Of a DNA stretch of 64,000 bases, positions 1 through 64,000 are shown piece by piece. A program made the position numbers and the translations under genes. The stretch's first letter is position 1. The number at the start of each line of letters is the position of its first letter. Under the pieces are notes generated by a model, which searched no databases, was not told the origin of the DNA, and saw only the letters and a program-made list of their open reading frames with translations. This DNA is from Acidobacteriaceae bacterium (lineage in GTDB: Bacteria; Acidobacteriota; Terriglobia; Terriglobales; Acidobacteriaceae). Where the stretch lies: positions 1-64,000 of the forward strand of contig PLHW01000069.1 of the NCBI GenBank assembly GCA_003139095.1, read 5' to 3'.

Positions 1-258
1 CGCGGCGTCGATGGCCATCGCGTTTTTTCTTTCCCTGATCTGATTGCTCCCTATGCCGGCACGATGACGGCCGTTTATGGCTGGTATCCGGGCCGCTACG
101 ATTACAAGGACGCCTTTCGAATGGGCAACGACAGCATACTGGTATATGCAGGCGCAAACATCTCGCTTGAATTTCTCTATAGCGGACCTCATTCGTTGCT
201 TTCTCGCATGCACCTCAACGATGCGCACGGAGCGCCCGAATCGGGCTCACATCCATGA
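1..258 (+). CDS. C-terminal end of an unrecognised protein (partial)
   Basis: The frame is open from the first base and ends in TGA at 256-258, so this is the last 85 codons of a gene that starts outside the window. The visible tail is rich in Tyr, Gly and aromatic residues (for example AVYGWYPGRYDYKDAFRMG), as in some outer-membrane or periplasmic proteins, but I do not recognise the family. Its stop overlaps the ATG of the MlaE-like permease by an ATGA junction, so it is probably the first visible member of that lipid-transport operon. Only the C-terminus can be judged. Confidence 0.6.
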   Translation, partial: RGVDGHRVFSFPDLIAPYAGTMTAVYGWYPGRYDYKDAFRMGNDSILVYAGANISLEFLYSGPHSLLSRMHLNDAHGAPESGSHP

Positions 259-1106
259 TCGACGGGAAATTCAGCACGGTCGCAGGCGTGGAACCTCCGC
301 TTCCGGGGCCGCGGCCTTCATCCATGTTCCCCCTAGTGAGTTCCTCTCTTGGACTGATCAACAAGTTTCTCGAGTGGTTCGGGGACCTGGGCGTGTTTTT
401 CTGGCGAGTTGTGCGCGCTGCATTGACGCCGCCGTTTGAGTTCCGCGAATTGTATCGGCAACTCGACGAGATCGGATCCATGTCATTGCCGCTGGTTGCC
501 TTGGCTGGCGCCGCTACCGGAGTTGTGCTTTCCCTGGAGGCCCGCTACAGCCTGACTCGGTTTGGGGCAAAGTCGTTGCTTCCCGCCGCTATCGTGTTCT
601 CCGTTATTCACGAGACTGGGCCGATCATCACCGGCCTGGTAGTGAGTGGTCGAGTAGGCGCTGGCATCGGCGCGGAGTTGGCATCGATGAAAGTAACCGA
701 ACAGATCGATGCCATCGAGGCATCTGCGGTGAACCCATACAGGCTGCTGGCAGCGCCCCGCATCCTGGCTTGCATCCTCATGCTGCCACTACTGACCCTC
801 GCTGCCGACGCATCCGGTTTGCTGATGGGCTGGGTGGCGCAAGCCCTGGTTGAGCCGCTCTCGCTACGTCAGTTCATCACTGCTGGTTTTAAGGGCGCTG
901 ATTTCAACGATTTCCTGCCGCCCACACTCAAGACCATGGTGTTTGGGCTGATCATCGGTCTGATCGCGTGTTTTCAGGGAATGCGTACACAAGGAGGCGC
1001 GGCGGGCGTGGGCCGTGCAGCTACGAGTTCGGTAGTTTTGTCCTCGCTATTCGTGATCCTGGCCGATGTCGTGCTCGTGAAAATCATCCTCATATTTTTC
1101 CCGTGA
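255..1106 (+). CDS. mlaE: MlaE-family ABC transporter permease
   Basis: Inner-membrane permease of an MCE (Mla-type) ABC transporter, which moves phospholipid or other lipids between membranes. The 283-residue protein has the MlaE core from about residue 75 on, with five or six hydrophobic segments, the conserved stretch HETGPIITGLVVSGRVGAGI and the E-L-A-S-M-K-V-T-E-Q-I-D-A signature. The start at 255 overlaps the previous stop (ATGA); ATG 324 is an alternative that removes a Pro-rich 23-residue leader. It is followed by its ATPase after 12 bases and by the MCE-domain protein, the usual order of such operons. The substrate cannot be read from the sequence. Confidence 0.93.
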   Translation: MIDGKFSTVAGVEPPLPGPRPSSMFPLVSSSLGLINKFLEWFGDLGVFFWRVVRAALTPPFEFRELYRQLDEIGSMSLPLVALAGAATGVVLSLEARYSLTRFGAKSLLPAAIVFSVIHETGPIITGLVVSGRVGAGIGAELASMKVTEQIDAIEASAVNPYRLLAAPRILACILMLPLLTLAADASGLLMGWVAQALVEPLSLRQFITAGFKGADFNDFLPPTLKTMVFGLIIGLIACFQGMRTQGGAAGVGRAATSSVVLSSLFVILADVVLVKIILIFFP

Positions 1107-1118
1107 CGTTTTGATGCA

Positions 1119-1925
1119 ATGAGTCGCGAAACAACTATGGACACAATCGATCAAATCGCGATGAAGCTGGATGAAGCCGAGAAAAGCGGCAGTGCGCCCA
1201 CTATCGCCGTCGAGGACTTGCATAAGTCCTTCGGAGCTCAAAAGGTCTTGAACGGGATCAGCCTGTGCGTGAGACGCGGTGAGACCCTGGCAGTGCTAGG
1301 GCGCAGTGGAACGGGTAAGAGCGTATTGCTGCGGCTCATCATCGGCCTGGAGAAGGCTGACTCGGGATCGGTTCGCATCCACGGTCAAGATATCACCGGC
1401 CTGAGTCTCGATCAGCTAGGCGAAATCAGAATGAAAATGGGATTTTTGTTCCAGCACGCCGCGCTTTACGATTCGCTCACCGTCGAGCAGAACGTAATGT
1501 TTCCCCTGCAGCACCATAAGAAGGAGATGTCGACGTCTGACCAGAGCAACCTGGTCAGGCAACTACTGGCGGAAGTGGGCATGGAAAGCCATTTGGAGAA
1601 GTTGCCTTCGGATATTTCTGGAGGCATGCAGAAACGAGTTGGACTGGCACGCGCTCTGGCTTTGGAGCCGGATATTCTGTTGCTCGACGAACCTACCGCT
1701 GGTCTCGACCCGATCAGCGCCGGGGAGATCGATGATCTGATCCTCAAGCTTCAGGAAGAACATCACATGGCGTCCATCGTCGTGACTCACGATCTGCACA
1801 GCGCGAAGGCGATTGCGGATCGTCTGGCCCTGCTCAATGAAGGAACGGTTGTGATCGAGGGCAGCTTTGAAGAACTCCAGAAAAGCGACATCGAATTTGT
1901 TCGGCAATTTCTAGGGCATTCGTAG
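1119..1925 (+). CDS. mlaF: MlaF-family ABC transporter ATPase
   Basis: Cytoplasmic ATPase that powers the MlaE-type permease just upstream. All ABC motifs are present in 268 residues: Walker A GRSGTGKS (61-68), Q-loop FLFQHAAL, signature SGGMQKR (from 167), Walker B LLLDEP (187-192) and H-loop VVTHD (His 224). The glutamine after the Q-loop Phe and the SGGMQKR signature are typical of the Mla/Ttg2A branch. The start at 1119 gives a 30-residue leader before the ABC core; ATG 1137 is an equally possible start. The MCE gene follows 8 bases after the stop, so the three genes are surely co-transcribed. Confidence 0.94.
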   Translation: MSRETTMDTIDQIAMKLDEAEKSGSAPTIAVEDLHKSFGAQKVLNGISLCVRRGETLAVLGRSGTGKSVLLRLIIGLEKADSGSVRIHGQDITGLSLDQLGEIRMKMGFLFQHAALYDSLTVEQNVMFPLQHHKKEMSTSDQSNLVRQLLAEVGMESHLEKLPSDISGGMQKRVGLARALALEPDILLLDEPTAGLDPISAGEIDDLILKLQEEHHMASIVVTHDLHSAKAIADRLALLNEGTVVIEGSFEELQKSDIEFVRQFLGHS

Positions 1926-1933
1926 GAGGGCAT

Positions 1934-3130
1934 ATGTCGAGAGCGGCGCGGTTGGGAGCATTTATCGTTGCGACACTGGCAATTCTGATAGCCGGTATCT
2001 TCATTATCGGGAGCAAGCAGTATCTTTTCAGCTCGACGTACCAATTGAAGGCGCAATTCGACAATGTGGCGGGCCTAGATGCGGGAGGCGATGTGCGTGT
2101 GGGCGGTGTTCACAGTGGAACGGTGAGCAGCATCGTGTTGCCCCACAAGCCGGGTGAAAAGGTCACGGTAGTCATGGATCTCGGCAAGTCGACGCACGAG
2201 ATCATCAAACAAGACTCCGTGGCCACAATTGAAACTGAAGGCTTGTTGGGAAACCAGTATCTGGCGATCTCGTTTGGATCAGCGGGGAAAGGCGATGTGA
2301 GGAATGGCGACACCATCGCTAGCGTACCGCCACTCGAGATGGCGGACCTGCTTAAGAAGACGAGCGACATTCTGGATAGCAGCCAGCAAGCCATCCAGAA
2401 CACAACTCGGGCGACGTCCCATCTGGACTCAATCAGCGCCAAGATCGATTCCGGGCAGGGAACAGCAGGAGCGTTGGTCAATGACAAACAGCTCTATACC
2501 AACCTGGAACAGACGACGATCTCAATGCGTGACACGATGGTTCAGGCACAAACAGGAGTCACTGACTTCCAGGAGAATATGGAAGCCCTGAAGCACAACT
2601 TCTTCTTGCGAGGGTATTTCAAGAAGCGCGGCTACGAAGATTCGGCCGAGCTGGCGCAAAACGAGATCGAACGGCTGCCGCAGAGCACGACGATAAAGGA
2701 GTTCACCTACTCAGCGAAGCAACTCTTCGATAAGCAAGATTCGGCCAAGCTTAAGAACCAGAAATCTCTAAACGCAGGCGGCGAGTTTCTTGCCAATAGC
2801 CAGTTTGGGTTTGCCGTGATCGTGGCGTCCGCGGGCATGGAAGGCGATACTCAGAAGGACTTGGTACTAACCGAAGCGCGGGCCATGGTTGTGCGTGAGT
2901 ATCTGGTGGAGAACTTCGGGTTCGACGACAGTCAGCTTAAGACTCTGGGAGTAGGAAAGCAGGCGGACGCAGGTTCGGATGCCGGCTGGGGTACGGTGCA
3001 AATTCTTATCTATCCAGAGGGGACCGAGGTACCGCCGAATAAGCACGAGCCGGCGGCGGGTATCGCATCTAAAACAACCTCCGAGCAACCGGTCCAGGTC
3101 TCGCCGACAGCAACCCTGAAACCACAGTAG
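1934..3130 (+). CDS. MCE (MlaD-like) lipid-binding protein with OmpA-like C-terminal domain
   Basis: Substrate-binding MCE subunit of the upstream ABC transporter, with an extra domain. Residues about 7-29 form one membrane anchor, about 38-115 the MCE fold (FDNVAGLDAGGDVRVGGV is the core signature), about 135-215 a helical region, and about 255-370 an OmpA-like domain (EARAMVVREYLVENFGF followed by LGVGKQ). MCE proteins usually end after the helix; a peptidoglycan-binding-type OmpA module would let this protein bridge inner membrane and cell wall. A strong ribosome site (AGGAGG, 1925-1930) precedes ATG 1934. The OmpA part lacks a textbook D-x(10)-L-x-x-R-R core, so its binding role is inferred. 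Confidence 0.88.
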   Translation: MSRAARLGAFIVATLAILIAGIFIIGSKQYLFSSTYQLKAQFDNVAGLDAGGDVRVGGVHSGTVSSIVLPHKPGEKVTVVMDLGKSTHEIIKQDSVATIETEGLLGNQYLAISFGSAGKGDVRNGDTIASVPPLEMADLLKKTSDILDSSQQAIQNTTRATSHLDSISAKIDSGQGTAGALVNDKQLYTNLEQTTISMRDTMVQAQTGVTDFQENMEALKHNFFLRGYFKKRGYEDSAELAQNEIERLPQSTTIKEFTYSAKQLFDKQDSAKLKNQKSLNAGGEFLANSQFGFAVIVASAGMEGDTQKDLVLTEARAMVVREYLVENFGFDDSQLKTLGVGKQADAGSDAGWGTVQILIYPEGTEVPPNKHEPAAGIASKTTSEQPVQVSPTATLKPQ

Positions 3131-3549
3131 TGGCCGCCAAGACCGAAGTCTATGGTTCCTCTCAGGTTCGACGCCCTTTTGCGAATTTAGGGAAGGTCTG
3201 ATTAAGTGTTCGAGGGCGAGTTGGGCTCCATTTGGGATGTCGGCCCTCAGCGGCTAAAGCCGCATATTTGGCGGACTCCAGCGGCACGGCTGAAGCCGTG
3301 CCCCACCCAAAGCTATCCAACGACGAAGTTAATCAGAGTTTCCCTAGAAAGTCCTCCCTGGTCACAGCTTGCTGTGCCATAACTCACTGCATTCTTCCCA
3401 ATGAGAGTTCTATCCTGCGTTGCGGTTTCCTCGCGCAAACGCGCGAGGGTCAGTGTGTCTGTTGACAGCTTCGGTTCACAGGCGGTGCGTGAACTGACGT
3501 GGCGAGAATCCTGGTTCATTCGCGGCATTCGTTAAGAGGAAAGGTCATC
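3131..3549 (+). other. Intergenic region with an imperfect-palindrome repeat
   Basis: About 420 bases without a convincing gene between the Mla operon and the secreted Asp-box protein. Short open frames here (for example 3232-3465) read through palindromic repeats and lack ribosome sites. The promoter of the downstream gene must lie here; AAGAGGAAAGG (3534-3544) is its ribosome site. Confidence 0.6.
3251..3308. repeat. Paired palindromes of the 'GGCTAAAGCCG / GCACGGCTGAAGCCGTGC' type
   Basis: Two neighbouring palindromes: CGGCTAAAGCCG at 3251-3262 and GCACGGCTGAAGCCGTGC at 3284-3301, the second running into CCCACCC. The arrangement looks like a dispersed REP-type intergenic element, and its GTGCCCCACCC edge resembles the GGGTGCCCCAC edge of the two stem-loop elements at 10385 and 18970. 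Its function is unknown. Confidence 0.65.
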
Positions 3550-5679
3550 ATGTCAGCTTCAAAAATCTCTCTCAAAATCTCACTGTGCGTGGTCTTTGTT
3601 CTCGCCGCGCTAGTTGTCGTTTCCATCTCAACTGCGGTTGCGCAAACCCCGGCCGCAAGCAAGAACGTGCAATGGGTTTCCATTGGTCCCCGGGATGCCG
3701 GGACCTGGGGAGGCAAGGCGAACGCCTTCGCCTATGTGCAGTCGAATCCAAAAACCATGTATCTCGGAGGCGGGTGGGGGAACACTCCGAGGGAATCGCC
3801 GTCGCAGATGGGCATCTATCGCACCACCAATGGGGGCAAGAAGTGGACCGCCGCGAACAAGGGGCTTACCAGCTCGGATGGAACCATCTCATCGGTCGTA
3901 AACGGGCTGTGGCTGGATCAGAACAACCCGTCGGTCGTGCTGGCGTCGACCGAGTTCGGGGGAACATTCAAATCCACCGATGGCGGCAGCGCCTGGAAGA
4001 ATGTGGACCCCTCGGAGTCAACGCAATTCTCACTGGTGGGTTCGGTACTGTACCTGGCCAGCAGCAAGGGAGTGCTGCAGTCCACCGATGACGGCAGCAC
4101 ATGGACGGTGTCGCTGGCTCTGACCGATGGTGCGACTACGGTAATCACGGCGGCCGGCGTCACCTACGCGGGATCGACTGACGGCGACGTCTACCAGCTC
4201 AATGGTTCTTCGTGGACGAAGCTGGGGCATCCCGGAACGGGTGCAATCCATGAACTGGCCGTGGATCCATTCAATACCAAAGTGGTGTACGCGAGTGTGG
4301 ACGATCAAAGCGCCTGGAACCAGTGTCCGCACGCGTCCGTAGATGGCGGTAACACGTGGGTTGCGGTGAATTGCAATCTGTTCTCGATCGGCTCGCAGAC
4401 CATCGCTTTCAGCAATGTGACTCAACACCGGCTGTTCGTAGGCGATGACGGCAGCGGATGTATTCTCTATTTCACGGGCGATGGAAACCCGAACCCAACC
4501 CTTAACTGCGGCGTTACGTACGATGGCACGGATATTAGATACGTTATACCGGTGCCAGGCAACTCAAAGACCGACGATGCCTGCTATATCTTGCAGGACC
4601 AAGGGTTGTACTATGCGCCGACCTGCAGCTCCGGCAATGCGCCCTTGCTGACTCCGAGCATGAACAATACCCTGGTTTACGATGTGGCGGTCTCGCCCGA
4701 CGGCAAGAATGTTGAGGCGACGCTGCAAGACAATGACTCGACTTCCAGCCAGGATGGCGGCAAAACATGGCCGGTAAGCGGCCCGGCCGGGGAGGGTGCA
4801 GAAGCCCGATATCATCCGGACAACTCCGGCTATTGCTACGTCGCTCACCCCGACGAGGGGCTGTATGTCTCGAAAGACGGCTGCAAGACGTGGAGCATGG
4901 GCACGTACACGGGCATCGAATCGGTCACGTTTGACCCCTCGAATGCCGAGAACCTGTACGCAGTGACGGGAGAATCAAACGGAAATCCGGTCGTGTCGGA
5001 AAGCACCAACAAGGGGATGAGTTGGAGCGGCGCCGGCTGGAAGTTCACTAACCCTTACCAGGTAGCGGTGGCGCCGAGCGATGCGCAGAGCATCGTGGTG
5101 GCGACCGGTACATCGTCTACTCCGTCACAGTTGTACTATAGCCATGATGGTGGCAAAACCTGGACCCAATCCAGCGGATTGCCGACTACGCAGCCCCTGG
5201 CGGAGATGTGGTTCCCGACGCACCGCTTCTTTGCCGCTTTTGATCCGCTTGATGCGAAGACCGTCTTGCTGTCGGATCACGATCCCTCGACGGACAACGT
5301 GCTGATCTACAGTAGTGCGGACGGCGGTCAGACCTTCACACTCGTCAACACCTTCGTGCAGCCGGTTGGACAACGACAGTGGCCACACCTGCTCCGGCCC
5401 AAGGAGGAACGCAATCCGCACAAGGATTCGTTCTACTATGCCACCCGGTTTTACGCGAATCGGGTGGTGTTTAATCCCACACCAAAAAGCGGCAATCCTG
5501 ATGTGGTGGTAACCACGCGATTCGGAGCATTCCTGTCGGCGGACTTGGGCACGACGTGGACGAGGATCGACACGACCGCAGTTCCGCATCACTTTATCGG
5601 GGCGGCTTGGGCGCAGGGGTATGTCTACCTCGCCAGCTTCGGTGAAGGCGTTATCAAAAGCAAGAAGCCGCTTCAGTAA
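3550..5679 (+). CDS. Secreted Asp-box (BNR/sortilin-like) beta-propeller protein
   Basis: A 709-residue exported protein. ATG 3550 was chosen over the earlier GTG 3499 because AAGAGGAAAGG lies just ahead of it and a classical signal peptide follows (Lys, then a 20-residue hydrophobic core ending in AVAQ). The mature part carries about ten Asp-box motifs of the S-x-D-x-G-x-T-W type (STDGGSAW, STDDGSTW, SVDGGNTW, SQDGGKTW, SHDGGKTW, SADGGQTF and others), the hallmark of multi-bladed propellers in sialidase/VPS10-like proteins. No catalytic residues can be assigned, so binding or a glycosidase role are both open. It stands alone, followed by a hairpin at 5691. Confidence 0.85.
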   Translation: MSASKISLKISLCVVFVLAALVVVSISTAVAQTPAASKNVQWVSIGPRDAGTWGGKANAFAYVQSNPKTMYLGGGWGNTPRESPSQMGIYRTTNGGKKWTAANKGLTSSDGTISSVVNGLWLDQNNPSVVLASTEFGGTFKSTDGGSAWKNVDPSESTQFSLVGSVLYLASSKGVLQSTDDGSTWTVSLALTDGATTVITAAGVTYAGSTDGDVYQLNGSSWTKLGHPGTGAIHELAVDPFNTKVVYASVDDQSAWNQCPHASVDGGNTWVAVNCNLFSIGSQTIAFSNVTQHRLFVGDDGSGCILYFTGDGNPNPTLNCGVTYDGTDIRYVIPVPGNSKTDDACYILQDQGLYYAPTCSSGNAPLLTPSMNNTLVYDVAVSPDGKNVEATLQDNDSTSSQDGGKTWPVSGPAGEGAEARYHPDNSGYCYVAHPDEGLYVSKDGCKTWSMGTYTGIESVTFDPSNAENLYAVTGESNGNPVVSESTNKGMSWSGAGWKFTNPYQVAVAPSDAQSIVVATGTSSTPSQLYYSHDGGKTWTQSSGLPTTQPLAEMWFPTHRFFAAFDPLDAKTVLLSDHDPSTDNVLIYSSADGGQTFTLVNTFVQPVGQRQWPHLLRPKEERNPHKDSFYYATRFYANRVVFNPTPKSGNPDVVVTTRFGAFLSADLGTTWTRIDTTAVPHHFIGAAWAQGYVYLASFGEGVIKSKKPLQ

Positions 5680-5690
5680 TAGCGCTGCGG

Positions 5691-5714
5691 AGGGGCCCTG
5701 ACGCCAGGGCCCTT
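5691..5714 (+). terminator. Probable terminator hairpin after the Asp-box protein
   Basis: GGGCCCTG and CAGGGCCC (5693-5700 and 5705-5712) form a perfect 8-bp stem with a 4-base loop, extendable by a G-T and an A-T pair. It lies 12 bases after the stop codon. There is only a weak T stretch afterwards, so intrinsic termination is likely but not certain. Confidence 0.55.
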
Positions 5715-6031
5715 CCCATCACGGACTTTTTCAACAGCCACGGGATATTACGCCAAGTGAGGCGCATCATTTCCGTCTGTCCGGCATGTCCCAACCCCGG
5801 AACCTCCATCGCGTTCGGCCAGGCCTCCGGCTGCTCGCCGTTCTGTCACCTGCCGATGTGAACTGTGTCACTGAATTTTGGTTGGCTTGTTGTTTAGAGT
5901 GTGGCCCGGGCAATTCTTGTTTGCTCGCTTGCACTGTTCGGCCAAAACCCTCGGCCGCAAGCTCAAGGCCACCGTCCGGCAGTTGGTTCTTGGCTTCTCC
6001 CCAGAGGATCAAACCAGGAGGATTCTTTTAA
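5715..6031 (+). other. Intergenic region upstream of the G1-peptidase-like gene
   Basis: About 320 bases with no supported gene. The small frames on either strand (5767-6031) are mirror images without ribosome sites. A strong site AGGAGG (6018-6023) near its end serves the next gene, so the region should hold that gene's promoter. Confidence 0.5.
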
Positions 6032-7342
6032 ATGCGAACTAAAATCTGTGCTGCGCTCGTGACGCTCGCAGTCATGAGCTTTTGCTTAACCTTCCTTGCA
6101 TCCACCATGGCATACGCTCAGGCGCCGGCGGGACAGCACCGTCCTGCGGGCGTACCAAACGATTATGTGATCACTCCGTTCGGCTACTTCCATCCATCCT
6201 GTGTCTTGCGCCTGGCGGAAGGAGAGACTTTTGTGGCGGACGGACGTGCCCTGCAACATGCGGATGGATCTCTGGAGAACATCCCGGCTTGCGAGCATCC
6301 GCATTATGCGGCCAGCGGAGCGATTGTAGCCGCAGGCGCCAGAAAAGTAGAGCCCCCGACCATCAACGGCTGGGTTGAATCCGCCAGTGTCATCACCAGT
6401 AGCTCGTACGGCGAAATTGTTGCATCCTGGACCGTGCCGCCCGCGCCGACTTCCCGCAACGGCGAGGTCGTGTATTTCTTCCCCGGCATGCAGGACAGCA
6501 ACGACGTGGTCAGCATTATTCAGCCTGTGCTCGGGTGGAATATGGACGATACGAATACACCGTGGACGATTGCCAGCTGGAACTGCTGCCCCAGCGGGAT
6601 TACGGTGGAGAGCAACCCGGTCAATGTCAGCCCGGGCGATACGATTGAAGGCACAGTCATCTCTACCTGTAGCGCCGGAACGAAATCCTGCCCCACGTGG
6701 AACATTACAACCGCCGATGAGACCACGGGTGGCAGCACGACGTTGGGCAATACTCCCAGTGAAGGGCAGACCTTCAATTGGGCGTTCGGCGGCGTATTGG
6801 AGGCCTACAATATTTCGCAATGCAGCGATTACCCGCCCAATGCCTCGCTCGCTTTCTCCAGCATCGCTCTGTATGACTATAACTTCGACCAGATCTCGAA
6901 TCCGGGCTGGTCGATCAATTACTGGGCCCAGGGCGGATCCCCACAATGCAACTACCTCGTACAGACGGCGGCCACGGAGGTGACACTCAACTACGGCACC
7001 AGCGGACCGGTCGTCAGCCTCTCACCAACGTCGCTGAAGTGGGGTAAGGTGGCCGTGGGCACTACAAGCGGGGCGAAGAAGGTCACGCTTACCAACACCG
7101 GAAGCGGGACGGTGGACATCACCAGCATTGCCACCAGCGGCGACTTTGCGCTCGCGACAGTCAAAGCGACGAAGCTGGTAACTCCCTGCGTCAACGGCGG
7201 AACGGTGGCTGCTGGCGCCAGTTGCGAAATCAAAGTCACTTTCACGCCGACGCAGAAGGGAACCCGCACTGGCAGTGTCAGCTTTACCGATAATGCGGCC
7301 GGCAGCCCACAGAGTGTCGCTCTAACGGGGACGGGCAAGTAA
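6032..7342 (+). CDS. Secreted G1-peptidase-like protein with choice-of-anchor-D domain
   Basis: A 436-residue exported protein: signal peptide at 1-30 (cleavage near AYAQA), a middle beta-rich domain (about 110-315) and a C-terminal Ig-like domain (about 325-435) of the ASPM/SPD-2/Hydin 'choice-of-anchor D' type (TLTNTGSGTVDITSI, ASCEIKVTFTPTQKGTRTG). The middle part, with NGWVESASV, IVASWTVP and a later FPGMQ, resembles the eqolisin (peptidase G1) fold, where Gln and Glu are catalytic; I cannot prove that both are present. Eight or more cysteines suggest disulphides. Ribosome site AGGAGG precedes the ATG, and a strong terminator follows at 7367, so it is monocistronic. Confidence 0.75.
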   Translation: MRTKICAALVTLAVMSFCLTFLASTMAYAQAPAGQHRPAGVPNDYVITPFGYFHPSCVLRLAEGETFVADGRALQHADGSLENIPACEHPHYAASGAIVAAGARKVEPPTINGWVESASVITSSSYGEIVASWTVPPAPTSRNGEVVYFFPGMQDSNDVVSIIQPVLGWNMDDTNTPWTIASWNCCPSGITVESNPVNVSPGDTIEGTVISTCSAGTKSCPTWNITTADETTGGSTTLGNTPSEGQTFNWAFGGVLEAYNISQCSDYPPNASLAFSSIALYDYNFDQISNPGWSINYWAQGGSPQCNYLVQTAATEVTLNYGTSGPVVSLSPTSLKWGKVAVGTTSGAKKVTLTNTGSGTVDITSIATSGDFALATVKATKLVTPCVNGGTVAAGASCEIKVTFTPTQKGTRTGSVSFTDNAAGSPQSVALTGTGK

Positions 7343-7366
7343 GTTCAAACGACGAGCCGAATCGAT

Positions 7367-7394
7367 GGGCGGGACCTCGCTCCCGCCCTTTTTT
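7367..7394 (+). terminator. Rho-independent terminator
   Basis: GGGCGGGA (7367-7374), loop of six, TCCCGCCC (7381-7388), then TTTTTT. It lies 25 bases after the stop of the G1-peptidase-like gene. Confidence 0.9.
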
Positions 7395-7720
7395 GATGTC
7401 TCGAAAAGTTTTTGCGCCTGCCTGCGGCAGATCCCGGCGTTCTTCCCCGATGCGCAGTATTTTTGCCAACTTGGGAATTGCCAGGCTGTCTCCGTCACTT
7501 TTCTTCGACGCCCCAGTCGAACAGCAGTACAATTCGGGCTGTACATTCTCTCGCCTCTCCGAAGAGCACCCTGCTCGTTGAGACGCACACCCCCTGAGGC
7601 GAGGGCATCCACACTTCACACGCTTTGTATTGGAACGTTTCGTCACGGGAGGACCTAATGACCTACCTACACAGTTCATCGAAACGTCTTACGCAGCATT
7701 CACAATGGGGAGAAAAATCA
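7395..7720 (+). other. Intergenic region upstream of the two-repeat secreted protein
   Basis: About 325 bases. The open frame of the next gene extends back to 7625, but the added residues look random and the signal peptide begins only at 7721. Other frames here are overlapping shadows of one another. I see no supported gene; a promoter is expected. Confidence 0.5.
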
Positions 7721-8467
7721 ATGAATTTCCTAAGAATGAGCTCAATCGTTTTGCTTTTTGTGGCCATCTTCGCAGTCGGTTCCGCGTCCGCCGCAAGTTG
7801 CTCCGACGCCACGCTCAAGGGAGTGTACGGTTTTGTTTCTTCAGGGTTCGGTGGCGACGGAACGCCCAGGGCCCTTGTCTCCCAGTTCACAGCTGACGGC
7901 AAGGGAAATCTTAGCGGAACGGGAACTAAGAGTAAGGACGGAACAATCGTGACGGGTACTGTCACCGGCACGTATTCGGTTGCGAAGAACTGCACCGGGA
8001 GCGTGACGTTTACTGACCAGGACGGCGAAGTCAGAGACGGCAACTTTGTTTTTGACAACGGTAATAAGGGTTGGCAGGGTATCCGAACCGATAGCGGCCG
8101 CGTGATTTCCGGTTTTGCTCTCGCAGAGGGGGCTGCAGTGTGCGGAGAAAACGGGAAGAAACAAACCTTTGCCGCCAATCTGAACGGGTACGTCATCAAC
8201 GTGGGTCCGGTGGCCTATGTCGAGCAAGTGATTCTGGACGGTAAGGGAAACGTTTCCGGCAACGGGACTTTCAGCCTAGCCGGCGCGATTTACACGGTTC
8301 CAATTACCGGCACGTACACGGAAAATGCCGGCTGCACCGGAAGCGCGCAGATTACGCCTCAGGGATATAGCACGTTGAATTTCAATTTTGTTGTGGTCAA
8401 CGTCGGAAAGGAAATCCTGCTGGTCGAGACTGACACAGGCACCATCGTCTCCGGAACCATGCAGTAG
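7721..8467 (+). CDS. Secreted beta-rich protein with two tandem repeats
   Basis: A 248-residue protein with a clear signal peptide (MNFLRMSSIVLLFVAIFAVG, cleavage after SASAA). ATG 7721 is preferred to the upstream 7625 start because of the signal peptide and the GGGGAG ahead of it. The mature part holds two similar halves of about 110 residues: each begins with a Cys and an Y-G/Y-V turn, passes through G-K-G-N-(L/V)-S-G-x-G, T-G-T-Y, (N/G)C-T-G-(S)-x and ends with a hydrophobic strand before SG. I know this pattern from secreted hypothetical proteins of Acidobacteriota but no function is established. Confidence 0.8.
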   Translation: MNFLRMSSIVLLFVAIFAVGSASAASCSDATLKGVYGFVSSGFGGDGTPRALVSQFTADGKGNLSGTGTKSKDGTIVTGTVTGTYSVAKNCTGSVTFTDQDGEVRDGNFVFDNGNKGWQGIRTDSGRVISGFALAEGAAVCGENGKKQTFAANLNGYVINVGPVAYVEQVILDGKGNVSGNGTFSLAGAIYTVPITGTYTENAGCTGSAQITPQGYSTLNFNFVVVNVGKEILLVETDTGTIVSGTMQ

Positions 8468-8804
8468 TAGTGCCTGGGATGATCGTAGGGGAGGTGCCTG
8501 CAAAACGCCAGGGCCTGCGGTAATGCCCAAGATGTCCCCTTGGAGCGCAACATGATTTCAAGCTGGATTGAGACCTAAGACAAATCGCAACCAATCAGTG
8601 TGCCGCCCGATCCTTGGGCGGCTTTTCTTTTGCGTCACCCCGCGACGGTTGCCCCATGACTGACGCTATTAGCAATCACACTCATGGGCCCCTCCGAGTA
8701 GGCGAGGCCCGGCCTTGGCCCGCGCGCTTACAAGGGAAAACGTTTCTAACGGGATCGCATTAGCCCGGAGTTAGCGGGGCATCGCTATCGTTGTTATATG
8801 GGGG
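8468..8804. other. Convergent intergenic region between the secreted protein and nuoN
   Basis: About 340 bases between two genes that point toward each other. It contains the + strand terminator at 8602-8630. I see no minus-strand terminator for the complex I genes; GC-rich inverted segments near 8700-8730 are not followed by T runs in that direction. Confidence 0.5.
8602..8630 (+). terminator. Rho-independent terminator
   Basis: GCCGCCC (8602-8608), loop, GGGCGGC (8616-8622), followed by TTTTCTTT. It lies about 135 bases after the two-repeat secreted protein gene. Confidence 0.8.
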
Positions 8805-10292
8805 TTAGCGGACTATGCCCAGGGACCAGTTCACGGTGCGGATGAAGGGTTCGGGGAAGACGCCGATTACCAGCGTCGCTAAGGCGGCTACGCCTACGGC
8901 GGTGCGCATGGCAAGGCTGATGGGAAGGCGGGCGGTTTCGCCGGCTGGGGCTTCGCGCATGAACATGGCGTTGGCAATGCGCAAATAGTAGTAGAGGCCG
9001 AAAAGCGCGTAGAGGACGCCTAGCGCGGCGAGCCAGTAGTGCTGGCTTTCGATAAGGCTGAGGAAGATGTAGTACTTGCCGAGGAATCCGGCGGCGGGTG
9101 GGATTCCGGCGAGCGAGAGTAAGAAGAGAAGCATGAGAACGGCTTCGACGGGAGCGCGGGAGTAGAGGCCGGCGAGGTCGTCGATTTCGTCGCCGATGAC
9201 ATTGCGATGACGCAGGGAGGTGATGACGGCGAAGACGCCGAGGTTCATGAAGGTGTAGACCATGAGGTAAAGCAGGATTCCTTTGAAGCCGTCGGCGAAC
9301 GCCGGACTGCCGTAGGGCGAAGTGCCCATGGCGACGAAGGCGAGGAGCATGTAGCCGACGTGGGCGATGGAGGAATAGGCGAGCAGGCGCTTGGTGTTGG
9401 TTTGCGTGAGGGCGGCGAGATTGCCGCCGGTCATGGTGGCGATGGCGACGAAGACCATGATGGGCGTGTAGATGGAGCGAAGCGGGAGGAGTCCGAAGAC
9501 GAGAATGCGCAGCAACAAGGCCCAGGCGGCGGCTTTGACGGCGACGGACATGAATCCGGTGATGCACGTGGGCGCGCCCTCGTATGCGTCGGGCGCCCAC
9601 TGGTGGAAGGGGACGGCGGCAATTTTAAAGAGCAGGCCGACCAGGGTGGTGAGCAGGGCGACGATCACGATTGGGTTCTGCGCCCTTGGGCCGGAGACGG
9701 CGCGGGCGATGTAAGCGAGGTTGGTGCTGCCGGAGAGGCCGTAGAGAAGCGAGAGGCCGTAGGCGAAGATGCCGGAAGAGAATGCGCCGAGCAGGAGATA
9801 TTTGAGGGCAGCTTCGTTGGAGCGGCGGTCGCGGCGGAGGAAGCCGACGAGGATGTAGATGGAGATGGCCATGAGTTCGAGGCCGATGAAGAGCAGGACG
9901 ATGTCAATGCCGGCGGCCATGCACATCATGCCGACAACGGAGAGGAGGAGGAGCGAGTAGTACTCGCCATGCTGCTCGTCTTCGATGTCGAGGTAGCGGG
10001 CGGACATGAGGATGGTGATGGCGGCGGAGGCGAGGAAGAGATACCAGAAATAGAGAGCGAAGCGGTCGACGAGCAGGGCGTTGAAGAAGCCGATGGAGCC
10101 GTGGGGGAGCGTGTGCTGGATCTGCCAGACACAGACGGTGGCAAAGAGGATGCCGGCGAAGGCGCCGACGGCGTTGAGCCACTTCCATTCGCGGGGGATC
10201 ATGAGATCGATGAGGAGAATGCCGAGCGCGAAGATGGTCAACTCGACCATGGGCAGCATGAGCCGGTATTCCGTTGGAGAGATGCCGAACAC
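8805..10292 (-). CDS. nuoN: NADH-quinone oxidoreductase subunit N
   Basis: Proton-pumping membrane subunit N of respiratory complex I, 495 residues, about the usual length. It is almost entirely hydrophobic, with 13-14 predicted helices, and contains the antiporter-type motif FHQWAPDAYEGAPT with its conserved Pro, plus the Lys-bearing helix KAAAWALLLR and GLELMAISIYILVGF with the conserved membrane Glu. Translation starts with GTG directly after the nuoM stop (TGA-GTG), so the two are translationally coupled. It is the last gene of the cluster; no terminator was seen after it. Confidence 0.95.
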   Translation of the reverse strand: MFGISPTEYRLMLPMVELTIFALGILLIDLMIPREWKWLNAVGAFAGILFATVCVWQIQHTLPHGSIGFFNALLVDRFALYFWYLFLASAAITILMSARYLDIEDEQHGEYYSLLLLSVVGMMCMAAGIDIVLLFIGLELMAISIYILVGFLRRDRRSNEAALKYLLLGAFSSGIFAYGLSLLYGLSGSTNLAYIARAVSGPRAQNPIVIVALLTTLVGLLFKIAAVPFHQWAPDAYEGAPTCITGFMSVAVKAAAWALLLRILVFGLLPLRSIYTPIMVFVAIATMTGGNLAALTQTNTKRLLAYSSIAHVGYMLLAFVAMGTSPYGSPAFADGFKGILLYLMVYTFMNLGVFAVITSLRHRNVIGDEIDDLAGLYSRAPVEAVLMLLFLLSLAGIPPAAGFLGKYYIFLSLIESQHYWLAALGVLYALFGLYYYLRIANAMFMREAPAGETARLPISLAMRTAVGVAALATLVIGVFPEPFIRTVNWSLGIVR

Positions 10293-11969
10293 TCAGTTGC
10301 TCGCTTTCGTGGGCGCGGCGGCGGAAGCCTGCTGCGCTGGGGATGGCGCGTTGTTGAGCGCCGAATTGGGGTGCGTTGACGAATCCCACGTCTGGAAAGG
10401 CGCGAGACGTGGGGCACCCGCGTTTACGTTGGGGCTGGCGGTCTGAATGGTTTGCACGATCTGATTGACGGGTTGTTCGAGAATCTGGAAGAAGGGCTTG
10501 GGATAGAGGCCGATCCAGAAGGCACAGATGATGAGCGGCGCGAAGGTAAGGATTTCGCGCGGCGTGAGGTCATGGAGCTTTTCGTTTTTCGGATTGGTGA
10601 CGGTGCCGAAGAAGACGCGCTGGTAGAGCCAGAGTAAGTAGGCGGCGGCGAGAACGACGCCGGGAGCGGCCCAGGCGGCCCAGCGCCAGTTGGCGGTGAA
10701 CGCGCCTTGGAGGATGGTGAATTCGCCGACGAAGCCGTTGAGGAGCGGGAGGCCCATCGACGAGAGGAACATGATCATCGTGATGGTCGCATAGATGGGC
10801 ATGACGTTGGAGATGCCACCGTACTCGGCGATTTCGCGGGTGTGGCGGCGCTCGTAGAGGATGCCGACGATCAAAAAGAGCGCGCCGGTGGAGATGCCGT
10901 GATTGATCTGCTGAAGGACGGAGCCGCTGAGGCCTGCCTGATTGAGCGCGAAAATGCCGAGGGTGCAGAAGCCAAGGTGGCTGACGGAAGAATAGGCCAC
11001 GAGCTTCTTCATATCTTTTTGCATGAGCGAGACGAGCGCGCCGTAGACGATGCCGACGATGGAGAGGCCGATCATCCAGCCGCGGACGGTGAGGCTCATG
11101 AAAGTTGACGAGGTGTTGGTGATGACCTGCGGGAAGAAGGGCAGCGAGAAGCGGACGAAACCGTAGGTGCCCATCTTGAGGAGAACGCCGGCGAGGATGA
11201 CGGAGCCGGCGGTGGGGGCTTCGACGTGCGCGTCAGGCAGCCAGGTGTGGAAGGGGAACATCGGGACTTTGATAGCGAACCCGAGGAAGAAGGCGAGGAA
11301 GAGCCAGACCGCGGTGGCGAAGGGGATTTGCGGGGCGGTTTTGTAGAGCTCGGGAATGCTGAAGGTGAAAACGCCGGTGAGCGTGTGGTGATGGAAGTAC
11401 AGGAACAGGATGCCGAGGAGCATCAGGACGGAGCCGAGCAGTGTGTAGAGGAAGAACTTGATGGCGGCGTAAAGTTTGCGCGGGCCGCCCCAGATGCCGA
11501 TGAGGAGATACATGGGGACGAGCATGGCTTCCCAGAAAACGAAGAAGAGGAAGAAGTCGAGCGCCATGAAGACGCCGAGCATGCCGGTCTGGAGGACGAG
11601 AAACCAGATGTAGTATTCCTTGACGCGGATTTCGATGGCGGTCCAGGAGGAGAGGATGGAGATCCAGCCGAGGAGCGTGGTGAGCATGATCAGCAGGAAA
11701 GAAATGCCGTCGATGCCGAGGTTGTAACCCGCGCCGATGGAGGGGATCCAGTTGTTGACCGTGCCTTCGAGGAACTTGAACTGGTGGCTGGTATCGCCGA
11801 GCGTTGCCCAGAACCTGGGGACGAGGGGCAGCGAGATGAGGAAGCCGCCGAGGGCAAAGAGGTTCGCGATCCAGCGGATGGCGGCTTTGTTCTCTTTGGG
11901 AACGAAGAGGAGAACGAGCGCGCCGATCAGCGGCGTGAAGAGGATGATGGATAGGATGTGATTCTGCAT
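10293..11969 (-). CDS. nuoM: NADH-quinone oxidoreductase subunit M with repeat-derived tail
   Basis: Proton-pumping membrane subunit M of complex I, 558 residues. The core motif HTWLPDAHVEAPTAGSVI, the preceding conserved Glu helix (FFVFWEAMLVPMYLLIGIWG) and the helix with YSSVSHLGF are intact. The last roughly 50 residues after the final helix are soluble and low in complexity (Ala, Pro, Ser); part of them is encoded by a palindromic REP-like element (10385-10419). nuoL lies 109 bases upstream across a repeat-filled gap, and nuoN follows with no gap. Confidence 0.95.
   Translation of the reverse strand: MQNHILSIILFTPLIGALVLLFVPKENKAAIRWIANLFALGGFLISLPLVPRFWATLGDTSHQFKFLEGTVNNWIPSIGAGYNLGIDGISFLLIMLTTLLGWISILSSWTAIEIRVKEYYIWFLVLQTGMLGVFMALDFFLFFVFWEAMLVPMYLLIGIWGGPRKLYAAIKFFLYTLLGSVLMLLGILFLYFHHHTLTGVFTFSIPELYKTAPQIPFATAVWLFLAFFLGFAIKVPMFPFHTWLPDAHVEAPTAGSVILAGVLLKMGTYGFVRFSLPFFPQVITNTSSTFMSLTVRGWMIGLSIVGIVYGALVSLMQKDMKKLVAYSSVSHLGFCTLGIFALNQAGLSGSVLQQINHGISTGALFLIVGILYERRHTREIAEYGGISNVMPIYATITMIMFLSSMGLPLLNGFVGEFTILQGAFTANWRWAAWAAPGVVLAAAYLLWLYQRVFFGTVTNPKNEKLHDLTPREILTFAPLIICAFWIGLYPKPFFQILEQPVNQIVQTIQTASPNVNAGAPRLAPFQTWDSSTHPNSALNNAPSPAQQASAAAPTKASN
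10385..10419 (-). repeat. REP-like stem-loop inside the 3' end of nuoM
   Basis: CCCACGTCT (10385-10393) and AGACGTGGG (10405-10413) form a perfect 9-bp stem, and the element continues into GGGTGCCCCAC when read on the minus strand. The same GGGTGCCCCAC edge and terminal GTGGG occur in the intergenic element at 18970-19006, with a different stem. Here it is translated as part of the NuoM tail. Confidence 0.7.
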
Positions 11970-12078
11970 AAGAAATCTCAGCTACGAGCTTCGAGCCTCG
12001 AGCCTCGAGCGGCCCAGCTATGAGCTGCGAGCAGTCCGTGTTGAGGTTGCTCAAAGCTCGTGGCTCGCGGTTCGTAGC
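11970..12078. repeat. Degenerate 'GAGCTTCGAGCCTCGAGC' repeats between nuoL and nuoM
   Basis: The gap is filled by degenerate units of 7-8 bases (GCTACGAGCTTCGAGCC, TCGAGCCTCGAGC, AGCTATGAGCTGCGAGC) and by inverted copies at its right end (GCTCGTGGCTCGCGG, TTCGTAGCTC). The same unit type occurs in the gaps at 14265-14340 and 14650-14734. No gene is present. Confidence 0.7.
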
Positions 12079-14229
12079 TCATTTCCAAACGTAATACACG
12101 GCAAAACCTACTAAACCTGCGGTCATTACTAATGCGTACCACTGAACCAAGCCCCATTCGAACAGGCGCGCGGGATAGGACAAGAATCGCGAGAGGACTG
12201 CGGGCCCATTCACGAGCAATCCGTCGATGATCCACTTATCCCACCACGTCGAAAGCGTCGCTACGGCGCGCGTAACCCAGCCGGCGTCGTTGACTATGCC
12301 GTCGATAATTTTTGCGTCGAACCAGGAGGAGGCTTCGCCGAGGCCGAGCACGCCGAGACGAACGTCTCCCACTTTGCGGCGGCCGGTGAAGGCGTAGTCG
12401 TAGGCCTCATCGACGAACCACTTGTTGTAGAGCACCTTGTAGAGCGGCGGAGCGGCCTGGGCGATGGGCTCTTTGTAATCTTTGCCGGCGTGGGCATAGG
12501 CGCGCCAGGCGAGGCCGAGGCCGACGATGGCGGCGCCGACGGAGAGGCCCATGAGCGTGTATTCCATGGGATCGGTGTGCTCTTCTTCTTTTTCTCCGGC
12601 GGCGAGTTGGCGCGGCTCCTCGACCTGCATGACGTGAGCTTCTTTGGCGAAGACGGGCTCGAGAAATTTGCCGAATGGATTCGAGCCGCCGAGGCTGGGG
12701 GGAACGCCGAGCCATCCGGCAGCGACGGAGCAGATGGCGAGGATGACGAGCGGGACGGTCATGGACTTCGGCGACTCGTGGATGTGGTGCTCGACCTCGT
12801 GGCTCATGCGTGGCTTGCCAAAGAAGGTGAGGAAGATGAGACGGCCCATGTAGAAGGCGGTCATGAGGGCGGTGGCGAAGCCGACGAACCAGAGAACGCG
12901 ATAGGCGCCGCCTTCGGAGGACCAGGACTGCCAGAGGATTTCGTCTTTGGAGAAGAATCCGGCGAGGCCGGGAATGCCGGCGATGGCGAGCATGCCGATG
13001 AACATGGTCCAGAACGTGGTGGGAGTGCGCTGGCGAAGGTCGCCCATGAACTTCATATCCTGCTCACCGGACATGGCGTGAATAACGGAGCCGGAACCGA
13101 GGAAGAGCAGGGCCTTGAAGAAGGCGTGAGTGAAGACGTGGAAGACTCCGGCGGCGAATGCGCCGACGCCGAGCGCGAGGAACATGTAGCCGAGTTGGGA
13201 GACGGTGGAGTAGGCGAGCACGCGCTTGATGTCGTTTTGAACGAGGCCGATGGAGGCGGCGAAGATAGCGGTGAGGGCGCCGACGATGGCGACTGTTTTC
13301 ATGGCAGTCGGGGCGAGCACGAAGATGGCGTTGGAGCGGGCCACCATGTAAACGCCGGCGGTGACCATGGTGGCGGCGTGGATGAGGGCAGAAACGGGCG
13401 TGGGGCCTTCCATGGCGTCGGGCAGCCAGACATACAGAGGAAGCTGGGCGGACTTGCCGCAGGCTCCGACAAACAAGAGAAGGGCGGCGGCGGTGAGGAC
13501 GGGATCGCCGATGGCGAAGTGGCCGCTGCGCAGCAGAGGGTTGAGATCGGTGAAGCGGAAGGAGCCTAGATACCAGACGAGCGTGAGGGCACCGAGGATG
13601 AAGCCGGCGTCGCCGATGCGGTTGACGATGAAGGCCTTGTTGGCGGCGTCACTGGCGGATTTGCGATGGAAATAGAAACCGATGAGCAGATACGAGCAGA
13701 GGCCGACGCCTTCCCAGCCGACGAACATCAGAATGTAGTTGTTCGCCAGGATGAGCGTGAGCATGGCGAACATGAAGAGATTGAGATATCCGAAGAAGCG
13801 GTAGTAGCCGCCCTCGTGGGCCATGTAGCCGACCGAGTAAATGTGGATGAGCATGCCCACGCCGGTGACGAAGAGGAGCCAGATGGCGGAAAGGGGATCG
13901 AGGAGAAAACCGGCGTCGGCGTTGAAGGCGGCGGCAGAGCCATCTTTTTTGAGGAAGGTGAGATGGCCGTCGCCGGAGCCGAGCCAGGTGTAGACAATTT
14001 TTTCGAAAGGCTGGCCAGTGCCGTGAGCGAAGTGGGTGTAGTCGTTGACGGTGAAACAGGCGAAGAGGAAGGCGACGACGACTACGCCGACGCAAATGGC
14101 GCTGACGGTGGCCTTTTGCAGGCGGCGGCCGAAAAAGAACATCATCGCGGCGCCGAAGGCCGGGAAGAGCGGGATCAGCCAAATTCTCGACAAGAAGAAA
14201 AAGTCACCGGCTGTGGCGGCAGAATGCAT
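12079..14229 (-). CDS. nuoL: NADH-quinone oxidoreductase subunit L
   Basis: Largest antiporter-like membrane subunit of complex I, 716 residues, slightly longer than the roughly 610-650 usual. The antiporter core YVWLPDAMEGPTPVSALIHA and following TMVTAGVYMVAR helix are intact, as is GWEGVGLCSYLLIGF. A soluble loop (about 515-575, Glu/Pro-rich, EEPRQLAAGEKEEEH) precedes the long lateral helix region and the final C-terminal helix, as in other NuoL proteins. Its ATG lies in the edge of a dispersed repeat (14226-14255) that also supplies AAGGA just upstream. The flanking gaps both hold degenerate repeats. Confidence 0.95.
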   Translation of the reverse strand: MHSAATAGDFFFLSRIWLIPLFPAFGAAMMFFFGRRLQKATVSAICVGVVVVAFLFACFTVNDYTHFAHGTGQPFEKIVYTWLGSGDGHLTFLKKDGSAAAFNADAGFLLDPLSAIWLLFVTGVGMLIHIYSVGYMAHEGGYYRFFGYLNLFMFAMLTLILANNYILMFVGWEGVGLCSYLLIGFYFHRKSASDAANKAFIVNRIGDAGFILGALTLVWYLGSFRFTDLNPLLRSGHFAIGDPVLTAAALLLFVGACGKSAQLPLYVWLPDAMEGPTPVSALIHAATMVTAGVYMVARSNAIFVLAPTAMKTVAIVGALTAIFAASIGLVQNDIKRVLAYSTVSQLGYMFLALGVGAFAAGVFHVFTHAFFKALLFLGSGSVIHAMSGEQDMKFMGDLRQRTPTTFWTMFIGMLAIAGIPGLAGFFSKDEILWQSWSSEGGAYRVLWFVGFATALMTAFYMGRLIFLTFFGKPRMSHEVEHHIHESPKSMTVPLVILAICSVAAGWLGVPPSLGGSNPFGKFLEPVFAKEAHVMQVEEPRQLAAGEKEEEHTDPMEYTLMGLSVGAAIVGLGLAWRAYAHAGKDYKEPIAQAAPPLYKVLYNKWFVDEAYDYAFTGRRKVGDVRLGVLGLGEASSWFDAKIIDGIVNDAGWVTRAVATLSTWWDKWIIDGLLVNGPAVLSRFLSYPARLFEWGLVQWYALVMTAGLVGFAVYYVWK

Positions 14230-14255
14230 AGGTCCTTCGCTTCGCTCAGGATGAC
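14226..14255 (-). repeat. 'GTCATCCTGAGCGAAGCGAAGGACC' dispersed repeat overlapping the nuoL start
   Basis: Nearly the same sequence occurs at 19576-19605 upstream of nuoA, with one mismatch over about 30 bases and in the same orientation relative to the nuo genes. In this copy the ATG of nuoL forms the repeat's last part and AAGGA within the repeat sits a few bases ahead of it. Confidence 0.75.
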
Positions 14256-14264
14256 AATCTGAAA

Positions 14265-14340
14265 ACTTGAGAGCTAGAAGCTAACTACTAACATCAACAG
14301 TTGCCAACTCGAGACTCGCGGCTCGAAGGTCGCGGCTTCC
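14265..14340. repeat. Degenerate repeat patch between nuoK and nuoL
   Basis: Contains GAGAGCTAGAAGCTAACTAC and, further right, ACTCGAGACTCGCGGCTCGA, which are variants of the unit found in the nuoL-nuoM and nuoJ-nuoK gaps. No gene is present. Confidence 0.55.
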
Positions 14341-14649
14341 TTACCACTTCAGCAAATCAATTTCGTCTACGTTGATCGTCTCTTTGTTGCGGAAGAAGGC
14401 GATCAGAATACCTAAGCCGACGGCGGCTTCGGCGGCGGCGTCTACAACTATGAAAATCGAAAAGACCTGACCGTGGAGGTTGCCCCACATGCGGGAGAAC
14501 GCTACCAGGTTGAGGTTGACGGCATTGAGGATCAACTCGATCGACATCAGGATAATCACCACGTTGCGGCGCGTGAGTACGCCGACGACGCCGAGTACGA
14601 AGAGTGCCGCCGCTACGACTAAATAGTGCAATGTGGTGATAGGGACCAT
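14341..14649 (-). CDS. nuoK: NADH-quinone oxidoreductase subunit K
   Basis: Small membrane subunit K of complex I, 102 residues, the normal length. Three helices are evident. The two conserved membrane glutamates lie in [19 protein letters not shown] and [14 protein letters not shown]. It is homologous to MrpC. An 84-base gap filled with degenerate repeats separates it from nuoJ upstream, and another repeat patch separates it from nuoL. Confidence 0.96.
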
Positions 14650-14734
14650 AAATTAGCTTCGAGCTACGAGCCGCGAGCTTCGAGCGATCCGAGAGCAGCG
14701 CTCGTTATGACAGCTAAGTGCTTACAGCTAACGG
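14650..14734. repeat. Degenerate repeat patch between nuoJ and nuoK
   Basis: AGCTTCGAGCTACGAGCCGC, then GAGCTTCGAGCGATCCGAG, then CAGCTAAGTGCTTACAGCTA and ACGGCTAG. Same unit type as the other two nuo gaps, in at least four imperfect copies. Confidence 0.65.
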
Positions 14735-15343
14735 CTAGATCTTTTTCTTCGTCATAATTACTGCGCCCAGGATCGCTACTAACAGCAACAGCGAAGCGAT
14801 TTCGAAGGCGAAAGTGTATTGACCCATCTTGCCGGTTTCTCCGTAGAGGGCGGCGGCGATCTGCTGCGTATTGGTTCCTTCGGGCAACTGCACCATGCGA
14901 TCGAGAAAAAGCGATTTGCCTTTTTGGATCGCGGACATAAACAACGCGAGCAAGGCGCAGGAGGCCAGCAAGCCGACCGGCCAGATGCGGTTAAACTGGC
15001 GCTCTTTGGAGACGCGCTCGATGTTGACCAACATGATGACGAACAGAAAGAGCACCATGATTCCGCCGGCATAGACGATGATCTGGACGCCAGCGACGAA
15101 CGGGGCATAGAGCATCAGGTAGAGACCGGCGACGGAAAGCAACGTGACAATGAGCGACAACGCGGAATGAACGGCGTTGCGGCGCGTGATGACGAGCAGG
15201 CCGCTGATGACGGCGGCGGCGGCGAGGCCGTAAAAGAACCAGGGCGTCGCGATGGGGGCCGCGGGGTTCGGAGCCGAGTCGATGAAGGCGGCGGCCATTC
15301 GTGAGGGATGCGCGAGCGCGGGAATCACGAGGGCGGGATTCAT
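14735..15343 (-). CDS. nuoJ: NADH-quinone oxidoreductase subunit J
   Basis: Membrane subunit J of complex I, 202 residues, with the typical five-helix layout and the conserved third helix VQIIVYAGGIMVLFLFVIML. The open frame runs further upstream, but those residues are antisense-like; ATG 15343 overlaps the nuoH stop as ATGA and is the natural start. ATG 15298 (MAAAFIDS) is an alternative closer to the usual length of about 165-185. The ferredoxin-type subunit gene nuoI, which normally sits between nuoH and nuoJ, is missing. Confidence 0.92.
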   Translation of the reverse strand: MNPALVIPALAHPSRMAAAFIDSAPNPAAPIATPWFFYGLAAAAVISGLLVITRRNAVHSALSLIVTLLSVAGLYLMLYAPFVAGVQIIVYAGGIMVLFLFVIMLVNIERVSKERQFNRIWPVGLLASCALLALFMSAIQKGKSLFLDRMVQLPEGTNTQQIAAALYGETGKMGQYTFAFEIASLLLLVAILGAVIMTKKKI

Positions 15344-16644
15344 GAGACGAATACCCCCACGATGGCGGTGAGAATGAGCACGCCGAGAGAGATGGGGAGC
15401 ATGACCTTCCATCCGACTTTCATGAGTTGGTCGAAACGATAACGCGGCCAGGTGGCGCGATACCAGATGAAAAGGTACATGAAGATGGCGACCTTGAGCA
15501 TGAACCAATAAACGTAATCGATGCCTTCGCGGAAACGGGCGGCGATGCTGGCGTCGGGGTTGCGGCCGAGGATCGCGATGACGAAGAGCAGGAGCGCGAT
15601 GAAGGCGAGGAGAAGAGCGAAGACTGCGAGGCCGGCACGCTGAATTCTAAAGAAAGAATGCGAGGGCATGCGGACGGTGCCGATGACGGCAAAGAGCGCG
15701 AGGGCGCCGAAGGTAAGGCCGGGGAAGAGGGAGAAGATGAACTCCCACGCGGGGCCATTTAGTGCGTTCGGAAACGGGTGCAACCAGCCGCCGAGCCAGA
15801 GGGTGACGGCGATGGCGGAGACGGCGATCATGGCGGCGTATTCGGCGAGCATGAAGAGGGACCAGCGGAGGCCGCTGTATTCGGTGTGGAAGCCGGCGGT
15901 AAGTTCGGACTCGGCTTCGGCGAGATCGAAGGGCGAGCGGTTGGTTTCGGCGACCATGGCGATGGCGAAGATGACGAAGGCGATGAGGCCGAGCGGGAAA
16001 AATTTGAAGAGGAACCAGATACCTTGCTGCTGCTGGGCCTGGACGATGCCGATCATGCTGAGGGTGCCAGTGCCGGTGCGGTTGAGGCTCGTCATGAGGA
16101 TGGCGGAGACGACGGCGAGGCCCATGGCGACTTCGTAGGAGACCATCTGGGCGCTGGAGCGGAGAGCGCCGATGAGCGGGTAGTGAGAGTTGGAGGCCCA
16201 TCCGGCGGTGACGATGCCGAGCACGCCGAGCGATGAAACTCCCAACATGAAGAGTATTCCGATGTTCATGTCGCTGACGGCTTGAGATGGGCCAAAAGGA
16301 ATGACGGTGTAGACGGTAAAGGCAGCGACGAGGCCGATGAGAGGCGCGACCCAGAAGACGAGTTTGTCGGCTTCGTCGGGAATGATGTCTTCCTTCAGCA
16401 TGAGCTTGAGGGCGTCGGCGATGGGCTGAAGCAGGCCGTGGGGGCCGACGCGCATGGGGCCGAGGCGAATCTGAAAGTGGGCGAGGGCTTTGCGTTCGAT
16501 CCAGTTCATGCAGAGGACGACGACGGCAACACCGGCGAAGATGATGAGGACATAAATGAGCGCCCAGAGCTGATTGCCGGCATTGCCGGGAGGCAACGGG
16601 CTGCCGAGATAGGAAGTGAAGGCGTTGATGGTGGAGGTGAGCAT
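15340..16644 (-). CDS. nuoH: NADH-quinone oxidoreductase subunit H
   Basis: Membrane subunit H of complex I, which forms much of the quinone-binding channel; 434 residues, somewhat longer than the usual 325-400 because of an extended loop. Diagnostic sequences are RLGPMRVGPHGLLQPIADAL, LKEDIIPDEADK, and the Glu-rich loop ETNRSPFDLAEAESELTAGF next to the quinone site. Its ATG overlaps the nuoD stop by one base (TGATG), and its own stop overlaps nuoJ, so D-H-J are translationally coupled. Confidence 0.96.
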   Translation of the reverse strand: MLTSTINAFTSYLGSPLPPGNAGNQLWALIYVLIIFAGVAVVVLCMNWIERKALAHFQIRLGPMRVGPHGLLQPIADALKLMLKEDIIPDEADKLVFWVAPLIGLVAAFTVYTVIPFGPSQAVSDMNIGILFMLGVSSLGVLGIVTAGWASNSHYPLIGALRSSAQMVSYEVAMGLAVVSAILMTSLNRTGTGTLSMIGIVQAQQQQGIWFLFKFFPLGLIAFVIFAIAMVAETNRSPFDLAEAESELTAGFHTEYSGLRWSLFMLAEYAAMIAVSAIAVTLWLGGWLHPFPNALNGPAWEFIFSLFPGLTFGALALFAVIGTVRMPSHSFFRIQRAGLAVFALLLAFIALLLFVIAILGRNPDASIAARFREGIDYVYWFMLKVAIFMYLFIWYRATWPRYRFDQLMKVGWKVMLPISLGVLILTAIVGVFVS

Positions 16645-17843
16645 CAGCGGTCCACCTCGCCAAGGACGATGTCAAGAGTGCCGATGACGGCGACGACGTC
16701 GGCAACGAGCATGCCGCGAACCATAAGGTCGAGGGCCTGCAAGTTCACGAAGGAGGGCGGGCGGACGCGAAGGCGGTAGGGCTGAGTGGAGCCGTCGCTG
16801 ACGATGAAGTAGCCGAGCTCGCCTTTGGGAGCTTCGATGGAGTGATAGATTTCGCCGGGGGCGGGCTTGATGACCTTGGGGACCTTGGCCATGATGGGGC
16901 CTTCGGGGAGTCCGTTGATGGCCTGCTCGATGATGCGCAGGGATTGGCGCATCTCGATCATGCGGACGAGGTACCGGTCGTAGGTGTCGCCGTTTTCGCC
17001 GATGGGGATTTCGAAATCGAAGTCGGAATAGTTGGCGTAGGGGATGGCTTTGCGGATGTCCCACTTGACGCCGCTGGCGCGGAGAACGGGGCCGGTGACG
17101 CCGAGGGCGATGCAATCCTCGGCGGAGATGACGCCGACGTTTTTGGTGCGCTCGATCCAGATGCGATTGCCGGTGAGGAGGGTTTCGTATTCGTCGATTT
17201 TGGGCGGGAAGAAGGCGAGGAAATTCTTGACGTCTTTTTCGAAGCCGGCGTAGGTCTCATACTGGCAACCGCCGATGCGGAAGGCGTGGGTGGTGAGGCG
17301 GGCGCCGCAATACTTCTCGAAAATCTTGAGGATCTCTTCGCGATCGCGGAAGGTGTAGAAGAGGGGCGTCATGGCGCCGATGTCGAGGGCGTGGGTGCCG
17401 AGCCAGAGCTGGTGGCTGGCGATGCGGTTGAGCTCGGTGAGGATGACGCGGATGTAATTGGCGCGGGGCGGGGCTTCGACGTTGAGCAGCTTTTCGACGG
17501 CCTGACAGTAGCCGAGGCCGTTGGAGACGGCGGCGACGTAATCCATGCGGTCAACGTAGGGATTGAACATCGTATAGGTGCGGTTCTCGGCGATCTTCTC
17601 GACTCCGCGATGGAGGTAGCCGATGACGCACTCGGTGCCGAGAACCTTCTCGCCATCGAGCTTGAGGATGACGCGCAGGACGCCGTGAGTGGCGGGATGC
17701 TGCGGACCCATGTTGATGATGAGTTCGTTGGAATCGAGATAGGGATGCTCGGGCGTTTCGAGGTCGAGGTGGGAACTCGGGACCTGCGAGACGGCGTTGG
17801 GGAGCGTGTTGTCTTTCACATTCGCCATCGGCACGTCCGTCAT
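16644..17843 (-). CDS. nuoD: NADH-quinone oxidoreductase subunit D
   Basis: 49-kDa-type peripheral subunit of complex I, 399 residues, which lines the quinone head-group site. [36 protein letters not shown] and the C-terminal IVLGEVDR ending are all as expected. ATG 17843 was chosen because it overlaps the nuoC stop (ATGA); ATG 17828 is a second in-frame option. It is not fused to nuoC. Partner subunit NuoB, which carries cluster N2 facing NuoD, is not encoded in this window. Confidence 0.96.
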
Positions 17844-18538
17844 TGGCCACTCTCGATCCCGAGGTTGATTTGGACCCACTCTTTGTCTTGCAGGAGGATG
17901 TCGTAATCCTTGCGCAGGGGGAAACCCTTCCAGCCGTCGGGAAGGAGGATGCGCTTGAGATCGGGATGGCCGTCGAAAGTGATGCCGAACATGTCGTAGA
18001 CTTCGCGCTCGAGCCAGTTGGCGGTGGGCCAGATGGGGACGCTGGACGGGAGGGATTCACCGTCGGCGATTTGCGTTTTGACGCGCACGTGCTGGTTGCG
18101 CGGGAAGGAGTAGAGAATCCAGATTACGTCGAACTGCTTGTCGCGCTTGGGATAGTGGGCGGCGGTGAGATCGACGCAGTAGTCGAACTGCTCTTCATCG
18201 CGGAGGAGGCGGAGGAAGTCCGGGATGAGGGAGCGATCGACGGTGAAGTAGTTCTGGCCGAGATAGGTGAGAGCGTCGAGGCCGGAACCGTAACGGCTTT
18301 TGTACTTGTCGGCCATCGGTGAAGACCATGGTGTGGGCGCGGGAACGGGAGGCTTGGGCGGAGCCGCGGGCTTGGCGGGCGCAGCTGCGGCAGGCTTCGG
18401 AGCGGGCGCGGCTGGCTTCGGAACAGGCGGAGTTGCGGCGGGCTTAGCTTCAGTTGCGAGGGGAGCAGCTGGTTTATCGGTCAGCTGGGGATTCGCTTCC
18501 GGCGGGGTTGGAACGGGCGACTTGCTTTCCTCGGCCAT
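17840..18538 (-). CDS. nuoC: NADH-quinone oxidoreductase subunit C with Ala/Pro-rich N-terminal arm
   Basis: 30-kDa-type peripheral subunit of complex I, 232 residues. The conserved C-terminal signature is intact ([20 protein letters not shown] followed by RRILLPDGW-like residues). About the first 75 residues are an unusual arm made almost only of Ala, Pro, Lys and Val (repeats such as [19 protein letters not shown]), rather like the swinging linkers of lipoyl proteins. The catalytic-complex fold begins near [16 protein letters not shown]; the internal ATG in MADKYK is an alternative start that would remove the arm. It overlaps nuoD by four bases. Confidence 0.93.
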
Positions 18539-18628
18539 CGTGATCGTTCTGTCGAGCTTTGCAGGAGACTTTCCCTTCTAACAGCTTGGGCATGGGCTGT
18601 CAACGATCTGGATCACAGGAATTGAAGA

Positions 18629-18943
18629 TCAGGACGGGCGAGCGGATTGATAGCCCTCGATGAGCTCGCGGATGCGCTGGGCGTCCTGCTTGCGATGGCC
18701 GTGGCTGGTAATGGGATCGGCGCCGCCGGAAGACTCGATGATGATGTCGGCCCAGATGATCCCGGTGGAAATGTGAACCGAGGCGACCTTCTGGATGCTG
18801 ATACTTTCTTCGTTGCTGCCGAAGAAGCGGGGCTTGATGCGGCTGACATGCTGCGAGTTGACGACGATGCGGGTGGGATGGAAGAGATTGCCGCGGGTGA
18901 AGCGGCTGGCGATGAAGAGGTCTCCGGTGGGGATGGTGGACAT
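18629..18943 (-). CDS. Small PH-like domain protein in the position of nuoB
   Basis: A 104-residue soluble protein with alternating hydrophobic strands (RIVVNSQHVSRIKPRFFG, VASVHISTGIIWADIIIES) followed by a C-terminal helix (AQRIRELIEGYQ), a layout that resembles bacterial PH/bPH domain proteins; this is a fold-level guess. ATG 18943 is used instead of the longer frame because the extra residues come from the repeat upstream. It lies between nuoA and nuoC, exactly where nuoB is normally found, but contains no cysteines for an iron-sulfur cluster, so it is not a NuoB. Whether it serves complex I is unknown. Confidence 0.7.
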   Translation of the reverse strand: MSTIPTGDLFIASRFTRGNLFHPTRIVVNSQHVSRIKPRFFGSNEESISIQKVASVHISTGIIWADIIIESSGGADPITSHGHRKQDAQRIRELIEGYQSARPS

Positions 18944-18969
18944 AGGCAGAGTCCGTAAGGGTTCAGCAG

Positions 18970-19006
18970 CCCACACATCGCAAAGAACGCGATGTGTGGG
19001 GCACCC
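18970..19006. repeat. REP-like stem-loop between nuoA and the PH-like gene
   Basis: CCCACACATCGC (18970-18981) and GCGATGTGTGGG (18989-19000) form a perfect 12-bp stem with a 7-base loop; the element then runs into GCACCC. On the minus strand it reads GGGTGCCCCAC at one edge and ends in GTGGG, as does the element inside nuoM at 10385-10419. Confidence 0.75.
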
Positions 19007-19033
19007 GAAGTTTTAGCGTGGCTGAGATTCGCG

Positions 19034-19390
19034 CTAGATCCATTCGAGGGCGCCTTTTTTCCAGATCCAGATGTAGCCGACGATGAGGATGCCGAGGAAG
19101 ATCAGCATCTCGATGAGGCCGAATCCGCCGAGGGCCTTGAACTTTACGGCCCAGGGAAAGAGGAAGATGGTTTCGACGTCGAAGACGACGAAGAGGATGG
19201 CGATGATGTAGAAGCGGACAGTGTAGCGGCCGCGGGCGGAGTCGTAGGGATCGATGCCGCACTCGTAAGGCATGAGCTTGACGCGGTTTGGGCTCTGGGT
19301 GCGGATGATCCAGCAGATGGCGATGGTGACGGGGATGAGGATTCCGACGACGGCGATGAAGAGGAAAGCGGGAACGTAATTTTGGGGCAT
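19034..19390 (-). CDS. nuoA: NADH-quinone oxidoreductase subunit A
   Basis: Small membrane subunit A of complex I, 118 residues with three helices. The conserved loop PYECGIDP and the segment FYIIAILFVVFDVETIFLFP are textbook. ATG 19390 was chosen; the reading frame stays open upstream to 19783 only because it runs through dispersed repeats (it reads CHPERSEGP there). It is the first complex I gene on this strand, so the promoter of the cluster should lie in 19391-19683. Confidence 0.95.
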   Translation of the reverse strand: MPQNYVPAFLFIAVVGILIPVTIAICWIIRTQSPNRVKLMPYECGIDPYDSARGRYTVRFYIIAILFVVFDVETIFLFPWAVKFKALGGFGLIEMLIFLGILIVGYIWIWKKGALEWI

Positions 19391-19683
19391 GAGGCCTCGA
19401 GCGAATTGTGGCGAACGAATTATGGCGAACAATGGATGGTACCGCTGAAAGGGCGAGGCTTCAAGGAGGAGTGAACATGGGGGGGTAGCGGCGGAGTTGG
19501 GTACCATGACTCCCCCTTTGCAGACGCCCTTCGCGGAGGCATTCGCATACAGTGGCCAGCAGATGCCGGCGAAATGCATAGGTCCTTCGCTACGCTCAGG
19601 ATGACATCGAGAGAAAGTCGCGCACTCTCGGGATGACAGCGAAGAAAAGTCATAGGCTCTTTCTGCCCTCCTGCTTCTATCCT
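19391..19683. repeat. Intergenic region with 'TCCTTCGCTACGCTCAGGATGAC' repeats upstream of nuoA
   Basis: About 290 bases without a gene. The repeat at 19576-19605 is almost identical to the one overlapping the nuoL start. Degenerate partial copies follow (CGCACTCTCGGGATGACA, about 19621-19637). The promoter of the complex I cluster is expected here. Confidence 0.65.
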
Positions 19684-20622
19684 CTACGCTTTTAAGAATG
19701 AGGACCAGCGGAATTCCTTTACTGGACTCACTGCGGTTTGGGCTTTTTTTATGGCCATTTCTGCTACGGCGGGGACGATCCAATCGAAATTCTGCTGGCC
19801 TACGGAGGTGATTTCGGCGTCGGGGGCGGGGTTCATGAAGTCGATGGCGTAGGGGATGCCGCCTTCGACGGCGAACTCAACCGTGTTGAGGTCGTAGCCG
19901 AGGGCGCGGCATAGGGCGAGCGCGTCTTTCTCGATGCGCTCTTTCAGTTTTGGCGGGGGCGCGGGATTTCCTTTTACGTAGCGCTCATGGTGCGGGGCTT
20001 TCGGGTCGTACTTCATGATATGGACTTTTTCCTGGCCGACGACGTAGCAGCGGTAATAGTCCTCGAACTCGACACCGTGCTGGAGGGTCATGCAGAGGTC
20101 GCCGGTCTGGTTGTAATACTCGAAAAATTCTTCAGGGCTGTGGACTTTGTAGACGTGCTTCCACCCGCCGCCGGAGTAGGGCTTGAGAAATGCGGGAAAG
20201 CCGACGTAGGCGAAGAGTTCTTCCCAGTTGAGCGGGTAGATGAGATTGCGCATGGACTTGTCGGAGGTATCGGGCGGGTGGGTGTGATGCGGGAGGATGA
20301 CGGTGGGCGGGATGGCGACGCCCATTTTGTGGGCGAGGGCGTAGTTGAAAAATTTGTCGTCGGCGGTCCACCAGAAGGGATTGTTGATGACGATTGTGCC
20401 CTGGAGCATGGCGTTCTTGAGGTAGGCGCGATAGAAGGGGATGTCCTGGGAGATGCGGTCGATGATGACGTCGTATTTTTTGGGCTCATCCATGCGGATG
20501 CCGCCGATGTGGACGAATTCGGCGGTGATGCCGGGGATTTTCATGGAGTTGACTTTCTCGACGAGCGCGGGCGGGAAGGTGTTTTCCATGCCGAAGAGGA
20601 TGGCGATTTTTTTAGTGCTCAT
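19684..20622 (-). CDS. ATP-grasp (RimK-like) ligase-type protein
   Basis: A 312-residue cytoplasmic protein. The first 110 residues resemble the pre-ATP-grasp domain; the rest has ATP-grasp features: FLKPYSGGGWKHVYKV (phosphate-binding loop), a middle lysine region, and the metal-binding end YAIDFMNPAPDAE with conserved Asp and Asn. Such enzymes join a carboxylate to an amine or thiol; the substrate is unknown. A COG4947-type esterase gene lies 168 bases upstream on the same strand, a pairing that suggests a shared small-molecule pathway. The gap between them carries degenerate repeats. Confidence 0.8.
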   Translation of the reverse strand: MSTKKIAILFGMENTFPPALVEKVNSMKIPGITAEFVHIGGIRMDEPKKYDVIIDRISQDIPFYRAYLKNAMLQGTIVINNPFWWTADDKFFNYALAHKMGVAIPPTVILPHHTHPPDTSDKSMRNLIYPLNWEELFAYVGFPAFLKPYSGGGWKHVYKVHSPEEFFEYYNQTGDLCMTLQHGVEFEDYYRCYVVGQEKVHIMKYDPKAPHHERYVKGNPAPPPKLKERIEKDALALCRALGYDLNTVEFAVEGGIPYAIDFMNPAPDAEITSVGQQNFDWIVPAVAEMAIKKAQTAVSPVKEFRWSSFLKA

Positions 20623-20643
20623 GAAGTGCTCCTTGAGATTGCA

Positions 20644-20750
20644 GAACGCTGTTCGCTATTCGTCGTTCGCTGTTCGCGGAATCGACCCGCTACGCTGTGC
20701 TTGCTGCCGGCAAGAAGCAGATTCCTCGCTCGCGCTCGGAATGACAATTC
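20644..20750. repeat. Degenerate 'GTTCGCTGTTCGC' repeats and a 'CTCGGAATGACA' element
   Basis: AACGCTGTTCGCTATTCGTC and GTTCGCTGTTCGCGGA are imperfect copies of an 8-base unit. Next to them lies ATTCCTCGCTCGCGCTCGGA-ATGACA, a relative of the CTCAGGATGAC repeats found upstream of nuoA and nuoL. No gene. Confidence 0.6.
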
Positions 20751-20790
20751 TACAAAGAGAACGACAATCCCATAAAGACAAGTAGATTCC

Positions 20791-21501
20791 TCAGAAATAT
20801 TTTGCGGCCATTCTTTGCCATAGGGGCCAATCGTGCTTGCTGTTGTCATTGTAGATATCGAGCCAGTGCGGGATGCTTTTGGCGTGGAGCATGCCGGACA
20901 TTTTTATGTTGGCATCGAGGCACATATCCCAATCGGAGGTGCCGAGTACGATTTTCATCTGACGGAGGCGGGTAAGGAACCAGTCGTCGGACATGTTGGG
21001 CAGATAATCGGGCGGATTGTTGAAATAGACGTTGTCGTCGTAGTAGCCGTCGAGAAAACTTTTGATGTCGAACGAGCCGCTCATGGTGACGCAGGCGCTG
21101 ACGACGTCGGGATGGCGAAGGGAGAAGTTGAGGGCGTGGTAGCCGCCGAAGCTGCAACCGGTGACGGCGATCTGGGGCGCCCAATTTTTCCATTTGAGAA
21201 AGGGGAGGAACTCATTGACGATGTAGCGCTCGTAGCGAACGTGACGCCAGATGCGGGCTCCGGGGTGGACGCTTTTGTTGTACCAGCTCTCGCCGTCGAC
21301 GCCATCGACGCAGAAGACCTGGAGGGATCCCTGGTCGATTTTGTTCCAGAGGGCGCGAATCATGCCGGCGTCTTCGTATTCGAAGAAGCGGCCCATGGAA
21401 GTGGGGAAAACGAGGATGGGCTGGCCGGCGTGGCCGAAGACGAGGGACTCCATGTCGCGGCCGAGTTCGTGGCTGTAGTGCTTGAAGTATTCGCGGTTCA
21501 T
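20791..21501 (-). CDS. Esterase-family alpha/beta hydrolase (COG4947-like)
   Basis: A 236-residue protein of the esterase superfamily. The nucleophile elbow is VTGCSFGGYHAL (G-C-S-F-G) and the catalytic His is probably the one in NSKHDWPLW near the C-terminus; GRFFEYEDAGMI near the N-terminus is also characteristic. There is no signal peptide, so it should act in the cytoplasm. The substrate is unknown. It is transcribed toward the ATP-grasp gene and may form an operon with it. Confidence 0.82.
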   Translation of the reverse strand: MNREYFKHYSHELGRDMESLVFGHAGQPILVFPTSMGRFFEYEDAGMIRALWNKIDQGSLQVFCVDGVDGESWYNKSVHPGARIWRHVRYERYIVNEFLPFLKWKNWAPQIAVTGCSFGGYHALNFSLRHPDVVSACVTMSGSFDIKSFLDGYYDDNVYFNNPPDYLPNMSDDWFLTRLRQMKIVLGTSDWDMCLDANIKMSGMLHAKSIPHWLDIYNDNSKHDWPLWQRMAAKYF

Positions 21502-21639
21502 GTGCCCGAGGATTGTAAACGAAAGATTCGGCGGTCCGCATCTTTACGTTGTATGGAAATGGCGGGTGGGGCGAATGGGTTTGCAGTCTACCCGTTTTGC
21601 GGGGCTGGATTTTGAGTTGGCTACGCAGGTTTCATGTGT

Positions 21640-21690
21640 CCACGAAAAAGCACTTAACGCGGAGTGCGCGGAGTGCACAGAGGAATTGGA
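21640..21690. repeat. 'AACGCGGAGTGCGCGGAGTGCACAGAGG' repeat
   Basis: A member of the loosely conserved 'CACGGAGT/CACAGAG' intergenic family; relatives lie at 28805, 29431, 38103 and 38210. It lies between the sigma-54 activator and the esterase. Confidence 0.5.
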
Positions 21691-21704
21691 GGACCGACTG
21701 GAGT

Positions 21705-24275
21705 TCAGAGGCCGGCGGCGGGGTGGCGGGGGTTGATGCCGAGTTGCTTGATTTTGGATTGGAGAGTGGTGCGTTTGAGGCCGAGGCGGGCGGCGGCGCC
21801 GCGGGGGCCGCTGATGAGGCCGCGGCTTTCCTTTAAGGCCTGCAGGATGTGGCGGCGCTCGATATTTTTCAGAGTGTCGTCGTCCTCGGGTTCCTGGGGC
21901 GAGGGGCTGGGCGAAACGGACTGCAACTCGCGGAGCGGGGCAGCGAGGACGGAGCCGGTGGTGAGGATGAGGGAGCGCTCGAGGAAATTTTCGAGTTCGC
22001 GGACATTGCCGGGCCAGTGCCACTGGACCAAGGCGTCCATGGTTTTGGCGGGGATGCTGGTGACGTTCTTGCGAATGCGCTTCGAGATCTTCCGAACGAA
22101 GTGCTCGACGAGTAAGGGAATGTCTTCACGCCGTTCGCGCAAAGGTGGGAGGAAGATGGGGAAAACGTTGAGGCGGTAAAACAAATCGCTGCGGAATTCG
22201 CGGTCGCGGACGCGCTGGGCGAGATCGCGGTTGGTGGCGGCGATGAGACGGAAATCGACGGTCAAGGTCTGGACGCCGCCGAGGCGCTCGAATTCATGAT
22301 CCTGGAGAACGCGCAGGAGCTTGGGCTGGAGATCGAGGGAGATCTCGCCGATTTCGTCGAGGAAGATGGTGCCTTTGTCGGCGAGTTCGAGGCGGCCGAT
22401 CTTTTTGCCGACGGCGCCGGTGAAGGCGCCTTTTTCGTTGCCGAAGAGCTCGCTTTCGAGGAGGCCGGAGGGGATGGCGGCGCAATTCATTTTGATGAAG
22501 GGATTGGCGGAGCGGCGACTGAGGCGGTGAATGGCGCGGGCGACGAGTTCTTTGCCGGTGCCGGTTTCGCCGAGGAGGAGGACGGTGGCGTCGCTGGAAG
22601 CGACTTTGCCGACGCTCTCCATGACGGCCATGAGGGCGGGGCTTTGTCCGACGATTTCGTCGAAGCCGAGGCCGGAGGTGATTTCGCGCTCGAGATAGAG
22701 TTTTTCCTCAGTCAGCTTTTCTTTGGCGAGACGGAGTTCTTCCTCGGTGCGTTTGCGATCGGTGATGTCGTAGTCAATGCCAATCATGCGGAGGGGCTTG
22801 CCGTCCGCATCATTGAAAACGCGCCAGCGGCCGGCGATCCAGTGGATGGCGCCATTGGGCCAGACGACGCGCCATTCTCCGTTGGCCTCGCCGGATTGCA
22901 TGGACTGTTCCAGGAGACGGGAAACCTGCGGGCGATCGTCGGGATGAATCAAATCGAGGAAATTTGAGATGGCGAGTGGGACATGGCCGGGAGGGATGCC
23001 GTAGAGGCGCTCCATTTGCGGCGTCCAGCGGCTCTCGCCGGTGAGGAAGTTGCGGTCATAAGCACCCATCTGGGCGACTTCCTGGGCGAGGAGGAGACGT
23101 TCTTCGCTTTGGCGGAGGGCGTCCTCGGCATGTTTACGATCGGTGATGTCGTGGGCGATGCCGAGGACGCTGACGACGTTACCGGTTTCGCTTTTCTCGG
23201 GGACGTGGCGAATGTCGAAGAAGCGCGGGCCGTGAGGGGTGGGAAGGCTGACCTCGATATGGTTGGATTCGCCGGTGGCGAGGGCCTGCTGAATGAGGCT
23301 GTCCAGCGTGGTCGCGAGGGCGGGATCGGGGAGTTGGGCGAGTTCGGGGAGTGTTCTGCCGAGATTCCGGGGTCCGCCGAAGAGTTTTTGCGCAGAGGGG
23401 CTGGAGAAAACAAGGCGGCAGTGGGCGTCGAAGCGGGCGATACAATCGGGGAGGTTTTCGATGAGAACGCGCAAGCTGCGCTCGGTTTCGCGGAGGGCTT
23501 CCTTGGCGCGCATGCGGTCGGTGATGTCGGTACCGGAGCCGATCCACTCGCGGAGGGTGCCGTCTTTTTCGAGCAGGGGGACGCCGCGGACGGCGATATG
23601 GCGGTAGTCGCCGGAGCGGGTGCGGACACGATGGACGCGTTCGTAGATGGCGCGGTTTTCGACGGCGTGCGACCAGACGCGGGCGGTTTCCTCGCGATCG
23701 TCGGGATGGATCATCTGGAGCCAGCCGGCGCCGCGGGCATCGTCGATGGGTTGGCCGGTGTATTCGGACCAGGAGGAAAGGTCGACGGCATCGGGGCCAG
23801 CCTGGAAAGTCCAGACGGTGTTGGCACTGGCGTGGACGAGGGAGCGATAGCGCTCCTCGCTGAGGCGGAGGGCATCTTCGGCGCGCTTGCGGTCGGTGAT
23901 GTCGTGCAAGACACAGGCGATACGGTCGACGCCGCTCGGTCCGTCGATGGGAAAGTAGGAGACGAACATGTGCCGGAGACCCAGGCCGGGATAGGGAAAA
24001 CTCATTTCGTATTGGACGACTTTGCCCGCGAAGGACTCATCCAGCTTTTTCTTGATGACGGTTTCAAAGATGTCATTATCGAGAAGGTCGGCAATGGAGC
24101 GCCCCAAGACATGCTCTTTGGGCAGGTCGCGGTGTTGAAGGTAGGCTCGATTGGCGAGGGCTACGCGATAATTGCGGTCGACGACGAGGATGAGTTCTGC
24201 CAAGCCTTCGACGACGCGTTCGTATTCGCGCTGGCGCTCTTCGGCGCGATTACGGTCGGCGATGTTGGGTGGCAA
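21705..24275 (-). CDS. PAS-domain sigma-54-dependent transcriptional activator
   Basis: An 856-residue activator. Four PAS sensor domains lie at about 20-130, 140-255, 265-385 and 390-510, each ending in a D-I-T-D-R-K-(R/H)-(A/T)-E-type linker. A short coiled coil leads to the AAA+ domain (about 545-780) with Walker A GETGTGKE, the sigma-54 contact loop GAFTGA and Walker B GTIFLDEIGE. A Fis-type HTH ends the protein (ILQALKESRGLISGPRGAAA, RLGLKRTTLQSKI). No membrane segment is visible. TTG 24275 is the likely start, with AGGGGAG 12 bases upstream. The first residues (NIADRNRAEERQREYE) are themselves a post-PAS linker, so the gene may have lost a front domain. Targets are unknown. Confidence 0.9.
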   Translation of the reverse strand: MPPNIADRNRAEERQREYERVVEGLAELILVVDRNYRVALANRAYLQHRDLPKEHVLGRSIADLLDNDIFETVIKKKLDESFAGKVVQYEMSFPYPGLGLRHMFVSYFPIDGPSGVDRIACVLHDITDRKRAEDALRLSEERYRSLVHASANTVWTFQAGPDAVDLSSWSEYTGQPIDDARGAGWLQMIHPDDREETARVWSHAVENRAIYERVHRVRTRSGDYRHIAVRGVPLLEKDGTLREWIGSGTDITDRMRAKEALRETERSLRVLIENLPDCIARFDAHCRLVFSSPSAQKLFGGPRNLGRTLPELAQLPDPALATTLDSLIQQALATGESNHIEVSLPTPHGPRFFDIRHVPEKSETGNVVSVLGIAHDITDRKHAEDALRQSEERLLLAQEVAQMGAYDRNFLTGESRWTPQMERLYGIPPGHVPLAISNFLDLIHPDDRPQVSRLLEQSMQSGEANGEWRVVWPNGAIHWIAGRWRVFNDADGKPLRMIGIDYDITDRKRTEEELRLAKEKLTEEKLYLEREITSGLGFDEIVGQSPALMAVMESVGKVASSDATVLLLGETGTGKELVARAIHRLSRRSANPFIKMNCAAIPSGLLESELFGNEKGAFTGAVGKKIGRLELADKGTIFLDEIGEISLDLQPKLLRVLQDHEFERLGGVQTLTVDFRLIAATNRDLAQRVRDREFRSDLFYRLNVFPIFLPPLRERREDIPLLVEHFVRKISKRIRKNVTSIPAKTMDALVQWHWPGNVRELENFLERSLILTTGSVLAAPLRELQSVSPSPSPQEPEDDDTLKNIERRHILQALKESRGLISGPRGAAARLGLKRTTLQSKIKQLGINPRHPAAGL

Positions 24276-24889
24276 CGTTATGACGACGCTCCCCTGGGTG
24301 TGACGACATGGCGCTCACCACTTCAGGCCGCCGGGATGGCATAGTGCAGATCGGCCAGACCACAGCCTTCGACGGCTTATGAATTGGCTTACGCGAGTTT
24401 GCCTGCCGTGCGCTTCATGAACCGAGACGACCGGCCGAGGGATGCCGGAAAATGTCTAGGCCGCTTGGCGCGCCAAATGTTCGTCAGAATGAAACGGGGC
24501 CCGTGACTTAAGGATATGTTCGCTCTTTGAGCGAAAAAGTGCAAGATGAAGACTTGAGTCGAGGAACTTGGCGACTTATATCGGGCGTGGCTGCGAGCGG
24601 CTGGCCGGTTTGCATGGAGGCAAATTGGGGAGGCCCGCACGGTCGAGGTGGGACCACGGCACCCATGCCGCGCCTGTTTTTTCAACGACTTACGATTCCA
24701 TTCCGTGCGAGTTTTCCCCGCTCAACGCAGATTTTCTCCATTTCCGTGACTATTTGGTGCATAAGATTCGTGGTCTTAAATACGATAACGTTGAATCAAT
24801 CCATGCATCGAAACTCCCAGGTTTCCCATGGAGCCCCAATTTTGCAAGCGTGGGCAGAGTCTTAAACAACTTAGGAAAGCGAGAGCAGA
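24276..24889. other. Long intergenic region upstream of the radical SAM gene
   Basis: About 610 bases between two divergently transcribed genes, thus the promoters of both. A small hairpin TTCGCTC-TTT-GAGCGAA lies at 24520-24536. The short frames here (24389-24685, 24527-24897) overlap one another, have no family resemblance and poor ribosome sites, so I do not call genes. TTAGGAAAGCGAG just before 24890 holds the ribosome site of the next gene. Confidence 0.5.
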
Positions 24890-27100
24890 ATGCATAAGCC
24901 GATCAAATATGTGGAGAAGGCGGTAACGGTAGCGGCAACGGGAGCGTGGGCGGTGTTTGAACGCCTGAACCGTGTGGCTCCGAATGCATCGCCGACGCCG
25001 AAATGGTCCGATAAGCCGCTGCTTAAGTCATGGGAGAAGTCGAAGCCGCCGCTCGGATGGCCGCGGACGACAGACTCGCTGTGCCCGCGGTGCGTGCCGG
25101 AGATCCGGCAGCAGATTCTGGACGGGCATCTGCCGGTTGACGTGCTGATGAATGAAAAGATCGGCGAGATTAAGGCGCAGATTGTGGAGAAGGACGGCAA
25201 GATCTGGATGGTGAAGGACTGCCCGAGGCACGGACACTTTGAAGATCTGATGTCGATTGACACGGAGTTCTCGCAGCACCTGGAAGAGGTTTTCCCGGGG
25301 CGCGATATTCGCGCGCACAACGACGAGAAGCTGCACCATCACGGAACTTCAACCGTGAAATATGGGCGCGGCGCGGTGCTGACGGTTGACCTGACGAACC
25401 GGTGCAACATGATGTGCGATCCGTGTTTTATGGACGCGAACCAGGTCGGGTACGTACACGAGTTGACCTGGGAAGAGATCAAGACGGTGCTGGACAACGC
25501 GATCACGGTGAAGCCGAAGCGGCAGATGTCAGTACAGTTCTCGGGCGGTGAGCCAACGCTTTCGCCGTACTTTCTGGATGCGGTGGCGTACGCGCGCAAA
25601 GTGGGTTACAACAGCGTGCAGGCGGCGACGAACGGGATTGAATTTGCGAAGAGTTTTGAGTTCTGCCAGCAAGCGGTTGAGGCGGGCATGCGGTACGCGT
25701 ACCTGCAGTTTGACGGAATCGGCAATGCGGCGAACTCGCATCGGGCGGTGGGCAACCTGTTTGACGTGAAGCTGAAGGCGATCGACAACCTGCACAAGGC
25801 GGGATGCGAGATTGTGCCGGTGATCACGATCGTGAACGGCATCAACAACGAGCAGGTCGGGCGGATCATTCAGTTCGCGCTGGATAATCCGAAGAAGATC
25901 GGATTTTTGAGCTTCCAACCGGTTTCGTTTACGGGGCGGGACGAGGCGATCACGGACGAGCGGCGCGAGGCGCAGCGTTACACGCTGGCACACCTGGCCC
26001 ACGACGTGAAGAATCAAACAGGCTTTGGAGTGCCGGCGCGCGACTGGTTTCCCATTAGCTTCATGAGCACGTTCTCAGACTGGGCGGATGTGCTGCACTC
26101 GCAGGATGCGAGCAACGACTGGGGACAGCTTTCGTGCGGATGCCATCCGAATTGCGGGACGGGGATGGCGATGATGATCGACAAGGAAACGAAGGAAGCG
26201 GTGCCGGTCACGGCGTTTCTGAAGGGCGATCAACTGGCCAAGGATATTTCCAAGGTCAACGATGCGGCGCGGTCGAAGTTCTGGACGGCATTTGGGATGG
26301 CGCTTTGTTTGATGAAGAACTACGACCCGTTCCAGTCGCCGACGCACTTCAAACTGATGGACCTGCTTCGGAAGTTCGATAAGAATTTCAATGCGACGGG
26401 CAAGAATTACGGCAAGGTTGGACCGGACCGGACGATCGACGACGTGATGAAGCGGCGGCAGGATCGGTGGAACTTTTTGTTCATTGCAGGCATGTGGTTC
26501 CAGGACCTGTTCAATTACGACTTCCGGCGGACGGAGCAGTGCATCATTCCGTATGCGACGCAGGAGGGCGAGATCAGCTTCTGCGCGTATAACACGGGCG
26601 TGGGCTGGCGGAACATTATTGAGAAGATGCACATGACGGCGACGCTCACGAAGTGGTATGAGGAGCACGGGCGGCATGAGATCTTCGCGGGCGGAAAGAA
26701 AGTGAGCCTGGAGGATGAGGAGCACGCGCTGTATCTGCGCGACACGCTCGTGACGAATGAAGTGCAGCACGACCTCGACAATCTGGGAATTGCGAAGACG
26801 GCGCGGGAAGAGAAGACGCGGGCGCGAGACGCGAAGCTGGCGGCGACGCAGGGCCAGGCGCGTGGGGCGGAGAAGAACGATCCGGCATACGACGCGCGCA
26901 TGGCACAGCTTTATCGCGAGGTGGTGCTGAAAGAGAAGGCGGCTGTTTCCAACGAAGGCGGATTTATTCCGCTGGGTGCGATTGCGCCGGCGAATGGGAA
27001 CGGGCACGGGAACGGCCACGGCCACAATGGCAATGGCCTGCACGGGATCAAGCCGGCGAAGCAGACGGAACAGATCGGCGAGCCGGTGGCGGGGGACTAA
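24890..27100 (+). CDS. Radical SAM protein of the tetraether / membrane-spanning lipid synthase type
   Basis: A 736-residue iron-sulfur enzyme. The radical SAM motif is C172-N-M-M-C176-D-P-C179, followed by GGEP (219-222) and YLQFDG. Ahead of it lies a metal-binding-type segment (SLCPRC, C65/C68, and CPRHGHF, C111/H114), and behind it further Cys clusters (SCGCHPNCG near 415-422; EQC near 550; ISFCAYN near 565). This set, with FCAYN after a Cys and the SLCPxC N-terminus, is what I know from the Tes family (archaeal tetraether synthase MJ0619) and related bacterial proteins that couple lipid tails. The last 35 residues are a Gly/Asn/His-rich tail. A clear terminator follows. A membrane-lipid role is inferred; the radical SAM assignment is firm. 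Confidence 0.85.
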   Translation: MHKPIKYVEKAVTVAATGAWAVFERLNRVAPNASPTPKWSDKPLLKSWEKSKPPLGWPRTTDSLCPRCVPEIRQQILDGHLPVDVLMNEKIGEIKAQIVEKDGKIWMVKDCPRHGHFEDLMSIDTEFSQHLEEVFPGRDIRAHNDEKLHHHGTSTVKYGRGAVLTVDLTNRCNMMCDPCFMDANQVGYVHELTWEEIKTVLDNAITVKPKRQMSVQFSGGEPTLSPYFLDAVAYARKVGYNSVQAATNGIEFAKSFEFCQQAVEAGMRYAYLQFDGIGNAANSHRAVGNLFDVKLKAIDNLHKAGCEIVPVITIVNGINNEQVGRIIQFALDNPKKIGFLSFQPVSFTGRDEAITDERREAQRYTLAHLAHDVKNQTGFGVPARDWFPISFMSTFSDWADVLHSQDASNDWGQLSCGCHPNCGTGMAMMIDKETKEAVPVTAFLKGDQLAKDISKVNDAARSKFWTAFGMALCLMKNYDPFQSPTHFKLMDLLRKFDKNFNATGKNYGKVGPDRTIDDVMKRRQDRWNFLFIAGMWFQDLFNYDFRRTEQCIIPYATQEGEISFCAYNTGVGWRNIIEKMHMTATLTKWYEEHGRHEIFAGGKKVSLEDEEHALYLRDTLVTNEVQHDLDNLGIAKTAREEKTRARDAKLAATQGQARGAEKNDPAYDARMAQLYREVVLKEKAAVSNEGGFIPLGAIAPANGNGHGNGHGHNGNGLHGIKPAKQTEQIGEPVAGD

Positions 27101-27106
27101 GTAGCG

Positions 27107-27136
27107 GGTATCAGTATTCAGTTATCAGTTATCAGT
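27107..27136. repeat. 'TATCAGT' degenerate tandem repeat
   Basis: GTATCAGTATTCAGTTATCA-GTTATCAGTAAAA: four imperfect copies of a 7-8 base unit right after the radical SAM gene. Relatives lie at 27448 and 39961. Confidence 0.65.
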
Positions 27137-27144
27137 AAAAGATT

Positions 27145-27170
27145 GGGCCGCTTTTCGGAGCGGCCCTTTT
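27145..27170 (+). terminator. Rho-independent terminator of the radical SAM gene
   Basis: GGGCCGC (27145-27151), 8-base loop, GCGGCCC (27160-27166), then TTTT. It lies 45 bases after the stop codon. Confidence 0.88.
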
Positions 27171-27180
27171 GCTTGGGACA

Positions 27181-27414
27181 TTACGCGTCAGGTGGCGCGA
27201 GGCGGGTGGTGCGATACCACTTGCGCACCGCCGCGACCGCCCAGATCGCTTCTACCAGGCCGAAGGGCCAGGCGCCTTGCAGGAATCCATAGATGGAGCC
27301 GAGGGCGCAGGCGGCGGCAAAGGCGAGGATGAACCACGGGCTGCGGTCTTCGAGCGCGTAGGCGACCAGCATTGCGGTGACGGCGAATAGCCCGAAGAGG
27401 GTGAGTGGGGTCAT
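27181..27414 (-). CDS. Small conserved membrane protein
   Basis: A 77-residue protein with two or three hydrophobic helices (LTLFGLFAVTAMLVAYAL, FILAFAAACALGSIYGF) and the segment AWPFGLVEAIWAVAAVRKW. I recognise the pattern as a widespread small inner-membrane protein of unknown function. It lies alone on the minus strand between the radical SAM gene and the chromate transporter, with repeats on its upstream side. Confidence 0.75.
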   Translation of the reverse strand: MTPLTLFGLFAVTAMLVAYALEDRSPWFILAFAAACALGSIYGFLQGAWPFGLVEAIWAVAAVRKWYRTTRLAPPDA

Positions 27415-27447
27415 AGGGAGTTTGCGTTGCCGCGCGAGTTATTTTCG

Positions 27448-27629
27448 CAGTTATCAGTCATCAGTTGTCAGTTTTCGGTTCAGCACTCGGGTCTCAGGTC
27501 TCAGGGTGGGATGCGCTTGGTTTGAGTTGCGCTTTAACACATTGATCTTTTTTTGTACGCTGACTTCCTCGGCGCTGACGATTCTGCTACATTGCGACGC
27601 GCGGACAGGAGTGTCCGCGCCACACTGAC
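27448..27629. repeat. Degenerate repeats and a 'GCGGACAGGAGTGTCCGC' palindrome upstream of chrA
   Basis: 27448-27508 holds CAGTTATCAGTCATCAGTTG, TCAGTTTTCGGTTCAG and TCTCAGGTCTCAGG, all imperfect 7-8 base units. At 27600-27620 lies the palindrome CGCGGACAGGAGTGTCCGCG, followed by CCACAC; this looks like another dispersed element. The chrA promoter should also be here. Confidence 0.6.
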
Positions 27630-27631
27630 TT

Positions 27632-28780
27632 ATGGAATCTGCCGAAATTCGCGAGGCTACGCTGGGCGAGATTGCGGTGGTGTTTTTGAAGCTGGGGACG
27701 ATTGCGTTTGGCGGGCCGGCGGCGCACCTGGCGATGATGCAGGAAGAATTCGTTCGGCGGAAGAAATGGATTTCGCAGGCCGACTTTCTGGATCGGCTGG
27801 CGGCGGCGAATTTGATTCCGGGGCCGAGTTCGACGGAAGTGGCGATTTTTATCGGGCACTTGAAGCGCGGGTGGCGCGGGCTGATCGTGGCGGGGTGCTG
27901 CTTTATTATTCCGGCGGCGCTGATTGCGATGGCGATTGCGTGGGCGTATGTGCGCTATGGCGCGCTGCCCCAGGCGCAGAGCGTGTTGGGGGCGATCAAG
28001 CCGGTGGTGGTGGCGATCATTATTCAGGCGCTGGGGAAACTGGGGCGCTCGGGGATCAAGACGATTTCGCTGGCGGTGATTGCGGCGCTGGCGGTGGGGC
28101 TGAATCTGATTGGAGTGAGCCCGGTGTGGGTGCTGATTATTGCGGGAGCGCTGGCGGCGGCGGAGCTGGGGATGAGGACGCGGCTGCTGGGGGTGGGGAC
28201 GGTGGCGACTCCGAAGATGGTTGGCGGCGCGCTGGCGGCGGTGGTGGTGGCGGGCGCGTGGCCGGTGGGACTGGGACGATTGTTTTTGTCTTTTTTGAAA
28301 ATTGGGTCGATCGTGTTTGGCAGCGGATACGTGTTGCTGGCGTTTTTGCAAACCGAATTTGTGCAGCATCTGCACTGGCTGACGGAGCAGCAGTTGCTGG
28401 ACGCGGTTGCGGTGGGACAGTTTACGCCGGGGCCGTTGTCGGCGACGGCGACGTTTATTGGATATGTGGTGGCGGGATGGAAGGGCGCAGTGGTGGCGAC
28501 GGTGGGAATTTTTCTGCCGGGATTTGTGCTGGTGGCGTTGAGCGGACCGGTGATTCCGCGGCTGAGGAGATCGGCGGTGTTTTCGGCGGCGCTGGATGGA
28601 GTGATTGCGGGGTCGCTGGCGCTGATGGCGATTGTGACGTGGCAGTTGGGGAGAGCGTCGATTGTGAATTGGACGACGCTGGCATTGTTTGTGGCGAGCT
28701 TGATTGGGCTGATACGGTTTCGAATTAACTCGGGCTGGCTGATCGCCGGCGGCGCAGTTGTGGGATTGTTCGTGCGGTGA
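27632..28780 (+). CDS. chrA: Chromate transporter (ChrA)
   Basis: Inner-membrane CHR-family protein of 382 residues, which exports chromate in characterised relatives. It shows the two-domain internal duplication of the family: KLGTIAFGGPAAHLAMMQEE near the N-terminus is repeated as FLKIGSIVFGSGYVLLAFLQ near residue 215, and each half has the F-x-P-G-P motif (NLIPGPSSTEVAIFIG and QFTPGPLSATATFIG). A different frame is also open over most of the gene, but it is Gly/Ala/Asp-rich noise. No chromate regulator is next to it. Confidence 0.93.
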   Translation: MESAEIREATLGEIAVVFLKLGTIAFGGPAAHLAMMQEEFVRRKKWISQADFLDRLAAANLIPGPSSTEVAIFIGHLKRGWRGLIVAGCCFIIPAALIAMAIAWAYVRYGALPQAQSVLGAIKPVVVAIIIQALGKLGRSGIKTISLAVIAALAVGLNLIGVSPVWVLIIAGALAAAELGMRTRLLGVGTVATPKMVGGALAAVVVAGAWPVGLGRLFLSFLKIGSIVFGSGYVLLAFLQTEFVQHLHWLTEQQLLDAVAVGQFTPGPLSATATFIGYVVAGWKGAVVATVGIFLPGFVLVALSGPVIPRLRRSAVFSAALDGVIAGSLALMAIVTWQLGRASIVNWTTLALFVASLIGLIRFRINSGWLIAGGAVVGLFVR

Positions 28781-28804
28781 CAGGACAGGTTGCTCGAGTC
28801 TTTT

Positions 28805-28835
28805 TCACCACAGAGACACAGAGACACGGAGAAAT
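28805..28835. repeat. 'TTCACCACAGAGACACAGAGACACGGAG' repeat
   Basis: A member of the CACAGAG/CACGGAG family, in the gap between chrA and the acetyltransferase. A frame that runs through it would lengthen the next gene, but the residues (SPQRHRDTE) come from the repeat. Confidence 0.65.
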
Positions 28836-28891
28836 CCTTTTTTGATTTTCTCGGTGTTGTTGTGGTGAATGCGCAGCGGAGGGCGAGAAAA

Positions 28892-29392
28892 ATGGATGGA
28901 GTGCAGATCCGGGCGGCAGGACAGGGCGACTTGGCGCGGCTGACCGAGATTTACAACTACTACGTGATCAATACTCCGGTGACGTTTGACATTGAGACTT
29001 ACACGGTGGAGCGGCGGCAGGCGTGGTTTGAGCAATTTGGCGAGGTGGGGCGATACCGGCTGCTGGTGGCCGAGGTGGAGGGCGTGGTGATGGGATATGC
29101 GGGGACGATGCGGTTTCGTCCGAAGGCCGCGTATGAGACGACGGTAGAGACGACGATTTACTGCGCGCCGGAGGCGGCCGGAAGGGGCTTGGGGAGCCGG
29201 TTGTATGAGGGCCTGTTCGAAGCGCTGAGGGGCGAGGACGTGCATCGGTATGTGGCGGGGTACACGATGCCGAATGCGGCGTCGGAGAGTCTGCACCGGC
29301 GATTCGGATTCAAAGTAGTGGGAGTGTTCAGCGAGGTGGGACGGAAGTTTGGGAAGTATTGGGATGTGTGCTGGATGGAGAGGGCGGCGTGA
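28892..29392 (+). CDS. GNAT-family N-acetyltransferase (phosphinothricin acetyltransferase-like)
   Basis: A 166-residue acetyltransferase. The start EIYNYYVINTPVTFDIE is that of the Pat/Bar subgroup, which acetylates phosphinothricin, methionine derivatives or similar amines. The acetyl-CoA loop is RGLGSRLYEGL, and the end FKVVGVFSEVGRKFGKYWDV matches the subgroup closely. ATG 28892 (ribosome site GGAGGG) was chosen over 28790, whose extra residues derive from a repeat. The true substrate is not evident. Confidence 0.88.
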   Translation: MDGVQIRAAGQGDLARLTEIYNYYVINTPVTFDIETYTVERRQAWFEQFGEVGRYRLLVAEVEGVVMGYAGTMRFRPKAAYETTVETTIYCAPEAAGRGLGSRLYEGLFEALRGEDVHRYVAGYTMPNAASESLHRRFGFKVVGVFSEVGRKFGKYWDVCWMERAA

Positions 29393-29430
29393 GCGTTTGA
29401 CCGACGCGCTGTTGCGGGGCGGGCAAGAAC

Positions 29431-29461
29431 TTCACCGCGGAGGTCGCAGAGGACGCGGAGG
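29431..29461. repeat. 'TTCACCGCGGAGGTCGCAGAGGACGCGGAG' repeat
   Basis: A further copy of the CACAGAG/CGGAG family, between two convergent genes. Confidence 0.5.
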
Positions 29462-29538
29462 GATTCTGGGGGTTTCTTTCAAATCGGGGGAGGGTTGCTC
29501 CCCCTGAATGGGACGAGTCGAACTTAGCGCCACGGCGG

Positions 29539-30048
29539 CTAGAATTTTTGCTCGTCGGCGGAGGGGCCGTAGAGGCCGGGGACGGGGACATCGAGGAGGC
29601 GGAAATACACGGTGAGCTGGCCGCGATGATGGATGATGTGGTTGAAGACCATGCGGCGGAGGACGGCGGCGCGCGGTTCGCAGAAAAGTTCGGTCTCTCC
29701 CATGAGCAAGGCCCAGGGTTGGGCGTAGGTGGCGTCATCGGCGGAGGAGAGGGCGGCGCGCGCGTCGGCGTGGTTCTTGTCGAAAATTTCGAGGAGTTCC
29801 TTGCGATTAGAAGCGGTGGGCATGGAGACACGCGAGCCATCGGCGGGGGCGAGGTTGAGAGAGTCCTCCTTCATGGTCATGACGGTCCAAGCCGGCATAT
29901 TTGCGAGATGGTTGGCAAGCCAGCCGAGGGTGCCGGACTTGGGATGAGGCTGCCAGGAAAATTTGTCGTCGGGGACGCGTTCGAGGGTGCGGCGGGTGTT
30001 GGCCATTTCCATGTCGAACTCGGGAAGGATCGTATCTTTATAGGACAA
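29539..30048 (-). CDS. DinB-family protein
   Basis: A 169-residue four-helix-bundle protein of the DinB/YfiT metalloenzyme superfamily. The three expected metal-binding histidines are in LANHLANMP and IIHHRGQL. TTG 30048 (LSYKDTILPEFD) is preferred as start: CAGGAG lies 8 bases ahead and the earlier residues come from an AT-rich repeat. Members act as thiol-dependent transferases or have unknown roles; none can be assigned here. It is convergent with the acetyltransferase and divergent from the reductase cluster. Confidence 0.82.
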   Translation of the reverse strand: MSYKDTILPEFDMEMANTRRTLERVPDDKFSWQPHPKSGTLGWLANHLANMPAWTVMTMKEDSLNLAPADGSRVSMPTASNRKELLEIFDKNHADARAALSSADDATYAQPWALLMGETELFCEPRAAVLRRMVFNHIIHHRGQLTVYFRLLDVPVPGLYGPSADEQKF

Positions 30049-30066
30049 GGGATTGTCTCCTGGGGA

Positions 30067-30167
30067 AATTTGTAATTGGTGATTTGCAATTTGTAATTGG
30101 AAATCAAAGCGCGTACGGAACCCAGGCTTTTTCAATTGGAAAATCACAAATTACAAATCGCCAATTT
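30067..30167. repeat. AT-rich inverted repeat ('AATTTGTAATTGGTGATTTG')
   Basis: 30067-30106 (AATTTGTAATTGGTGATTTG, CAATTTGTAATTGGAAATCA) is mirrored on the other strand at 30133-30167 (CAATTGGAAAATCACAAATT, ACAAATCGCCAATTTACA). A related copy lies at 37791-37837. This is markedly AT-rich for the region. Confidence 0.7.
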
Positions 30168-30310
30168 ACAGAACCGGCAATTTTAACAGGAAGTGGCCGA
30201 TCTGGATTTCGTGCTTTGTGACGGAGAGGTTAAAATGGAGGACTCCGTGAGGCGCGTGGATTTTGGGCGCCGCAGACGTTTCCGCACGGGAGCACACTGG
30301 ATTCTGACCC

Positions 30311-32755
30311 GTGGAACCTCTTACAAATCGCGTGGATGACAGAAGGACGCCGGTTGACGGCCGGCAGCCAGCCGACGGCAACTCGCCTGCTTCGGTTGGC
30401 GGAAACCAGCGCGCGCCCGTGACGCCAATCCCAGTGACGCGGCCCTCGTCGCCGGTGTATTGGCGGGTGGAGGGCAGCCTGCTGGAGTTGACGACGATCC
30501 GGCCAATCGCATTTTTCACGTGGAACAGCCAGACATTTATTGCGCGTTTTGTGCGCCGGAGCCTGGTGTTTTTGATGGCCATTTTGCGGCCCTTTTTGTA
30601 TGCGGCAAACCGGAAGGCGGCGACGCGGATTGTTCACGCCGTGCTGCGGGGGATTTCGCGGGACCGGCTGGATTCGCTGGGAGAAGAGGAGTTCGAGTAC
30701 AAACTGAAGCCGCTGCTGAAAGAAGAGGGAGTGCGGCATCTGAAGGCGTTGCAAGCCACCGGAGCGGACGTAGTGCTGGTGAGCCAGGGACTGGAGCACG
30801 TGATGCGGCCACTGGCGCGGCATTTGGGGGTGCGGTGGATCATCGCGAACCGGCTTGACTTTCGGGATGGGATCGCGACGGGGCGGCTGGTCGGTCCGAT
30901 CATCCGGCCGCGGGGAATTTTTGCGCGGATACGCGAGGCGGGACCGGATGGGCAGCAGAGTCCGGCGAGGTGGGTACGCGCGCTCGGGTTGCGCGGACCG
31001 AAGGCACTGGCGTCGGCGATTGTGCCGGCGGTGCGGGTAGAAAGGCCACGGGTGCGGCCGATTGTGTATTTTGACGAAACGCGGCATGCAGAGCGGCTTT
31101 CGGTGCGGAAGGCGCTCGCGGGAAAGCGGGTGATGCTGATCGGCGTTACGGGCTTTATCGGCAAGGTGTGGCTGGCGAACACGCTGCTGGATTTGCCGGA
31201 GATCGGGAAGCTGTACCTGCTGATTCGCCGACAGAAATCGAATCCGGCGCAGAAGCGATTTGAAAAGATGCTGGAGGATTCGCCGGTTTTCGATCCGGTG
31301 TTTGAGAAATACGGCGACCGGCTGGGCGCGCTGCTGGCCGAGAAGATTGAGGTGGTGGAGGGGGATGTATCGCAGCCGGCGATTGGTTTGGAGGCGGAGG
31401 TTGCGGCGCGGCTGAGCGGTGAACTCGACCTCATTATTAATAGCTCGGGGCTGACGGATTTTAATCCCGACCTGCGGGATGCGGTGGCGGTGAATGTGGA
31501 CTCGACGTATCACCTGATCGAATTTATTCGGGGATCGGCGCATGCGGCGATGCTGCATCTTTCGACGTGCTATGTGGCGGGGCAGCGCGATGGGCGAGTG
31601 AGCGAGCGGGTGCGGCCGAACTACACGCCGGCGGGGGTTGCGGACTTCGATGCGGACAGGGAATGGCGCGAGCTACGCGATTTTCTGGAAGCGGCGGAGA
31701 AGCGCGCGGAGGGCGTGGAGGTAACCGAGGAGTTGACGAGGCAAGCGCTCGAGAAAGAGCATGCGGCGAAAGGACTGAGCGGGCATGCGCTGGAAAACCA
31801 GATTCGCAAGAACCGCGTGCGCTGGCTGAAGAATTATCTGACCGAAGAGGGCATGCGGCGTGCGAAGGAACTGGGCTGGCCGAATACCTACACATATACG
31901 AAAAGTCTGGCGGAGTCGCTGATCGCGAAATATGGAGCGGGGCTGCCGATTGCGATTGTGCGGCCGGCGATCGTGGAGACGTCGGTGGCGAAGCCGTTCC
32001 GGGGATGGAATGAGGGAATCAACACGTCAGCGTCGCTGTCATATTTGCTGGGAACATCATTCCGGCAACTGCCGTCGAACGAACGGAAGCGGCTGGACAT
32101 TATTCCGGTGGATGCGGTTTGCGCGGGGATGACGCTGATTGCGGCGGCGCTGGTGGAGCGGCGGCACGATCCCCTGTACCAGTTGGCGACCTCGGTGACG
32201 AATCCGTGCGACATGGGGCGGTCGATTGAACTGACGACGCTGGCGCATCGGCGTCACTATCGCGCGCAGGAGGGGCTGGAATACTGGCTGCGGCTGCGGA
32301 TGGACGCGATTTCGGTTTCGAAGACGCGGTACAACCGGATGTCGGCGCCGGCGCAGAAGGCGATTGTGCGAACGATTCAAACGATCATGTCTCCGCTGCC
32401 GGTGAAGAAGCCGCTGGCGAAGGCAGAACGAAATCTGGAGCGGGTGGAGAAACTGATCGAATTGTTCGAGCCATTCATTCTGCACAACGAGCATGACTTT
32501 GTGGCGGACAATGTGGAGAAGCTGTCGCAGGCGCTGGCGCCGGAGGAGCGGGAAATTTTTGGCTACGATGCGGCGGGACTGGATTGGTGGGAGTACTGGA
32601 TCGACATTCACATTCCCGCGTTGCGGCGGTGGACGTATCCGCTGATTGAGGGAAGGCCGCTGGAGGCGCGCGAGCCGCGCGTGCTGCAAATGCCGGCGGC
32701 GAAAAACGGCGCGATGAATACGGGGACAAACGGAGCGACGTGGCGATATTCCTGA
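30311..32755 (+). CDS. Fatty acyl reductase with degenerate HAD-like N-terminal domain
   Basis: An 814-residue two-domain protein. Residues about 45-230 look like a HAD-IB phosphatase fold ([19 protein letters not shown] and a TGRLVGPI ending), but the catalytic D-x-D-G-T motif reads RVEGSLL, so the nucleophile is gone. Residues about 270-690 are a fatty acyl-CoA/ACP reductase: Rossmann loop [29 protein letters not shown], and the Y-x3-K pair in YTYTKSLAE near 527, with VRPAIVETS after it. Such reductases make fatty aldehydes or alcohols from acyl thioesters. The GTG 30311 start is uncertain; GTG 30419 is an in-frame option. It overlaps the next reductase gene by 16 bases. Confidence 0.85.
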
Positions 32756-33879
32756 CCGGAGCGACCGGCTACATCGGCGCGCATGTTGCAGCAAATCTGC
32801 TGAGCCAGCACGATGCAATGTTGAATGTGCTGGTGCGCGCGCGCGATACGCGCGAGGCGGAGTTGCGTTTGTGGGAGGCTCTGCAACTGCATTTGCCGTT
32901 TCCGGCGTTTTACGAATTTCTTCAGGCAAAGATACGGATTTTTCGGGGCGACCTGACGGCGCCGCAGTTTGGACTGGAGCGCGCGGATTACGATCGACTG
33001 GTGCACACGACGGATTCGGTGATTCATTGTGCGGCATCGCTGAACCGGAAATCGGAAAAGGCATGCTTGAACGTGAACCTGCGCGGGACGCTGGAAGTGG
33101 TGCAACTGGCGCGGCAATCGCAGTACTATCACGGGCTGCGGCGGTTTTCGAACGTCAGCACGGTGGCCGTGGCGGGTAAGCGGAGCCACGAAATTGTGAC
33201 GGAGGACCGGTCGATCGATTGGGATCGGTCGGACTACGATCCTTACGCGCGGACGAAAAAATTCTGCGAGCACATGGTGCGGCAGTTGATGAGGGATGTG
33301 CCGCTGACGATTTTTCGTCCGAGCATCGTGCTGGGAGACAGCCGGTATCCGGAGACGACGCAGTTCGACATGGTGCGGTCGTTCGTGTTTCTGGCGGGGC
33401 TGCCGGTGCTGCCGTTCCGGCCGAACGACAAGATCGACATCGTGAACGTGGATTTTGTGGCGGACGCGATTTCGACATTGCACATGAAGGAAAATCCGGC
33501 GCACGACACGTATCATCTTTCTTCGGGCGCCGATTCGCAGACATTCCGGCAATTGACGACGGCGCTGGCGAAGGCGCGGAACAAGCGCGGGCCGGTGTTC
33601 TTGCCGGTGCTGGAGGTTCCGTTCACGGGTGCCGTGAATGTGCTGGCGAAGCGCAAGGGACAAGTTGGATTTGGGGCAGCGTTGATGAAAGTATTTTTGC
33701 CATATTTAACGTGGAACACGGTTTTTGATAATTCGCGGGTGACGCAAGAACTGGGAAGAAAGCCGGTGGCATTTTCCGAGTACAGCCTGCCGCTGCTGCG
33801 GTTCAGCCGGGCACACAATTTCACGTATCCGTACCAGGAGTGGCCGAGCGGCGCGAAGGCGGGAGGTTCGGCGGCATGA
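32740..33879 (+). CDS. Thioester-reductase-like SDR protein
   Basis: A 379-residue NAD(P)-binding protein of the extended SDR family. Rossmann motif [14 protein letters not shown] at the N-terminus, NVSTVAVAG, the catalytic Y-x3-K pair in YARTKKF (about 169-173) and [10 protein letters not shown] are all of the thioester-reductase/male-sterility type. A GTG start at 32740 overlaps the upstream reductase by 16 bases and its stop overlaps the next ATG (ATGA), so it is firmly in the operon. A reaction on a lipid or carrier-bound acyl chain is likely from context, but the exact substrate is open. Confidence 0.85.
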
Positions 33880-35285
33880 TGGACTTTGTGTTGGAGGCGT
33901 GGGTTTCGGGGATCATCGAAGGCAAAAAGTTGCAATGGATGATGGGGCGCGGCGCGCCGTGGCAGGCGGGTGAGAAATTGAAACTGCTGTTCGCAGGCTA
34001 CAACGGCACGCGCAACACCGGCTCGGACGTGCGAGTGGAGGAGATGCTGCGGCAGGTGCGGCGAATCCTGGGGCCGGAGCACGTGGAACTTACGATGATG
34101 ACGTTTAACTTCGATCGATCGCGCGGGTATTTCGAAGGGACATCGCAAGTGCGGCTGCCGGATATTTTCCCGCCATTTTTGGCGAACGAGGTGCCGAAGC
34201 ATCATGGCGTTGTGGCGTGCGAAGGGTCGATGTTCAAATCGAAATTCGCGAACGCGCTGGCGACAATGATGATTGGGTCGCTGGGGATTGCGGCGGCGGA
34301 GAACAAATTGTCAATCGGCTACGGGGCGGAGGCGGGCGCAATGGATCCGCTGGTGGCGAAAATGTGTGGGCGATACTGCAAGGATTCGCTGGTGATCACG
34401 CGCAATGAAGAGTCGCGAAAAATATTGCGGGAACTGGGTGTGCCCACCGAATTAGGCACGGACACCGCCTGGACATTTGAGCCGCTGGGCGCGGAGTACG
34501 GGCAGAAGGCGCTGCGTGATGTGGGATGGGACGGGAGGACGCCGGTGCTGGCGGTTTGTCCGATCAATCCATTTGAGTGGCCGGTGAAGGCGTCGCTGGC
34601 GAAGGCGGCGTTGCACAGCGTGGCGGGTGCGTATAAGGAGAGTCATTATCGGGGGCCGTACTTTCACAATGCGGGGCCGGCGGCGGACCGGGCTTACGAA
34701 CATTATTTGGGGTCGATTGCGCGGGCGGTCGCGGCGTTTCGACAGAAGCGAAATGTGTTTGTGATCATGGTGGCGACCGAGAGGCTGGATGCGCGACCGT
34801 GCAAGCGAATTGCGGAACAACTGGGCGGCGCGCCCGTGCTGACGTCAGAAGATTACAACATGTACGAACTGGTGAGCATTTTGCGGACGTGCCGGATGAT
34901 CGTTTCGTCGCGCTATCACGGGATCGTGACGTCGATGCCGGCGCTGGTGCCGTCGGCGGGAATTACGATGGACGAACGGATCCGGAATCTGATGAACGAA
35001 CGCGGCCACCCGGAGCTGCTGATGAATGTAGACGATCCGGACCTGGAGGCGCGGACTTTGTCGGCGCTGGAGACACTGGAGCGCGACGGAGAGCGGATTG
35101 CCGACGGCATTGGGCGCACAGTGGTGCGCAATTTGAAATTGATGGCGCGTATGGGCGTGTATTTCGAAGAGGAAGTGCAGAGGCGTTATGCGGAGTTTCC
35201 GACGCGGCGGGGAGAGTGGAGTTGGGAAGACTATCTGCCGCCGATGAGTGAAGGGCTGCGGGGATTGGTAGAGGCGTACAGTTAA
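33876..35285 (+). CDS. Polysaccharide pyruvyl transferase-family protein
   Basis: A 469-residue protein with the PF04230 (CsaB-like) fold: [20 protein letters not shown] at the N-terminus, then LAVCPINPF, and near the C-terminus [19 protein letters not shown] with the expected Arg-Tyr-His-Gly. Family members move pyruvate from phosphoenolpyruvate to a sugar, or act as glycosyltransferase-like enzymes. ATG 33876 was chosen over GTG 33840 because it overlaps the upstream stop (ATGA). Its place among lipid genes suggests a head-group modification, which is inference only. Confidence 0.82.
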
Positions 35286-35316
35286 TCGGCGCGAAGACGA
35301 GGACTCCACGGTCACG

Positions 35317-36987
35317 GTGCAAATCAACGAAATGCAATTTCTTGAGCAAATTTTTGCGAACCTCGCGCAGAACGGCGACGCGGTCGTGGTGCAGGAAATG
35401 CGCGGCGACCAGACGATCCCGTGGACAGCACAACAGTTGCTGAGCCAGGTGCGGATAGCGCGCGCGTACCTGCGGCGGCTGCGGCTGAAGAAGGGCGATC
35501 GCTGCGCGCTGCTAGCGAACAACTCCGTGCAATGGGTGGCAATGGACCTGGCGATTATGGCGGAGGGGTTGATCGCGGTGCCGCTGTATGCGCGGCAGGC
35601 GCCGGGCGAACTGGTGGCGATGATGAAGGACTGCTGGCCGTCGGTGATCGCTTGCGGAGAGCAGTCGCTGGGCGAGGCGATTGTGCAGGAGTGGCCGGAG
35701 GCGCCGCCGTTTTTCACGTTCGAGAATGTTTTTGTGGCAGGACGTGAGCCCGCGGAGACGCCTTTGCCGGCGATGGCGGAAGGCGATGTGGTGGCAATCA
35801 TCTATACGTCGGGGACGTCGGGCGAGGCGAAAGGCGTGATGCTGAACGCGGCGAACGTCGGCCACATGCTGGGTTGCACGTCGGGGCGACTCGACCAACT
35901 GATGAAGCGACGGGGGGGACAGGATGCGGTTTTCCATTATTTACCGCTTTGCTTTGCCGGTTCGTGGATCATGCTGCTAACTTGTCTGCTGCGCCGGAGT
36001 CGGCTAAGTCTGAACACCGATCTTGGCAAGATTGCCGGTGACATGCGGGCGGCGGCGCCGGACTATTTTCTGAACGTGCCGGCTTTGCTCGAACGCATGC
36101 GCAAGGCGGTGGACGAACAACTTTGGAAGACGGGCGGCGTGGCGCTGAAAATCTACCGGAAGGCGAAGGGCGCGTGGGCGCGAAAACATTATGGAACGTC
36201 GTGCGCGACGGATCGAATTTGGCTGGTGCTAGCGAACCGGATGGTGTTTCCGACGATCCGGAAAAAGATGATCGGGCCCGGTCTGCGAGCGCTGATCAGT
36301 GGCTCGGCGCCGCTGAACGTGGACACGCAACTCTTTTTTATGATGCTGGGAATTCCGGTGCTGCAGGTGTACGGGCTGACGGAGACGACGGCGATCTGCA
36401 CGATGGACGATCCGGATGGCAAGGTGATTCCGGGGCGGACGGGGCCGGCGATTCCGGGAATTGAGATGAAGCTGGCGGAGAATGAAGAGATCATCGTGCG
36501 CGGGGCGAATATTTTTCCGGGATACTGGCAGCGCAAAGAGGCAACGGAAAAAGTGCTGCGCGACGGCTGGTTTTACACGGGCGATCAGGGCGAAGTGGAT
36601 GCCAGCGGAAACTGGAAGATCGTGGGGCGAATCAAGAATCTGATCATTTTGGGATCGGGACACAATATTGCGCCCGAGCCGATTGAAGATCAGGTGCTGC
36701 AACAGTTGCCGGAAGCGAACCAGGTCGTGCTGGTGGGCAACGGGAAGGGATACCTGACGGCGCTGATCACGGGAAAGGTAAGCGGCGAGAAGGCGCAACA
36801 GGCGCTCGGTCTGGTGAATGCCGACCTGCCTCACTACAAACAGATTCGCGCGTTCCACCTGGTGGAGGAGCCGTTCACGATCGAGAGCGGGTTGCTGACG
36901 GCGAATGGGAAACTGAAGCGGGATTCAATTGCGCAATGCTATCGCGAGGAGATCGCGGCGATGTACGCTGCGGCGGCACCGGCATGA
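35317..36987 (+). CDS. Long-chain fatty acid-CoA (or -ACP) ligase, AMP-binding
   Basis: A 556-residue adenylating enzyme that activates fatty acids with ATP. The motifs are IIYTSGTSGEAKGVML (A3, about 163-176), YGLTETTAI (A5), WFYTGDQGEVDASGNWKIVG (A7) and the catalytic Lys region ANGKLKRDSI (A10). The layout matches the long-chain (FadD15-like) group. GTG 35317 is used; ATG 35332 (MQFLEQIF) is an alternative. Its stop overlaps the enoyl-CoA hydratase start (ATGA). It could load the acyl carrier protein gene 0.9 kb downstream. Confidence 0.92.
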   Translation: MQINEMQFLEQIFANLAQNGDAVVVQEMRGDQTIPWTAQQLLSQVRIARAYLRRLRLKKGDRCALLANNSVQWVAMDLAIMAEGLIAVPLYARQAPGELVAMMKDCWPSVIACGEQSLGEAIVQEWPEAPPFFTFENVFVAGREPAETPLPAMAEGDVVAIIYTSGTSGEAKGVMLNAANVGHMLGCTSGRLDQLMKRRGGQDAVFHYLPLCFAGSWIMLLTCLLRRSRLSLNTDLGKIAGDMRAAAPDYFLNVPALLERMRKAVDEQLWKTGGVALKIYRKAKGAWARKHYGTSCATDRIWLVLANRMVFPTIRKKMIGPGLRALISGSAPLNVDTQLFFMMLGIPVLQVYGLTETTAICTMDDPDGKVIPGRTGPAIPGIEMKLAENEEIIVRGANIFPGYWQRKEATEKVLRDGWFYTGDQGEVDASGNWKIVGRIKNLIILGSGHNIAPEPIEDQVLQQLPEANQVVLVGNGKGYLTALITGKVSGEKAQQALGLVNADLPHYKQIRAFHLVEEPFTIESGLLTANGKLKRDSIAQCYREEIAAMYAAAAPA

Positions 36988-37787
36988 CCGAGCACAAAGG
37001 AGAGATGTTGTCGTGGCAAATCGTAAACGGCGCGATCGAGTTGGGGCTGCATCGCGAGCCGTGCAACGAGATCGGCTCGGCGATGCTGGAGGAGTTGGAG
37101 CAGTTTGCGGGAGCGTTGCCGGAGCTAATGAAGGGGGCGCATGCGCTCATTCTCCATTCGGCGAGGCCGGCGGGCTTTTGCGCGGGCGCCGATTTGCGCG
37201 AGCTCTACCAACGGGCGCGCGGCATGGAAAAGGCGGAGGCATTGCGCGGGGTGCGCGATTTTCTGGAGCGCATCCATCATGTGATGAACGCGATCGACGC
37301 GCTTCCGCTGACGACGATTGCAGCGGTGCATGGAGTGACCTTTGGCGGAGGCTTCGAACTGGCGCTGGTTTGCGACATTATTATTGCGGACCGGATGACG
37401 CGATTCTGCTTTCCGGAGTTGCGGCTGGGACTGATCCCGGGGTTTGGGGGGATTCCGCGGCTGAAGCGGGATTTGGGCAATGCGGTGGTTCGAGATTTGC
37501 TGCTGACGGGGCGCGGCTTTAATGTGATGAAGGCGCAGCAGATCGGATTGGTGAGCCAGATTGCCGCCGAAGGCGAGGCGCTGCGAGTGGCGCGCGCTAC
37601 GGCGAGCCAGGTGGGAAAGTTCGATCGGGCGACGACGGCGGCGGCGAAGAAATTTGTGAAGCCGATTCCGTATGAAGAGTTGAAGCAGGAGATCGACATT
37701 TTTTGCGACTTGTATGCGCAGCCCGCCGTCGAAGAGGGTTTGCGGAGGTTTGTGGAGAACGAGGGGCCGCAGCCGTATCTGCCGTGA
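36984..37787 (+). CDS. Enoyl-CoA hydratase/isomerase family protein
   Basis: A 267-residue crotonase-fold protein. The oxyanion-hole segments are SARPAGFCAGADLRELYQ and HGVTFGGGFELALVCD, followed by FPELRLGLIPGFGGIPRL. The first catalytic Glu of hydratases is present (GGFELAL), the second position after FPELRLGL is not an obvious Glu, so a hydratase, isomerase or hydrolase activity remains open. ATG 36984 overlaps the ligase stop; ATG 37005 lies too close to its own ribosome site. It belongs to the lipid cluster by coupling. Confidence 0.88.
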   Translation: MTEHKGEMLSWQIVNGAIELGLHREPCNEIGSAMLEELEQFAGALPELMKGAHALILHSARPAGFCAGADLRELYQRARGMEKAEALRGVRDFLERIHHVMNAIDALPLTTIAAVHGVTFGGGFELALVCDIIIADRMTRFCFPELRLGLIPGFGGIPRLKRDLGNAVVRDLLLTGRGFNVMKAQQIGLVSQIAAEGEALRVARATASQVGKFDRATTAAAKKFVKPIPYEELKQEIDIFCDLYAQPAVEEGLRRFVENEGPQPYLP

Positions 37788-37790
37788 ATA

Positions 37791-37837
37791 GCGATTTGCG
37801 ATTTGTAATTTGTAGTTGAGTAATTGGGTAATTTGAA
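37791..37837. repeat. AT-rich 'GCGATTTGCGATTTGTAATTTG' repeat
   Basis: Lies in the short gap between the hydratase and acyl carrier protein genes. Related to the AT-rich inverted repeat at 30067-30167. Confidence 0.6.
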
Positions 37838-37851
37838 GAACCACTCCGCTT

Positions 37852-38094
37852 ATGCCTGCTCTCGACCAAACACTGGATGAAGTTTTGAATCTGGCCGCGG
37901 CGCATTTCAAAGTGCCGCGGGAAAAGCTCGCTCCGGACGACGATTTTTTCAAGACACTCGGCATCGACAGCCTGCAAGCACTCGATTTGCTTACGCGGCT
38001 TGAGCACCACTTTCGCATCGAGTTGCCCGATTACGAATTGCAGGGCGTCTCCGACTTCCGCACTTTGGCGGAGAGGATTCAGTCGCGGCTGTGA
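37852..38094 (+). CDS. Acyl carrier protein
   Basis: An 80-residue carrier protein. The phosphopantetheine attachment site is Ser40 in LGIDSLQALDLL, with the typical acidic helix around it. It lies 64 bases after the hydratase gene and 152 bases before a second AMP-ligase, not in a fatty-acid synthase operon, so it is a dedicated carrier of this pathway rather than the housekeeping AcpP. Confidence 0.93.
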   Translation: MPALDQTLDEVLNLAAAHFKVPREKLAPDDDFFKTLGIDSLQALDLLTRLEHHFRIELPDYELQGVSDFRTLAERIQSRL

Positions 38095-38102
38095 AACTGC
38101 CG

Positions 38103-38234
38103 TTCACCACTGAGACATGGAAACACCGAGATCTTTGATCGGGTTTGATGCGTGAGGCCGCATTGCTTGTATTTGCGAGATTACGTTCTGTTACACTTCC
38201 TTTTTTCTATTTGCCTCTGTGTCTCAGTGGTGAG
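38103..38234. repeat. Inverted 'TTCACCACTGAGAC' repeats
   Basis: TTCACCACTGAGACATGGAA (38103-38122) and, inverted, CCTCTGTGTCTCAGTGGTGAG (38214-38234) bracket the gap between the carrier protein and the second ligase; 12 bases (CACCACTGAGAC) match exactly. Belongs to the CACAGAG family. Confidence 0.7.
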
Positions 38235-38246
38235 ATAACGATCTGA

Positions 38247-39956
38247 ATGCTTGATCTCCATCAATATGCCAGCCTGGGCGCGGCGTTAACGGCGGCGCTG
38301 GATCGCTGGCCCAACGAAACCTGCCTGATCGAAGCCGATCGCGACCGCGAAAAGGTTCGCCTTACTTATTCGGATTTTAAGGAAATGGCGCGGCCGTTAT
38401 GCCGGGCGCTCGAAGACGCCGATTTCAAGGCGGGTGACCGGGCGGCGATCATCATGACGAATCAGTCGAAGTGGCTGATTTCGGCGTATGCAATTTTTTT
38501 CTGCGGCGGGGTGCTGGTTCCGCTCGATTACAAGCTGAGCGCGGGCGAGCATCTGCAACTACTGGCGCATTCGAAAGCGCGATTTCTAATCGTCGAGTAT
38601 TACCTATGGCGCGCAATCAGCGAAGCGGCGGGATTTTCAAAGCTGGGCGCGGAAATTGTGCTGGTGACGGAAGCGCCGGCGGGCGTGGATTTGCGCGGCG
38701 CATACCGGTGGGAGGAGTTCCGGCGCAAGGGCGATCCGACGCTGGTGGCGCGGCAGCGCGAGGATACGGCGTGCATCGTGTATTCGTCGGGGACGGGCGG
38801 ACGGGCGAAAGGATGCGTGCTGACGCACGACGCGTATCTTGAGCAGTGCACGGCGCTGACGGCTTGGTATCCGTTCTGGCCGGGCGTGCGCTATCTGAGC
38901 ATTCTGCCTACGAATCATGCCATCGATTTTATGGTGGGATTCATTGGGCCCTTCGTTTGCGGAGCGTGCGTCGTGCATCTGCGGACGCTGCGCCCAGAGT
39001 TTGTGCGCGACGCGTTTGTGCGCTATCGAATCACCTACGTCAGCCTGGTACCGATGGTGTTGAAGAACCTGGAGCGGGGATTTCGCGCCAAGTTTGACGA
39101 ACTGCCGCCGAAAAAACGATGGCTGCTGGACCGACTGATTCGCATCAACAAGATGCTGACGCGAAAGAAGCCGCGAGTGGAAGTGAGCCGGCGTCTACTG
39201 CCACAGGTGCACAAGGCGTTCGGCGGAGAATTGCGGGCATTGATCGTCGGCGGCGCATTTACCGATCCCGCGACCATGCAGTTCTTCTACGACCTCGGAA
39301 TTCCGGTGGCGTGCGGGTACGGGCTTACGGAGGCGTGCACGGCGGTGACGCTCAACGACCTGAAGCCATTTCGCGCGGATACGGTCGGGAAGCCGCTGCC
39401 GGGGAGCGAACTGCGCATCTTGAGTCCGGATACGGAGGGAATTGGGGAAGTGGCGGTGCGCAGCCGATGGCTGATGTCGCACTACCTCGACGACCCGGAA
39501 CTGACGGCGCAGACGATCGTCGAAGGATGGCTGGTGACGGGCGATCAAGGGCGCTTCGATGGCAATGGCCATTTGCAACTGTTCGGGCGCAAGAAGAACA
39601 TGATCGTGACTGAGGGCGGCAAGAACATTTATCCCGAGGACATCGAGTCCGTGTTTGACGGGCTGGGCGTGAAGGAATATTGCGTGTTTGCCGCGAATTA
39701 TCTTTGGCCGCAGAAAACACTTGGCGAAGAGATGCTGGTGCTGACGATTCGGCTCGAGCAGAACCAGCAAATTGACGATCGGCTGCGGGAGGAGATTGTG
39801 GCGCGGAACCGAAGGCTGGCGGATTTCAAGCGCATTGGAGGGTACGTACTGTGGGGAAAGGATTTTCCGCGAACGGCATCGATGAAGATCAAGCGCGCGG
39901 AATTGGCGGCGGAAATTGGTGGGGGCGCGGCGCGCGAGCAGATTGTGGAGATTTAA
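38247..39956 (+). CDS. AMP-dependent acyl ligase (second of the cluster)
   Basis: A 569-residue adenylating enzyme, only distantly similar to the first ligase. The A3 motif reads [18 protein letters not shown]5 is [16 protein letters not shown]7 is [20 protein letters not shown], and the final Lys lies in [11 protein letters not shown]. It has the length of fatty acyl-AMP/CoA ligases. With the carrier protein just upstream, charging of that carrier is plausible. Two different ligases in one cluster suggest two acyl donors or one donor and one recycled product. Confidence 0.9.
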
Positions 39957-39960
39957 GGGG

Positions 39961-40080
39961 AGTTGTCAGTCGTCAGTTTTCAGTTCTCAGTGAAGGCGAG
40001 ATTTGCGCGCCTGGTCGAGATCGCTGAGGAGAGCAACGAGAGTTTTTGCATTGAGGACTGACAACGGGCGGCTGAGAACT
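39961..40080. repeat. Degenerate 'AGTTGTCAGTCGTCAGTTTTC' repeat with inverted copy
   Basis: 39961-39991 is made of 7-8 base CAGT units (AGTTGTCAGTCGTCAGTTTT, CAGTTCTCAGTG); the reverse complement of its start and end (ACTGACAAC, CTGAGAACT) occurs at 40058-40080. No gene. Confidence 0.65.
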
Positions 40081-40085
40081 ATTTT

Positions 40086-41021
40086 GTGGATGAGACATTT
40101 CTGGCGATCGTCAATCCGGCGGCAGGGAGCGGGCGATGCCGCGAGTTGATTGGGCCGGCGCTTGAGCGGTTGCGCTCGGCGGGTGTGTCCATTGAAACGG
40201 CGGAGACAAAGGCGAGTGGGGACGCGACGCGGATTGCACGCGACGCGTACCAGCGCGGGATTCGCAAATTCATTGCGGTCGGCGGGGACGGAACATCATA
40301 CGAAATCGTCAACGGACTTTTCCCGGATTGCCTGGTTGAGACGGGGAAGGAAACGGGGCGGATTCCAACGCTGGGATTTTTGCCGCTGGGAACGGGAAAT
40401 TCGTTTCTGCGCGATTTCGGAGATCCGAAAGCCGCGGACCGCGGGTTAGAGTATGCGATGAAGGCGATTGAGGCACGCCGAACGCGGGCGTGCGATGTTC
40501 TGCGGCTCACACATCGCGGAGGCGAGATTTATTACATCAATCTTGCCAGTGTGGGCTTTGCGGCGGATGTAGCGGCGTTGCGGCACAGACGCTTTATGGG
40601 GCTCGGTCATGCGGGATACCTGCTTTCGATTCTGGTTAGTCTGGCGCGACTGAAGAGGCGTCCGTTTCCGGTGCGCGTGGAAAACGGGAGCGGATTTGAT
40701 TCGCGGTCGTGCCTGTTTCTGACGTTCAACAACAGCAAGTTCACGGGCGGGACGATGATGATTGCGCCCAATGCCGTGACTGATGACGGGTTGATCGAAT
40801 ACGTGCGATGGGGACCGATCGGACGATTGGGACTGATCAGAAATCTGGCGACGCTGTATGACGGAACGCATACGCGGCATCCGCTGGCGGAGCGTCAGCC
40901 TGTGCAACACGTGGAGTTTCGACTGAATGAAGCGGTGGACGTGATGGTGGATGGGGAAGTTCTGAAGTTGGAGTGCCAGTCGATCGATGTGTTGCGGTCG
41001 GCGCTGCGCGTGGTGGTTTGA
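40086..41021 (+). CDS. Diacylglycerol kinase-family lipid kinase
   Basis: A 311-residue protein of the DagK/YegS/sphingosine-kinase fold, which phosphorylates diacylglycerol or similar lipids with ATP. Diagnostic sequences are IVNPAAGSGR, VGGDGTSYEIVNGLF, FLPLGTGNSFLRDFG and the C-terminal VMVDGEV. GTG 40086 starts it directly at the first strand, as expected. It ends the lipid gene group and would fit phosphorylation of a neutral lipid intermediate. Confidence 0.9.
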   Translation: MDETFLAIVNPAAGSGRCRELIGPALERLRSAGVSIETAETKASGDATRIARDAYQRGIRKFIAVGGDGTSYEIVNGLFPDCLVETGKETGRIPTLGFLPLGTGNSFLRDFGDPKAADRGLEYAMKAIEARRTRACDVLRLTHRGGEIYYINLASVGFAADVAALRHRRFMGLGHAGYLLSILVSLARLKRRPFPVRVENGSGFDSRSCLFLTFNNSKFTGGTMMIAPNAVTDDGLIEYVRWGPIGRLGLIRNLATLYDGTHTRHPLAERQPVQHVEFRLNEAVDVMVDGEVLKLECQSIDVLRSALRVVV

Positions 41022-41075
41022 CGCGTTTGCGGCCGGCATGAAAGATGCGCGGTGTGCTCGTGGTATAAGGAATTT

Positions 41076-41516
41076 ATGAGTCGGGGAAATAAGCAGGGAA
41101 AGAACAAGGGCGGAGAAAGCGCGGAGGCGCAGTCCAGTTCCAGTCGATGGAAAAGGCGCGGGATTTATGCCGTGTTGATCGTGGCGGCGTTTGGACTGGC
41201 TTATTACCTGGGCAATCGGACGCAGCATAAGTACGACGGATTTGCGCGATGTTTGGGCGATCGTGGCGTGAAGATGTATGGAGCATATTGGTGTCCGCAT
41301 TGCATAGAGCAGAAGGAGAAGTTTGGGGCGTCGTTTGAATATGCTCCGTATGTGGAGTGCGGAGTGAAGGGAGATTTGCACGCAACGTCGGAGATTTGCA
41401 AGCAGGAGAACATTCACCATTATCCGACATGGCAGTTTCCGCCGACGGGCGAGAGAGTTGAGCACATTTTCTCGCTGGAAGAGTTGAGCGATCGAACGGG
41501 ATGTCCACTGCCGTGA
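41076..41516 (+). CDS. Membrane-anchored thioredoxin-like protein
   Basis: A 146-residue protein: a charged cytoplasmic start, one membrane helix (about 30-46) and an extracytoplasmic thioredoxin-like domain with the active site YWCPHCIEQK (C73, C76). ATG 41076 with TAAGGAATTT ahead is the start. The gene overlaps a VKOR gene by 16 bases. In such pairs the VKOR protein re-oxidises the thioredoxin partner, giving a disulphide-forming system in the cell envelope. The domain is shorter than a complete thioredoxin. Confidence 0.87.
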   Translation: MSRGNKQGKNKGGESAEAQSSSSRWKRRGIYAVLIVAAFGLAYYLGNRTQHKYDGFARCLGDRGVKMYGAYWCPHCIEQKEKFGASFEYAPYVECGVKGDLHATSEICKQENIHHYPTWQFPPTGERVEHIFSLEELSDRTGCPLP

Positions 41517-41950
41517 GCAAGGTATGTGCGCGGCTGATGAATGCGGTGGCGATTCTGGCGGTGTGCGGAATTGTGGTTTCGTCGGTTTCGTTGCAGCACC
41601 ATTATGCGCGGTCGAAGACGGAGTATTGCGATATTGGAGAGGCGTTCAACTGCGACATCGTGAACAGGAGCGAGTACTCATCGATTCTGGGAATTCCAGT
41701 GGCGCTGATTGGAATGCTGGGATATGGAGCGCTCGCAGGATTGGCAACGGTGTATCGCGCGCGGCACGAGACGGCGGCGATGCTGTTTGGAGGCGCGGTT
41801 GCTGGCTTAGCATTTGCTTTGTATCTGACGTACATCGAAGGATTTGTGCTTGGAGTGTGGTGCATTTTGTGTTTGAGTTCGCTGGGGCTGATTGCGACGA
41901 TTACGATTCTTGGGGGAATTGTTTGGCGTAAGCGCGATGTCGAACGATGA
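41501..41950 (+). CDS. Vitamin K epoxide reductase (VKOR) family protein
   Basis: A 149-residue four-helix membrane protein that passes electrons from a thioredoxin-like partner to quinone. The loop cysteines C43 and C51 (YCDIGEAFNCDIVNRSEYS) and the active-site pair C121-I-L-C124 are all present, as are the conserved Ser/Asp after the first pair. It overlaps the thioredoxin-like gene, so together they should catalyse disulphide formation in secreted proteins in place of DsbA/DsbB. Confidence 0.93.
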   Translation: MSTAVSKVCARLMNAVAILAVCGIVVSSVSLQHHYARSKTEYCDIGEAFNCDIVNRSEYSSILGIPVALIGMLGYGALAGLATVYRARHETAAMLFGGAVAGLAFALYLTYIEGFVLGVWCILCLSSLGLIATITILGGIVWRKRDVER

Positions 41951-42010
41951 GCCGCGCCTCGGTGAGAAGTAGTCCTTTGTCTCGATTCCGATTCGATACC
42001 CGCTAATTTC

Positions 42011-42859
42011 ATGTTTCGATTGTCAGCGAGAAAACTGAGCGATCCTGACGCTAAGGTTGAAGTTCCGATTGCGGGCGGGAAATTGCGTCTGCATGAACTC
42101 GGCAGCCGCATTTTCAAGAATTCGCGGCTGGTACGGGTGTGGACGCCCGCGGGCTATGGGGAACCGCCGGGAACGCGGTATCCAGTGCTGTATTTGAACG
42201 ATGGGCAAAATCTGTTCGAGGCCTCGACGGCATTTGCCGGGGTGCATTGGCAGGTGGCGGAAACTGCGAGCCGACTGATCGCCGAAAAAAAGATTCCGCC
42301 GATGGTGATCGCCGGGATCGACAACACCGGCAAAAATCGCATACGAGAATATCTGCCTTACCGGTCGGGCGATCTCAAAGTGTTCTTCGTCAAAGGCAAG
42401 CTCTACCCGAATTTTTTGCGGCGCGAAGTGATGCCTTTGGTGGAGAGCCGCTACGCGATACTTGTGGGCCCCGAGAACACCGGCTTGGGCGGATCGTCGC
42501 TGGGCGGGCTGATCGCGCTGCATACGCAACTGGCGGCGCCGGGGGTTTTCGGAAAATTGCTGATTGAAAGTCCGTCGCTGGCGGTCGCGAATCGACAGAT
42601 TCTTGCCGAGTGCCGGCGATTCAGAAACTGGCCTGCGCGCGTTTATTTAGGTATGGGCACGCTCGAATTGGGCGACGCTCTGAAGGACGAGAAGATCGCC
42701 GACGACGCTCGAGAACTGGCCGAAATTCTTGCGGGCGCAGGATTGGATGAGCGGCGACTGCGAGTGCGCATTGAGGAGGGCGCGGTGCACTCGGAATCGG
42801 CATGGGCTAGGCGATTTCCGGAGGCGCTGGAGTTTTTGTATTCGGTCGTTGGTCGTTAG
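42011..42859 (+). CDS. Esterase (PF00756-like alpha/beta hydrolase)
   Basis: A 282-residue protein of the putative-esterase family (esterase D, enterochelin esterase, antigen 85 group). YLNDGQNLFEASTAF, AGIDNTG and the nucleophile elbow GLGGSSLGGLIALH are typical; the catalytic His is probably in EEGAVHSESAW near the end. There is no signal peptide. It is 60 bases after the VKOR gene and could be in the same transcript. The substrate is unknown. Confidence 0.85.
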   Translation: MFRLSARKLSDPDAKVEVPIAGGKLRLHELGSRIFKNSRLVRVWTPAGYGEPPGTRYPVLYLNDGQNLFEASTAFAGVHWQVAETASRLIAEKKIPPMVIAGIDNTGKNRIREYLPYRSGDLKVFFVKGKLYPNFLRREVMPLVESRYAILVGPENTGLGGSSLGGLIALHTQLAAPGVFGKLLIESPSLAVANRQILAECRRFRNWPARVYLGMGTLELGDALKDEKIADDARELAEILAGAGLDERRLRVRIEEGAVHSESAWARRFPEALEFLYSVVGR

Positions 42860-42886
42860 TCAGGGTCGCTGGTCGTTAGTCGTTCG
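42845..42886. repeat. 'GTCGTTGGTCGTTAGTCAGG' degenerate repeat
   Basis: Units of GGTCGTTAGTC repeat three to four times at the end of the esterase gene and after it; the first unit lies inside the coding end (SVVGR). Same style as the other 7-8 base intergenic repeats. Confidence 0.6.
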
Positions 42887-42965
42887 GGAAGCATTCTGCG
42901 GGTCCCTGACTTCTCCCGCGCTCGGACAGCCGATGTAAGTTGAAGCGGGGTACCACCCTTCCCGA

Positions 42966-43346
42966 TCATGATCGCGATTGTTGCGGCCGGGCGACAACGG
43001 CGACGTCGAACTTCGAATAGTACTTCTTCACGTCACTGCCGTACTTGGCGCGGAATTTTTCGACCACGGACGATACGGGTTTGGGCTCGGTGACAGGAAC
43101 AATTTTGAATTCAGCTTCTGTGCCGCGCGCATCGACCCGAATGATTGGGTTGTTGAGTACGTTCTTGTACCACTGCGTATCCGAGCCCTGCACCGGGAGA
43201 AGATAGAGTGTATCGTCCTCCCATACGAACCAGACCGGGATTGAGATTGCACGTCCGGATTTTCTGCCGGTCACGGTGATTTTGATTTCGCGATACCGGG
43301 AAAGGCGGTCGGTTAGAGCGTCGTTGTGCGTTGGCATGTTAGTCAT
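42966..43346 (-). CDS. Nitroreductase/quinone-reductase-family (F420/FMN split-barrel) protein
   Basis: A 126-residue split-barrel protein. ITVTGRKSGRAISIPVWFVW followed by LYLLPVQGSDTQWYKNVLNN is the pattern of the deazaflavin-dependent nitroreductase / PNPOx-like group, where T-G-R-K-S-G contacts the cofactor. The cofactor (F420 or FMN) and substrate cannot be told from this. ATG 43346 has AAAGGACA ahead; ATG 43337 is an alternative. It shares the strand with the aldo/keto reductase 60 bases upstream. Confidence 0.78.
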   Translation of the reverse strand: MTNMPTHNDALTDRLSRYREIKITVTGRKSGRAISIPVWFVWEDDTLYLLPVQGSDTQWYKNVLNNPIIRVDARGTEAEFKIVPVTEPKPVSSVVEKFRAKYGSDVKKYYSKFDVAVVARPQQSRS

Positions 43347-43407
43347 CTAAATGTCCTTTACTTCGCGGCGCGCCCGGACGGCAAGTTTGGTTGCCACTTG
43401 TTGGCGC

Positions 43408-44514
<1,107 letters not shown>

Positions 44515-44660
44515 TCAATTTCGTGGAGCGCGCGGCGGTGAATCGAAGAGGGCGGGCAGGCATCGAAAGAAGGGCAAGCGGGTGGCGGAGTCCGGATCAC
44601 TCGTGGGTGTAAAATTGGGTTTGCAATTCTTGTCAGTTTTATCTCAGAAAGGAAATCCTT

Positions 44661-46256
44661 ATGGCGACTATGGAAGCACCACCGCGCGTGCAATCGCGTG
44701 TGCATGAAGGTCCGTTCAAGAACCAGACGTTTGTGGACTTCACGAAAGAAGAGAATGTGCGGAAAATGCGCAGCGCACTGGAGAAAGTGCGGGGGCAACT
44801 GGGGCACGAGTACGACCTGATTATTGGCGGGAAGCGGATCAAGACAGCGGAGAAGATCCGGTCGATCAATCCGGCGAAGCCGTCGGAGGTGGTGGGCGTT
44901 CATCAAAAGGCGGGGAAAGAACATGTTGAGCCGGCGGTGGAGGCGGCGCTGAAGGCGTTTGCGACGTGGAGCCGGATATCGTATGAAGAGCGGGCGTCGC
45001 TACTGTTTCGCGCGGCGGACTTGTTGCGCGAGCGGAAGCTGGAATACATGGCATGGCTGGTGTATGAGGTTTCGAAGAACTGGCCGGAAGCAGACGGTGA
45101 TATTTCGGAGACGATCGATTTCTGCGAATTTTATGGGCGCGAGGCGCTGCGGCTGGCGAAGGCGGAGCCGCCGATTCAATTGCCGGGCGAGCGCGACACG
45201 CTGACGTATATTCCGCTGGGAGTGGGAGCGGTGATTCCGCCGTGGAATTTTGCGGGCGCGATCATGGCGGGGATGACGGTGGCGTCGATCGTGTGCGGGA
45301 ATACAGTGATTTTGAAACCGTCGAGCGATTCGCCGACGATTGCGGCAAAATTTGTGGAACTGCTGGAAGAGTGCGGGATGCCGGAGGGCGTGGTGAATTT
45401 TTGCCCGGGCGGTGGCGCGAGCTTTGGCGATGCGCTGGTGGCGCATCCGAAGGTGCGGTACGTCGCGTTCACGGGATCGCGTGAAGTTGGGCTGCACATT
45501 AACCAGTCGGCGGCGAAGCAGCAGCCGGGACAACTGTGGATCAAGCGCACGGTGCTGGAAATGGGCGGGAAGGACGCGATCATTGTCGATGCGGATGGGG
45601 ATATCGACGCGGCGGTGGAGGGCGTGGCGCAGGCGGCGTTCGGATTCCAGGGGCAGAAATGCTCGGCGTGCTCGCGGGCGATTATCGACGAGAGAATATA
45701 CGACAAGTTTCTGGAGAAGCTGAAGGCGCGGGTGGAGCGGATTACGGTGGGCGATCCGGTGACGAATCCGGGGATGGGGGCGGTGATCAATGATGGCTCG
45801 ATGAAAGATATTTTGCGGTACATCGAGATTGGAAAGAAGGAAGGGCGACTGATTACGGGAGGTGCGCGAGACACGAACGCGGGCGAAGGATATTTTATTC
45901 AGCCGACGGTGATCGCGGACGTTGCGCCGAAGTCGACGCTGGAGCAGGAGGAAATTTTTGGGCCGGTGCTGGCGGTGATCAAGTCGCGGAATTTCGACCA
46001 TGCGCTGGAGATCGCGAATGACACGGAGTTTGGGCTGACGGGGGCGGTGTATTCTTCGTCGCGAGAGAAGCTAGACCGGGCCGTGCGGGAATTCCACGTG
46101 GGCAACTTGTATTTGAACCGGAAATGCACGGGAGCGATGGTGGGCGCGCATCCGTTTGGCGGATTCAATATGTCAGGAACGGATTCGAAGGCGGGCGGGC
46201 CGGACTATCTTTATTTGTTTACGCAGGGGAAGAGCGTGGGGGAGAAGATTGAGTAG
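44661..46256 (+). CDS. rocA: 1-pyrroline-5-carboxylate (L-glutamate gamma-semialdehyde) dehydrogenase
   Basis: A 531-residue aldehyde dehydrogenase that oxidises glutamate semialdehyde to glutamate in proline catabolism. The N-terminal part (EGPFKNQTFVDFTKEENVRK, then HEYDLIIGGKR) and the NAD site PLGVGAVIPPWNFAGAIMAG belong to the RocA/PruA group. The catalytic Cys is in QGQKCSACSRAI and the general-base Glu in VLEMGGKDAI; FVGAHPFGG-like residues near the end (MVGAHPFGGFNMSGTDSKAG) also fit. AGAAAGGAAA precedes ATG 44661. No proline dehydrogenase gene is adjacent. A terminator follows at 46345. Confidence 0.93.
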   Translation: MATMEAPPRVQSRVHEGPFKNQTFVDFTKEENVRKMRSALEKVRGQLGHEYDLIIGGKRIKTAEKIRSINPAKPSEVVGVHQKAGKEHVEPAVEAALKAFATWSRISYEERASLLFRAADLLRERKLEYMAWLVYEVSKNWPEADGDISETIDFCEFYGREALRLAKAEPPIQLPGERDTLTYIPLGVGAVIPPWNFAGAIMAGMTVASIVCGNTVILKPSSDSPTIAAKFVELLEECGMPEGVVNFCPGGGASFGDALVAHPKVRYVAFTGSREVGLHINQSAAKQQPGQLWIKRTVLEMGGKDAIIVDADGDIDAAVEGVAQAAFGFQGQKCSACSRAIIDERIYDKFLEKLKARVERITVGDPVTNPGMGAVINDGSMKDILRYIEIGKKEGRLITGGARDTNAGEGYFIQPTVIADVAPKSTLEQEEIFGPVLAVIKSRNFDHALEIANDTEFGLTGAVYSSSREKLDRAVREFHVGNLYLNRKCTGAMVGAHPFGGFNMSGTDSKAGGPDYLYLFTQGKSVGEKIE

Positions 46257-46264
46257 TCGGTAGG

Positions 46265-46323
46265 GATCCGTCGACTCCGCGCAATCATCGCTTCGCGATG
46301 ATCGTGCTGCGCTCAGGATGACA
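46265..46323. repeat. 'GCGCTCAGGATGACA' repeat with internal palindrome
   Basis: Ends in TGCTGCGCTCAGGATGACAA, as do the copies upstream of nuoL and nuoA; its middle holds the palindrome ATCATCG-CTTCG-CGATGAT (46284-46302). Confidence 0.6.
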
Positions 46324-46344
46324 AGTTAAATAGTGATTGGCGTA

Positions 46345-46374
46345 GGGCGGACGGGGTGTCCGCCCTGATTTTTT
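46345..46374 (+). terminator. Rho-independent terminator after the P5C dehydrogenase
   Basis: GGGCGGAC (46345-46352), 5-base loop, GTCCGCCC (46358-46365), then TGATTTTTT. About 90 bases after the stop codon. Confidence 0.85.
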
Positions 46375-46439
46375 GGTGGGTGGATTTGACTGGGTGGCTT
46401 CTTGCGCCCTAGTATCCGGGTGAATCTCTCTGTTCCCCC

Positions 46440-49010
46440 ATGGCGACTCTTGAAATTGGACAGGTGTTGGGACGCTACCGCATCGTCGAGCTGATTGGCT
46501 CGGGGGGCATGGGAGTGGTGTACCGGGCGCACGACGAGCAATTGCATCGCGATGTGGCGCTGAAGGTTTTGCAGGCGGGGCTGCTAAGCGAGGCGGCGCG
46601 GCGCCAGTTGCAGCGGGAGGCGCTGAGCGCGGCGCGGGTGACGGACGCGAATGTGGCGATGGCGTTCGATTTCGGGCGCGATCAGGGGGTGGATTACCTG
46701 GTCACGGAATATGTGCCGGGCTTGACTTTAAACGCGAAGATTGCGGGACGGGCGCTGCCGGAGGCCGAGGTGCTGGAGCTGGGGAAGCAAATGGCGTCAG
46801 GGCTGGAGGCGGCGCACCGGCAGGGAGTGATTCATCGCGACTTGAAGCCGGGGAATTTGCGGGTGACGCCGGAGGGGCGGCTGAAGATTCTGGATTTTGG
46901 GCTGGCATTTTTGGTGCAGGCGGAGCGAGAGGCGACGGCGAGTTTGCCGATTACGCAGTCGTATGACAATGCGGGGACGTTGCCGTATATGTCGCCGGAG
47001 CAACTGGAGGGGAACAAGCCGGATGAACGGGCGGATATCTGGTCGGCGGGAGCGGTGCTGTATGAGATGGCGACGGGAGTGCCACCTTTTGGCGAGTTGA
47101 AGGGGATGCGGTTGACGGGCGCAATTCGGAATGAGACGCCGCCGGCGCCGCGGACGCGGAATGCGAAGATCAGCGAGGGGTTGGAGCGGGTGATTCAGCG
47201 GGCGCTGTGCCGGGCGCCGGGGGAGCGGTATCAGTCGGCGGGAGATTTGCGGATCGACCTGAATCAGTTGGCGATGGGGACGGCGCCGATTTATGCGACG
47301 GCGCGGACACCGCGGTGGGCGTGGTGGGTGGCGGCGGCGGTGCTGGTGGTGGCACTGGCGGTGGGGGGATTGTGGCGGGCGAGACATGGGCGGAGCGGGG
47401 CGAGTGGGGAAGATCAGGTGATGGCGGTGTTGCCGTTTGAGGCGGCGGGGAATGACGCGGCGGCGAACGCGCTGGGTACGGGACTGAGCGAGACGCTGAC
47501 GGCGAAGCTGGTACAGGCGAGCGACGGCGGGCATCTGCAAATGGTTTCGACGCGGGATCTGGTGGCGCAGGGCGTGAAGACGTCGGAACAGGCGCGGCGG
47601 GAGTTTGGGACTGATCTGGTGCTGGAAGCGAGCATGCAGCAGTTTGGGGACCGGATACGGATCAACTGCAGCCTGGTGAATTCGCGGACGCATTTGCAGC
47701 TGGCGGCGCGGACGGTGACGGGAGCGGCGGGCGATCCGTTTGCGCTGGAGGATGAACTGGTGGAGCAGGTGCTGGGAATGCTGCAGGTGACGGTAGGAAG
47801 AGAGAAGCGGGCGGAGCTGGAGGCGCGGGCGGATACGAAACCGGCGGCGTATGAGTTTTATTTGCGGGGGCGGGGGTATTTGGAGGATTACAGGACACCA
47901 AACAATCTGGAACATGCGATTGAAGAGTTTGGGAAGGCGGTTGAGGTCGACGGCAATTATGCGCCGGCACGTGCGGCGATGGGGATCGCGTACGCCGCCG
48001 GTTTCAAATGGGAGAACCGGGGGAAGGACTGGCTGGACAAGGCGCAAGCCGAATGTGAGCGAGCGCTGGCGATCATGCCACAACTGGCAGAGGGTCACAC
48101 GTGCCTGGGGGATGTTTATTTGTCGCGGGGACGGTATGCCGATGCGGTGCAAGAGTTCCAGCGTTCGCTGGAACTGAATCACGATAACGAGGAAACATTG
48201 CGGCTGCTGGCGGAGGCATATCAGAGGACGGGAAATGCGGCGCCGGCGGAACATACGTATCAGAAGGCGATTGCGTTACGGCCGAATTACTACGGGGCAT
48301 ATAGCTCCCTTGGGTATTTCTACTCTGGCCAGGCCCGATATGTTGAGGCGGCAGCGGTGTTTCGCAAGGCAGTGCAACTGGCACCGGAGAATTATCGTGG
48401 GTACGCGAACCTGGGAGGCGTTGATTTGTTGCTGGGACAGTATGACGAGGCGGTGGACGCCTTTAAGAAATCAATCGCTTTACGGCCGACGTCTCAGGCC
48501 TATGGAAATCTCGGTGCCGCATTATTCTATTTGCGGAGGTACGAAGATAGCGCCGAGACTTTACAGACGGCGCTCAAGTTGGACGATAGGAACTGGGGTG
48601 ATTGGGGAAATCTGGGGGACGCGTTGTACCAAATCCCATCGCGACGGGCAGAAGCGCCGAGCGCTTATAAAAAGGCCGTCGAGATTTTGTCGCAAAGGCT
48701 GGAAGTCAACCCAAAGGACGTGAGTGCTCTTGCTATGAGCGCCGATTATTACGCGATGCTGGATCAAGAAATGGAAGCGAGGCGGCATCTGGCCAGCGCA
48801 TTAGCCATTGAGCCGAGTGATCCCGACGTCTTGTTCCGCGGCGCGATTCTTTATAACCACATCGGAGACACAACTAAGACCTTGGAGTTTCTGCGGCGCG
48901 CGGTCGATGCGGGCTGCTCGCGGACTCAGGTCCGCGATACGCCGGATTTCGACCATCTGCGTGGCGATAAACGGTTCGATTCTTTCCTGCCGCCTACTTA
49001 TTCACGTTAA
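46440..49010 (+). CDS. Transmembrane Ser/Thr protein kinase with TPR repeats
   Basis: An 856-residue signalling protein. Residues 10-275 are a Hanks-type kinase with all key residues: GSGGMGVVY (loop), Lys42 in VALKVL, HRDLKPGN, and DFG in LKILDFGLAF, followed by TLPYMSPEQL. A membrane helix lies at about 293-312 (WWVAAAVLVVALAVGG). Outside, a TolB-like domain (VMAVLPFEAAGND to about 440) leads to about ten TPR units (440-840; AEGHTCLGDVYLSRGRYADA is one). This layout is frequent in Acidobacteriota. The last 17 bases overlap a convergent gene. Ligand and targets are unknown. Confidence 0.93.
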   Translation: MATLEIGQVLGRYRIVELIGSGGMGVVYRAHDEQLHRDVALKVLQAGLLSEAARRQLQREALSAARVTDANVAMAFDFGRDQGVDYLVTEYVPGLTLNAKIAGRALPEAEVLELGKQMASGLEAAHRQGVIHRDLKPGNLRVTPEGRLKILDFGLAFLVQAEREATASLPITQSYDNAGTLPYMSPEQLEGNKPDERADIWSAGAVLYEMATGVPPFGELKGMRLTGAIRNETPPAPRTRNAKISEGLERVIQRALCRAPGERYQSAGDLRIDLNQLAMGTAPIYATARTPRWAWWVAAAVLVVALAVGGLWRARHGRSGASGEDQVMAVLPFEAAGNDAAANALGTGLSETLTAKLVQASDGGHLQMVSTRDLVAQGVKTSEQARREFGTDLVLEASMQQFGDRIRINCSLVNSRTHLQLAARTVTGAAGDPFALEDELVEQVLGMLQVTVGREKRAELEARADTKPAAYEFYLRGRGYLEDYRTPNNLEHAIEEFGKAVEVDGNYAPARAAMGIAYAAGFKWENRGKDWLDKAQAECERALAIMPQLAEGHTCLGDVYLSRGRYADAVQEFQRSLELNHDNEETLRLLAEAYQRTGNAAPAEHTYQKAIALRPNYYGAYSSLGYFYSGQARYVEAAAVFRKAVQLAPENYRGYANLGGVDLLLGQYDEAVDAFKKSIALRPTSQAYGNLGAALFYLRRYEDSAETLQTALKLDDRNWGDWGNLGDALYQIPSRRAEAPSAYKKAVEILSQRLEVNPKDVSALAMSADYYAMLDQEMEARRHLASALAIEPSDPDVLFRGAILYNHIGDTTKTLEFLRRAVDAGCSRTQVRDTPDFDHLRGDKRFDSFLPPTYSR

Positions 49011-49485
49011 CTATAAAATGACCATCGGGAATAATCTGAACAACAGGATCATTTTGGCAGTTAGCGCCTTTGATCGTATACCCGATGCTGCAGCCACCCG
49101 TGATTGTGACGCTGCCGATGGTGACCGTATCGTTGCAATCGGTCGGAGTGCCGTACGGATCCCAAAAGAATGCCTTTCCGGTGTTCGAAGGGTTGTAGAA
49201 ATTCGTGGGGATGATCGGCAAGTTGGTATGTGGATCAGTTTTTGGTTTGAACGAGATGGAGTATTGCTGATCGACGAAGAACAAAACGACTGGATCTTCA
49301 GCGTCGGTGACGATGGGGTCCACGGTTGGCTTACAGTTATTGACCTGAATCGGCATTTGCGTGAGGAAGCCTTGCAATCCAACACGTTCTCCGGCGACCG
49401 CGTTCTTTTTCGATTGATCGTGGCAGCTTACGCTAAGCATAGCGCCGAGAAGCAAAAGACATACGAAGATTAGCGGAACTCTCAT
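48994..49485 (-). CDS. Small lipoprotein, paralogue of the next gene, family unknown
   Basis: A 163-residue predicted lipoprotein: MRVPLIFVCLLLLGAMLSVS followed by Cys as the lipobox. ATG 49485 has GGGAGGG ahead and gives a clean signal peptide; the longer frame to 49701 does not. The mature part has several cysteines (NNCKP, DCND, GGCSIG, ANCQN) and ends with NDPVVQIIPDGHFIVNVNK, shared with the neighbouring gene. The fold may be a small beta sandwich (YSISFKPK, VTIGSVTI) like cupredoxins, but I do not recognise a family. Its end overlaps the kinase gene by 17 bases on the opposite strand. Confidence 0.72.
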   Translation of the reverse strand: MRVPLIFVCLLLLGAMLSVSCHDQSKKNAVAGERVGLQGFLTQMPIQVNNCKPTVDPIVTDAEDPVVLFFVDQQYSISFKPKTDPHTNLPIIPTNFYNPSNTGKAFFWDPYGTPTDCNDTVTIGSVTITGGCSIGYTIKGANCQNDPVVQIIPDGHFIVNVNK

Positions 49486-49571
49486 TGGCTTACCCTCCCG
49501 AGTTTTGCTTGACTGGATCATTTCTTTTGGGCTATCAGGAACGCTGCGACGACGCATTACCGATGCCCGGT

Positions 49572-49991
49572 TTACTGGCGCTGCGGGGGTGAGATGAAGT
49601 GGCCGTCGGGAATAATTTGGACAACAGGATCCTGGCAGGACTGCTGCTGATTGGCGCGTGTTATTGAATAGCTGTAAGGGCAGCCATGTATGTTCGTGCA
49701 CGTCTTTGTAATGGTGTGGGTATGACCGTCTGCATGGATGTTGGTTTCAGATACGGGCGATCCGCTCTTGAAGTCGATCTTGTAGTCCAGCGTCGCGGAA
49801 GATTTATTGCGCCAGGAAACGGTTTCATTATGCTTCACGGCGACACAGTCGGGGTGGGCCTCGCATTTCGATCCGTTGTCCACTATGTCGACAGTGCTAA
49901 TTCTTTGGCAGGTGGTGCCGAAGCTGTAGCCGACGAAGAGACAGAGGATGCAAATGGCCCCCCTCACGTAGGAGAAGATAGAATTTCTCAT
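49572..49991 (-). CDS. Small secreted protein, paralogue of the downstream lipoprotein
   Basis: A 139-residue exported protein. ATG 49991 (AGGAA upstream) starts a signal-type sequence (NSIFSYVRGAICILCLFVGY). The mature part has CEAHPDC, VAVKHNETVSWRNKSSATLD, which is reminiscent of metal-site strands in cupredoxin-like proteins, and HGCPYSYSITRA. The end DPVVQIIPDGHFI matches the downstream lipoprotein, so the pair arose by duplication and then diverged (the N-termini hardly match). Function unknown. They lie 86 bases apart on one strand. Confidence 0.7.
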   Translation of the reverse strand: MRNSIFSYVRGAICILCLFVGYSFGTTCQRISTVDIVDNGSKCEAHPDCVAVKHNETVSWRNKSSATLDYKIDFKSGSPVSETNIHADGHTHTITKTCTNIHGCPYSYSITRANQQQSCQDPVVQIIPDGHFISPPQRQ

Positions 49992-50188
49992 TGAGATTCC
50001 TTTCCTGAACCTACTGAGGAGAGCATTCTCGCGGTTAGGAGTTTGCAAGTCAAGCGAGGTACGAAAAGAGGGACGGGTCGGACCGGAGGGAAAAAACCAG
50101 GTTTGTACATGGGGCGGGCAGGAGTGGCCGTCCTACACTTAAAAGGGCCGCCTTTTTGGGCGGCCTTTTATTTGGGTGAAGAAACTAT
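49992..50188. other. Intergenic region between the small secreted gene and the LuxR gene
   Basis: About 200 bases holding the terminator of the LuxR-type gene (50141-50169) and the promoter region of the secreted paralogues. No gene. Confidence 0.5.
50141..50169 (-). terminator. Rho-independent terminator (works in both directions)
   Basis: GGCCGCC (50146-50152) and GGCGGCC (50159-50165) form the stem; AAAAG on the left and TTTTA on the right give a T tract on either strand. It lies 20 bases after the LuxR-type gene, which reads leftward. Confidence 0.8.
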
Positions 50189-50869
50189 TCAGTTGGTGAT
50201 GGTGGCGGGTTGGGCTATTGGTGGGGTGGCGGCGGCTGCGGTGGCGGCTGCGGCTTCGTTCAGGATGCGGTGGTGGATGGTGAACAGAGCCAGCTCGAGA
50301 CGATCAGAGACGCCGATTTTGTCGTAGACGTTGCGCAGGTAGTTTTTGATGACCTGCTCGGTGGTGCCGAGCTGGGTCGCGATTTCCTTGTTTTTGTAGC
50401 CCTGCACGATGAGCGCGACGATGCGGAGTTCCTTGGCGGTGAGGCGGTCGCGGACGCGCAGACCGACCATATCGTTTTCGGTGAGCTCGCTCGGAACAGC
50501 CATGTCCTGCACCCAGGTTTCGCCGCGAGCGACCTTGCGGACGCAATCGACGAGGGCGGGGCTGGTGACGTTGCGATAGACGACGCCGTGAGCGCCGGCC
50601 GCCATGTAGCGTTGCGCGCTCTCGCCCGTATCGGCGAGAACAACGACGCGAGTTTTATTACGATTGGCGGCGGAGAGAACGGCGTTGAAGTCGGAGTGAA
50701 AGCCTCCGGCGATGACGAGCACGGCGGCGCGGAATTTATCGAGCGCCATGAACATCTGTTCGGCGGTTTGGGCCTGCGCGACGATGCGCATCTCGTCTTC
50801 AACGGCCAGCACCTTGGCAATGCCAGCGCGGAAAATTGCCTGATTATCGGCCAAAATAAGCTTCAACAT
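50189..50869 (-). CDS. LuxR/NarL-type regulator with degenerate receiver domain
   Basis: A 226-residue transcription factor. The C-terminal HTH (about 143-200; LTAKELRIVALIVQGYKNKE, then IKNYLRNVYDKIGVSDR) is intact. The N-terminal domain has the receiver fold and keeps the acidic-pocket Asp (LADNQAIFRAG), but the phosphorylated Asp expected near 53 is replaced (VLVIAGGFHS) and the conserved Lys is Arg (VVYRNVTS). It should therefore not be regulated by ordinary phosphorylation. The PilZ gene lies 14 bases upstream on the same strand, hinting at c-di-GMP control. The tail is Ala/Pro-rich. Confidence 0.88.
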   Translation of the reverse strand: MLKLILADNQAIFRAGIAKVLAVEDEMRIVAQAQTAEQMFMALDKFRAAVLVIAGGFHSDFNAVLSAANRNKTRVVVLADTGESAQRYMAAGAHGVVYRNVTSPALVDCVRKVARGETWVQDMAVPSELTENDMVGLRVRDRLTAKELRIVALIVQGYKNKEIATQLGTTEQVIKNYLRNVYDKIGVSDRLELALFTIHHRILNEAAAATAAAATPPIAQPATITN

Positions 50870-50883
50870 GGAAGTCGCTCCCG

Positions 50884-51213
50884 TTACGAGTTGCGCACAA
50901 ATTCGTAAGAATCGATAACGCAGGCAACGCCCCGGCTCTCGGCCTGGGGAGTGCCCGCAGTGGGATCATCGGTCCGCACAACGCGGCCGTGACAGTGAAT
51001 GGTGACATCTTGTTTGCCGCCGGTGACTTCCGGCGGCAGGGTAATTTCGAATTCGACGGGGGAGCCGATCTCGAGGGCAGCCTCGGCGCGAATGTAGACG
51101 CCGGCCGCACTGAGGTTGCTGGTAATACCGCTTGCGTCGGAGGAGGAATCCTCCGCATGAATCTTGATCGGCAAATGAAGTGGAAATCTCTTCCCGGTAC
51201 GTGCTTCAGTCAC
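50884..51213 (-). CDS. PilZ-domain protein (c-di-GMP binding)
   Basis: A 109-residue single PilZ domain. The two c-di-GMP-binding motifs are present: R-T-G-K-R near the start and SNLSAAGVYIR (N-x-S-x-x-G). The GTG at 51213 is the best start, because GAGGAGG lies 6 bases ahead of it; ATG 51234 is an in-frame alternative and the frame continues further without support. It precedes the pseudo-receiver LuxR gene by 14 bases and is probably co-transcribed with it. Confidence 0.85.
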   Translation of the reverse strand: MTEARTGKRFPLHLPIKIHAEDSSSDASGITSNLSAAGVYIRAEAALEIGSPVEFEITLPPEVTGGKQDVTIHCHGRVVRTDDPTAGTPQAESRGVACVIDSYEFVRNS

Positions 51214-51643
51214 AACTACCTCCTCTGTTCTCATTACTCGGGAATCAACCAAGGGCCGGAACTCGCGGAAAACGCCAGCCTGGAGCCGTGATGAACAGCT
51301 AAGGGCGTTTATATCACGGGGAAGAGGCGGAAAAGAAGGGTTTATTACCTTCGTAACTGGGTAGCAAGTGGATACCTCCCATGGGGAAATGGGGGAAATC
51401 AGGATGGAGCACCAATTGGAGGACACGAAAGTAGGGGCGAGCGCGTCCGAGACACGCGTGTCCACTGGAAGATTGTTTCGGGAGTAGTGATCCTTCGACT
51501 GCGCGGGGTTCGCTGCGCTCGCCCCGGTCCGCTCAGGAAGACATCTAGAAAAAGTCACATCACTCTCAGGACAAGTGGAAGAACTCACGCACTATCAGGA
51601 TGAACCCGCAAGTCACTTCTTGAGGCACCAATGCCGATGTGGA
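51214..51643. other. Intergenic region with 'CTTCGACTGCGC...CTCAGGA' repeat
   Basis: About 430 bases without a gene. 51488-51545 holds TCCTTCGACTGCGCGG, TTCGCTGCGCTCGCCC and GTCCGCTCAGGAAGACAT, relatives of the CTCAGGATGAC repeats; smaller fragments (CACTCTCAGGACAAG, CACTATCAGGATGAAC) follow to 51604. The PilZ promoter should lie near 51230-51400. Confidence 0.6.
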
Positions 51644-53020
51644 TCAGGAGGAGGGGCTTGGGGTGGGAGGGGCGGGAACTTCGAAGGTCATGTGGCGGCG
51701 GCGGAGGACGCGGCGGCGGTGGGATTCGCGGAGAGGTTCAGCGGCGGCGATGGCGCAGAGCACGTAGAAGAGCGCGGCGTTGGCGGGGATTTGCAGATTG
51801 AAGTCGAGAGCGCTGTGGACGAGGATTCCGGTGCAGCCGAGGAGGGCGGCGACGGTAAGCGTGCCGGTTGCGCTTTCGGTCCAATTTTTGAGCTTGGCGG
51901 CGGCGCGGCGGAAGAGTTGTACGAGGAACCAAAGGGTGATTAAGAATCCGGCGAGACCGGTTTCGACGAGCAATTGCAGATAGTCGTTGTGGGCCTGGTT
52001 GACGAAGAACGTAGTGAAGAAGCTGCGGAACTGCGGGTAGGTGGTGGGAAACGTGCCGAGGCCCCAACCGAGCAGCGGGCGCTTTAGAAACATGCGGAGG
52101 CAATCGCGATCGATGGCGAGGCGAGTGCCGCCGCTGATTTCGGCGCGCGCTTCGGTGTGAATGCTGGCGAGACGGTGGGTGAGTTCGTTGCCGCCGAGCC
52201 AGACGAGAAATCCGATGACAAGCAGAAGGATGCCGCCGAGCATGAGGGCATTTTTCCAGTTGCCCTGGCGGGAGCGAAGGACGAGGACGGCGAGGAGGAT
52301 CATTTGGGCGCAGAAAGCGAGCATGCCACCGCGCGAACCGGAGAGGAAGATGCTGGCGGCCATGACGGCGGCGATGCCGGCAACGATGAGGCGGCGATTG
52401 CCGTCGGTGAAGCGACTGACGGCCCAGACCAGAGGGAAGGGAGTGAGCAATTCCATGAGGCCGGCGTAATGATTGTGGTTTACGTAGGGGCTGTAGATTG
52501 CGCCGCCCTGGGCGGAGGGCCAAATCCAGTAGAGCTTTCCGTTGGGGGCCATGCCCTGGAGAATGGCGAAGGACGCGACGACGGCTCCGTAGGCGGTGAC
52601 TGTGGCGAAGAGCGAATCAAATTGAGAGGAACGTCGGAGCGATTGAGTGGCGACGAAGGCGAGCATTCCGTAGGCGGCATAGAGAAGGAGGCTGGTGTAG
52701 GTGGCGTGGCGATAGGCGCTCACGCCAGTCAGCCACTGCACGAGGGCGAGCGCAAAAAATGCGGCCATGGGGGCGAAGAGGGGGTTCGGATCGACGACCC
52801 AGGTTTGAAGGGTCCACTGACGAACTCCCCAGACGATGAGGAGAAGAGCGGCGCAAGATTCGAGGGCGAAGATGGCCCAGGGCTCAACCGCGCCGAAGGC
52901 GAGCGGCGCGAGCAAGAGTACCGTGCCGGTAGCGGCGAGAAGGGCGGTGTGCGTAAGCTTTGTGGCGGGAGTTTGGGGGACAGGCGCGGATTCCGGTTGG
53001 AGTGCGACGGCAGTACTCAC
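51644..53020 (-). CDS. O-antigen ligase / polymerase-family membrane protein
   Basis: A 458-residue integral membrane protein with about 11-12 helices. The large periplasmic loop between the late helices carries the family residues: SRGGMLAFCAQ upstream and RPLLGWGLGTFPTTYPQF, then NQAHNDYLQLLVETG, typical of Wzy/WaaL-type enzymes. It either polymerises repeat units or attaches them to an acceptor. The GTG start overlaps the upstream TPR gene stop (GTGA). With the Wzc-like kinase upstream it forms an exopolysaccharide operon. Confidence 0.9.
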   Translation of the reverse strand: MSTAVALQPESAPVPQTPATKLTHTALLAATGTVLLLAPLAFGAVEPWAIFALESCAALLLIVWGVRQWTLQTWVVDPNPLFAPMAAFFALALVQWLTGVSAYRHATYTSLLLYAAYGMLAFVATQSLRRSSQFDSLFATVTAYGAVVASFAILQGMAPNGKLYWIWPSAQGGAIYSPYVNHNHYAGLMELLTPFPLVWAVSRFTDGNRRLIVAGIAAVMAASIFLSGSRGGMLAFCAQMILLAVLVLRSRQGNWKNALMLGGILLLVIGFLVWLGGNELTHRLASIHTEARAEISGGTRLAIDRDCLRMFLKRPLLGWGLGTFPTTYPQFRSFFTTFFVNQAHNDYLQLLVETGLAGFLITLWFLVQLFRRAAAKLKNWTESATGTLTVAALLGCTGILVHSALDFNLQIPANAALFYVLCAIAAAEPLRESHRRRVLRRRHMTFEVPAPPTPSPSS

Positions 53021-54327
53021 GATTTGTCGTCCTTGGAATCGCCGATGGAGTCAGCGTTGGTGGAGGCGGGCGATTCATCGGGTGAAAGCTGAAAGTCGTT
53101 GAGCCAGAGCTTGCCGCGGATGGGGCTGCCGGCGGGAAAACGTTCGACCGCGAGGCGGACGAGGACAGTCTCGGCGGGAGTTTTAATCGTCGAGTGAACT
53201 TCCTTCCAGAAATCGGCGTCGGTGAGGGGATCGCTGGCGAAGAGGACGGCGCCGGAGTAGGCGTCGCGGAGGACGATTTCGGGGCCGCCCGCGCCCTCGA
53301 AGTCGGCGGATTTATAGTAAGCGGAAAAATCGTAGGCTGTGCCGGCGCGAACGGGGATGAGTTGTTGAATGCCGGCGTCGGAAATTCCGGGACCTTCGAA
53401 GGTAAGGGAGAGGGAGCGACGGCCCTCGCGGAAATCGCTGGCGTCGAGGAGCGGACGGACGCCGGTGCGGTTGATGTAGGTCCAGTCAAAGCCGCCATTC
53501 AAAACGTCGAGACTGAAATCGCCGTTGACGACGAGGTTGTCGTCGGTGGGGAGATAGGCGGCGAGGCCGAGCGCGGGGGCGGACTGCGCCCATGCGGAAG
53601 TGGCGGCGTCGGGAAGGCGGGATTGAATCAGATAGTTGACATATTCGAAAAGGTAACGAGAGTCAAATTTTTGGTGGAGGTCGGCGAGATGAGAGAAAGT
53701 CTTAATGGCGGCGTCGGTTTGTCCTTTGCTCATTAATAAGGAGAGGAAGGCGAGCAGGGAATCAGGGCGGGCAGGCACGACGCCGGTGAGCAAAGCGTCG
53801 GCATCGGGACGGATGCGCCAGGACTGCTGAAGGGCGGCATCGACGAGCGAATTGTCATTGGCGATGACCACGCCGAATTCGCGGAGGGCGCGGGGAGTGT
53901 CGCCGTCTACGATGAAAAAGTTGGCCGCTTCCCAGGCAACGTCGGGCGCGGTGGGTTCGGACTGCAAGGCACGATCGAGGGCGAGGCGGCGATCGGCGAT
54001 ATTGCCGGTGACACGATAGGCGTTGGCGAGGTCAAACCAATAGTGGGCGTTGTGAGGATTGAGGGTGACGGCGGCGCGATAGCTGGCGATGGCGGCTTGA
54101 GGATCGTTGGAGATGAAGGCGTGGTAGCGGCCGAGGCGATTGCGGTAGTCGGCGTTTCCGGGAGAGAGGCGGGTGGCGAGTTGGAGCTTGGGAAGATCAG
54201 CGCGGGAGGCGAGGACGGTGGCCGCGAACTCTTTGGCAGTGAGGAAGAGATAGAGGGATGCGGCGACGAGAAGAGCGCCGAGGAGTTGATTGAGGCGGCG
54301 ATGGGGAAGTGGAGTGGGCATCGTCAA
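53017..54327 (-). CDS. Membrane-anchored TPR protein with carbohydrate-binding-like domain
   Basis: A 436-residue protein: one membrane helix (about 13-32), TPR-like units (about 45-245; RNRLGRYHAFISNDPQAAIA, FDLANAYRVTGNIADRR) and a beta-sandwich (about 255-420; LVVNGDFSLDVLNGGFDW, RRSLSLTFEGPGI, YDFSAYYKSADFEGAGG) of the type seen in carbohydrate-binding modules. It probably works with the O-antigen polymerase, whose start overlaps its stop, either as an assembly scaffold or by contacting the polymer. No established name. Confidence 0.78.
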   Translation of the reverse strand: MTMPTPLPHRRLNQLLGALLVAASLYLFLTAKEFAATVLASRADLPKLQLATRLSPGNADYRNRLGRYHAFISNDPQAAIASYRAAVTLNPHNAHYWFDLANAYRVTGNIADRRLALDRALQSEPTAPDVAWEAANFFIVDGDTPRALREFGVVIANDNSLVDAALQQSWRIRPDADALLTGVVPARPDSLLAFLSLLMSKGQTDAAIKTFSHLADLHQKFDSRYLFEYVNYLIQSRLPDAATSAWAQSAPALGLAAYLPTDDNLVVNGDFSLDVLNGGFDWTYINRTGVRPLLDASDFREGRRSLSLTFEGPGISDAGIQQLIPVRAGTAYDFSAYYKSADFEGAGGPEIVLRDAYSGAVLFASDPLTDADFWKEVHSTIKTPAETVLVRLAVERFPAGSPIRGKLWLNDFQLSPDESPASTNADSIGDSKDDKS

Positions 54328-54336
54328 AGGCGCACC

Positions 54337-56661
54337 TCAAGCACCGGCAGAGGCGGCATTCGAATGCTTTTCTTCGGCGGCCTCGACGGGATCATCCTGA
54401 TAGTAGTGCGTGTATTTTCCCTGGTATTCGTAATAGTAGTAATAGTCGGGCGACGTGAGGTCGACGGCATTGAGGAGCACGCCGGCAACGTGAGCGTTGA
54501 CCTGGGTCAGAATATCGCGCGAACGACGAAGCGCCTGCTTGGTGGTCTGGCCGGAGCGGATAACGAGGATGGTGGCATCGGCGCGCGGAGAAAGCACAAC
54601 GGCATCGGTAACGGAGAGCGTGGGCGGAGTGTCAATCACGATGTGATCGTATTGCTCACGGAGTTCGGCGAGCAGGTTGCGCATGTTAGCGGAGGCGAGC
54701 AACTCGGCGGGATTCGGAGGCAGACTGCCGGCGGGCAGAATGGAGAGATTGGGCAGAACGGTCGAGGTAGTGATGCACTGTTGTAAGGTTGCGCTGCCGG
54801 TGAGGACGTTGCTGAGACCGCTGCGGGGGCCCATGCCGAGGGCCTTATGAATGCTGGGGCGGCGAAGATCGGCGTCGACGAGAAGAACGCGAACACCTTT
54901 TTGCGCGAGAACGATGGCCGTGTTAATGCTGGTGGTGGTCTTGCCTTCCTGGGGACGCGCACTGGTGACGAGAACGACTTTGGGTGGTGCGCCGAGATTG
55001 GAGAGCAGGAGCGAAGTGCGAAGGGCGCGATAAGACTCCGCCATCTGCGACTGGGGACGAACCTGGGTGACCATCTCGACCGCTTCCTTGGAAGTGAGGG
55101 CGAGGCGAGTGCCGGCGGCGCCACGAGTATTCGCGCGGGAGCCGAGGGGAATCATTCCAAGAGAAGGAAGAGCGGAGATGGCCTGCGCCTGCTCGGGGGT
55201 GCGGACGGTGTTGTCCATGTTTTCGAGCAGGAAGGCGAGACCGACGCCGGAGATTACGCCGAGAACGAGAGCGAAGGCGAGGTTGCGCGGGATATTGGGT
55301 TCGCTGGGCGAAGTGGGAACGCGCGCGGCATTGATGATGCGGAAATTGTTGGAGCGCAAACCGGCGGTGACGCCGGCCTCCTTGAGTTTTTCGAGGAGGC
55401 CTTCGTAGAGAGTGCGGTTGGACTCGACGTCGCGTTTGAGGAGACTGTATTCGATGGCGCTCTCGTTGAGCTTGTTGGCCTCCTGCTTCTGCTTTTCGAA
55501 GGAGGCGCGCAGCATGGTTTCACGCTGCAAGGCGGCCTGGAATTCGCCGCGGAGATGGTTGACGGATTTATTGATCTCAGATTGAAGCTGACGATCGATC
55601 TCTTTGAGCTGGCTGTTGAGCTGGGCGAGCTTGGGATAGGAGGGACCGAATTGGGTGCTGAGTTCGGCGACCTGAATGCGAAGGGTTGCCTGCTGCTCGC
55701 GAAGCTTATCGAGAAGAGTTGAGCCGGGACCGCCGGATTCAGCGATGATGGCGGCGGCCACGACTTCGGGATCGGCCGATTGGGTCTGGCGATAGATCGC
55801 TTCTTTCTGCATGCGATCAGATTCGGCCGCGGTCATCTCCTTGTTGAGTTCGTCGAGCTTTTCGGTGGTGATGTTCTGCTTCTCGTCGATGCCGAGGATC
55901 TCGTGCTCTTTCTGGTAGCGGACGAGTTTTTCCTGGGAGGTTTCCACCTTCATCTGCAAGTCGACGAGTTGCTTGGAGAGCCAGTCGGAGGCCTGCATGG
56001 TGGACTCGAACTTGGTTTTGAAATTCTGCTCGACGTAGGTGGCGGCGAGGGTGTTGACGGTGCTGGCGGCCAGTTGCGGATCTGTGCTGTTGTAGTGAAT
56101 CTCGATGATGCGAGTGTTGGGAATGAGCGCGACGCGGAGGCTGCCGCGAAATGAGCCGAGCAGGGCCGAGGTGCGGCTGGAGTCGTTCTGGAGAGGATCG
56201 GCAACGAGGTTCGGTTGTTTTTGTTCGGGGCGTCCGCCGAATTCCTGGCGCTTATCGAGATTGAGTTGGCGGATGACCTGAAGAGCGAGCAGATCGCTTT
56301 GCAGGATGCGGACCTCGGTGTCGAGATCGCTCTGGTCGTAGTAGTCGACGACGGGCATCGAGTCTTTAAAGGTGATGAGATTGGAATCGGCTTTGTTGAC
56401 TACGATTTGACCGACGGCTTCGTAGACAGGAGTCTGGCGAAGGCTGGCGATAGCGACAATCGCGAAGATGCCGACGACGCAACCGATGACGAGCCACTTG
56501 CGTTTGATGAGAACGCGCAGGTATTCGCGGAGAGTGGATTCCTGCGCAGGGAGGACGTTGTAGAGCGAGGAGTTGAGGGGCTTTAGAATTTCAGCCGCTT
56601 CGACCGGTTGCAGGTCGTGCAATCCGTCGGCATTCCGAGGAACCATCGGGCCCAATGACAT
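54337..56661 (-). CDS. Wzc-like polysaccharide co-polymerase / tyrosine autokinase
   Basis: A 774-residue inner-membrane protein controlling exopolysaccharide chain length and export. It has a Wzz domain with a first helix at about 57-75 (WLVIGCVVGIFAIVAIASL), a long coiled-coil periplasmic region and a second helix near 510 (NLAFALVLGVISGVGLAFLL). The cytoplasmic BY-kinase domain has Walker A SARPQEGKTTTSIN, Walker A' LLVDADLRRPS and Walker B IVIDTPP. The end is a tyrosine cluster (DYYYYYEYQGKYTHYY), the autophosphorylation site. ATG 56661 was chosen (GGAG upstream); ATG 56811 is an alternative. It is the first gene of the operon. Confidence 0.92.
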   Translation of the reverse strand: MSLGPMVPRNADGLHDLQPVEAAEILKPLNSSLYNVLPAQESTLREYLRVLIKRKWLVIGCVVGIFAIVAIASLRQTPVYEAVGQIVVNKADSNLITFKDSMPVVDYYDQSDLDTEVRILQSDLLALQVIRQLNLDKRQEFGGRPEQKQPNLVADPLQNDSSRTSALLGSFRGSLRVALIPNTRIIEIHYNSTDPQLAASTVNTLAATYVEQNFKTKFESTMQASDWLSKQLVDLQMKVETSQEKLVRYQKEHEILGIDEKQNITTEKLDELNKEMTAAESDRMQKEAIYRQTQSADPEVVAAAIIAESGGPGSTLLDKLREQQATLRIQVAELSTQFGPSYPKLAQLNSQLKEIDRQLQSEINKSVNHLRGEFQAALQRETMLRASFEKQKQEANKLNESAIEYSLLKRDVESNRTLYEGLLEKLKEAGVTAGLRSNNFRIINAARVPTSPSEPNIPRNLAFALVLGVISGVGLAFLLENMDNTVRTPEQAQAISALPSLGMIPLGSRANTRGAAGTRLALTSKEAVEMVTQVRPQSQMAESYRALRTSLLLSNLGAPPKVVLVTSARPQEGKTTTSINTAIVLAQKGVRVLLVDADLRRPSIHKALGMGPRSGLSNVLTGSATLQQCITTSTVLPNLSILPAGSLPPNPAELLASANMRNLLAELREQYDHIVIDTPPTLSVTDAVVLSPRADATILVIRSGQTTKQALRRSRDILTQVNAHVAGVLLNAVDLTSPDYYYYYEYQGKYTHYYQDDPVEAAEEKHSNAASAGA

Positions 56662-56934
56662 CGTGCGATTCTCCAAAGGCGCCGGCCAGAGCGCATCCTG
56701 TTGCACGCCAGTTCGAGAGCGCGGCGACTGGCGCAGGCAAAAACCAGAGCTAGATGCAGAAATTTGGCCTGATTCTAGCATCGGGGCGCGATGAGCTAAT
56801 TCAAAATCCATCGGCGGCACAGTCCTCTTTTGATTCCCCCAGGCAGGGGCGCGCGCACCCTTCGCTATACTAGCGGGCAACGAACTTACCCATTACACTC
56901 TGATGTCTCTTGCTGTCTTCTCGAAGGAATAAGA

Positions 56935-58029
56935 ATGGTGAACTGGACGAAGGAATCGATACTGGTGACGGGCGGCACCGGATCGTTTGGCAAGAAATTT
57001 GTGGAGATCATGCTGCGGGATTACCGGCCGCAACGGCTGGTGATTTTCAGCCGGGACGAGTTGAAGCAGCATGAGATGCGAACGGCGGGATTCGACGATC
57101 CGAGCCTGAGATATTTTATCGGCGACGTGCGGGACGGAGAGCGGTTGAAGCGCGCGCTCGCGGGCGTGACGGTGGTGGTGCACGCGGCGGCGCTGAAGCA
57201 GGTGCCGGCGTGCGAATACAACCCGTTTGAAGCGATCCAGACGAACATTATGGGCGGGCGCAACGTGATCGATGCGGCGATCGACCAGGGAGTGCGACGG
57301 ATTCTGGCGCTGAGCACGGACAAGGCAGTGAACCCAATTAATTTGTATGGGGCGACCAAGCTGTGCGCGGAAAAAATGTTTGTGCAGGCGAATGCGTACG
57401 CGGGCGCGCAGGATACCAAGTTCAGCTGTGCGCGCTACGGAAACGTGGTGGGAAGCCGGGGGAGCGTGATTCCGATTTTTATGGAGCAGCGGCAGCGGGG
57501 GAAGATCACGATTACGGATCCGCGGATGACGCGATTCTGGCTAACGCTGGAGCAGGGTGTGAACTTTGTGGTGCGGTGCCTGGAGCAGATGCACGGCGGC
57601 GAGATTTTTGTGCCGCGAATTCCGAGCATGCGACTGCTGGATCTGGCGGAGACAATTGCGCCGGGATGCGAGGTGGAGTACATCGGCATCCGTCCGGGAG
57701 AGAAGTTGCACGAGGTGCTGGTTTCGGAAGACGAGTCTCGGCAGACGCTGGCGACCGAGGAGATGTTCGTGATTCAGCCGTCGCACCCGTGGTGGAAACC
57801 GCAGAACTGGACGAAGGCAAAACCGCTGCCGGAGGGATTCCGGTATTCGAGCGACAACAACGAGCAATGGTTGACGCGGCGGGAACTGGAAGAACTTGTG
57901 GCGCCTGAGGCGGGGATTGCGACGAATGAGGCGGGCGCGCAGAGGATGGCTGCGGGGAGCATTTCGACTACGGCCACCGGGAAACTTGCTTCTGGAGAGA
58001 TGGCCGAGGCAGCGTCCACATCTGTGTAG
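56935..58029 (+). CDS. pseB: UDP-N-acetylglucosamine 4,6-dehydratase (inverting), PseB
   Basis: First enzyme of pseudaminic acid synthesis: it converts UDP-GlcNAc to UDP-2-acetamido-2,6-dideoxy-beta-L-arabino-hexos-4-ulose. The 364-residue protein has the Rossmann motif LVTGGTGSFGKKF, STDKAVNPINLYGATKLCAE with the catalytic Asp, Lys and Tyr-x3-Lys, and the family's FSRDELKQHEM and IRPGEKLHE. A roughly 35-residue Ala/Ser/Thr-rich tail makes it longer than usual. ATG 56935 follows GAAGGAATAAGA. It is divergent from the Wzc-like gene and leads a tightly packed operon. Confidence 0.93.
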   Translation: MVNWTKESILVTGGTGSFGKKFVEIMLRDYRPQRLVIFSRDELKQHEMRTAGFDDPSLRYFIGDVRDGERLKRALAGVTVVVHAAALKQVPACEYNPFEAIQTNIMGGRNVIDAAIDQGVRRILALSTDKAVNPINLYGATKLCAEKMFVQANAYAGAQDTKFSCARYGNVVGSRGSVIPIFMEQRQRGKITITDPRMTRFWLTLEQGVNFVVRCLEQMHGGEIFVPRIPSMRLLDLAETIAPGCEVEYIGIRPGEKLHEVLVSEDESRQTLATEEMFVIQPSHPWWKPQNWTKAKPLPEGFRYSSDNNEQWLTRRELEELVAPEAGIATNEAGAQRMAAGSISTTATGKLASGEMAEAASTSV

Positions 58030-58030
58030 C

Positions 58031-59287
58031 ATGAATTCCTCACCGACAAAATTGGAAGCGCTGGCCATCAACGGGGGGCGTTCCGTGCGCGAAAAACTTT
58101 TGCCGTATGGACGACAGAAGTTGGATGAAGAGGACATTCAGGTCGCGGTGGATGTGCTGCGCTCGGACTGGCTGACAACGGGGCCGAAGGTTGCGGAGTT
58201 TGAAGAGGCTTTTGCGGCGTGGGTGGGCGCGCGGTTTGCGGTCAGCTTCAGTTCGGGCACGGCGGCCTTGCACGGAGCGGCGTTCGCCGCGGGGCTTAAG
58301 CCGGGAGACGAAACGATTACGACTCCGCTGACTTTCTGCGCGACGGCCAATTGCGTTTTATACCAGGGAGCGACGCCGGTATTTGCCGACGTGTGCGATG
58401 ACACGCTGAACCTGGATCCACGGGAGGTGGGGAGGAAAGTTTCTGCGCGGACGAAGGCGATTATTGCGGTCGATTATGCGGGACACCCGGCGGCGCTGGA
58501 TGAATTGCGGGAGATTGCGGCGAGTGTGGGCGCCACGCTGATTGAAGACGCGTGCCACTCGCTGGGCGCGGAGTACAGGGGAAAGCGAGTTGGCGGGATT
58601 GCGGACATGACGGTGTTCAGCTTCCATCCGGTGAAGCATTTGACGACCGGGGAAGGCGGAATGGTAACGACGAACGACGTGAGATGGGCGGAAATTCTGC
58701 GGCGGTTTCGAAACCATGGGATCAGCAGCGGGGCGAGGGAGAGGCAAGAGAGCGGCGAGTGGTTCTATGAGATGTCGCTGCTCGGATTCAATTACCGGTT
58801 GACGGATATTGGTTGTGCGCTGGGAATTTCACAGTTAAAGAAACTAGAGGCGAACCTGACGCGCCGGCGGGAAATTGCCGCGCAATATTCGCGCGAATTG
58901 CGGGGCCTGCCGGTGCGGGTTCCGGCGGTTCGAGATGAGGTCTTGCCGGCGTGGCATTTGTATCCGATCCGGCTGGATTTGGGAGCGCTTTCGGTGGGGC
59001 GGCGGGAAATTTTCCGGGCGTTGCGGGCGGAGAACATTGGCGTGAATGTTCACTACATTCCGGTTCACTTGCATCCTTATTATCGGGAGCGATTTGCGGG
59101 GATGAGCGGTGAGGGAAGTTATCTGGTCGCGGAGAAGGCTTATGAGCAGCTGATCAGTTTGCCGATGTTTCACTCGATGACGGGAGTCGATGTGGAGGAC
59201 GCGATCGAAGCGGTACACAAGGTGATTGGCAATTACGCGCGCGAGAGCGAGCGCCCGAGTGCAGCGGGATCGAGGCGGTCTGGATAG
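58031..59287 (+). CDS. pseC: UDP-4-amino-4,6-dideoxy-N-acetyl-beta-L-altrosamine transaminase, PseC
   Basis: Second enzyme of the pathway; it transfers an amino group to the PseB product using PLP. The 418-residue protein is a DegT/DnrJ-type aminotransferase with SSGTAALHGAAFAAGLKPGD, IEDACHSLGAEYRGKRVG and the PLP lysine in FSFHPVKHLTTGEGG (about residue 202). It begins one base after the PseB stop. The frame could start at 57896 but those residues are antisense-like Arg-rich noise. Confidence 0.93.
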   Translation: MNSSPTKLEALAINGGRSVREKLLPYGRQKLDEEDIQVAVDVLRSDWLTTGPKVAEFEEAFAAWVGARFAVSFSSGTAALHGAAFAAGLKPGDETITTPLTFCATANCVLYQGATPVFADVCDDTLNLDPREVGRKVSARTKAIIAVDYAGHPAALDELREIAASVGATLIEDACHSLGAEYRGKRVGGIADMTVFSFHPVKHLTTGEGGMVTTNDVRWAEILRRFRNHGISSGARERQESGEWFYEMSLLGFNYRLTDIGCALGISQLKKLEANLTRRREIAAQYSRELRGLPVRVPAVRDEVLPAWHLYPIRLDLGALSVGRREIFRALRAENIGVNVHYIPVHLHPYYRERFAGMSGEGSYLVAEKAYEQLISLPMFHSMTGVDVEDAIEAVHKVIGNYARESERPSAAGSRRSG

Positions 59288-59291
59288 AGGT

Positions 59292-62200
59292 ATGCCCAGC
59301 ATCGATGAGTATGTGGAATATCGTGCGCTGATCGTGGGTTGTGGTTCGATCGGACGCCGGCATGGGAAGAACCTTAGAACTCTGGGCCTGCGGAACCTGG
59401 CGTTTTGCGACACGAATCCCGAGGCACTGCAACGGTGCGCGGAATCCCGGCCGGCTGAATTATTTTCCAACTACGAAGAGGCGCTACAGAAATTCAAGCC
59501 TGACTTGGTGCTGATCTGCACGCCGCCCGTGTACCACGTGGATGTTGCGCTGGCCGCGCTGCGGGCGAATGCGCACGTCTTTATCGAGAAGCCTGTGTCG
59601 CACGAATCGGGAGGGATTCAAGTGCTGATCGCGGAGGCGCGGCGGCATGATCGAAACGTGCAGGTGGGTTACAACCTGCGGTTTCATCCGGGATTGCAGA
59701 TCCTGAAAGAGTTGATCGACTCGGGGAAGATCGGACGGGTTTTGTGGACGAGCGTGGAAGCGGGCCAATATCTGCCGGACTGGCGTCCCTGGCAGAACTA
59801 TCGCGAGAGTTATAGCGCGCGGCAGGAGTTGGGGGGAGGGATCATCCTGGATGGCTCGCACGAACTGGATTACATCTGCTGGCTGATGGGATGGCCGACC
59901 GAGGTGAGTTGCCGGGCGGAGCATCTGAGCAGTCTGGAAGTGGACGTGGAGGACTCGGCGTGGATTTACCTGACGTTTCCGGAGCGGCGCCGGGCGGAAC
60001 TGCACTTGGATTTTGTGCAGCGGGCGTACACGCGGACGTGCAAGGTGGTGGGTGAAATGGGCACGGCGCTGTGGGATTTCACTTCGCAGGAAGTGCGTTG
60101 GTTTTCCGCGGAGGATGGCGCGTGGAAGAGCATTCCATACAAGTTCGAAGTGAATGATATGTACGTCAGCGAACTCAAACATTTTTTGAATTCTTTGGGG
60201 AGTGGAACGGGGCCGCGAGTAGATCTGGAACAGGGGCGGGATGTGATTCGGGTGGTGGAAGCGGCGAAGAAATCATCGGCTGAAGGGCGACCGCAGGCGT
60301 TGAACTGGACCAGCGAAAACCTGACGGGGCCGGTGTTGGCGATTATTCAGGCGCGCATGGGTTCGACACGACTGCCGGGGAAGAGCCTAGCCGACATTGA
60401 AGGGCGGCCGATGTTGTGGCACGTGATTGAACGGGTGAAGCGAGCAAGCCTGGTGGATCGTGTGATGGTGGCGACCTCGACGAACCCGATGGATGACGCG
60501 ATTGAAGCGATGTGCCGAGAGCGGGGGATTTTGTGTTACCGGGGAAGCGAACATGATGTGCTGGATCGCTTCTACGTCGCGGCGCGAGCAGAGAAGGCGA
60601 TGCAGGTGGTGCGGATCACGGCGGATTGTCCATTGATCGATCCGGAGGTGATCGATCGGGTGGTGCGGCGCTTTCAGCGGGGCGATTTGGATTATGCGTC
60701 GAATACGATGGTGCGCAGTTATCCGGACGGGCTCGACACGGAGGTTTTTTCTTTTTCGGCGTTGGAGAAGGCGTGGCACGAAGCGACGAAGACGTCGGAG
60801 CGAGAGCATGTAACGCCCTATTTGCGAGCGGAAAAATTTCGGACCGCAAATGTCGAAAACGATTCCGCGTCTCTGTATCAGCATTACCGCTGGACGGTGG
60901 ATGAGACGAAGGACCTGGAGTTCATTCGAACGGTGTATCGCGCGCTGGGAGAGAAGAGGAATTTCGGAATGAGAGATGTGCTGGAGTTGCTGGAAAAAAA
61001 CGCGGGGTTGGAGAAGATGAATTCTGAGATCGTCTCGAACCGCGGATATTACAAGAGCCTATTTGACGAAGCGAGCGCGGCGGCGGCACCGGGGAGATCG
61101 ATAGCGAAGTCGCTGGCATGGCTGGAGCGCGCGGAGAGGGTGATTCCGGGCTGCTCGCAAACGTTCAGCAAAGGCGCGAACCAGCATGTACGGGGCGTCG
61201 CGCCGGTATTTTTGGCGAAGGGCAAGGGATGCCGGGTGTGGGATGTGGACGGCAACGAATACGTCGACTACATCCAGGGACTGTTGCCGAATATTCTTGG
61301 CTACGCGCATGAGGGCGTGAATGCCGCGGTCGCTGAGCAATTGGCGCAGGGGCACAGCTTCTCGCTACCGCATCCGGTGGAGGTAGAGTTGGCGGAGCGG
61401 CTGAAGCGGCTGATTCCGTGCGGGGAGAGAGTTCGCTTTGGGAAGAATGGTTCGGATGCGACGTCGGGCGCGGTGCGAGCGGCGCGCGCATTTACCGGGC
61501 GAGATCGCATCGCGTGCTGCGGCTATCACGGCTGGCAGGATTGGTTCATCGGCAGCACGACGCGGAATGCGGGAGTGCCGGCTGCGGTGAGAGCGCTGAC
61601 ACACACGTTCGTGTACAACGATCTGGACTCGCTGGAACGAGTGTTGAACGGACATCCGAGGGAGTTTGCTGCGGTGATTATGGAGCCGGTGAACTTCTGG
61701 CCACCGGCGGCGGGTTTTCTTGAAGGCGTGAAAGACTTGGCGGGCAAGCACGGTGCGGTGCTCATTTTTGACGAGATTTGCAGCGGCTTTCATTTCGGAT
61801 TGGGAGGGGCGCAGAAGAAATTCGGAGTGATTCCTGATCTGGCGTGTTTCGGGAAGGCAATGGGAAACGGCTTTCCGATTTCGTGCGTGGTGGGACGAGC
61901 GGAAATCATGAAGGTGTTTGAGGACATTTTTTTCAGCTTCACGTTCGGCGGGGAAGTGGCGTCGATGACAGCCGCGATGGCGGTGCTGGATGTTCTCGAA
62001 ACCAGCGACGCACTCGGACGCATGGACGCGAATGGAAGGGTGTTGCAGAACGGGTTGAATGCGTTTGCGAAAGACGCGGGACTGGAGACGCGGATTCGGT
62101 GCATCGGATACCCGTTCTGGTCGTTGATTAAATTTCTGGAAGGCGATGGCAGTGACAGTTTGCTGCTACGAAGCCTGTTTACGCAGGAATGCGCGAAACG

Positions 62201-62381
62201 CGGGGTGCTGCTGCTGGCAACTCACAATATGACGGCTGCGCACGATCCGCTGGCGATCGAGAAGACTCTGAAGGTGTATGCGGAGGTTTGCAAGACCGTG
62301 GGGGAGTGGCTGAGCGAGCGCGATCCGGAGCGATTTTTGGAAGGCGAGATGATTCAGCCGGTTTTCAAAGTTCGGGCGTGA
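59292..62381 (+). CDS. Three-enzyme fusion: Gfo/Idh oxidoreductase - SpsF-like cytidylyltransferase - class III aminotransferase
   Basis: A 1029-residue protein with three complete domains. Residues 1-345: NAD-dependent oxidoreductase (LIVGCGSIGRRHGKNL, IEKPVSH, GGGIILDGSHELDYI). About 346-575: SpsF/NeuA-like nucleotidyltransferase (LAIIQARMGSTRLPGKSL, VVRITADCPLIDPEVID). About 580-1029: aminotransferase of the glutamate-1-semialdehyde type (KNGSDATSGAVRAARA, LIFDEICSGFHFGLGG, PLP lysine in ACFGKAMGNGFPIS). The middle domain is the only candidate in the operon for the CMP-sugar (PseF) step. ATG 59292 follows GAGG and the PseC stop by four bases. The extra oxidoreductase and transaminase suggest a modified nonulosonic acid or second sugar. 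Confidence 0.9.
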   Translation: MPSIDEYVEYRALIVGCGSIGRRHGKNLRTLGLRNLAFCDTNPEALQRCAESRPAELFSNYEEALQKFKPDLVLICTPPVYHVDVALAALRANAHVFIEKPVSHESGGIQVLIAEARRHDRNVQVGYNLRFHPGLQILKELIDSGKIGRVLWTSVEAGQYLPDWRPWQNYRESYSARQELGGGIILDGSHELDYICWLMGWPTEVSCRAEHLSSLEVDVEDSAWIYLTFPERRRAELHLDFVQRAYTRTCKVVGEMGTALWDFTSQEVRWFSAEDGAWKSIPYKFEVNDMYVSELKHFLNSLGSGTGPRVDLEQGRDVIRVVEAAKKSSAEGRPQALNWTSENLTGPVLAIIQARMGSTRLPGKSLADIEGRPMLWHVIERVKRASLVDRVMVATSTNPMDDAIEAMCRERGILCYRGSEHDVLDRFYVAARAEKAMQVVRITADCPLIDPEVIDRVVRRFQRGDLDYASNTMVRSYPDGLDTEVFSFSALEKAWHEATKTSEREHVTPYLRAEKFRTANVENDSASLYQHYRWTVDETKDLEFIRTVYRALGEKRNFGMRDVLELLEKNAGLEKMNSEIVSNRGYYKSLFDEASAAAAPGRSIAKSLAWLERAERVIPGCSQTFSKGANQHVRGVAPVFLAKGKGCRVWDVDGNEYVDYIQGLLPNILGYAHEGVNAAVAEQLAQGHSFSLPHPVEVELAERLKRLIPCGERVRFGKNGSDATSGAVRAARAFTGRDRIACCGYHGWQDWFIGSTTRNAGVPAAVRALTHTFVYNDLDSLERVLNGHPREFAAVIMEPVNFWPPAAGFLEGVKDLAGKHGAVLIFDEICSGFHFGLGGAQKKFGVIPDLACFGKAMGNGFPISCVVGRAEIMKVFEDIFFSFTFGGEVASMTAAMAVLDVLETSDALGRMDANGRVLQNGLNAFAKDAGLETRIRCIGYPFWSLIKFLEGDGSDSLLLRSLFTQECAKRGVLLLATHNMTAAHDPLAIEKTLKVYAEVCKTVGEWLSERDPERFLEGEMIQPVFKVRA

Positions 62382-62399
62382 CGGCGTGGAGAGCGGACA

Positions 62400-63911
62400 G
62401 TGTACAGTGGCGGGCATCTGGTCATCGGAGCCGAATGCGGGATGCGGATCGGGACCGGACACGTCATGCGCTGCATGGCGCTCGCGCAACGCTGGCGGCA
62501 CGCGGGTGGAGGTGTGACATTTGTGGTGCCGGAGGGATCGGCGGGGATTGAGGAGCGGACTCGGGGCGAGGGATTTTCGATGGAAACAATCGCCGCGGGA
62601 AAATTCTGCGAGGCGGCGGTGGAGCGAATGATCGAACTGCAGCCGCAGGTCGCGGTGCTGGATGGATATGGATTCGACGGCGCGGCGCAGGCGGCGTTGA
62701 ATGGGGCCGGTGTCGCGCTGATGGCGATCGACGATTATGGGCACGCGACGGAATACTGCGCCCGCTGGATTCTTAACCAAGGGGTGAATGCGGACGCCGA
62801 GATGTACGCGCGGAGATCGGAAGACACGAAGCTCTTGCTGGGCCCGGACTATGCGCTTCTGCGCGATGAATTTCTTCCTTGGATGAATTGGGAGCGGGCG
62901 ATTGTGACAAAAGCTCGCAAAATTCTTGTGACAATCGGCGGCAGCGATCCTGAAAATTTAAGTCTTCGAATCGGCGAGTGCGTAGCGGCGTTGGGGCGGG
63001 CGGAGCTCGAAGTGGCGATCGTGGTGGGGGGAAGCAATCCGCATATTCGCAGCCTGGAGCAAGCAGCGGAGCGATCGGCGGCCGCAACACGCATCGTGAA
63101 CAATGCTCTCGATATGCCGAGTTTGATGGCGTGGGCGGATGTTGCAATTTCGGGAGCGGGAGGAACATCCTACGAGCTTTGCTTCATGGGATTGCCTGCG
63201 CTGCTATTTGTGATTGCGGAGAATCAGCGGGGAGGGGCGGAAGGACTGGCGAAGTTGGGAGCCGCGGTGAGTGCGGGCGGGGCGCGCGAATTTGACGCGC
63301 AGAGATTTGCGGGGGAGTTGCAGGATCTGATCGATGGTGAAGATCGGCGTCAGGTTATGTCGCGACGAGCGCGTGAACTGGTCGATGGATTAGGCGCGGA
63401 CCGAGTGCGGGCAGCGCTAGCCGACCGTGAAATAAGATTGCGAGCGCTGCGTGCGACGGATTGCGAACTATTGTTTTCGTGGGCGAACGATCTGGCGGTG
63501 AGGGAGGCGTCGTTTCGCTCGAATCGAATCTTGTGGGAGGAGCACGAACGCTGGTTTGCGGAGAAATCTCGCGATCCACAGACGGTGATTTATGTCGGAG
63601 AGAGCGTCGCGGGAGAACCGGTGGGGCAGGTGCGGTTTGAATTGGAAGGGGAGAGCGCCACACTGTCAGTGGTGGTGGCGCCGAAATTCCGTGGAGCGGG
63701 ATGGGGGAAGGAACTGCTTTTTTTTTCGACGCGGCGGTTGGCGCGCACACGGAGTACGCGACACGTGCGAGCATTCGTAAAGCCCGAGAACCGGGCCTCG
63801 ATTCGCCTGTTCGAGTCATCCGGGTTTCGACAAGCGGAGGTGAGCGAGGTTCTTGGCCAAGCGGCGCGGCTTTTTGTATGGGAGTGCGGGAGCGATCACG
63901 ATGCCGCGTGA
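62400..63911 (+). CDS. pseG: PseG-PseH fusion: UDP-sugar hydrolase with N-acetyltransferase
   Basis: A 503-residue bifunctional protein. Residues 1-335 are PseG, which removes UDP from UDP-2,4-diacetamido-2,4,6-trideoxy-altrose (start GMRIGTGHVMRCMALAQRW, ILVTIGGSDPEN, ISGAGGTSYELCFMGLPAL). Residues about 340-495 are a GNAT domain of the PseH type (RLRALRATDCELLFSWAND, VAPKFRGAGWGKELL, VKPENRASIRLFESSGF), which makes the acetylated substrate. Fusion places steps three and four in one chain. The GTG at 62400 is 18 bases after the preceding stop; the end overlaps pseI by 11 bases. Confidence 0.9.
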   Translation: MYSGGHLVIGAECGMRIGTGHVMRCMALAQRWRHAGGGVTFVVPEGSAGIEERTRGEGFSMETIAAGKFCEAAVERMIELQPQVAVLDGYGFDGAAQAALNGAGVALMAIDDYGHATEYCARWILNQGVNADAEMYARRSEDTKLLLGPDYALLRDEFLPWMNWERAIVTKARKILVTIGGSDPENLSLRIGECVAALGRAELEVAIVVGGSNPHIRSLEQAAERSAAATRIVNNALDMPSLMAWADVAISGAGGTSYELCFMGLPALLFVIAENQRGGAEGLAKLGAAVSAGGAREFDAQRFAGELQDLIDGEDRRQVMSRRARELVDGLGADRVRAALADREIRLRALRATDCELLFSWANDLAVREASFRSNRILWEEHERWFAEKSRDPQTVIYVGESVAGEPVGQVRFELEGESATLSVVVAPKFRGAGWGKELLFFSTRRLARTRSTRHVRAFVKPENRASIRLFESSGFRQAEVSEVLGQAARLFVWECGSDHDAA

Positions 63912-64000
63912 GATCAACATCGCAGGCCGGCGAATCGGGGCGAACGCGCCCGTATATGTGATTGCCGAACTTTCCGCGAATCATAACCAGAACTTTGAAG
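63901..64000 (+). CDS. pseI: Pseudaminic acid synthase, PseI (5' part)
   Basis: Only the first 33 codons are inside the window. The residues INIAGRRIGANAPVYVIAEL followed by SANHNQNFE are the opening of NeuB/PseI-family synthases, which condense the hexose with phosphoenolpyruvate to the nine-carbon acid. The ATG at 63901 overlaps the end of the PseG-PseH gene by 11 bases, so it continues the operon. PseI rather than NeuB or LegI is inferred from its neighbours. Confidence 0.88.
   Translation, partial: MPREINIAGRRIGANAPVYVIAELSANHNQNFE

Follow-up and report, generated by a model that had tools for sequence, protein, structure and literature searches.

A widespread acidobacterial branch of the Tes family without the [Fe4S4]N ligands: a candidate for making iso-diabolic acid

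The window analysed here, a 64-kb stretch of DNA from a soil bacterium, carries a gene for a Tes-like radical SAM protein of 736 amino acids, P0001. Its frame opens with ATG, closes with TAA and is uninterrupted by stop codons. Positions of the gene and its features are collected in Table 1. Comparison with 11 relatives gave dN/dS values of 0.024-0.159, which are rough ratios because dS exceeded 1 in all 11 comparisons. The preliminary description of this DNA had given the gene a terminator of its own, and a terminator-like hairpin indeed lies just beyond the stop; since 4 such sites were found in the region against 3.1 expected from shuffles, the weight of this one rests on its position and not on the site count. 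Scans of the whole window for tRNAs and Rfam families gave no matches. When P0001 was searched against 72,556 plasmid records, 23 gave distant radical SAM matches, and no match reached 80% coverage.

Table 1. Features of the P0001 gene and of the sequence directly beyond it.
Feature	Position	Strand	Basis
Gene for Tes-like radical SAM protein P0001	24890..27100	+	Open frame, profile, structure matches, AF2
N-terminal helix, residues 3-28	24896..24973	+	AF2 helix H3-28, pLDDT blocks 90-97
Rubredoxin-like domain, residues 58-122	25061..25255	+	Alignment; Pfam Zn_ribbon_HMPTM 58-122
Residues 145-160 (HHHGTS...), position of the Tes [Fe4S4]N motif	25322..25369	+	Three Cys absent
Radical SAM CX3CX2C, Cys172/Cys176/Cys179	25403..25426	+	40/41 W rows, one gap
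FQPVSFTGR loop with Gln343, Ser346, Arg350	25913..25939	+	Each in 41/41 W rows
C416-x-C418-x3-C422	26135..26155	+	C416 41/41, C418 40/41 (one Ser), C422 41/41 W rows
Met535	26492..26494	+	Aligned with labile Met439 ligand of [Fe4S4]C in MJ0619
Cys551, Tyr555, Cys565	26540..26584	+	Aligned with Cys455, Tyr459, Cys470 of MJ0619
Disordered Gly/Asn/His-rich tail, residues 685-736	26942..27097	+	AF2 pLDDT <50
Terminator-like hairpin, then TTTT	27145..27166	+	9 pairs, 7 GC; directly past P0001 stop

The NCBIfam model of Tes (NF045702) matches P0001 at 4.3e-95 with 319.2 bits (318.5 bits by six-frame search), which falls below the curated cut-off of 450 bits for this equivalog. Pfam identifies a Radical_SAM domain (3.4e-18) and a Zn_ribbon_HMPTM domain (1.5e-14), and no SPASM domain at 1e-3. 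The best solved relative is the Tes of Methanocaldococcus jannaschii (7tol) with an E value of 3.7e-60, followed by MoaA at 3.9e-6, and the closest characterised homologue is therefore not an unrelated radical SAM enzyme, the outcome that had been named as refuting the assignment. The AF2 model of P0001 (pLDDT 86.5, pTM 0.84) agrees with this; Foldseek matches it to Tes over the whole Tes chain (E 9.3e-34, TM 0.87 by target, rmsd 3.6 A), with MoaA third at 4.5e-8. The model of TrsS (NF045646) reaches 208.2 bits against its cut-off of 490, and the other NCBIfam matches, among the best 25 of 40, all remain below their cut-offs and below the Tes score.

Compared with Tes, also named GDGT-MAS (MJ0619; PDB 7TOL, 7TOM), P0001 is 26-27% identical and shares the overall fold, the rubredoxin-like site and the radical SAM cluster, and keeps the C-domain cysteines, the labile methionine and the equivalent of Tyr459. 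It lacks the [Fe4S4]N ligands and has in addition Cys416 and Cys418, a further helix at the N-terminus and some 146 residues that lie outside the stretch matched to Tes; the rubredoxin loop from Cys68 to Cys111 is 42 residues long as against 20 in MJ0619. The hydrophobic moment of the N-terminal helix was equalled by 11 of 5000 shuffles, and the modelled helix is a possible anchor at the membrane surface. Metal-site ligands of MJ0619 were taken from the literature (PMC9433317, in excerpt); as its [Fe4S4]C cysteines we presume the conserved C338, C455 and C470.

Conservation was assessed in an alignment of 85 rows (81 distinct), which includes 41 of the 110 proteins of the P0001 clade (W), 33 rows of acidobacterial Tes that pass the cut-off (T; 3 are repeats of the same gene) and 10 TrsS-like rows from the same phylum (S; 1 repeat), frames shorter than 400 residues being omitted. 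Cys65, Cys68, Cys111 and His114 of P0001 align with C9, C12, C33 and H36 of MJ0619, and this rubredoxin-like CX2C...CX2H is kept in 40 of the 41 W rows, with one gap. Gln343, Ser346 and Arg350 correspond to Gln268, Ser271 and Arg275, residues of a loop which in MJ0619 closes on 5'-dAH (PMC9433317, in excerpt). The column of Arg210, another 5'-dAH contact of MJ0619, is mostly K, H or G in W as against R in all 33 T rows, and Arg285 of P0001 adjoins it. In the C-domain, Cys422 aligns with Cys338, whereas Cys416 and Cys418 have no counterpart in MJ0619; Cys422, Cys551 and Cys565 are the presumed [Fe4S4]C ligands. The columns of Met535, Cys551, Tyr555 and Cys565 are each kept in 40 of 41 W rows (one gap) and in 33 of 33 T rows, while the S rows mostly lack this site (Met in 2 of 10, the last Cys in 3 of 10). 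Tyr459 is strictly conserved among archaeal Tes homologues and is not essential in vitro.

The motifs listed in the preliminary description can now be assigned: SLCPRC holds Cys65 and Cys68, CPRHGHF holds Cys111 and His114, CNMMCDPC is the radical SAM motif, and the C-G-C-x3-C cluster in the middle of the protein is Cys416/418/422. EQC...FCAYN carries Cys551 and Cys565, although it is not quite near the end as had been stated, for about 170 residues follow FCAYN. The Gly/Asn/His-rich tail exists and is predicted to be disordered. Such motifs are far from a chance occurrence, given the Tes and Pfam scores and the finding that no motif residue described there is missing from more than one of the 41 aligned W rows. 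The claim of an MJ0619-type cysteine arrangement thus stands for the radical SAM, rubredoxin-like and C-domain cysteines and does not for the [Fe4S4]N cluster, which is absent, or for Cys416 and Cys418, which are extra.

The [Fe4S4]N cluster of Tes is held by C73, C77, C80 and a His. None of these three cysteines is present in any of the 41 aligned W rows, whereas all 33 T rows (30 distinct) have them. A CX3CX2C motif up to 60 residues upstream of the radical SAM motif was found in 0 of 107 readable W proteins (110 in total), as against 33 of 33 T rows and 9 of 9 readable S rows (10 in total). This absence, the defining difference of P0001 from Tes, had been overlooked in the preliminary description. 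Judged by its sequence, P0001 belongs to a clade of its own inside the Tes family and is not a Tes, because the [Fe4S4]N cysteines are absent and the score of 319 bits stays below the cut-off. The T proteins, which probably correspond to the Koribacter and Solibacter homologues in Zeng 2022, belong to the same family and are 28-36% identical to P0001 (12 compared); only 1 of their 33 rows has the C-x-C-x3-C motif.

The W clade is nested within Tes (SH-aLRT 100) and its nearest branches are three T proteins, L115, L117 and L118. The trees are quick searches with SH-aLRT support only, and the archaeal sequence is placed with little certainty, as both MJ0619 and L115 came out as long branches; the first tree used the alignment above and the second 21 W rows, with the S rows L147, L153, L153b and L156 omitted. 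Two short homologues of another type (Y; L164 and L165, frames of 504 and 511 aa) resemble W in having no [Fe4S4]N CX3CX2C while retaining the C-domain motifs. They form a branch separate from W, so that the tree implies a second loss. If the W clade does couple lipid tails, losses on two branches would suggest that the surface [Fe4S4]N cluster is dispensable for sp3-sp3 coupling. The idea that the cluster was lost because the hosts are aerobes is not supported as a simple rule by the distribution of COX1, which was searched together with DUF2229 in 50 of 108 genomes (the remainder comprising 45 that lack a Tes-family match and 13 that have one), the types being assigned by score. COX1 occurs in 31 of the 34 genomes that have W-type matches only, and in 12 of the 16 that have only cut-off-passing Tes; all 6 genomes of the near branch f5 carry it, and L117 and L118 from f5 keep [Fe4S4]N.

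Among 199 genomes of the host's order, 191 have a Tes-family match, the best match being below the cut-off in 170 and passing it in 21; the other 8 have no match at 1e-60. In the host genome P0001 is the sole strong match of the Tes model. Seven further matches score no higher than 57.7 bits and include MoaA and PqqE, both over their NCBIfam cut-offs, one heme-b-synthase-like and one SPASM-like protein, while three have no NCBIfam match at 1e-25. A W-type and a cut-off-passing match are both listed in 9 genomes; in 5 of these the two genes lie about 0.2-6 kb apart on one strand, with the W-type gene first.

A lipid gene cluster about 3 kb downstream had been pointed out as part of the setting. 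It does start at 30311, 3.2 kb downstream of the P0001 gene and past a chromate transporter gene, a GNAT acetyltransferase gene and a DinB-family gene, but genomic context lends no support, as the first gene of this FAR/HAD cluster has a downstream homologue in 8 of 112 loci. The commonest neighbour family occurs in 14 of 112 loci. Such counts are lower bounds, because flanks of 5 kb or more on either side are available for only 57 of the 112 loci and a few loci are doubled. The cluster (30311-41018) contains FAR, SDR, AMP-ligase and lipid-kinase genes and recalls parts of the myxobacterial elb operon (PMC9131029, in excerpt); no acyltransferase or ACP was found among the seven of its proteins scanned.

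Cultured relatives contain overall about 12-49% iso-diabolic acid according to excerpts of the literature: 20-40% in 17 SD1/SD3 cultures (PMC13274423), 11.8-30.4% in six Edaphobacter strains, for which the excerpt reports glycerol ethers as not detected (PMC11354219), and 26.8-49.2% in Occallatibacter and relatives (PMC12935467). The producer Edaphobacter aggregans has one Tes homologue (32%, 4e-61 to Methanosarcina Tes), while Koribacter and Solibacter homologues match at 1e-139 to 1e-149 (PMC8941075, in excerpt). With another query and program we find the same two levels, P0001 matching MJ0619 at 3.7e-60 and the T-type L090 at 2.1e-152. The excerpted Zeng et al. regard iso-acyl and isoprenoid tips as structurally identical (PMC8941075), and crystallised archaeal Tes had bacterial phospholipids bound (PMC9433317, in excerpt). 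Solibacter usitatus has two Tes homologues, yet its iso-diabolic acid is reported as undetectable in the excerpt of PMC10087280. Zeng 2022 and Halamka 2022 had proposed acidobacterial Tes homologues for such lipids (PMC8941075, PMC10087280, both in excerpt); no biochemical or genetic test of these homologues was found in the literature covered, to which Sahonero-Canavesi 2022 did not belong.

The earlier proposal of a Tes-type, tail-joining candidate is well supported by sequence, predicted fold, conservation of the catalytic site, phylogeny and distribution. P0001 represents an acidobacterial branch of the Tes family that probably makes iso-diabolic acid units. For its chemistry we infer the following course. 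P0001 would bind a pair of phospholipids whose tails are iso-C15 acyl (or alkyl) chains and cleave SAM at the Cys172/176/179 cluster, and a hydrogen atom would be taken from the terminal isopropyl tip of one iso-C15 chain. The first tail radical might then be stored through a C-S bond to the C-terminal [Fe4S4] (Cys422/551/565, Met535), until a second SAM gives the second tail radical and the two tips are joined into a membrane-spanning C30 chain. Electrons would have to reach the site without [Fe4S4]N, perhaps via the rubredoxin-like site. Against this reading stand the missing [Fe4S4]N, the sub-threshold Tes score, the changed Arg210 column, the undetected iso-diabolic acid of Solibacter usitatus and the 8 genomes of the order in which no match was found. 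The fuller proposition, that the W clade is an iso-diabolic acid synthase which joins ester-linked iso-C15 chains with one [Fe4S4] fewer than archaeal Tes and in which Cys416 and Cys418 alter how the catalytic cluster is held, appears to us somewhat better than an even chance.

A Tes-family enzyme could also act on another lipid C-H bond, as in C5/C6 methylation of iso-diabolic acid, brGDGT ring formation or intramolecular cross-linking, and leave the coupling to another enzyme. Radical SAM enzymes of this kind exist, GrsA/B making rings and Gms cross-links in archaeal tetraethers (PMC11186832, in excerpt), and the absent [Fe4S4]N together with Cys416 and Cys418 could signal an altered reaction; where a cut-off-passing Tes adjoins the W-type gene, the two could share labour. 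P0001 nevertheless keeps the C-domain site with Met and Tyr that is tied to coupling in Tes, whereas, according to the same excerpt, GrsA/B are thought to hold the radical SAM cluster only and Gms is a SPASM protein. Cut-off-passing Tes is limited to 21 of the 199 genomes and elsewhere another coupling enzyme would therefore have to be assumed; we regard this explanation as unlikely.

Quite improbable, in our estimate, is that P0001 is the brGDGT synthase proper and couples ether lipids after ester reduction of the PlsA/Ger type, as proposed for Solibacter. Coupling of diethers by Tes homologues has been put forward by Halamka 2022 (PMC10087280, in excerpt), and the host encodes a protein of Ger/PlsA-like make-up, in which two BcrAD_BadFG stretches and DUF2229 are recognised. 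Against this, DUF2229 occurs in 11 of 34 genomes with W-type matches and without cut-off-passing Tes, and the Edaphobacter strains are rich in iso-diabolic acid with the ethers reported as undetected. This explanation may differ from iso-diabolic acid synthesis by P0001 only in the order of steps of one pathway, coupling coming before or after ether formation. We had also considered that an ester-to-ether enzyme always accompanies the W-type or Tes gene; with DUF2229 in those 11 of 34 and in 7 of 16 genomes, respectively, this finds no support.

Another enzyme could make iso-diabolic acid because Mss-type homologues are reported in Acidobacteria and Mss makes such lipids elsewhere. An Mss of the Thermotoga/Bacillota type, encoded elsewhere in the genome, would then leave another lipid role to P0001. 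Mss of Thermotoga maritima and Bacillota is reported to couple acyl tails in bacteria and to share the catalytic architecture of Tes (PMC13274423, PMC11604127, both in excerpt); experiments in E. coli are reported to have confirmed it (PMC11604127, in excerpt), and Bacillota with Mss make iso-diabolic acid (PMC13274423, in excerpt). Of 97 acidobacterial MAGs from the Black Sea, 11 were reported to have Mss-type homologues (PMC11868695), which are thus far rarer there than iso-diabolic acid is among cultured SD1/SD3 strains, and the weak further Tes-model matches of the host include the MoaA, PqqE and heme-b-synthase-like proteins. The chance of this explanation is similarly slim. As an indirect control, the Tes model gives no match at 1e-40 in the T. 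maritima genome, as against about 1e-95 for P0001. The joint label 'Tes/MSS' used previously needs splitting, P0001 lying inside the Tes family. A radical SAM function outside lipid chemistry, for instance that of a peptide maturase or a TrsS-like protein, to which the weaker NCBIfam matches (TrsS and several SPASM maturases) might point, is hardly credible given their sub-threshold scores, the missing Pfam SPASM domain, the fold match along the Tes chain and the lack of a conserved neighbour.

The brGDGTs and their building block iso-diabolic acid underlie widely used temperature and pH proxies for soils and lakes, and in 2025 the brGDGT pathway was called largely unknown (PMC12042123) and bacterial Tes homologues were described as functionally unconfirmed (PMC11868695). 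The P0001 clade, in which the presumed catalytic site is intact, offers a candidate of wide conservation and a single gene to delete or express. Its natural absence of [Fe4S4]N bears on the question of which of the four metal sites of Tes the joining of unactivated carbons needs.

The window protein carries Radical_SAM and Zn_ribbon_HMPTM domains (Pfam) and its top NCBIfam model is that for Tes (NF045702; 4.3e-95, 319.2 bits), with the TrsS model at 208.2 bits and the other listed radical SAM families also behind Tes. The score lies under the NF045702 cut-off of 450 bits. As anticipated in the preliminary description, the nearest solved relative in the PDB is Tes of Methanocaldococcus jannaschii (MJ0619; 7tol/7tom, 3.7e-60), followed by MoaA at only 3.9e-6. 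An AlphaFold2 model generated from an alignment of 58 sequences (the window protein and fetched loci) has a pLDDT of 86.5 and a pTM of 0.84, and Foldseek searches with this model retrieved 7tom (7.3e-35, TM 0.84) and 7tol (9.3e-34, TM 0.87; both by target length), with MoaA as the third chain (4.5e-8, TM 0.52). dN/dS ranges from 0.024 to 0.159 over 11 pairs, in all of which dS exceeds 1. No second strong Tes-family gene was found in the genome of the host, which is 98.13% complete and comprises 75 contigs (5.53 Mb); the seven other Tes-model matches there, MoaA and PqqE among them, reach at most 57.7 bits.

Four metal sites have been described in MJ0619 (Lloyd et al. 2022, PMC9433317). The first is a rubredoxin-like iron (C9, C12, C33, H36), and a second cluster, [Fe4S4]N, lies at the surface and involves C73, C77, C80 and a His. 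The other two are the radical SAM cluster and, in the C-terminal part, [Fe4S4]C, with its labile Met439 next to the tips of the lipids. The same paper presents evidence that a carbon-sulfur intermediate forms on a cluster. MJ0619 was aligned with three sets of rows: 41 from the clade of the window protein (W), 33 (of which 30 are distinct) from acidobacterial Tes proteins that pass the cut-off (T), and 10 (of which 9 are distinct) from a group with lower scores (S), for which TrsS is the best-scoring model in both proteins scanned. The rubredoxin site and the radical SAM cysteines are present in 40 or 41 of the 41 W rows, as are Cys422, Cys551, Cys565, Met535 and Tyr555 of the C-domain (numbering of the window protein), all exceptions being gaps. 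From this conservation we infer that the three C-domain cysteines would be the [Fe4S4]C ligands. In the loop closing over 5'-dAH, Gln, Ser and Arg each occur in 41/41 W rows, and the Arg210 column of MJ0619 shows no conservation in W. In the S rows, the Met is kept in 2/10 and the last C-domain Cys in 3/10.

The Tes-type cysteine arrangement proposed earlier therefore stands for the rubredoxin, radical SAM and C-domain sites but not for [Fe4S4]N, none of whose three cysteines is present in W (0/41 aligned rows). A CX3CX2C motif within 60 residues upstream of the RS motif is found in 33/33 T rows and 9/9 readable S rows, and in none of the 107 W proteins (out of 110) with a readable RS motif. 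Since the cysteines of the defining cluster [Fe4S4]N are absent and the score lies under the curated cut-off, we do not class the window protein as Tes.

W is characterized by two cysteines that are extra as compared to MJ0619 and lie beside the C-domain ligand 422, namely Cys416 (41/41 rows) and Cys418 (40/41). Because position 418 is Cys in 28/33 T rows and parts of the motif are held by T proteins nearest to W (both cysteines in L115, the first one in L117), this motif may be older than the loss of [Fe4S4]N. The rubredoxin loop is longer in W, a helix at residues 3-28 has a high hydrophobic moment matched by 11 of 5000 shuffles, and a C-terminal extension is present, the last 52 residues of which are predicted to be disordered (AlphaFold2).

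W forms one clade (SH-aLRT 100 in two trees) inside the Tes family, adjoining the T proteins L115, L117 and L118, all of which carry the [Fe4S4]N motif. Two short homologues from the order of the host (L164, L165) are also devoid of this motif and branch apart from W, so on these trees, which are quick searches with some long branches, the motif would have been lost at least twice. L162, which comes from the host's own genus, and L163 represent a further family that could be similar to Mss, the membrane-spanning lipid synthase of the Thermotoga/Bacillota type. Mss was reportedly found by Sahonero-Canavesi in 2022, in work that may bear on Acidobacteria.

Features of the window and of the fetched loci
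Feature	Location	Strand	Description
Window-protein gene	window 24890-27100	+	single intact gene, 736-residue product
Lipid cluster	window 30311-41018	+	FAR with HAD domain, SDR, pyruvyl-transferase-like, two acyl-AMP ligases, enoyl-CoA hydratase, lipid kinase
PAS/sigma-54 activator, 856 aa	window 21705-24275	-	divergent from Tes-like gene, ~0.6 kb upstream
312-aa protein	window 19684-20622	-	no Pfam match; upstream in 4/112 loci, ~80% identity
NADH dehydrogenase (complex I) subunit genes	window 12079-18538	-	a run, four scanned
Ger/PlsA-like protein, 1205 aa	L159:2887-6504 (host contig 47)	-	two BcrAD_BadFG stretches and DUF2229
Short Tes-like frame, 504 aa	L164:1168-2679	+	no [Fe4S4]N motif, separate branch; Tes model 346 bits
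Short Tes-like frame, 511 aa	L165:1263-2795	-	no [Fe4S4]N motif, separate branch
Further family	L162:988-2547	+	both auxiliary cysteine motifs; Tes 335 and TrsS 331 bits, about equal
Further family	L163:1240-2913	-	both auxiliary cysteine motifs, grouped with L162

A scan of named genomes with the window protein gave at least 594 stretches, at least 589 of them relatives. The 80 relatives kept among the matches listed are all under acidobacterial titles (identity 72-91%); where a class is stated (58 cases), it is Terriglobia in 57. At 1e-40 the Tes model matches 211 of 396 Acidobacteriota genomes, 34 of them over the cut-off; because 8 of 17 low-scoring genomes searched again yielded nothing but S-type matches, as judged from score and length, the best match is W-type in up to 169 genomes. 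In the host's order, Terriglobales, 191/199 genomes match at 1e-60 (21 over the cut-off, 170 under). Most sub-cut-off matches listed for this order resemble W in score (315-336 bits) and in frame length (about 640-850 aa); exceptions among them are a partial Tes (G465) and best matches of the short type (G517, G541).

The lipid cluster noted earlier downstream of the gene is indeed present, but its first gene lies near the Tes-like gene in only 8/112 loci; no neighbour family occurs in more than 14/112, and the upstream PAS/sigma-54 activator in only 1/112. Parts of the cluster recall the elb ether-lipid operon, its multidomain ElbD excepted. W-type and T proteins are listed together (by score and frame) in at least 9 genomes. 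Among the 9 listed, five have the two genes on one strand, W first, at a distance of about 0.2-6 kb (G067, G111, G253, G486, G536; loci L134, L135, L136, L160, L161), and the other four have them on different contigs. Such neighbours may share one pathway. A single Ger/PlsA-like protein is encoded in the host genome, and its combination of BcrAD_BadFG and DUF2229 is the one described for ester-to-ether reductases (PMC13274423); a DUF2229 protein is present in only 11/34 W-only genomes.

Iso-diabolic acid has been reported at 20-40% in 17 cultures belonging to subdivisions 1 and 3 and, in a 46-strain survey of seven subdivisions, in 1, 3, 4 and 6 (PMC13274423), at 11.8-30.4% in Edaphobacter strains (PMC11354219), at 26.8-49.2% in Occallatibacter and relatives (PMC12935467) and among the primary fatty acids of Chloracidobacterium (PMC12816986). 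These lipid figures are from published cultures and our gene counts from genome searches, not paired strain by strain. Zeng et al. 2022 (PMC8941075) list a single Tes homologue in the producer Edaphobacter aggregans (32%, 4e-61), and homologues in Koribacter (42%, 1e-149) and Solibacter (40%, 1e-139). Against MJ0619, a T protein gave 2.1e-152; by E-value, the window protein appears to correspond to the Edaphobacter level and the T protein to that of Koribacter and Solibacter, with query and program differing between the studies. Counting against the lipid link, iso-diabolic acid is reported as undetected in Solibacter despite two Tes homologues (PMC10087280).

Acidobacterial Tes homologues have already been proposed for brGDGT synthesis (Zeng 2022, PMC8941075; Halamka 2022, PMC10087280), and a 2025 paper states their function to be unconfirmed and reports Mss homologues in 11/97 acidobacterial MAGs (PMC11868695). 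Within the open-access literature searched, we found no functional test of such a homologue. As far as that literature goes, it is new that the acidobacterial homologues constitute at least two families, and that the commoner family is without the [Fe4S4]N ligands yet has the presumed catalytic site. The window protein is likely a Tes-like tail-coupling enzyme, a likelihood that the Mss alternative lowers slightly. Among its candidate roles, the synthesis of iso-diabolic acid is the most probable.
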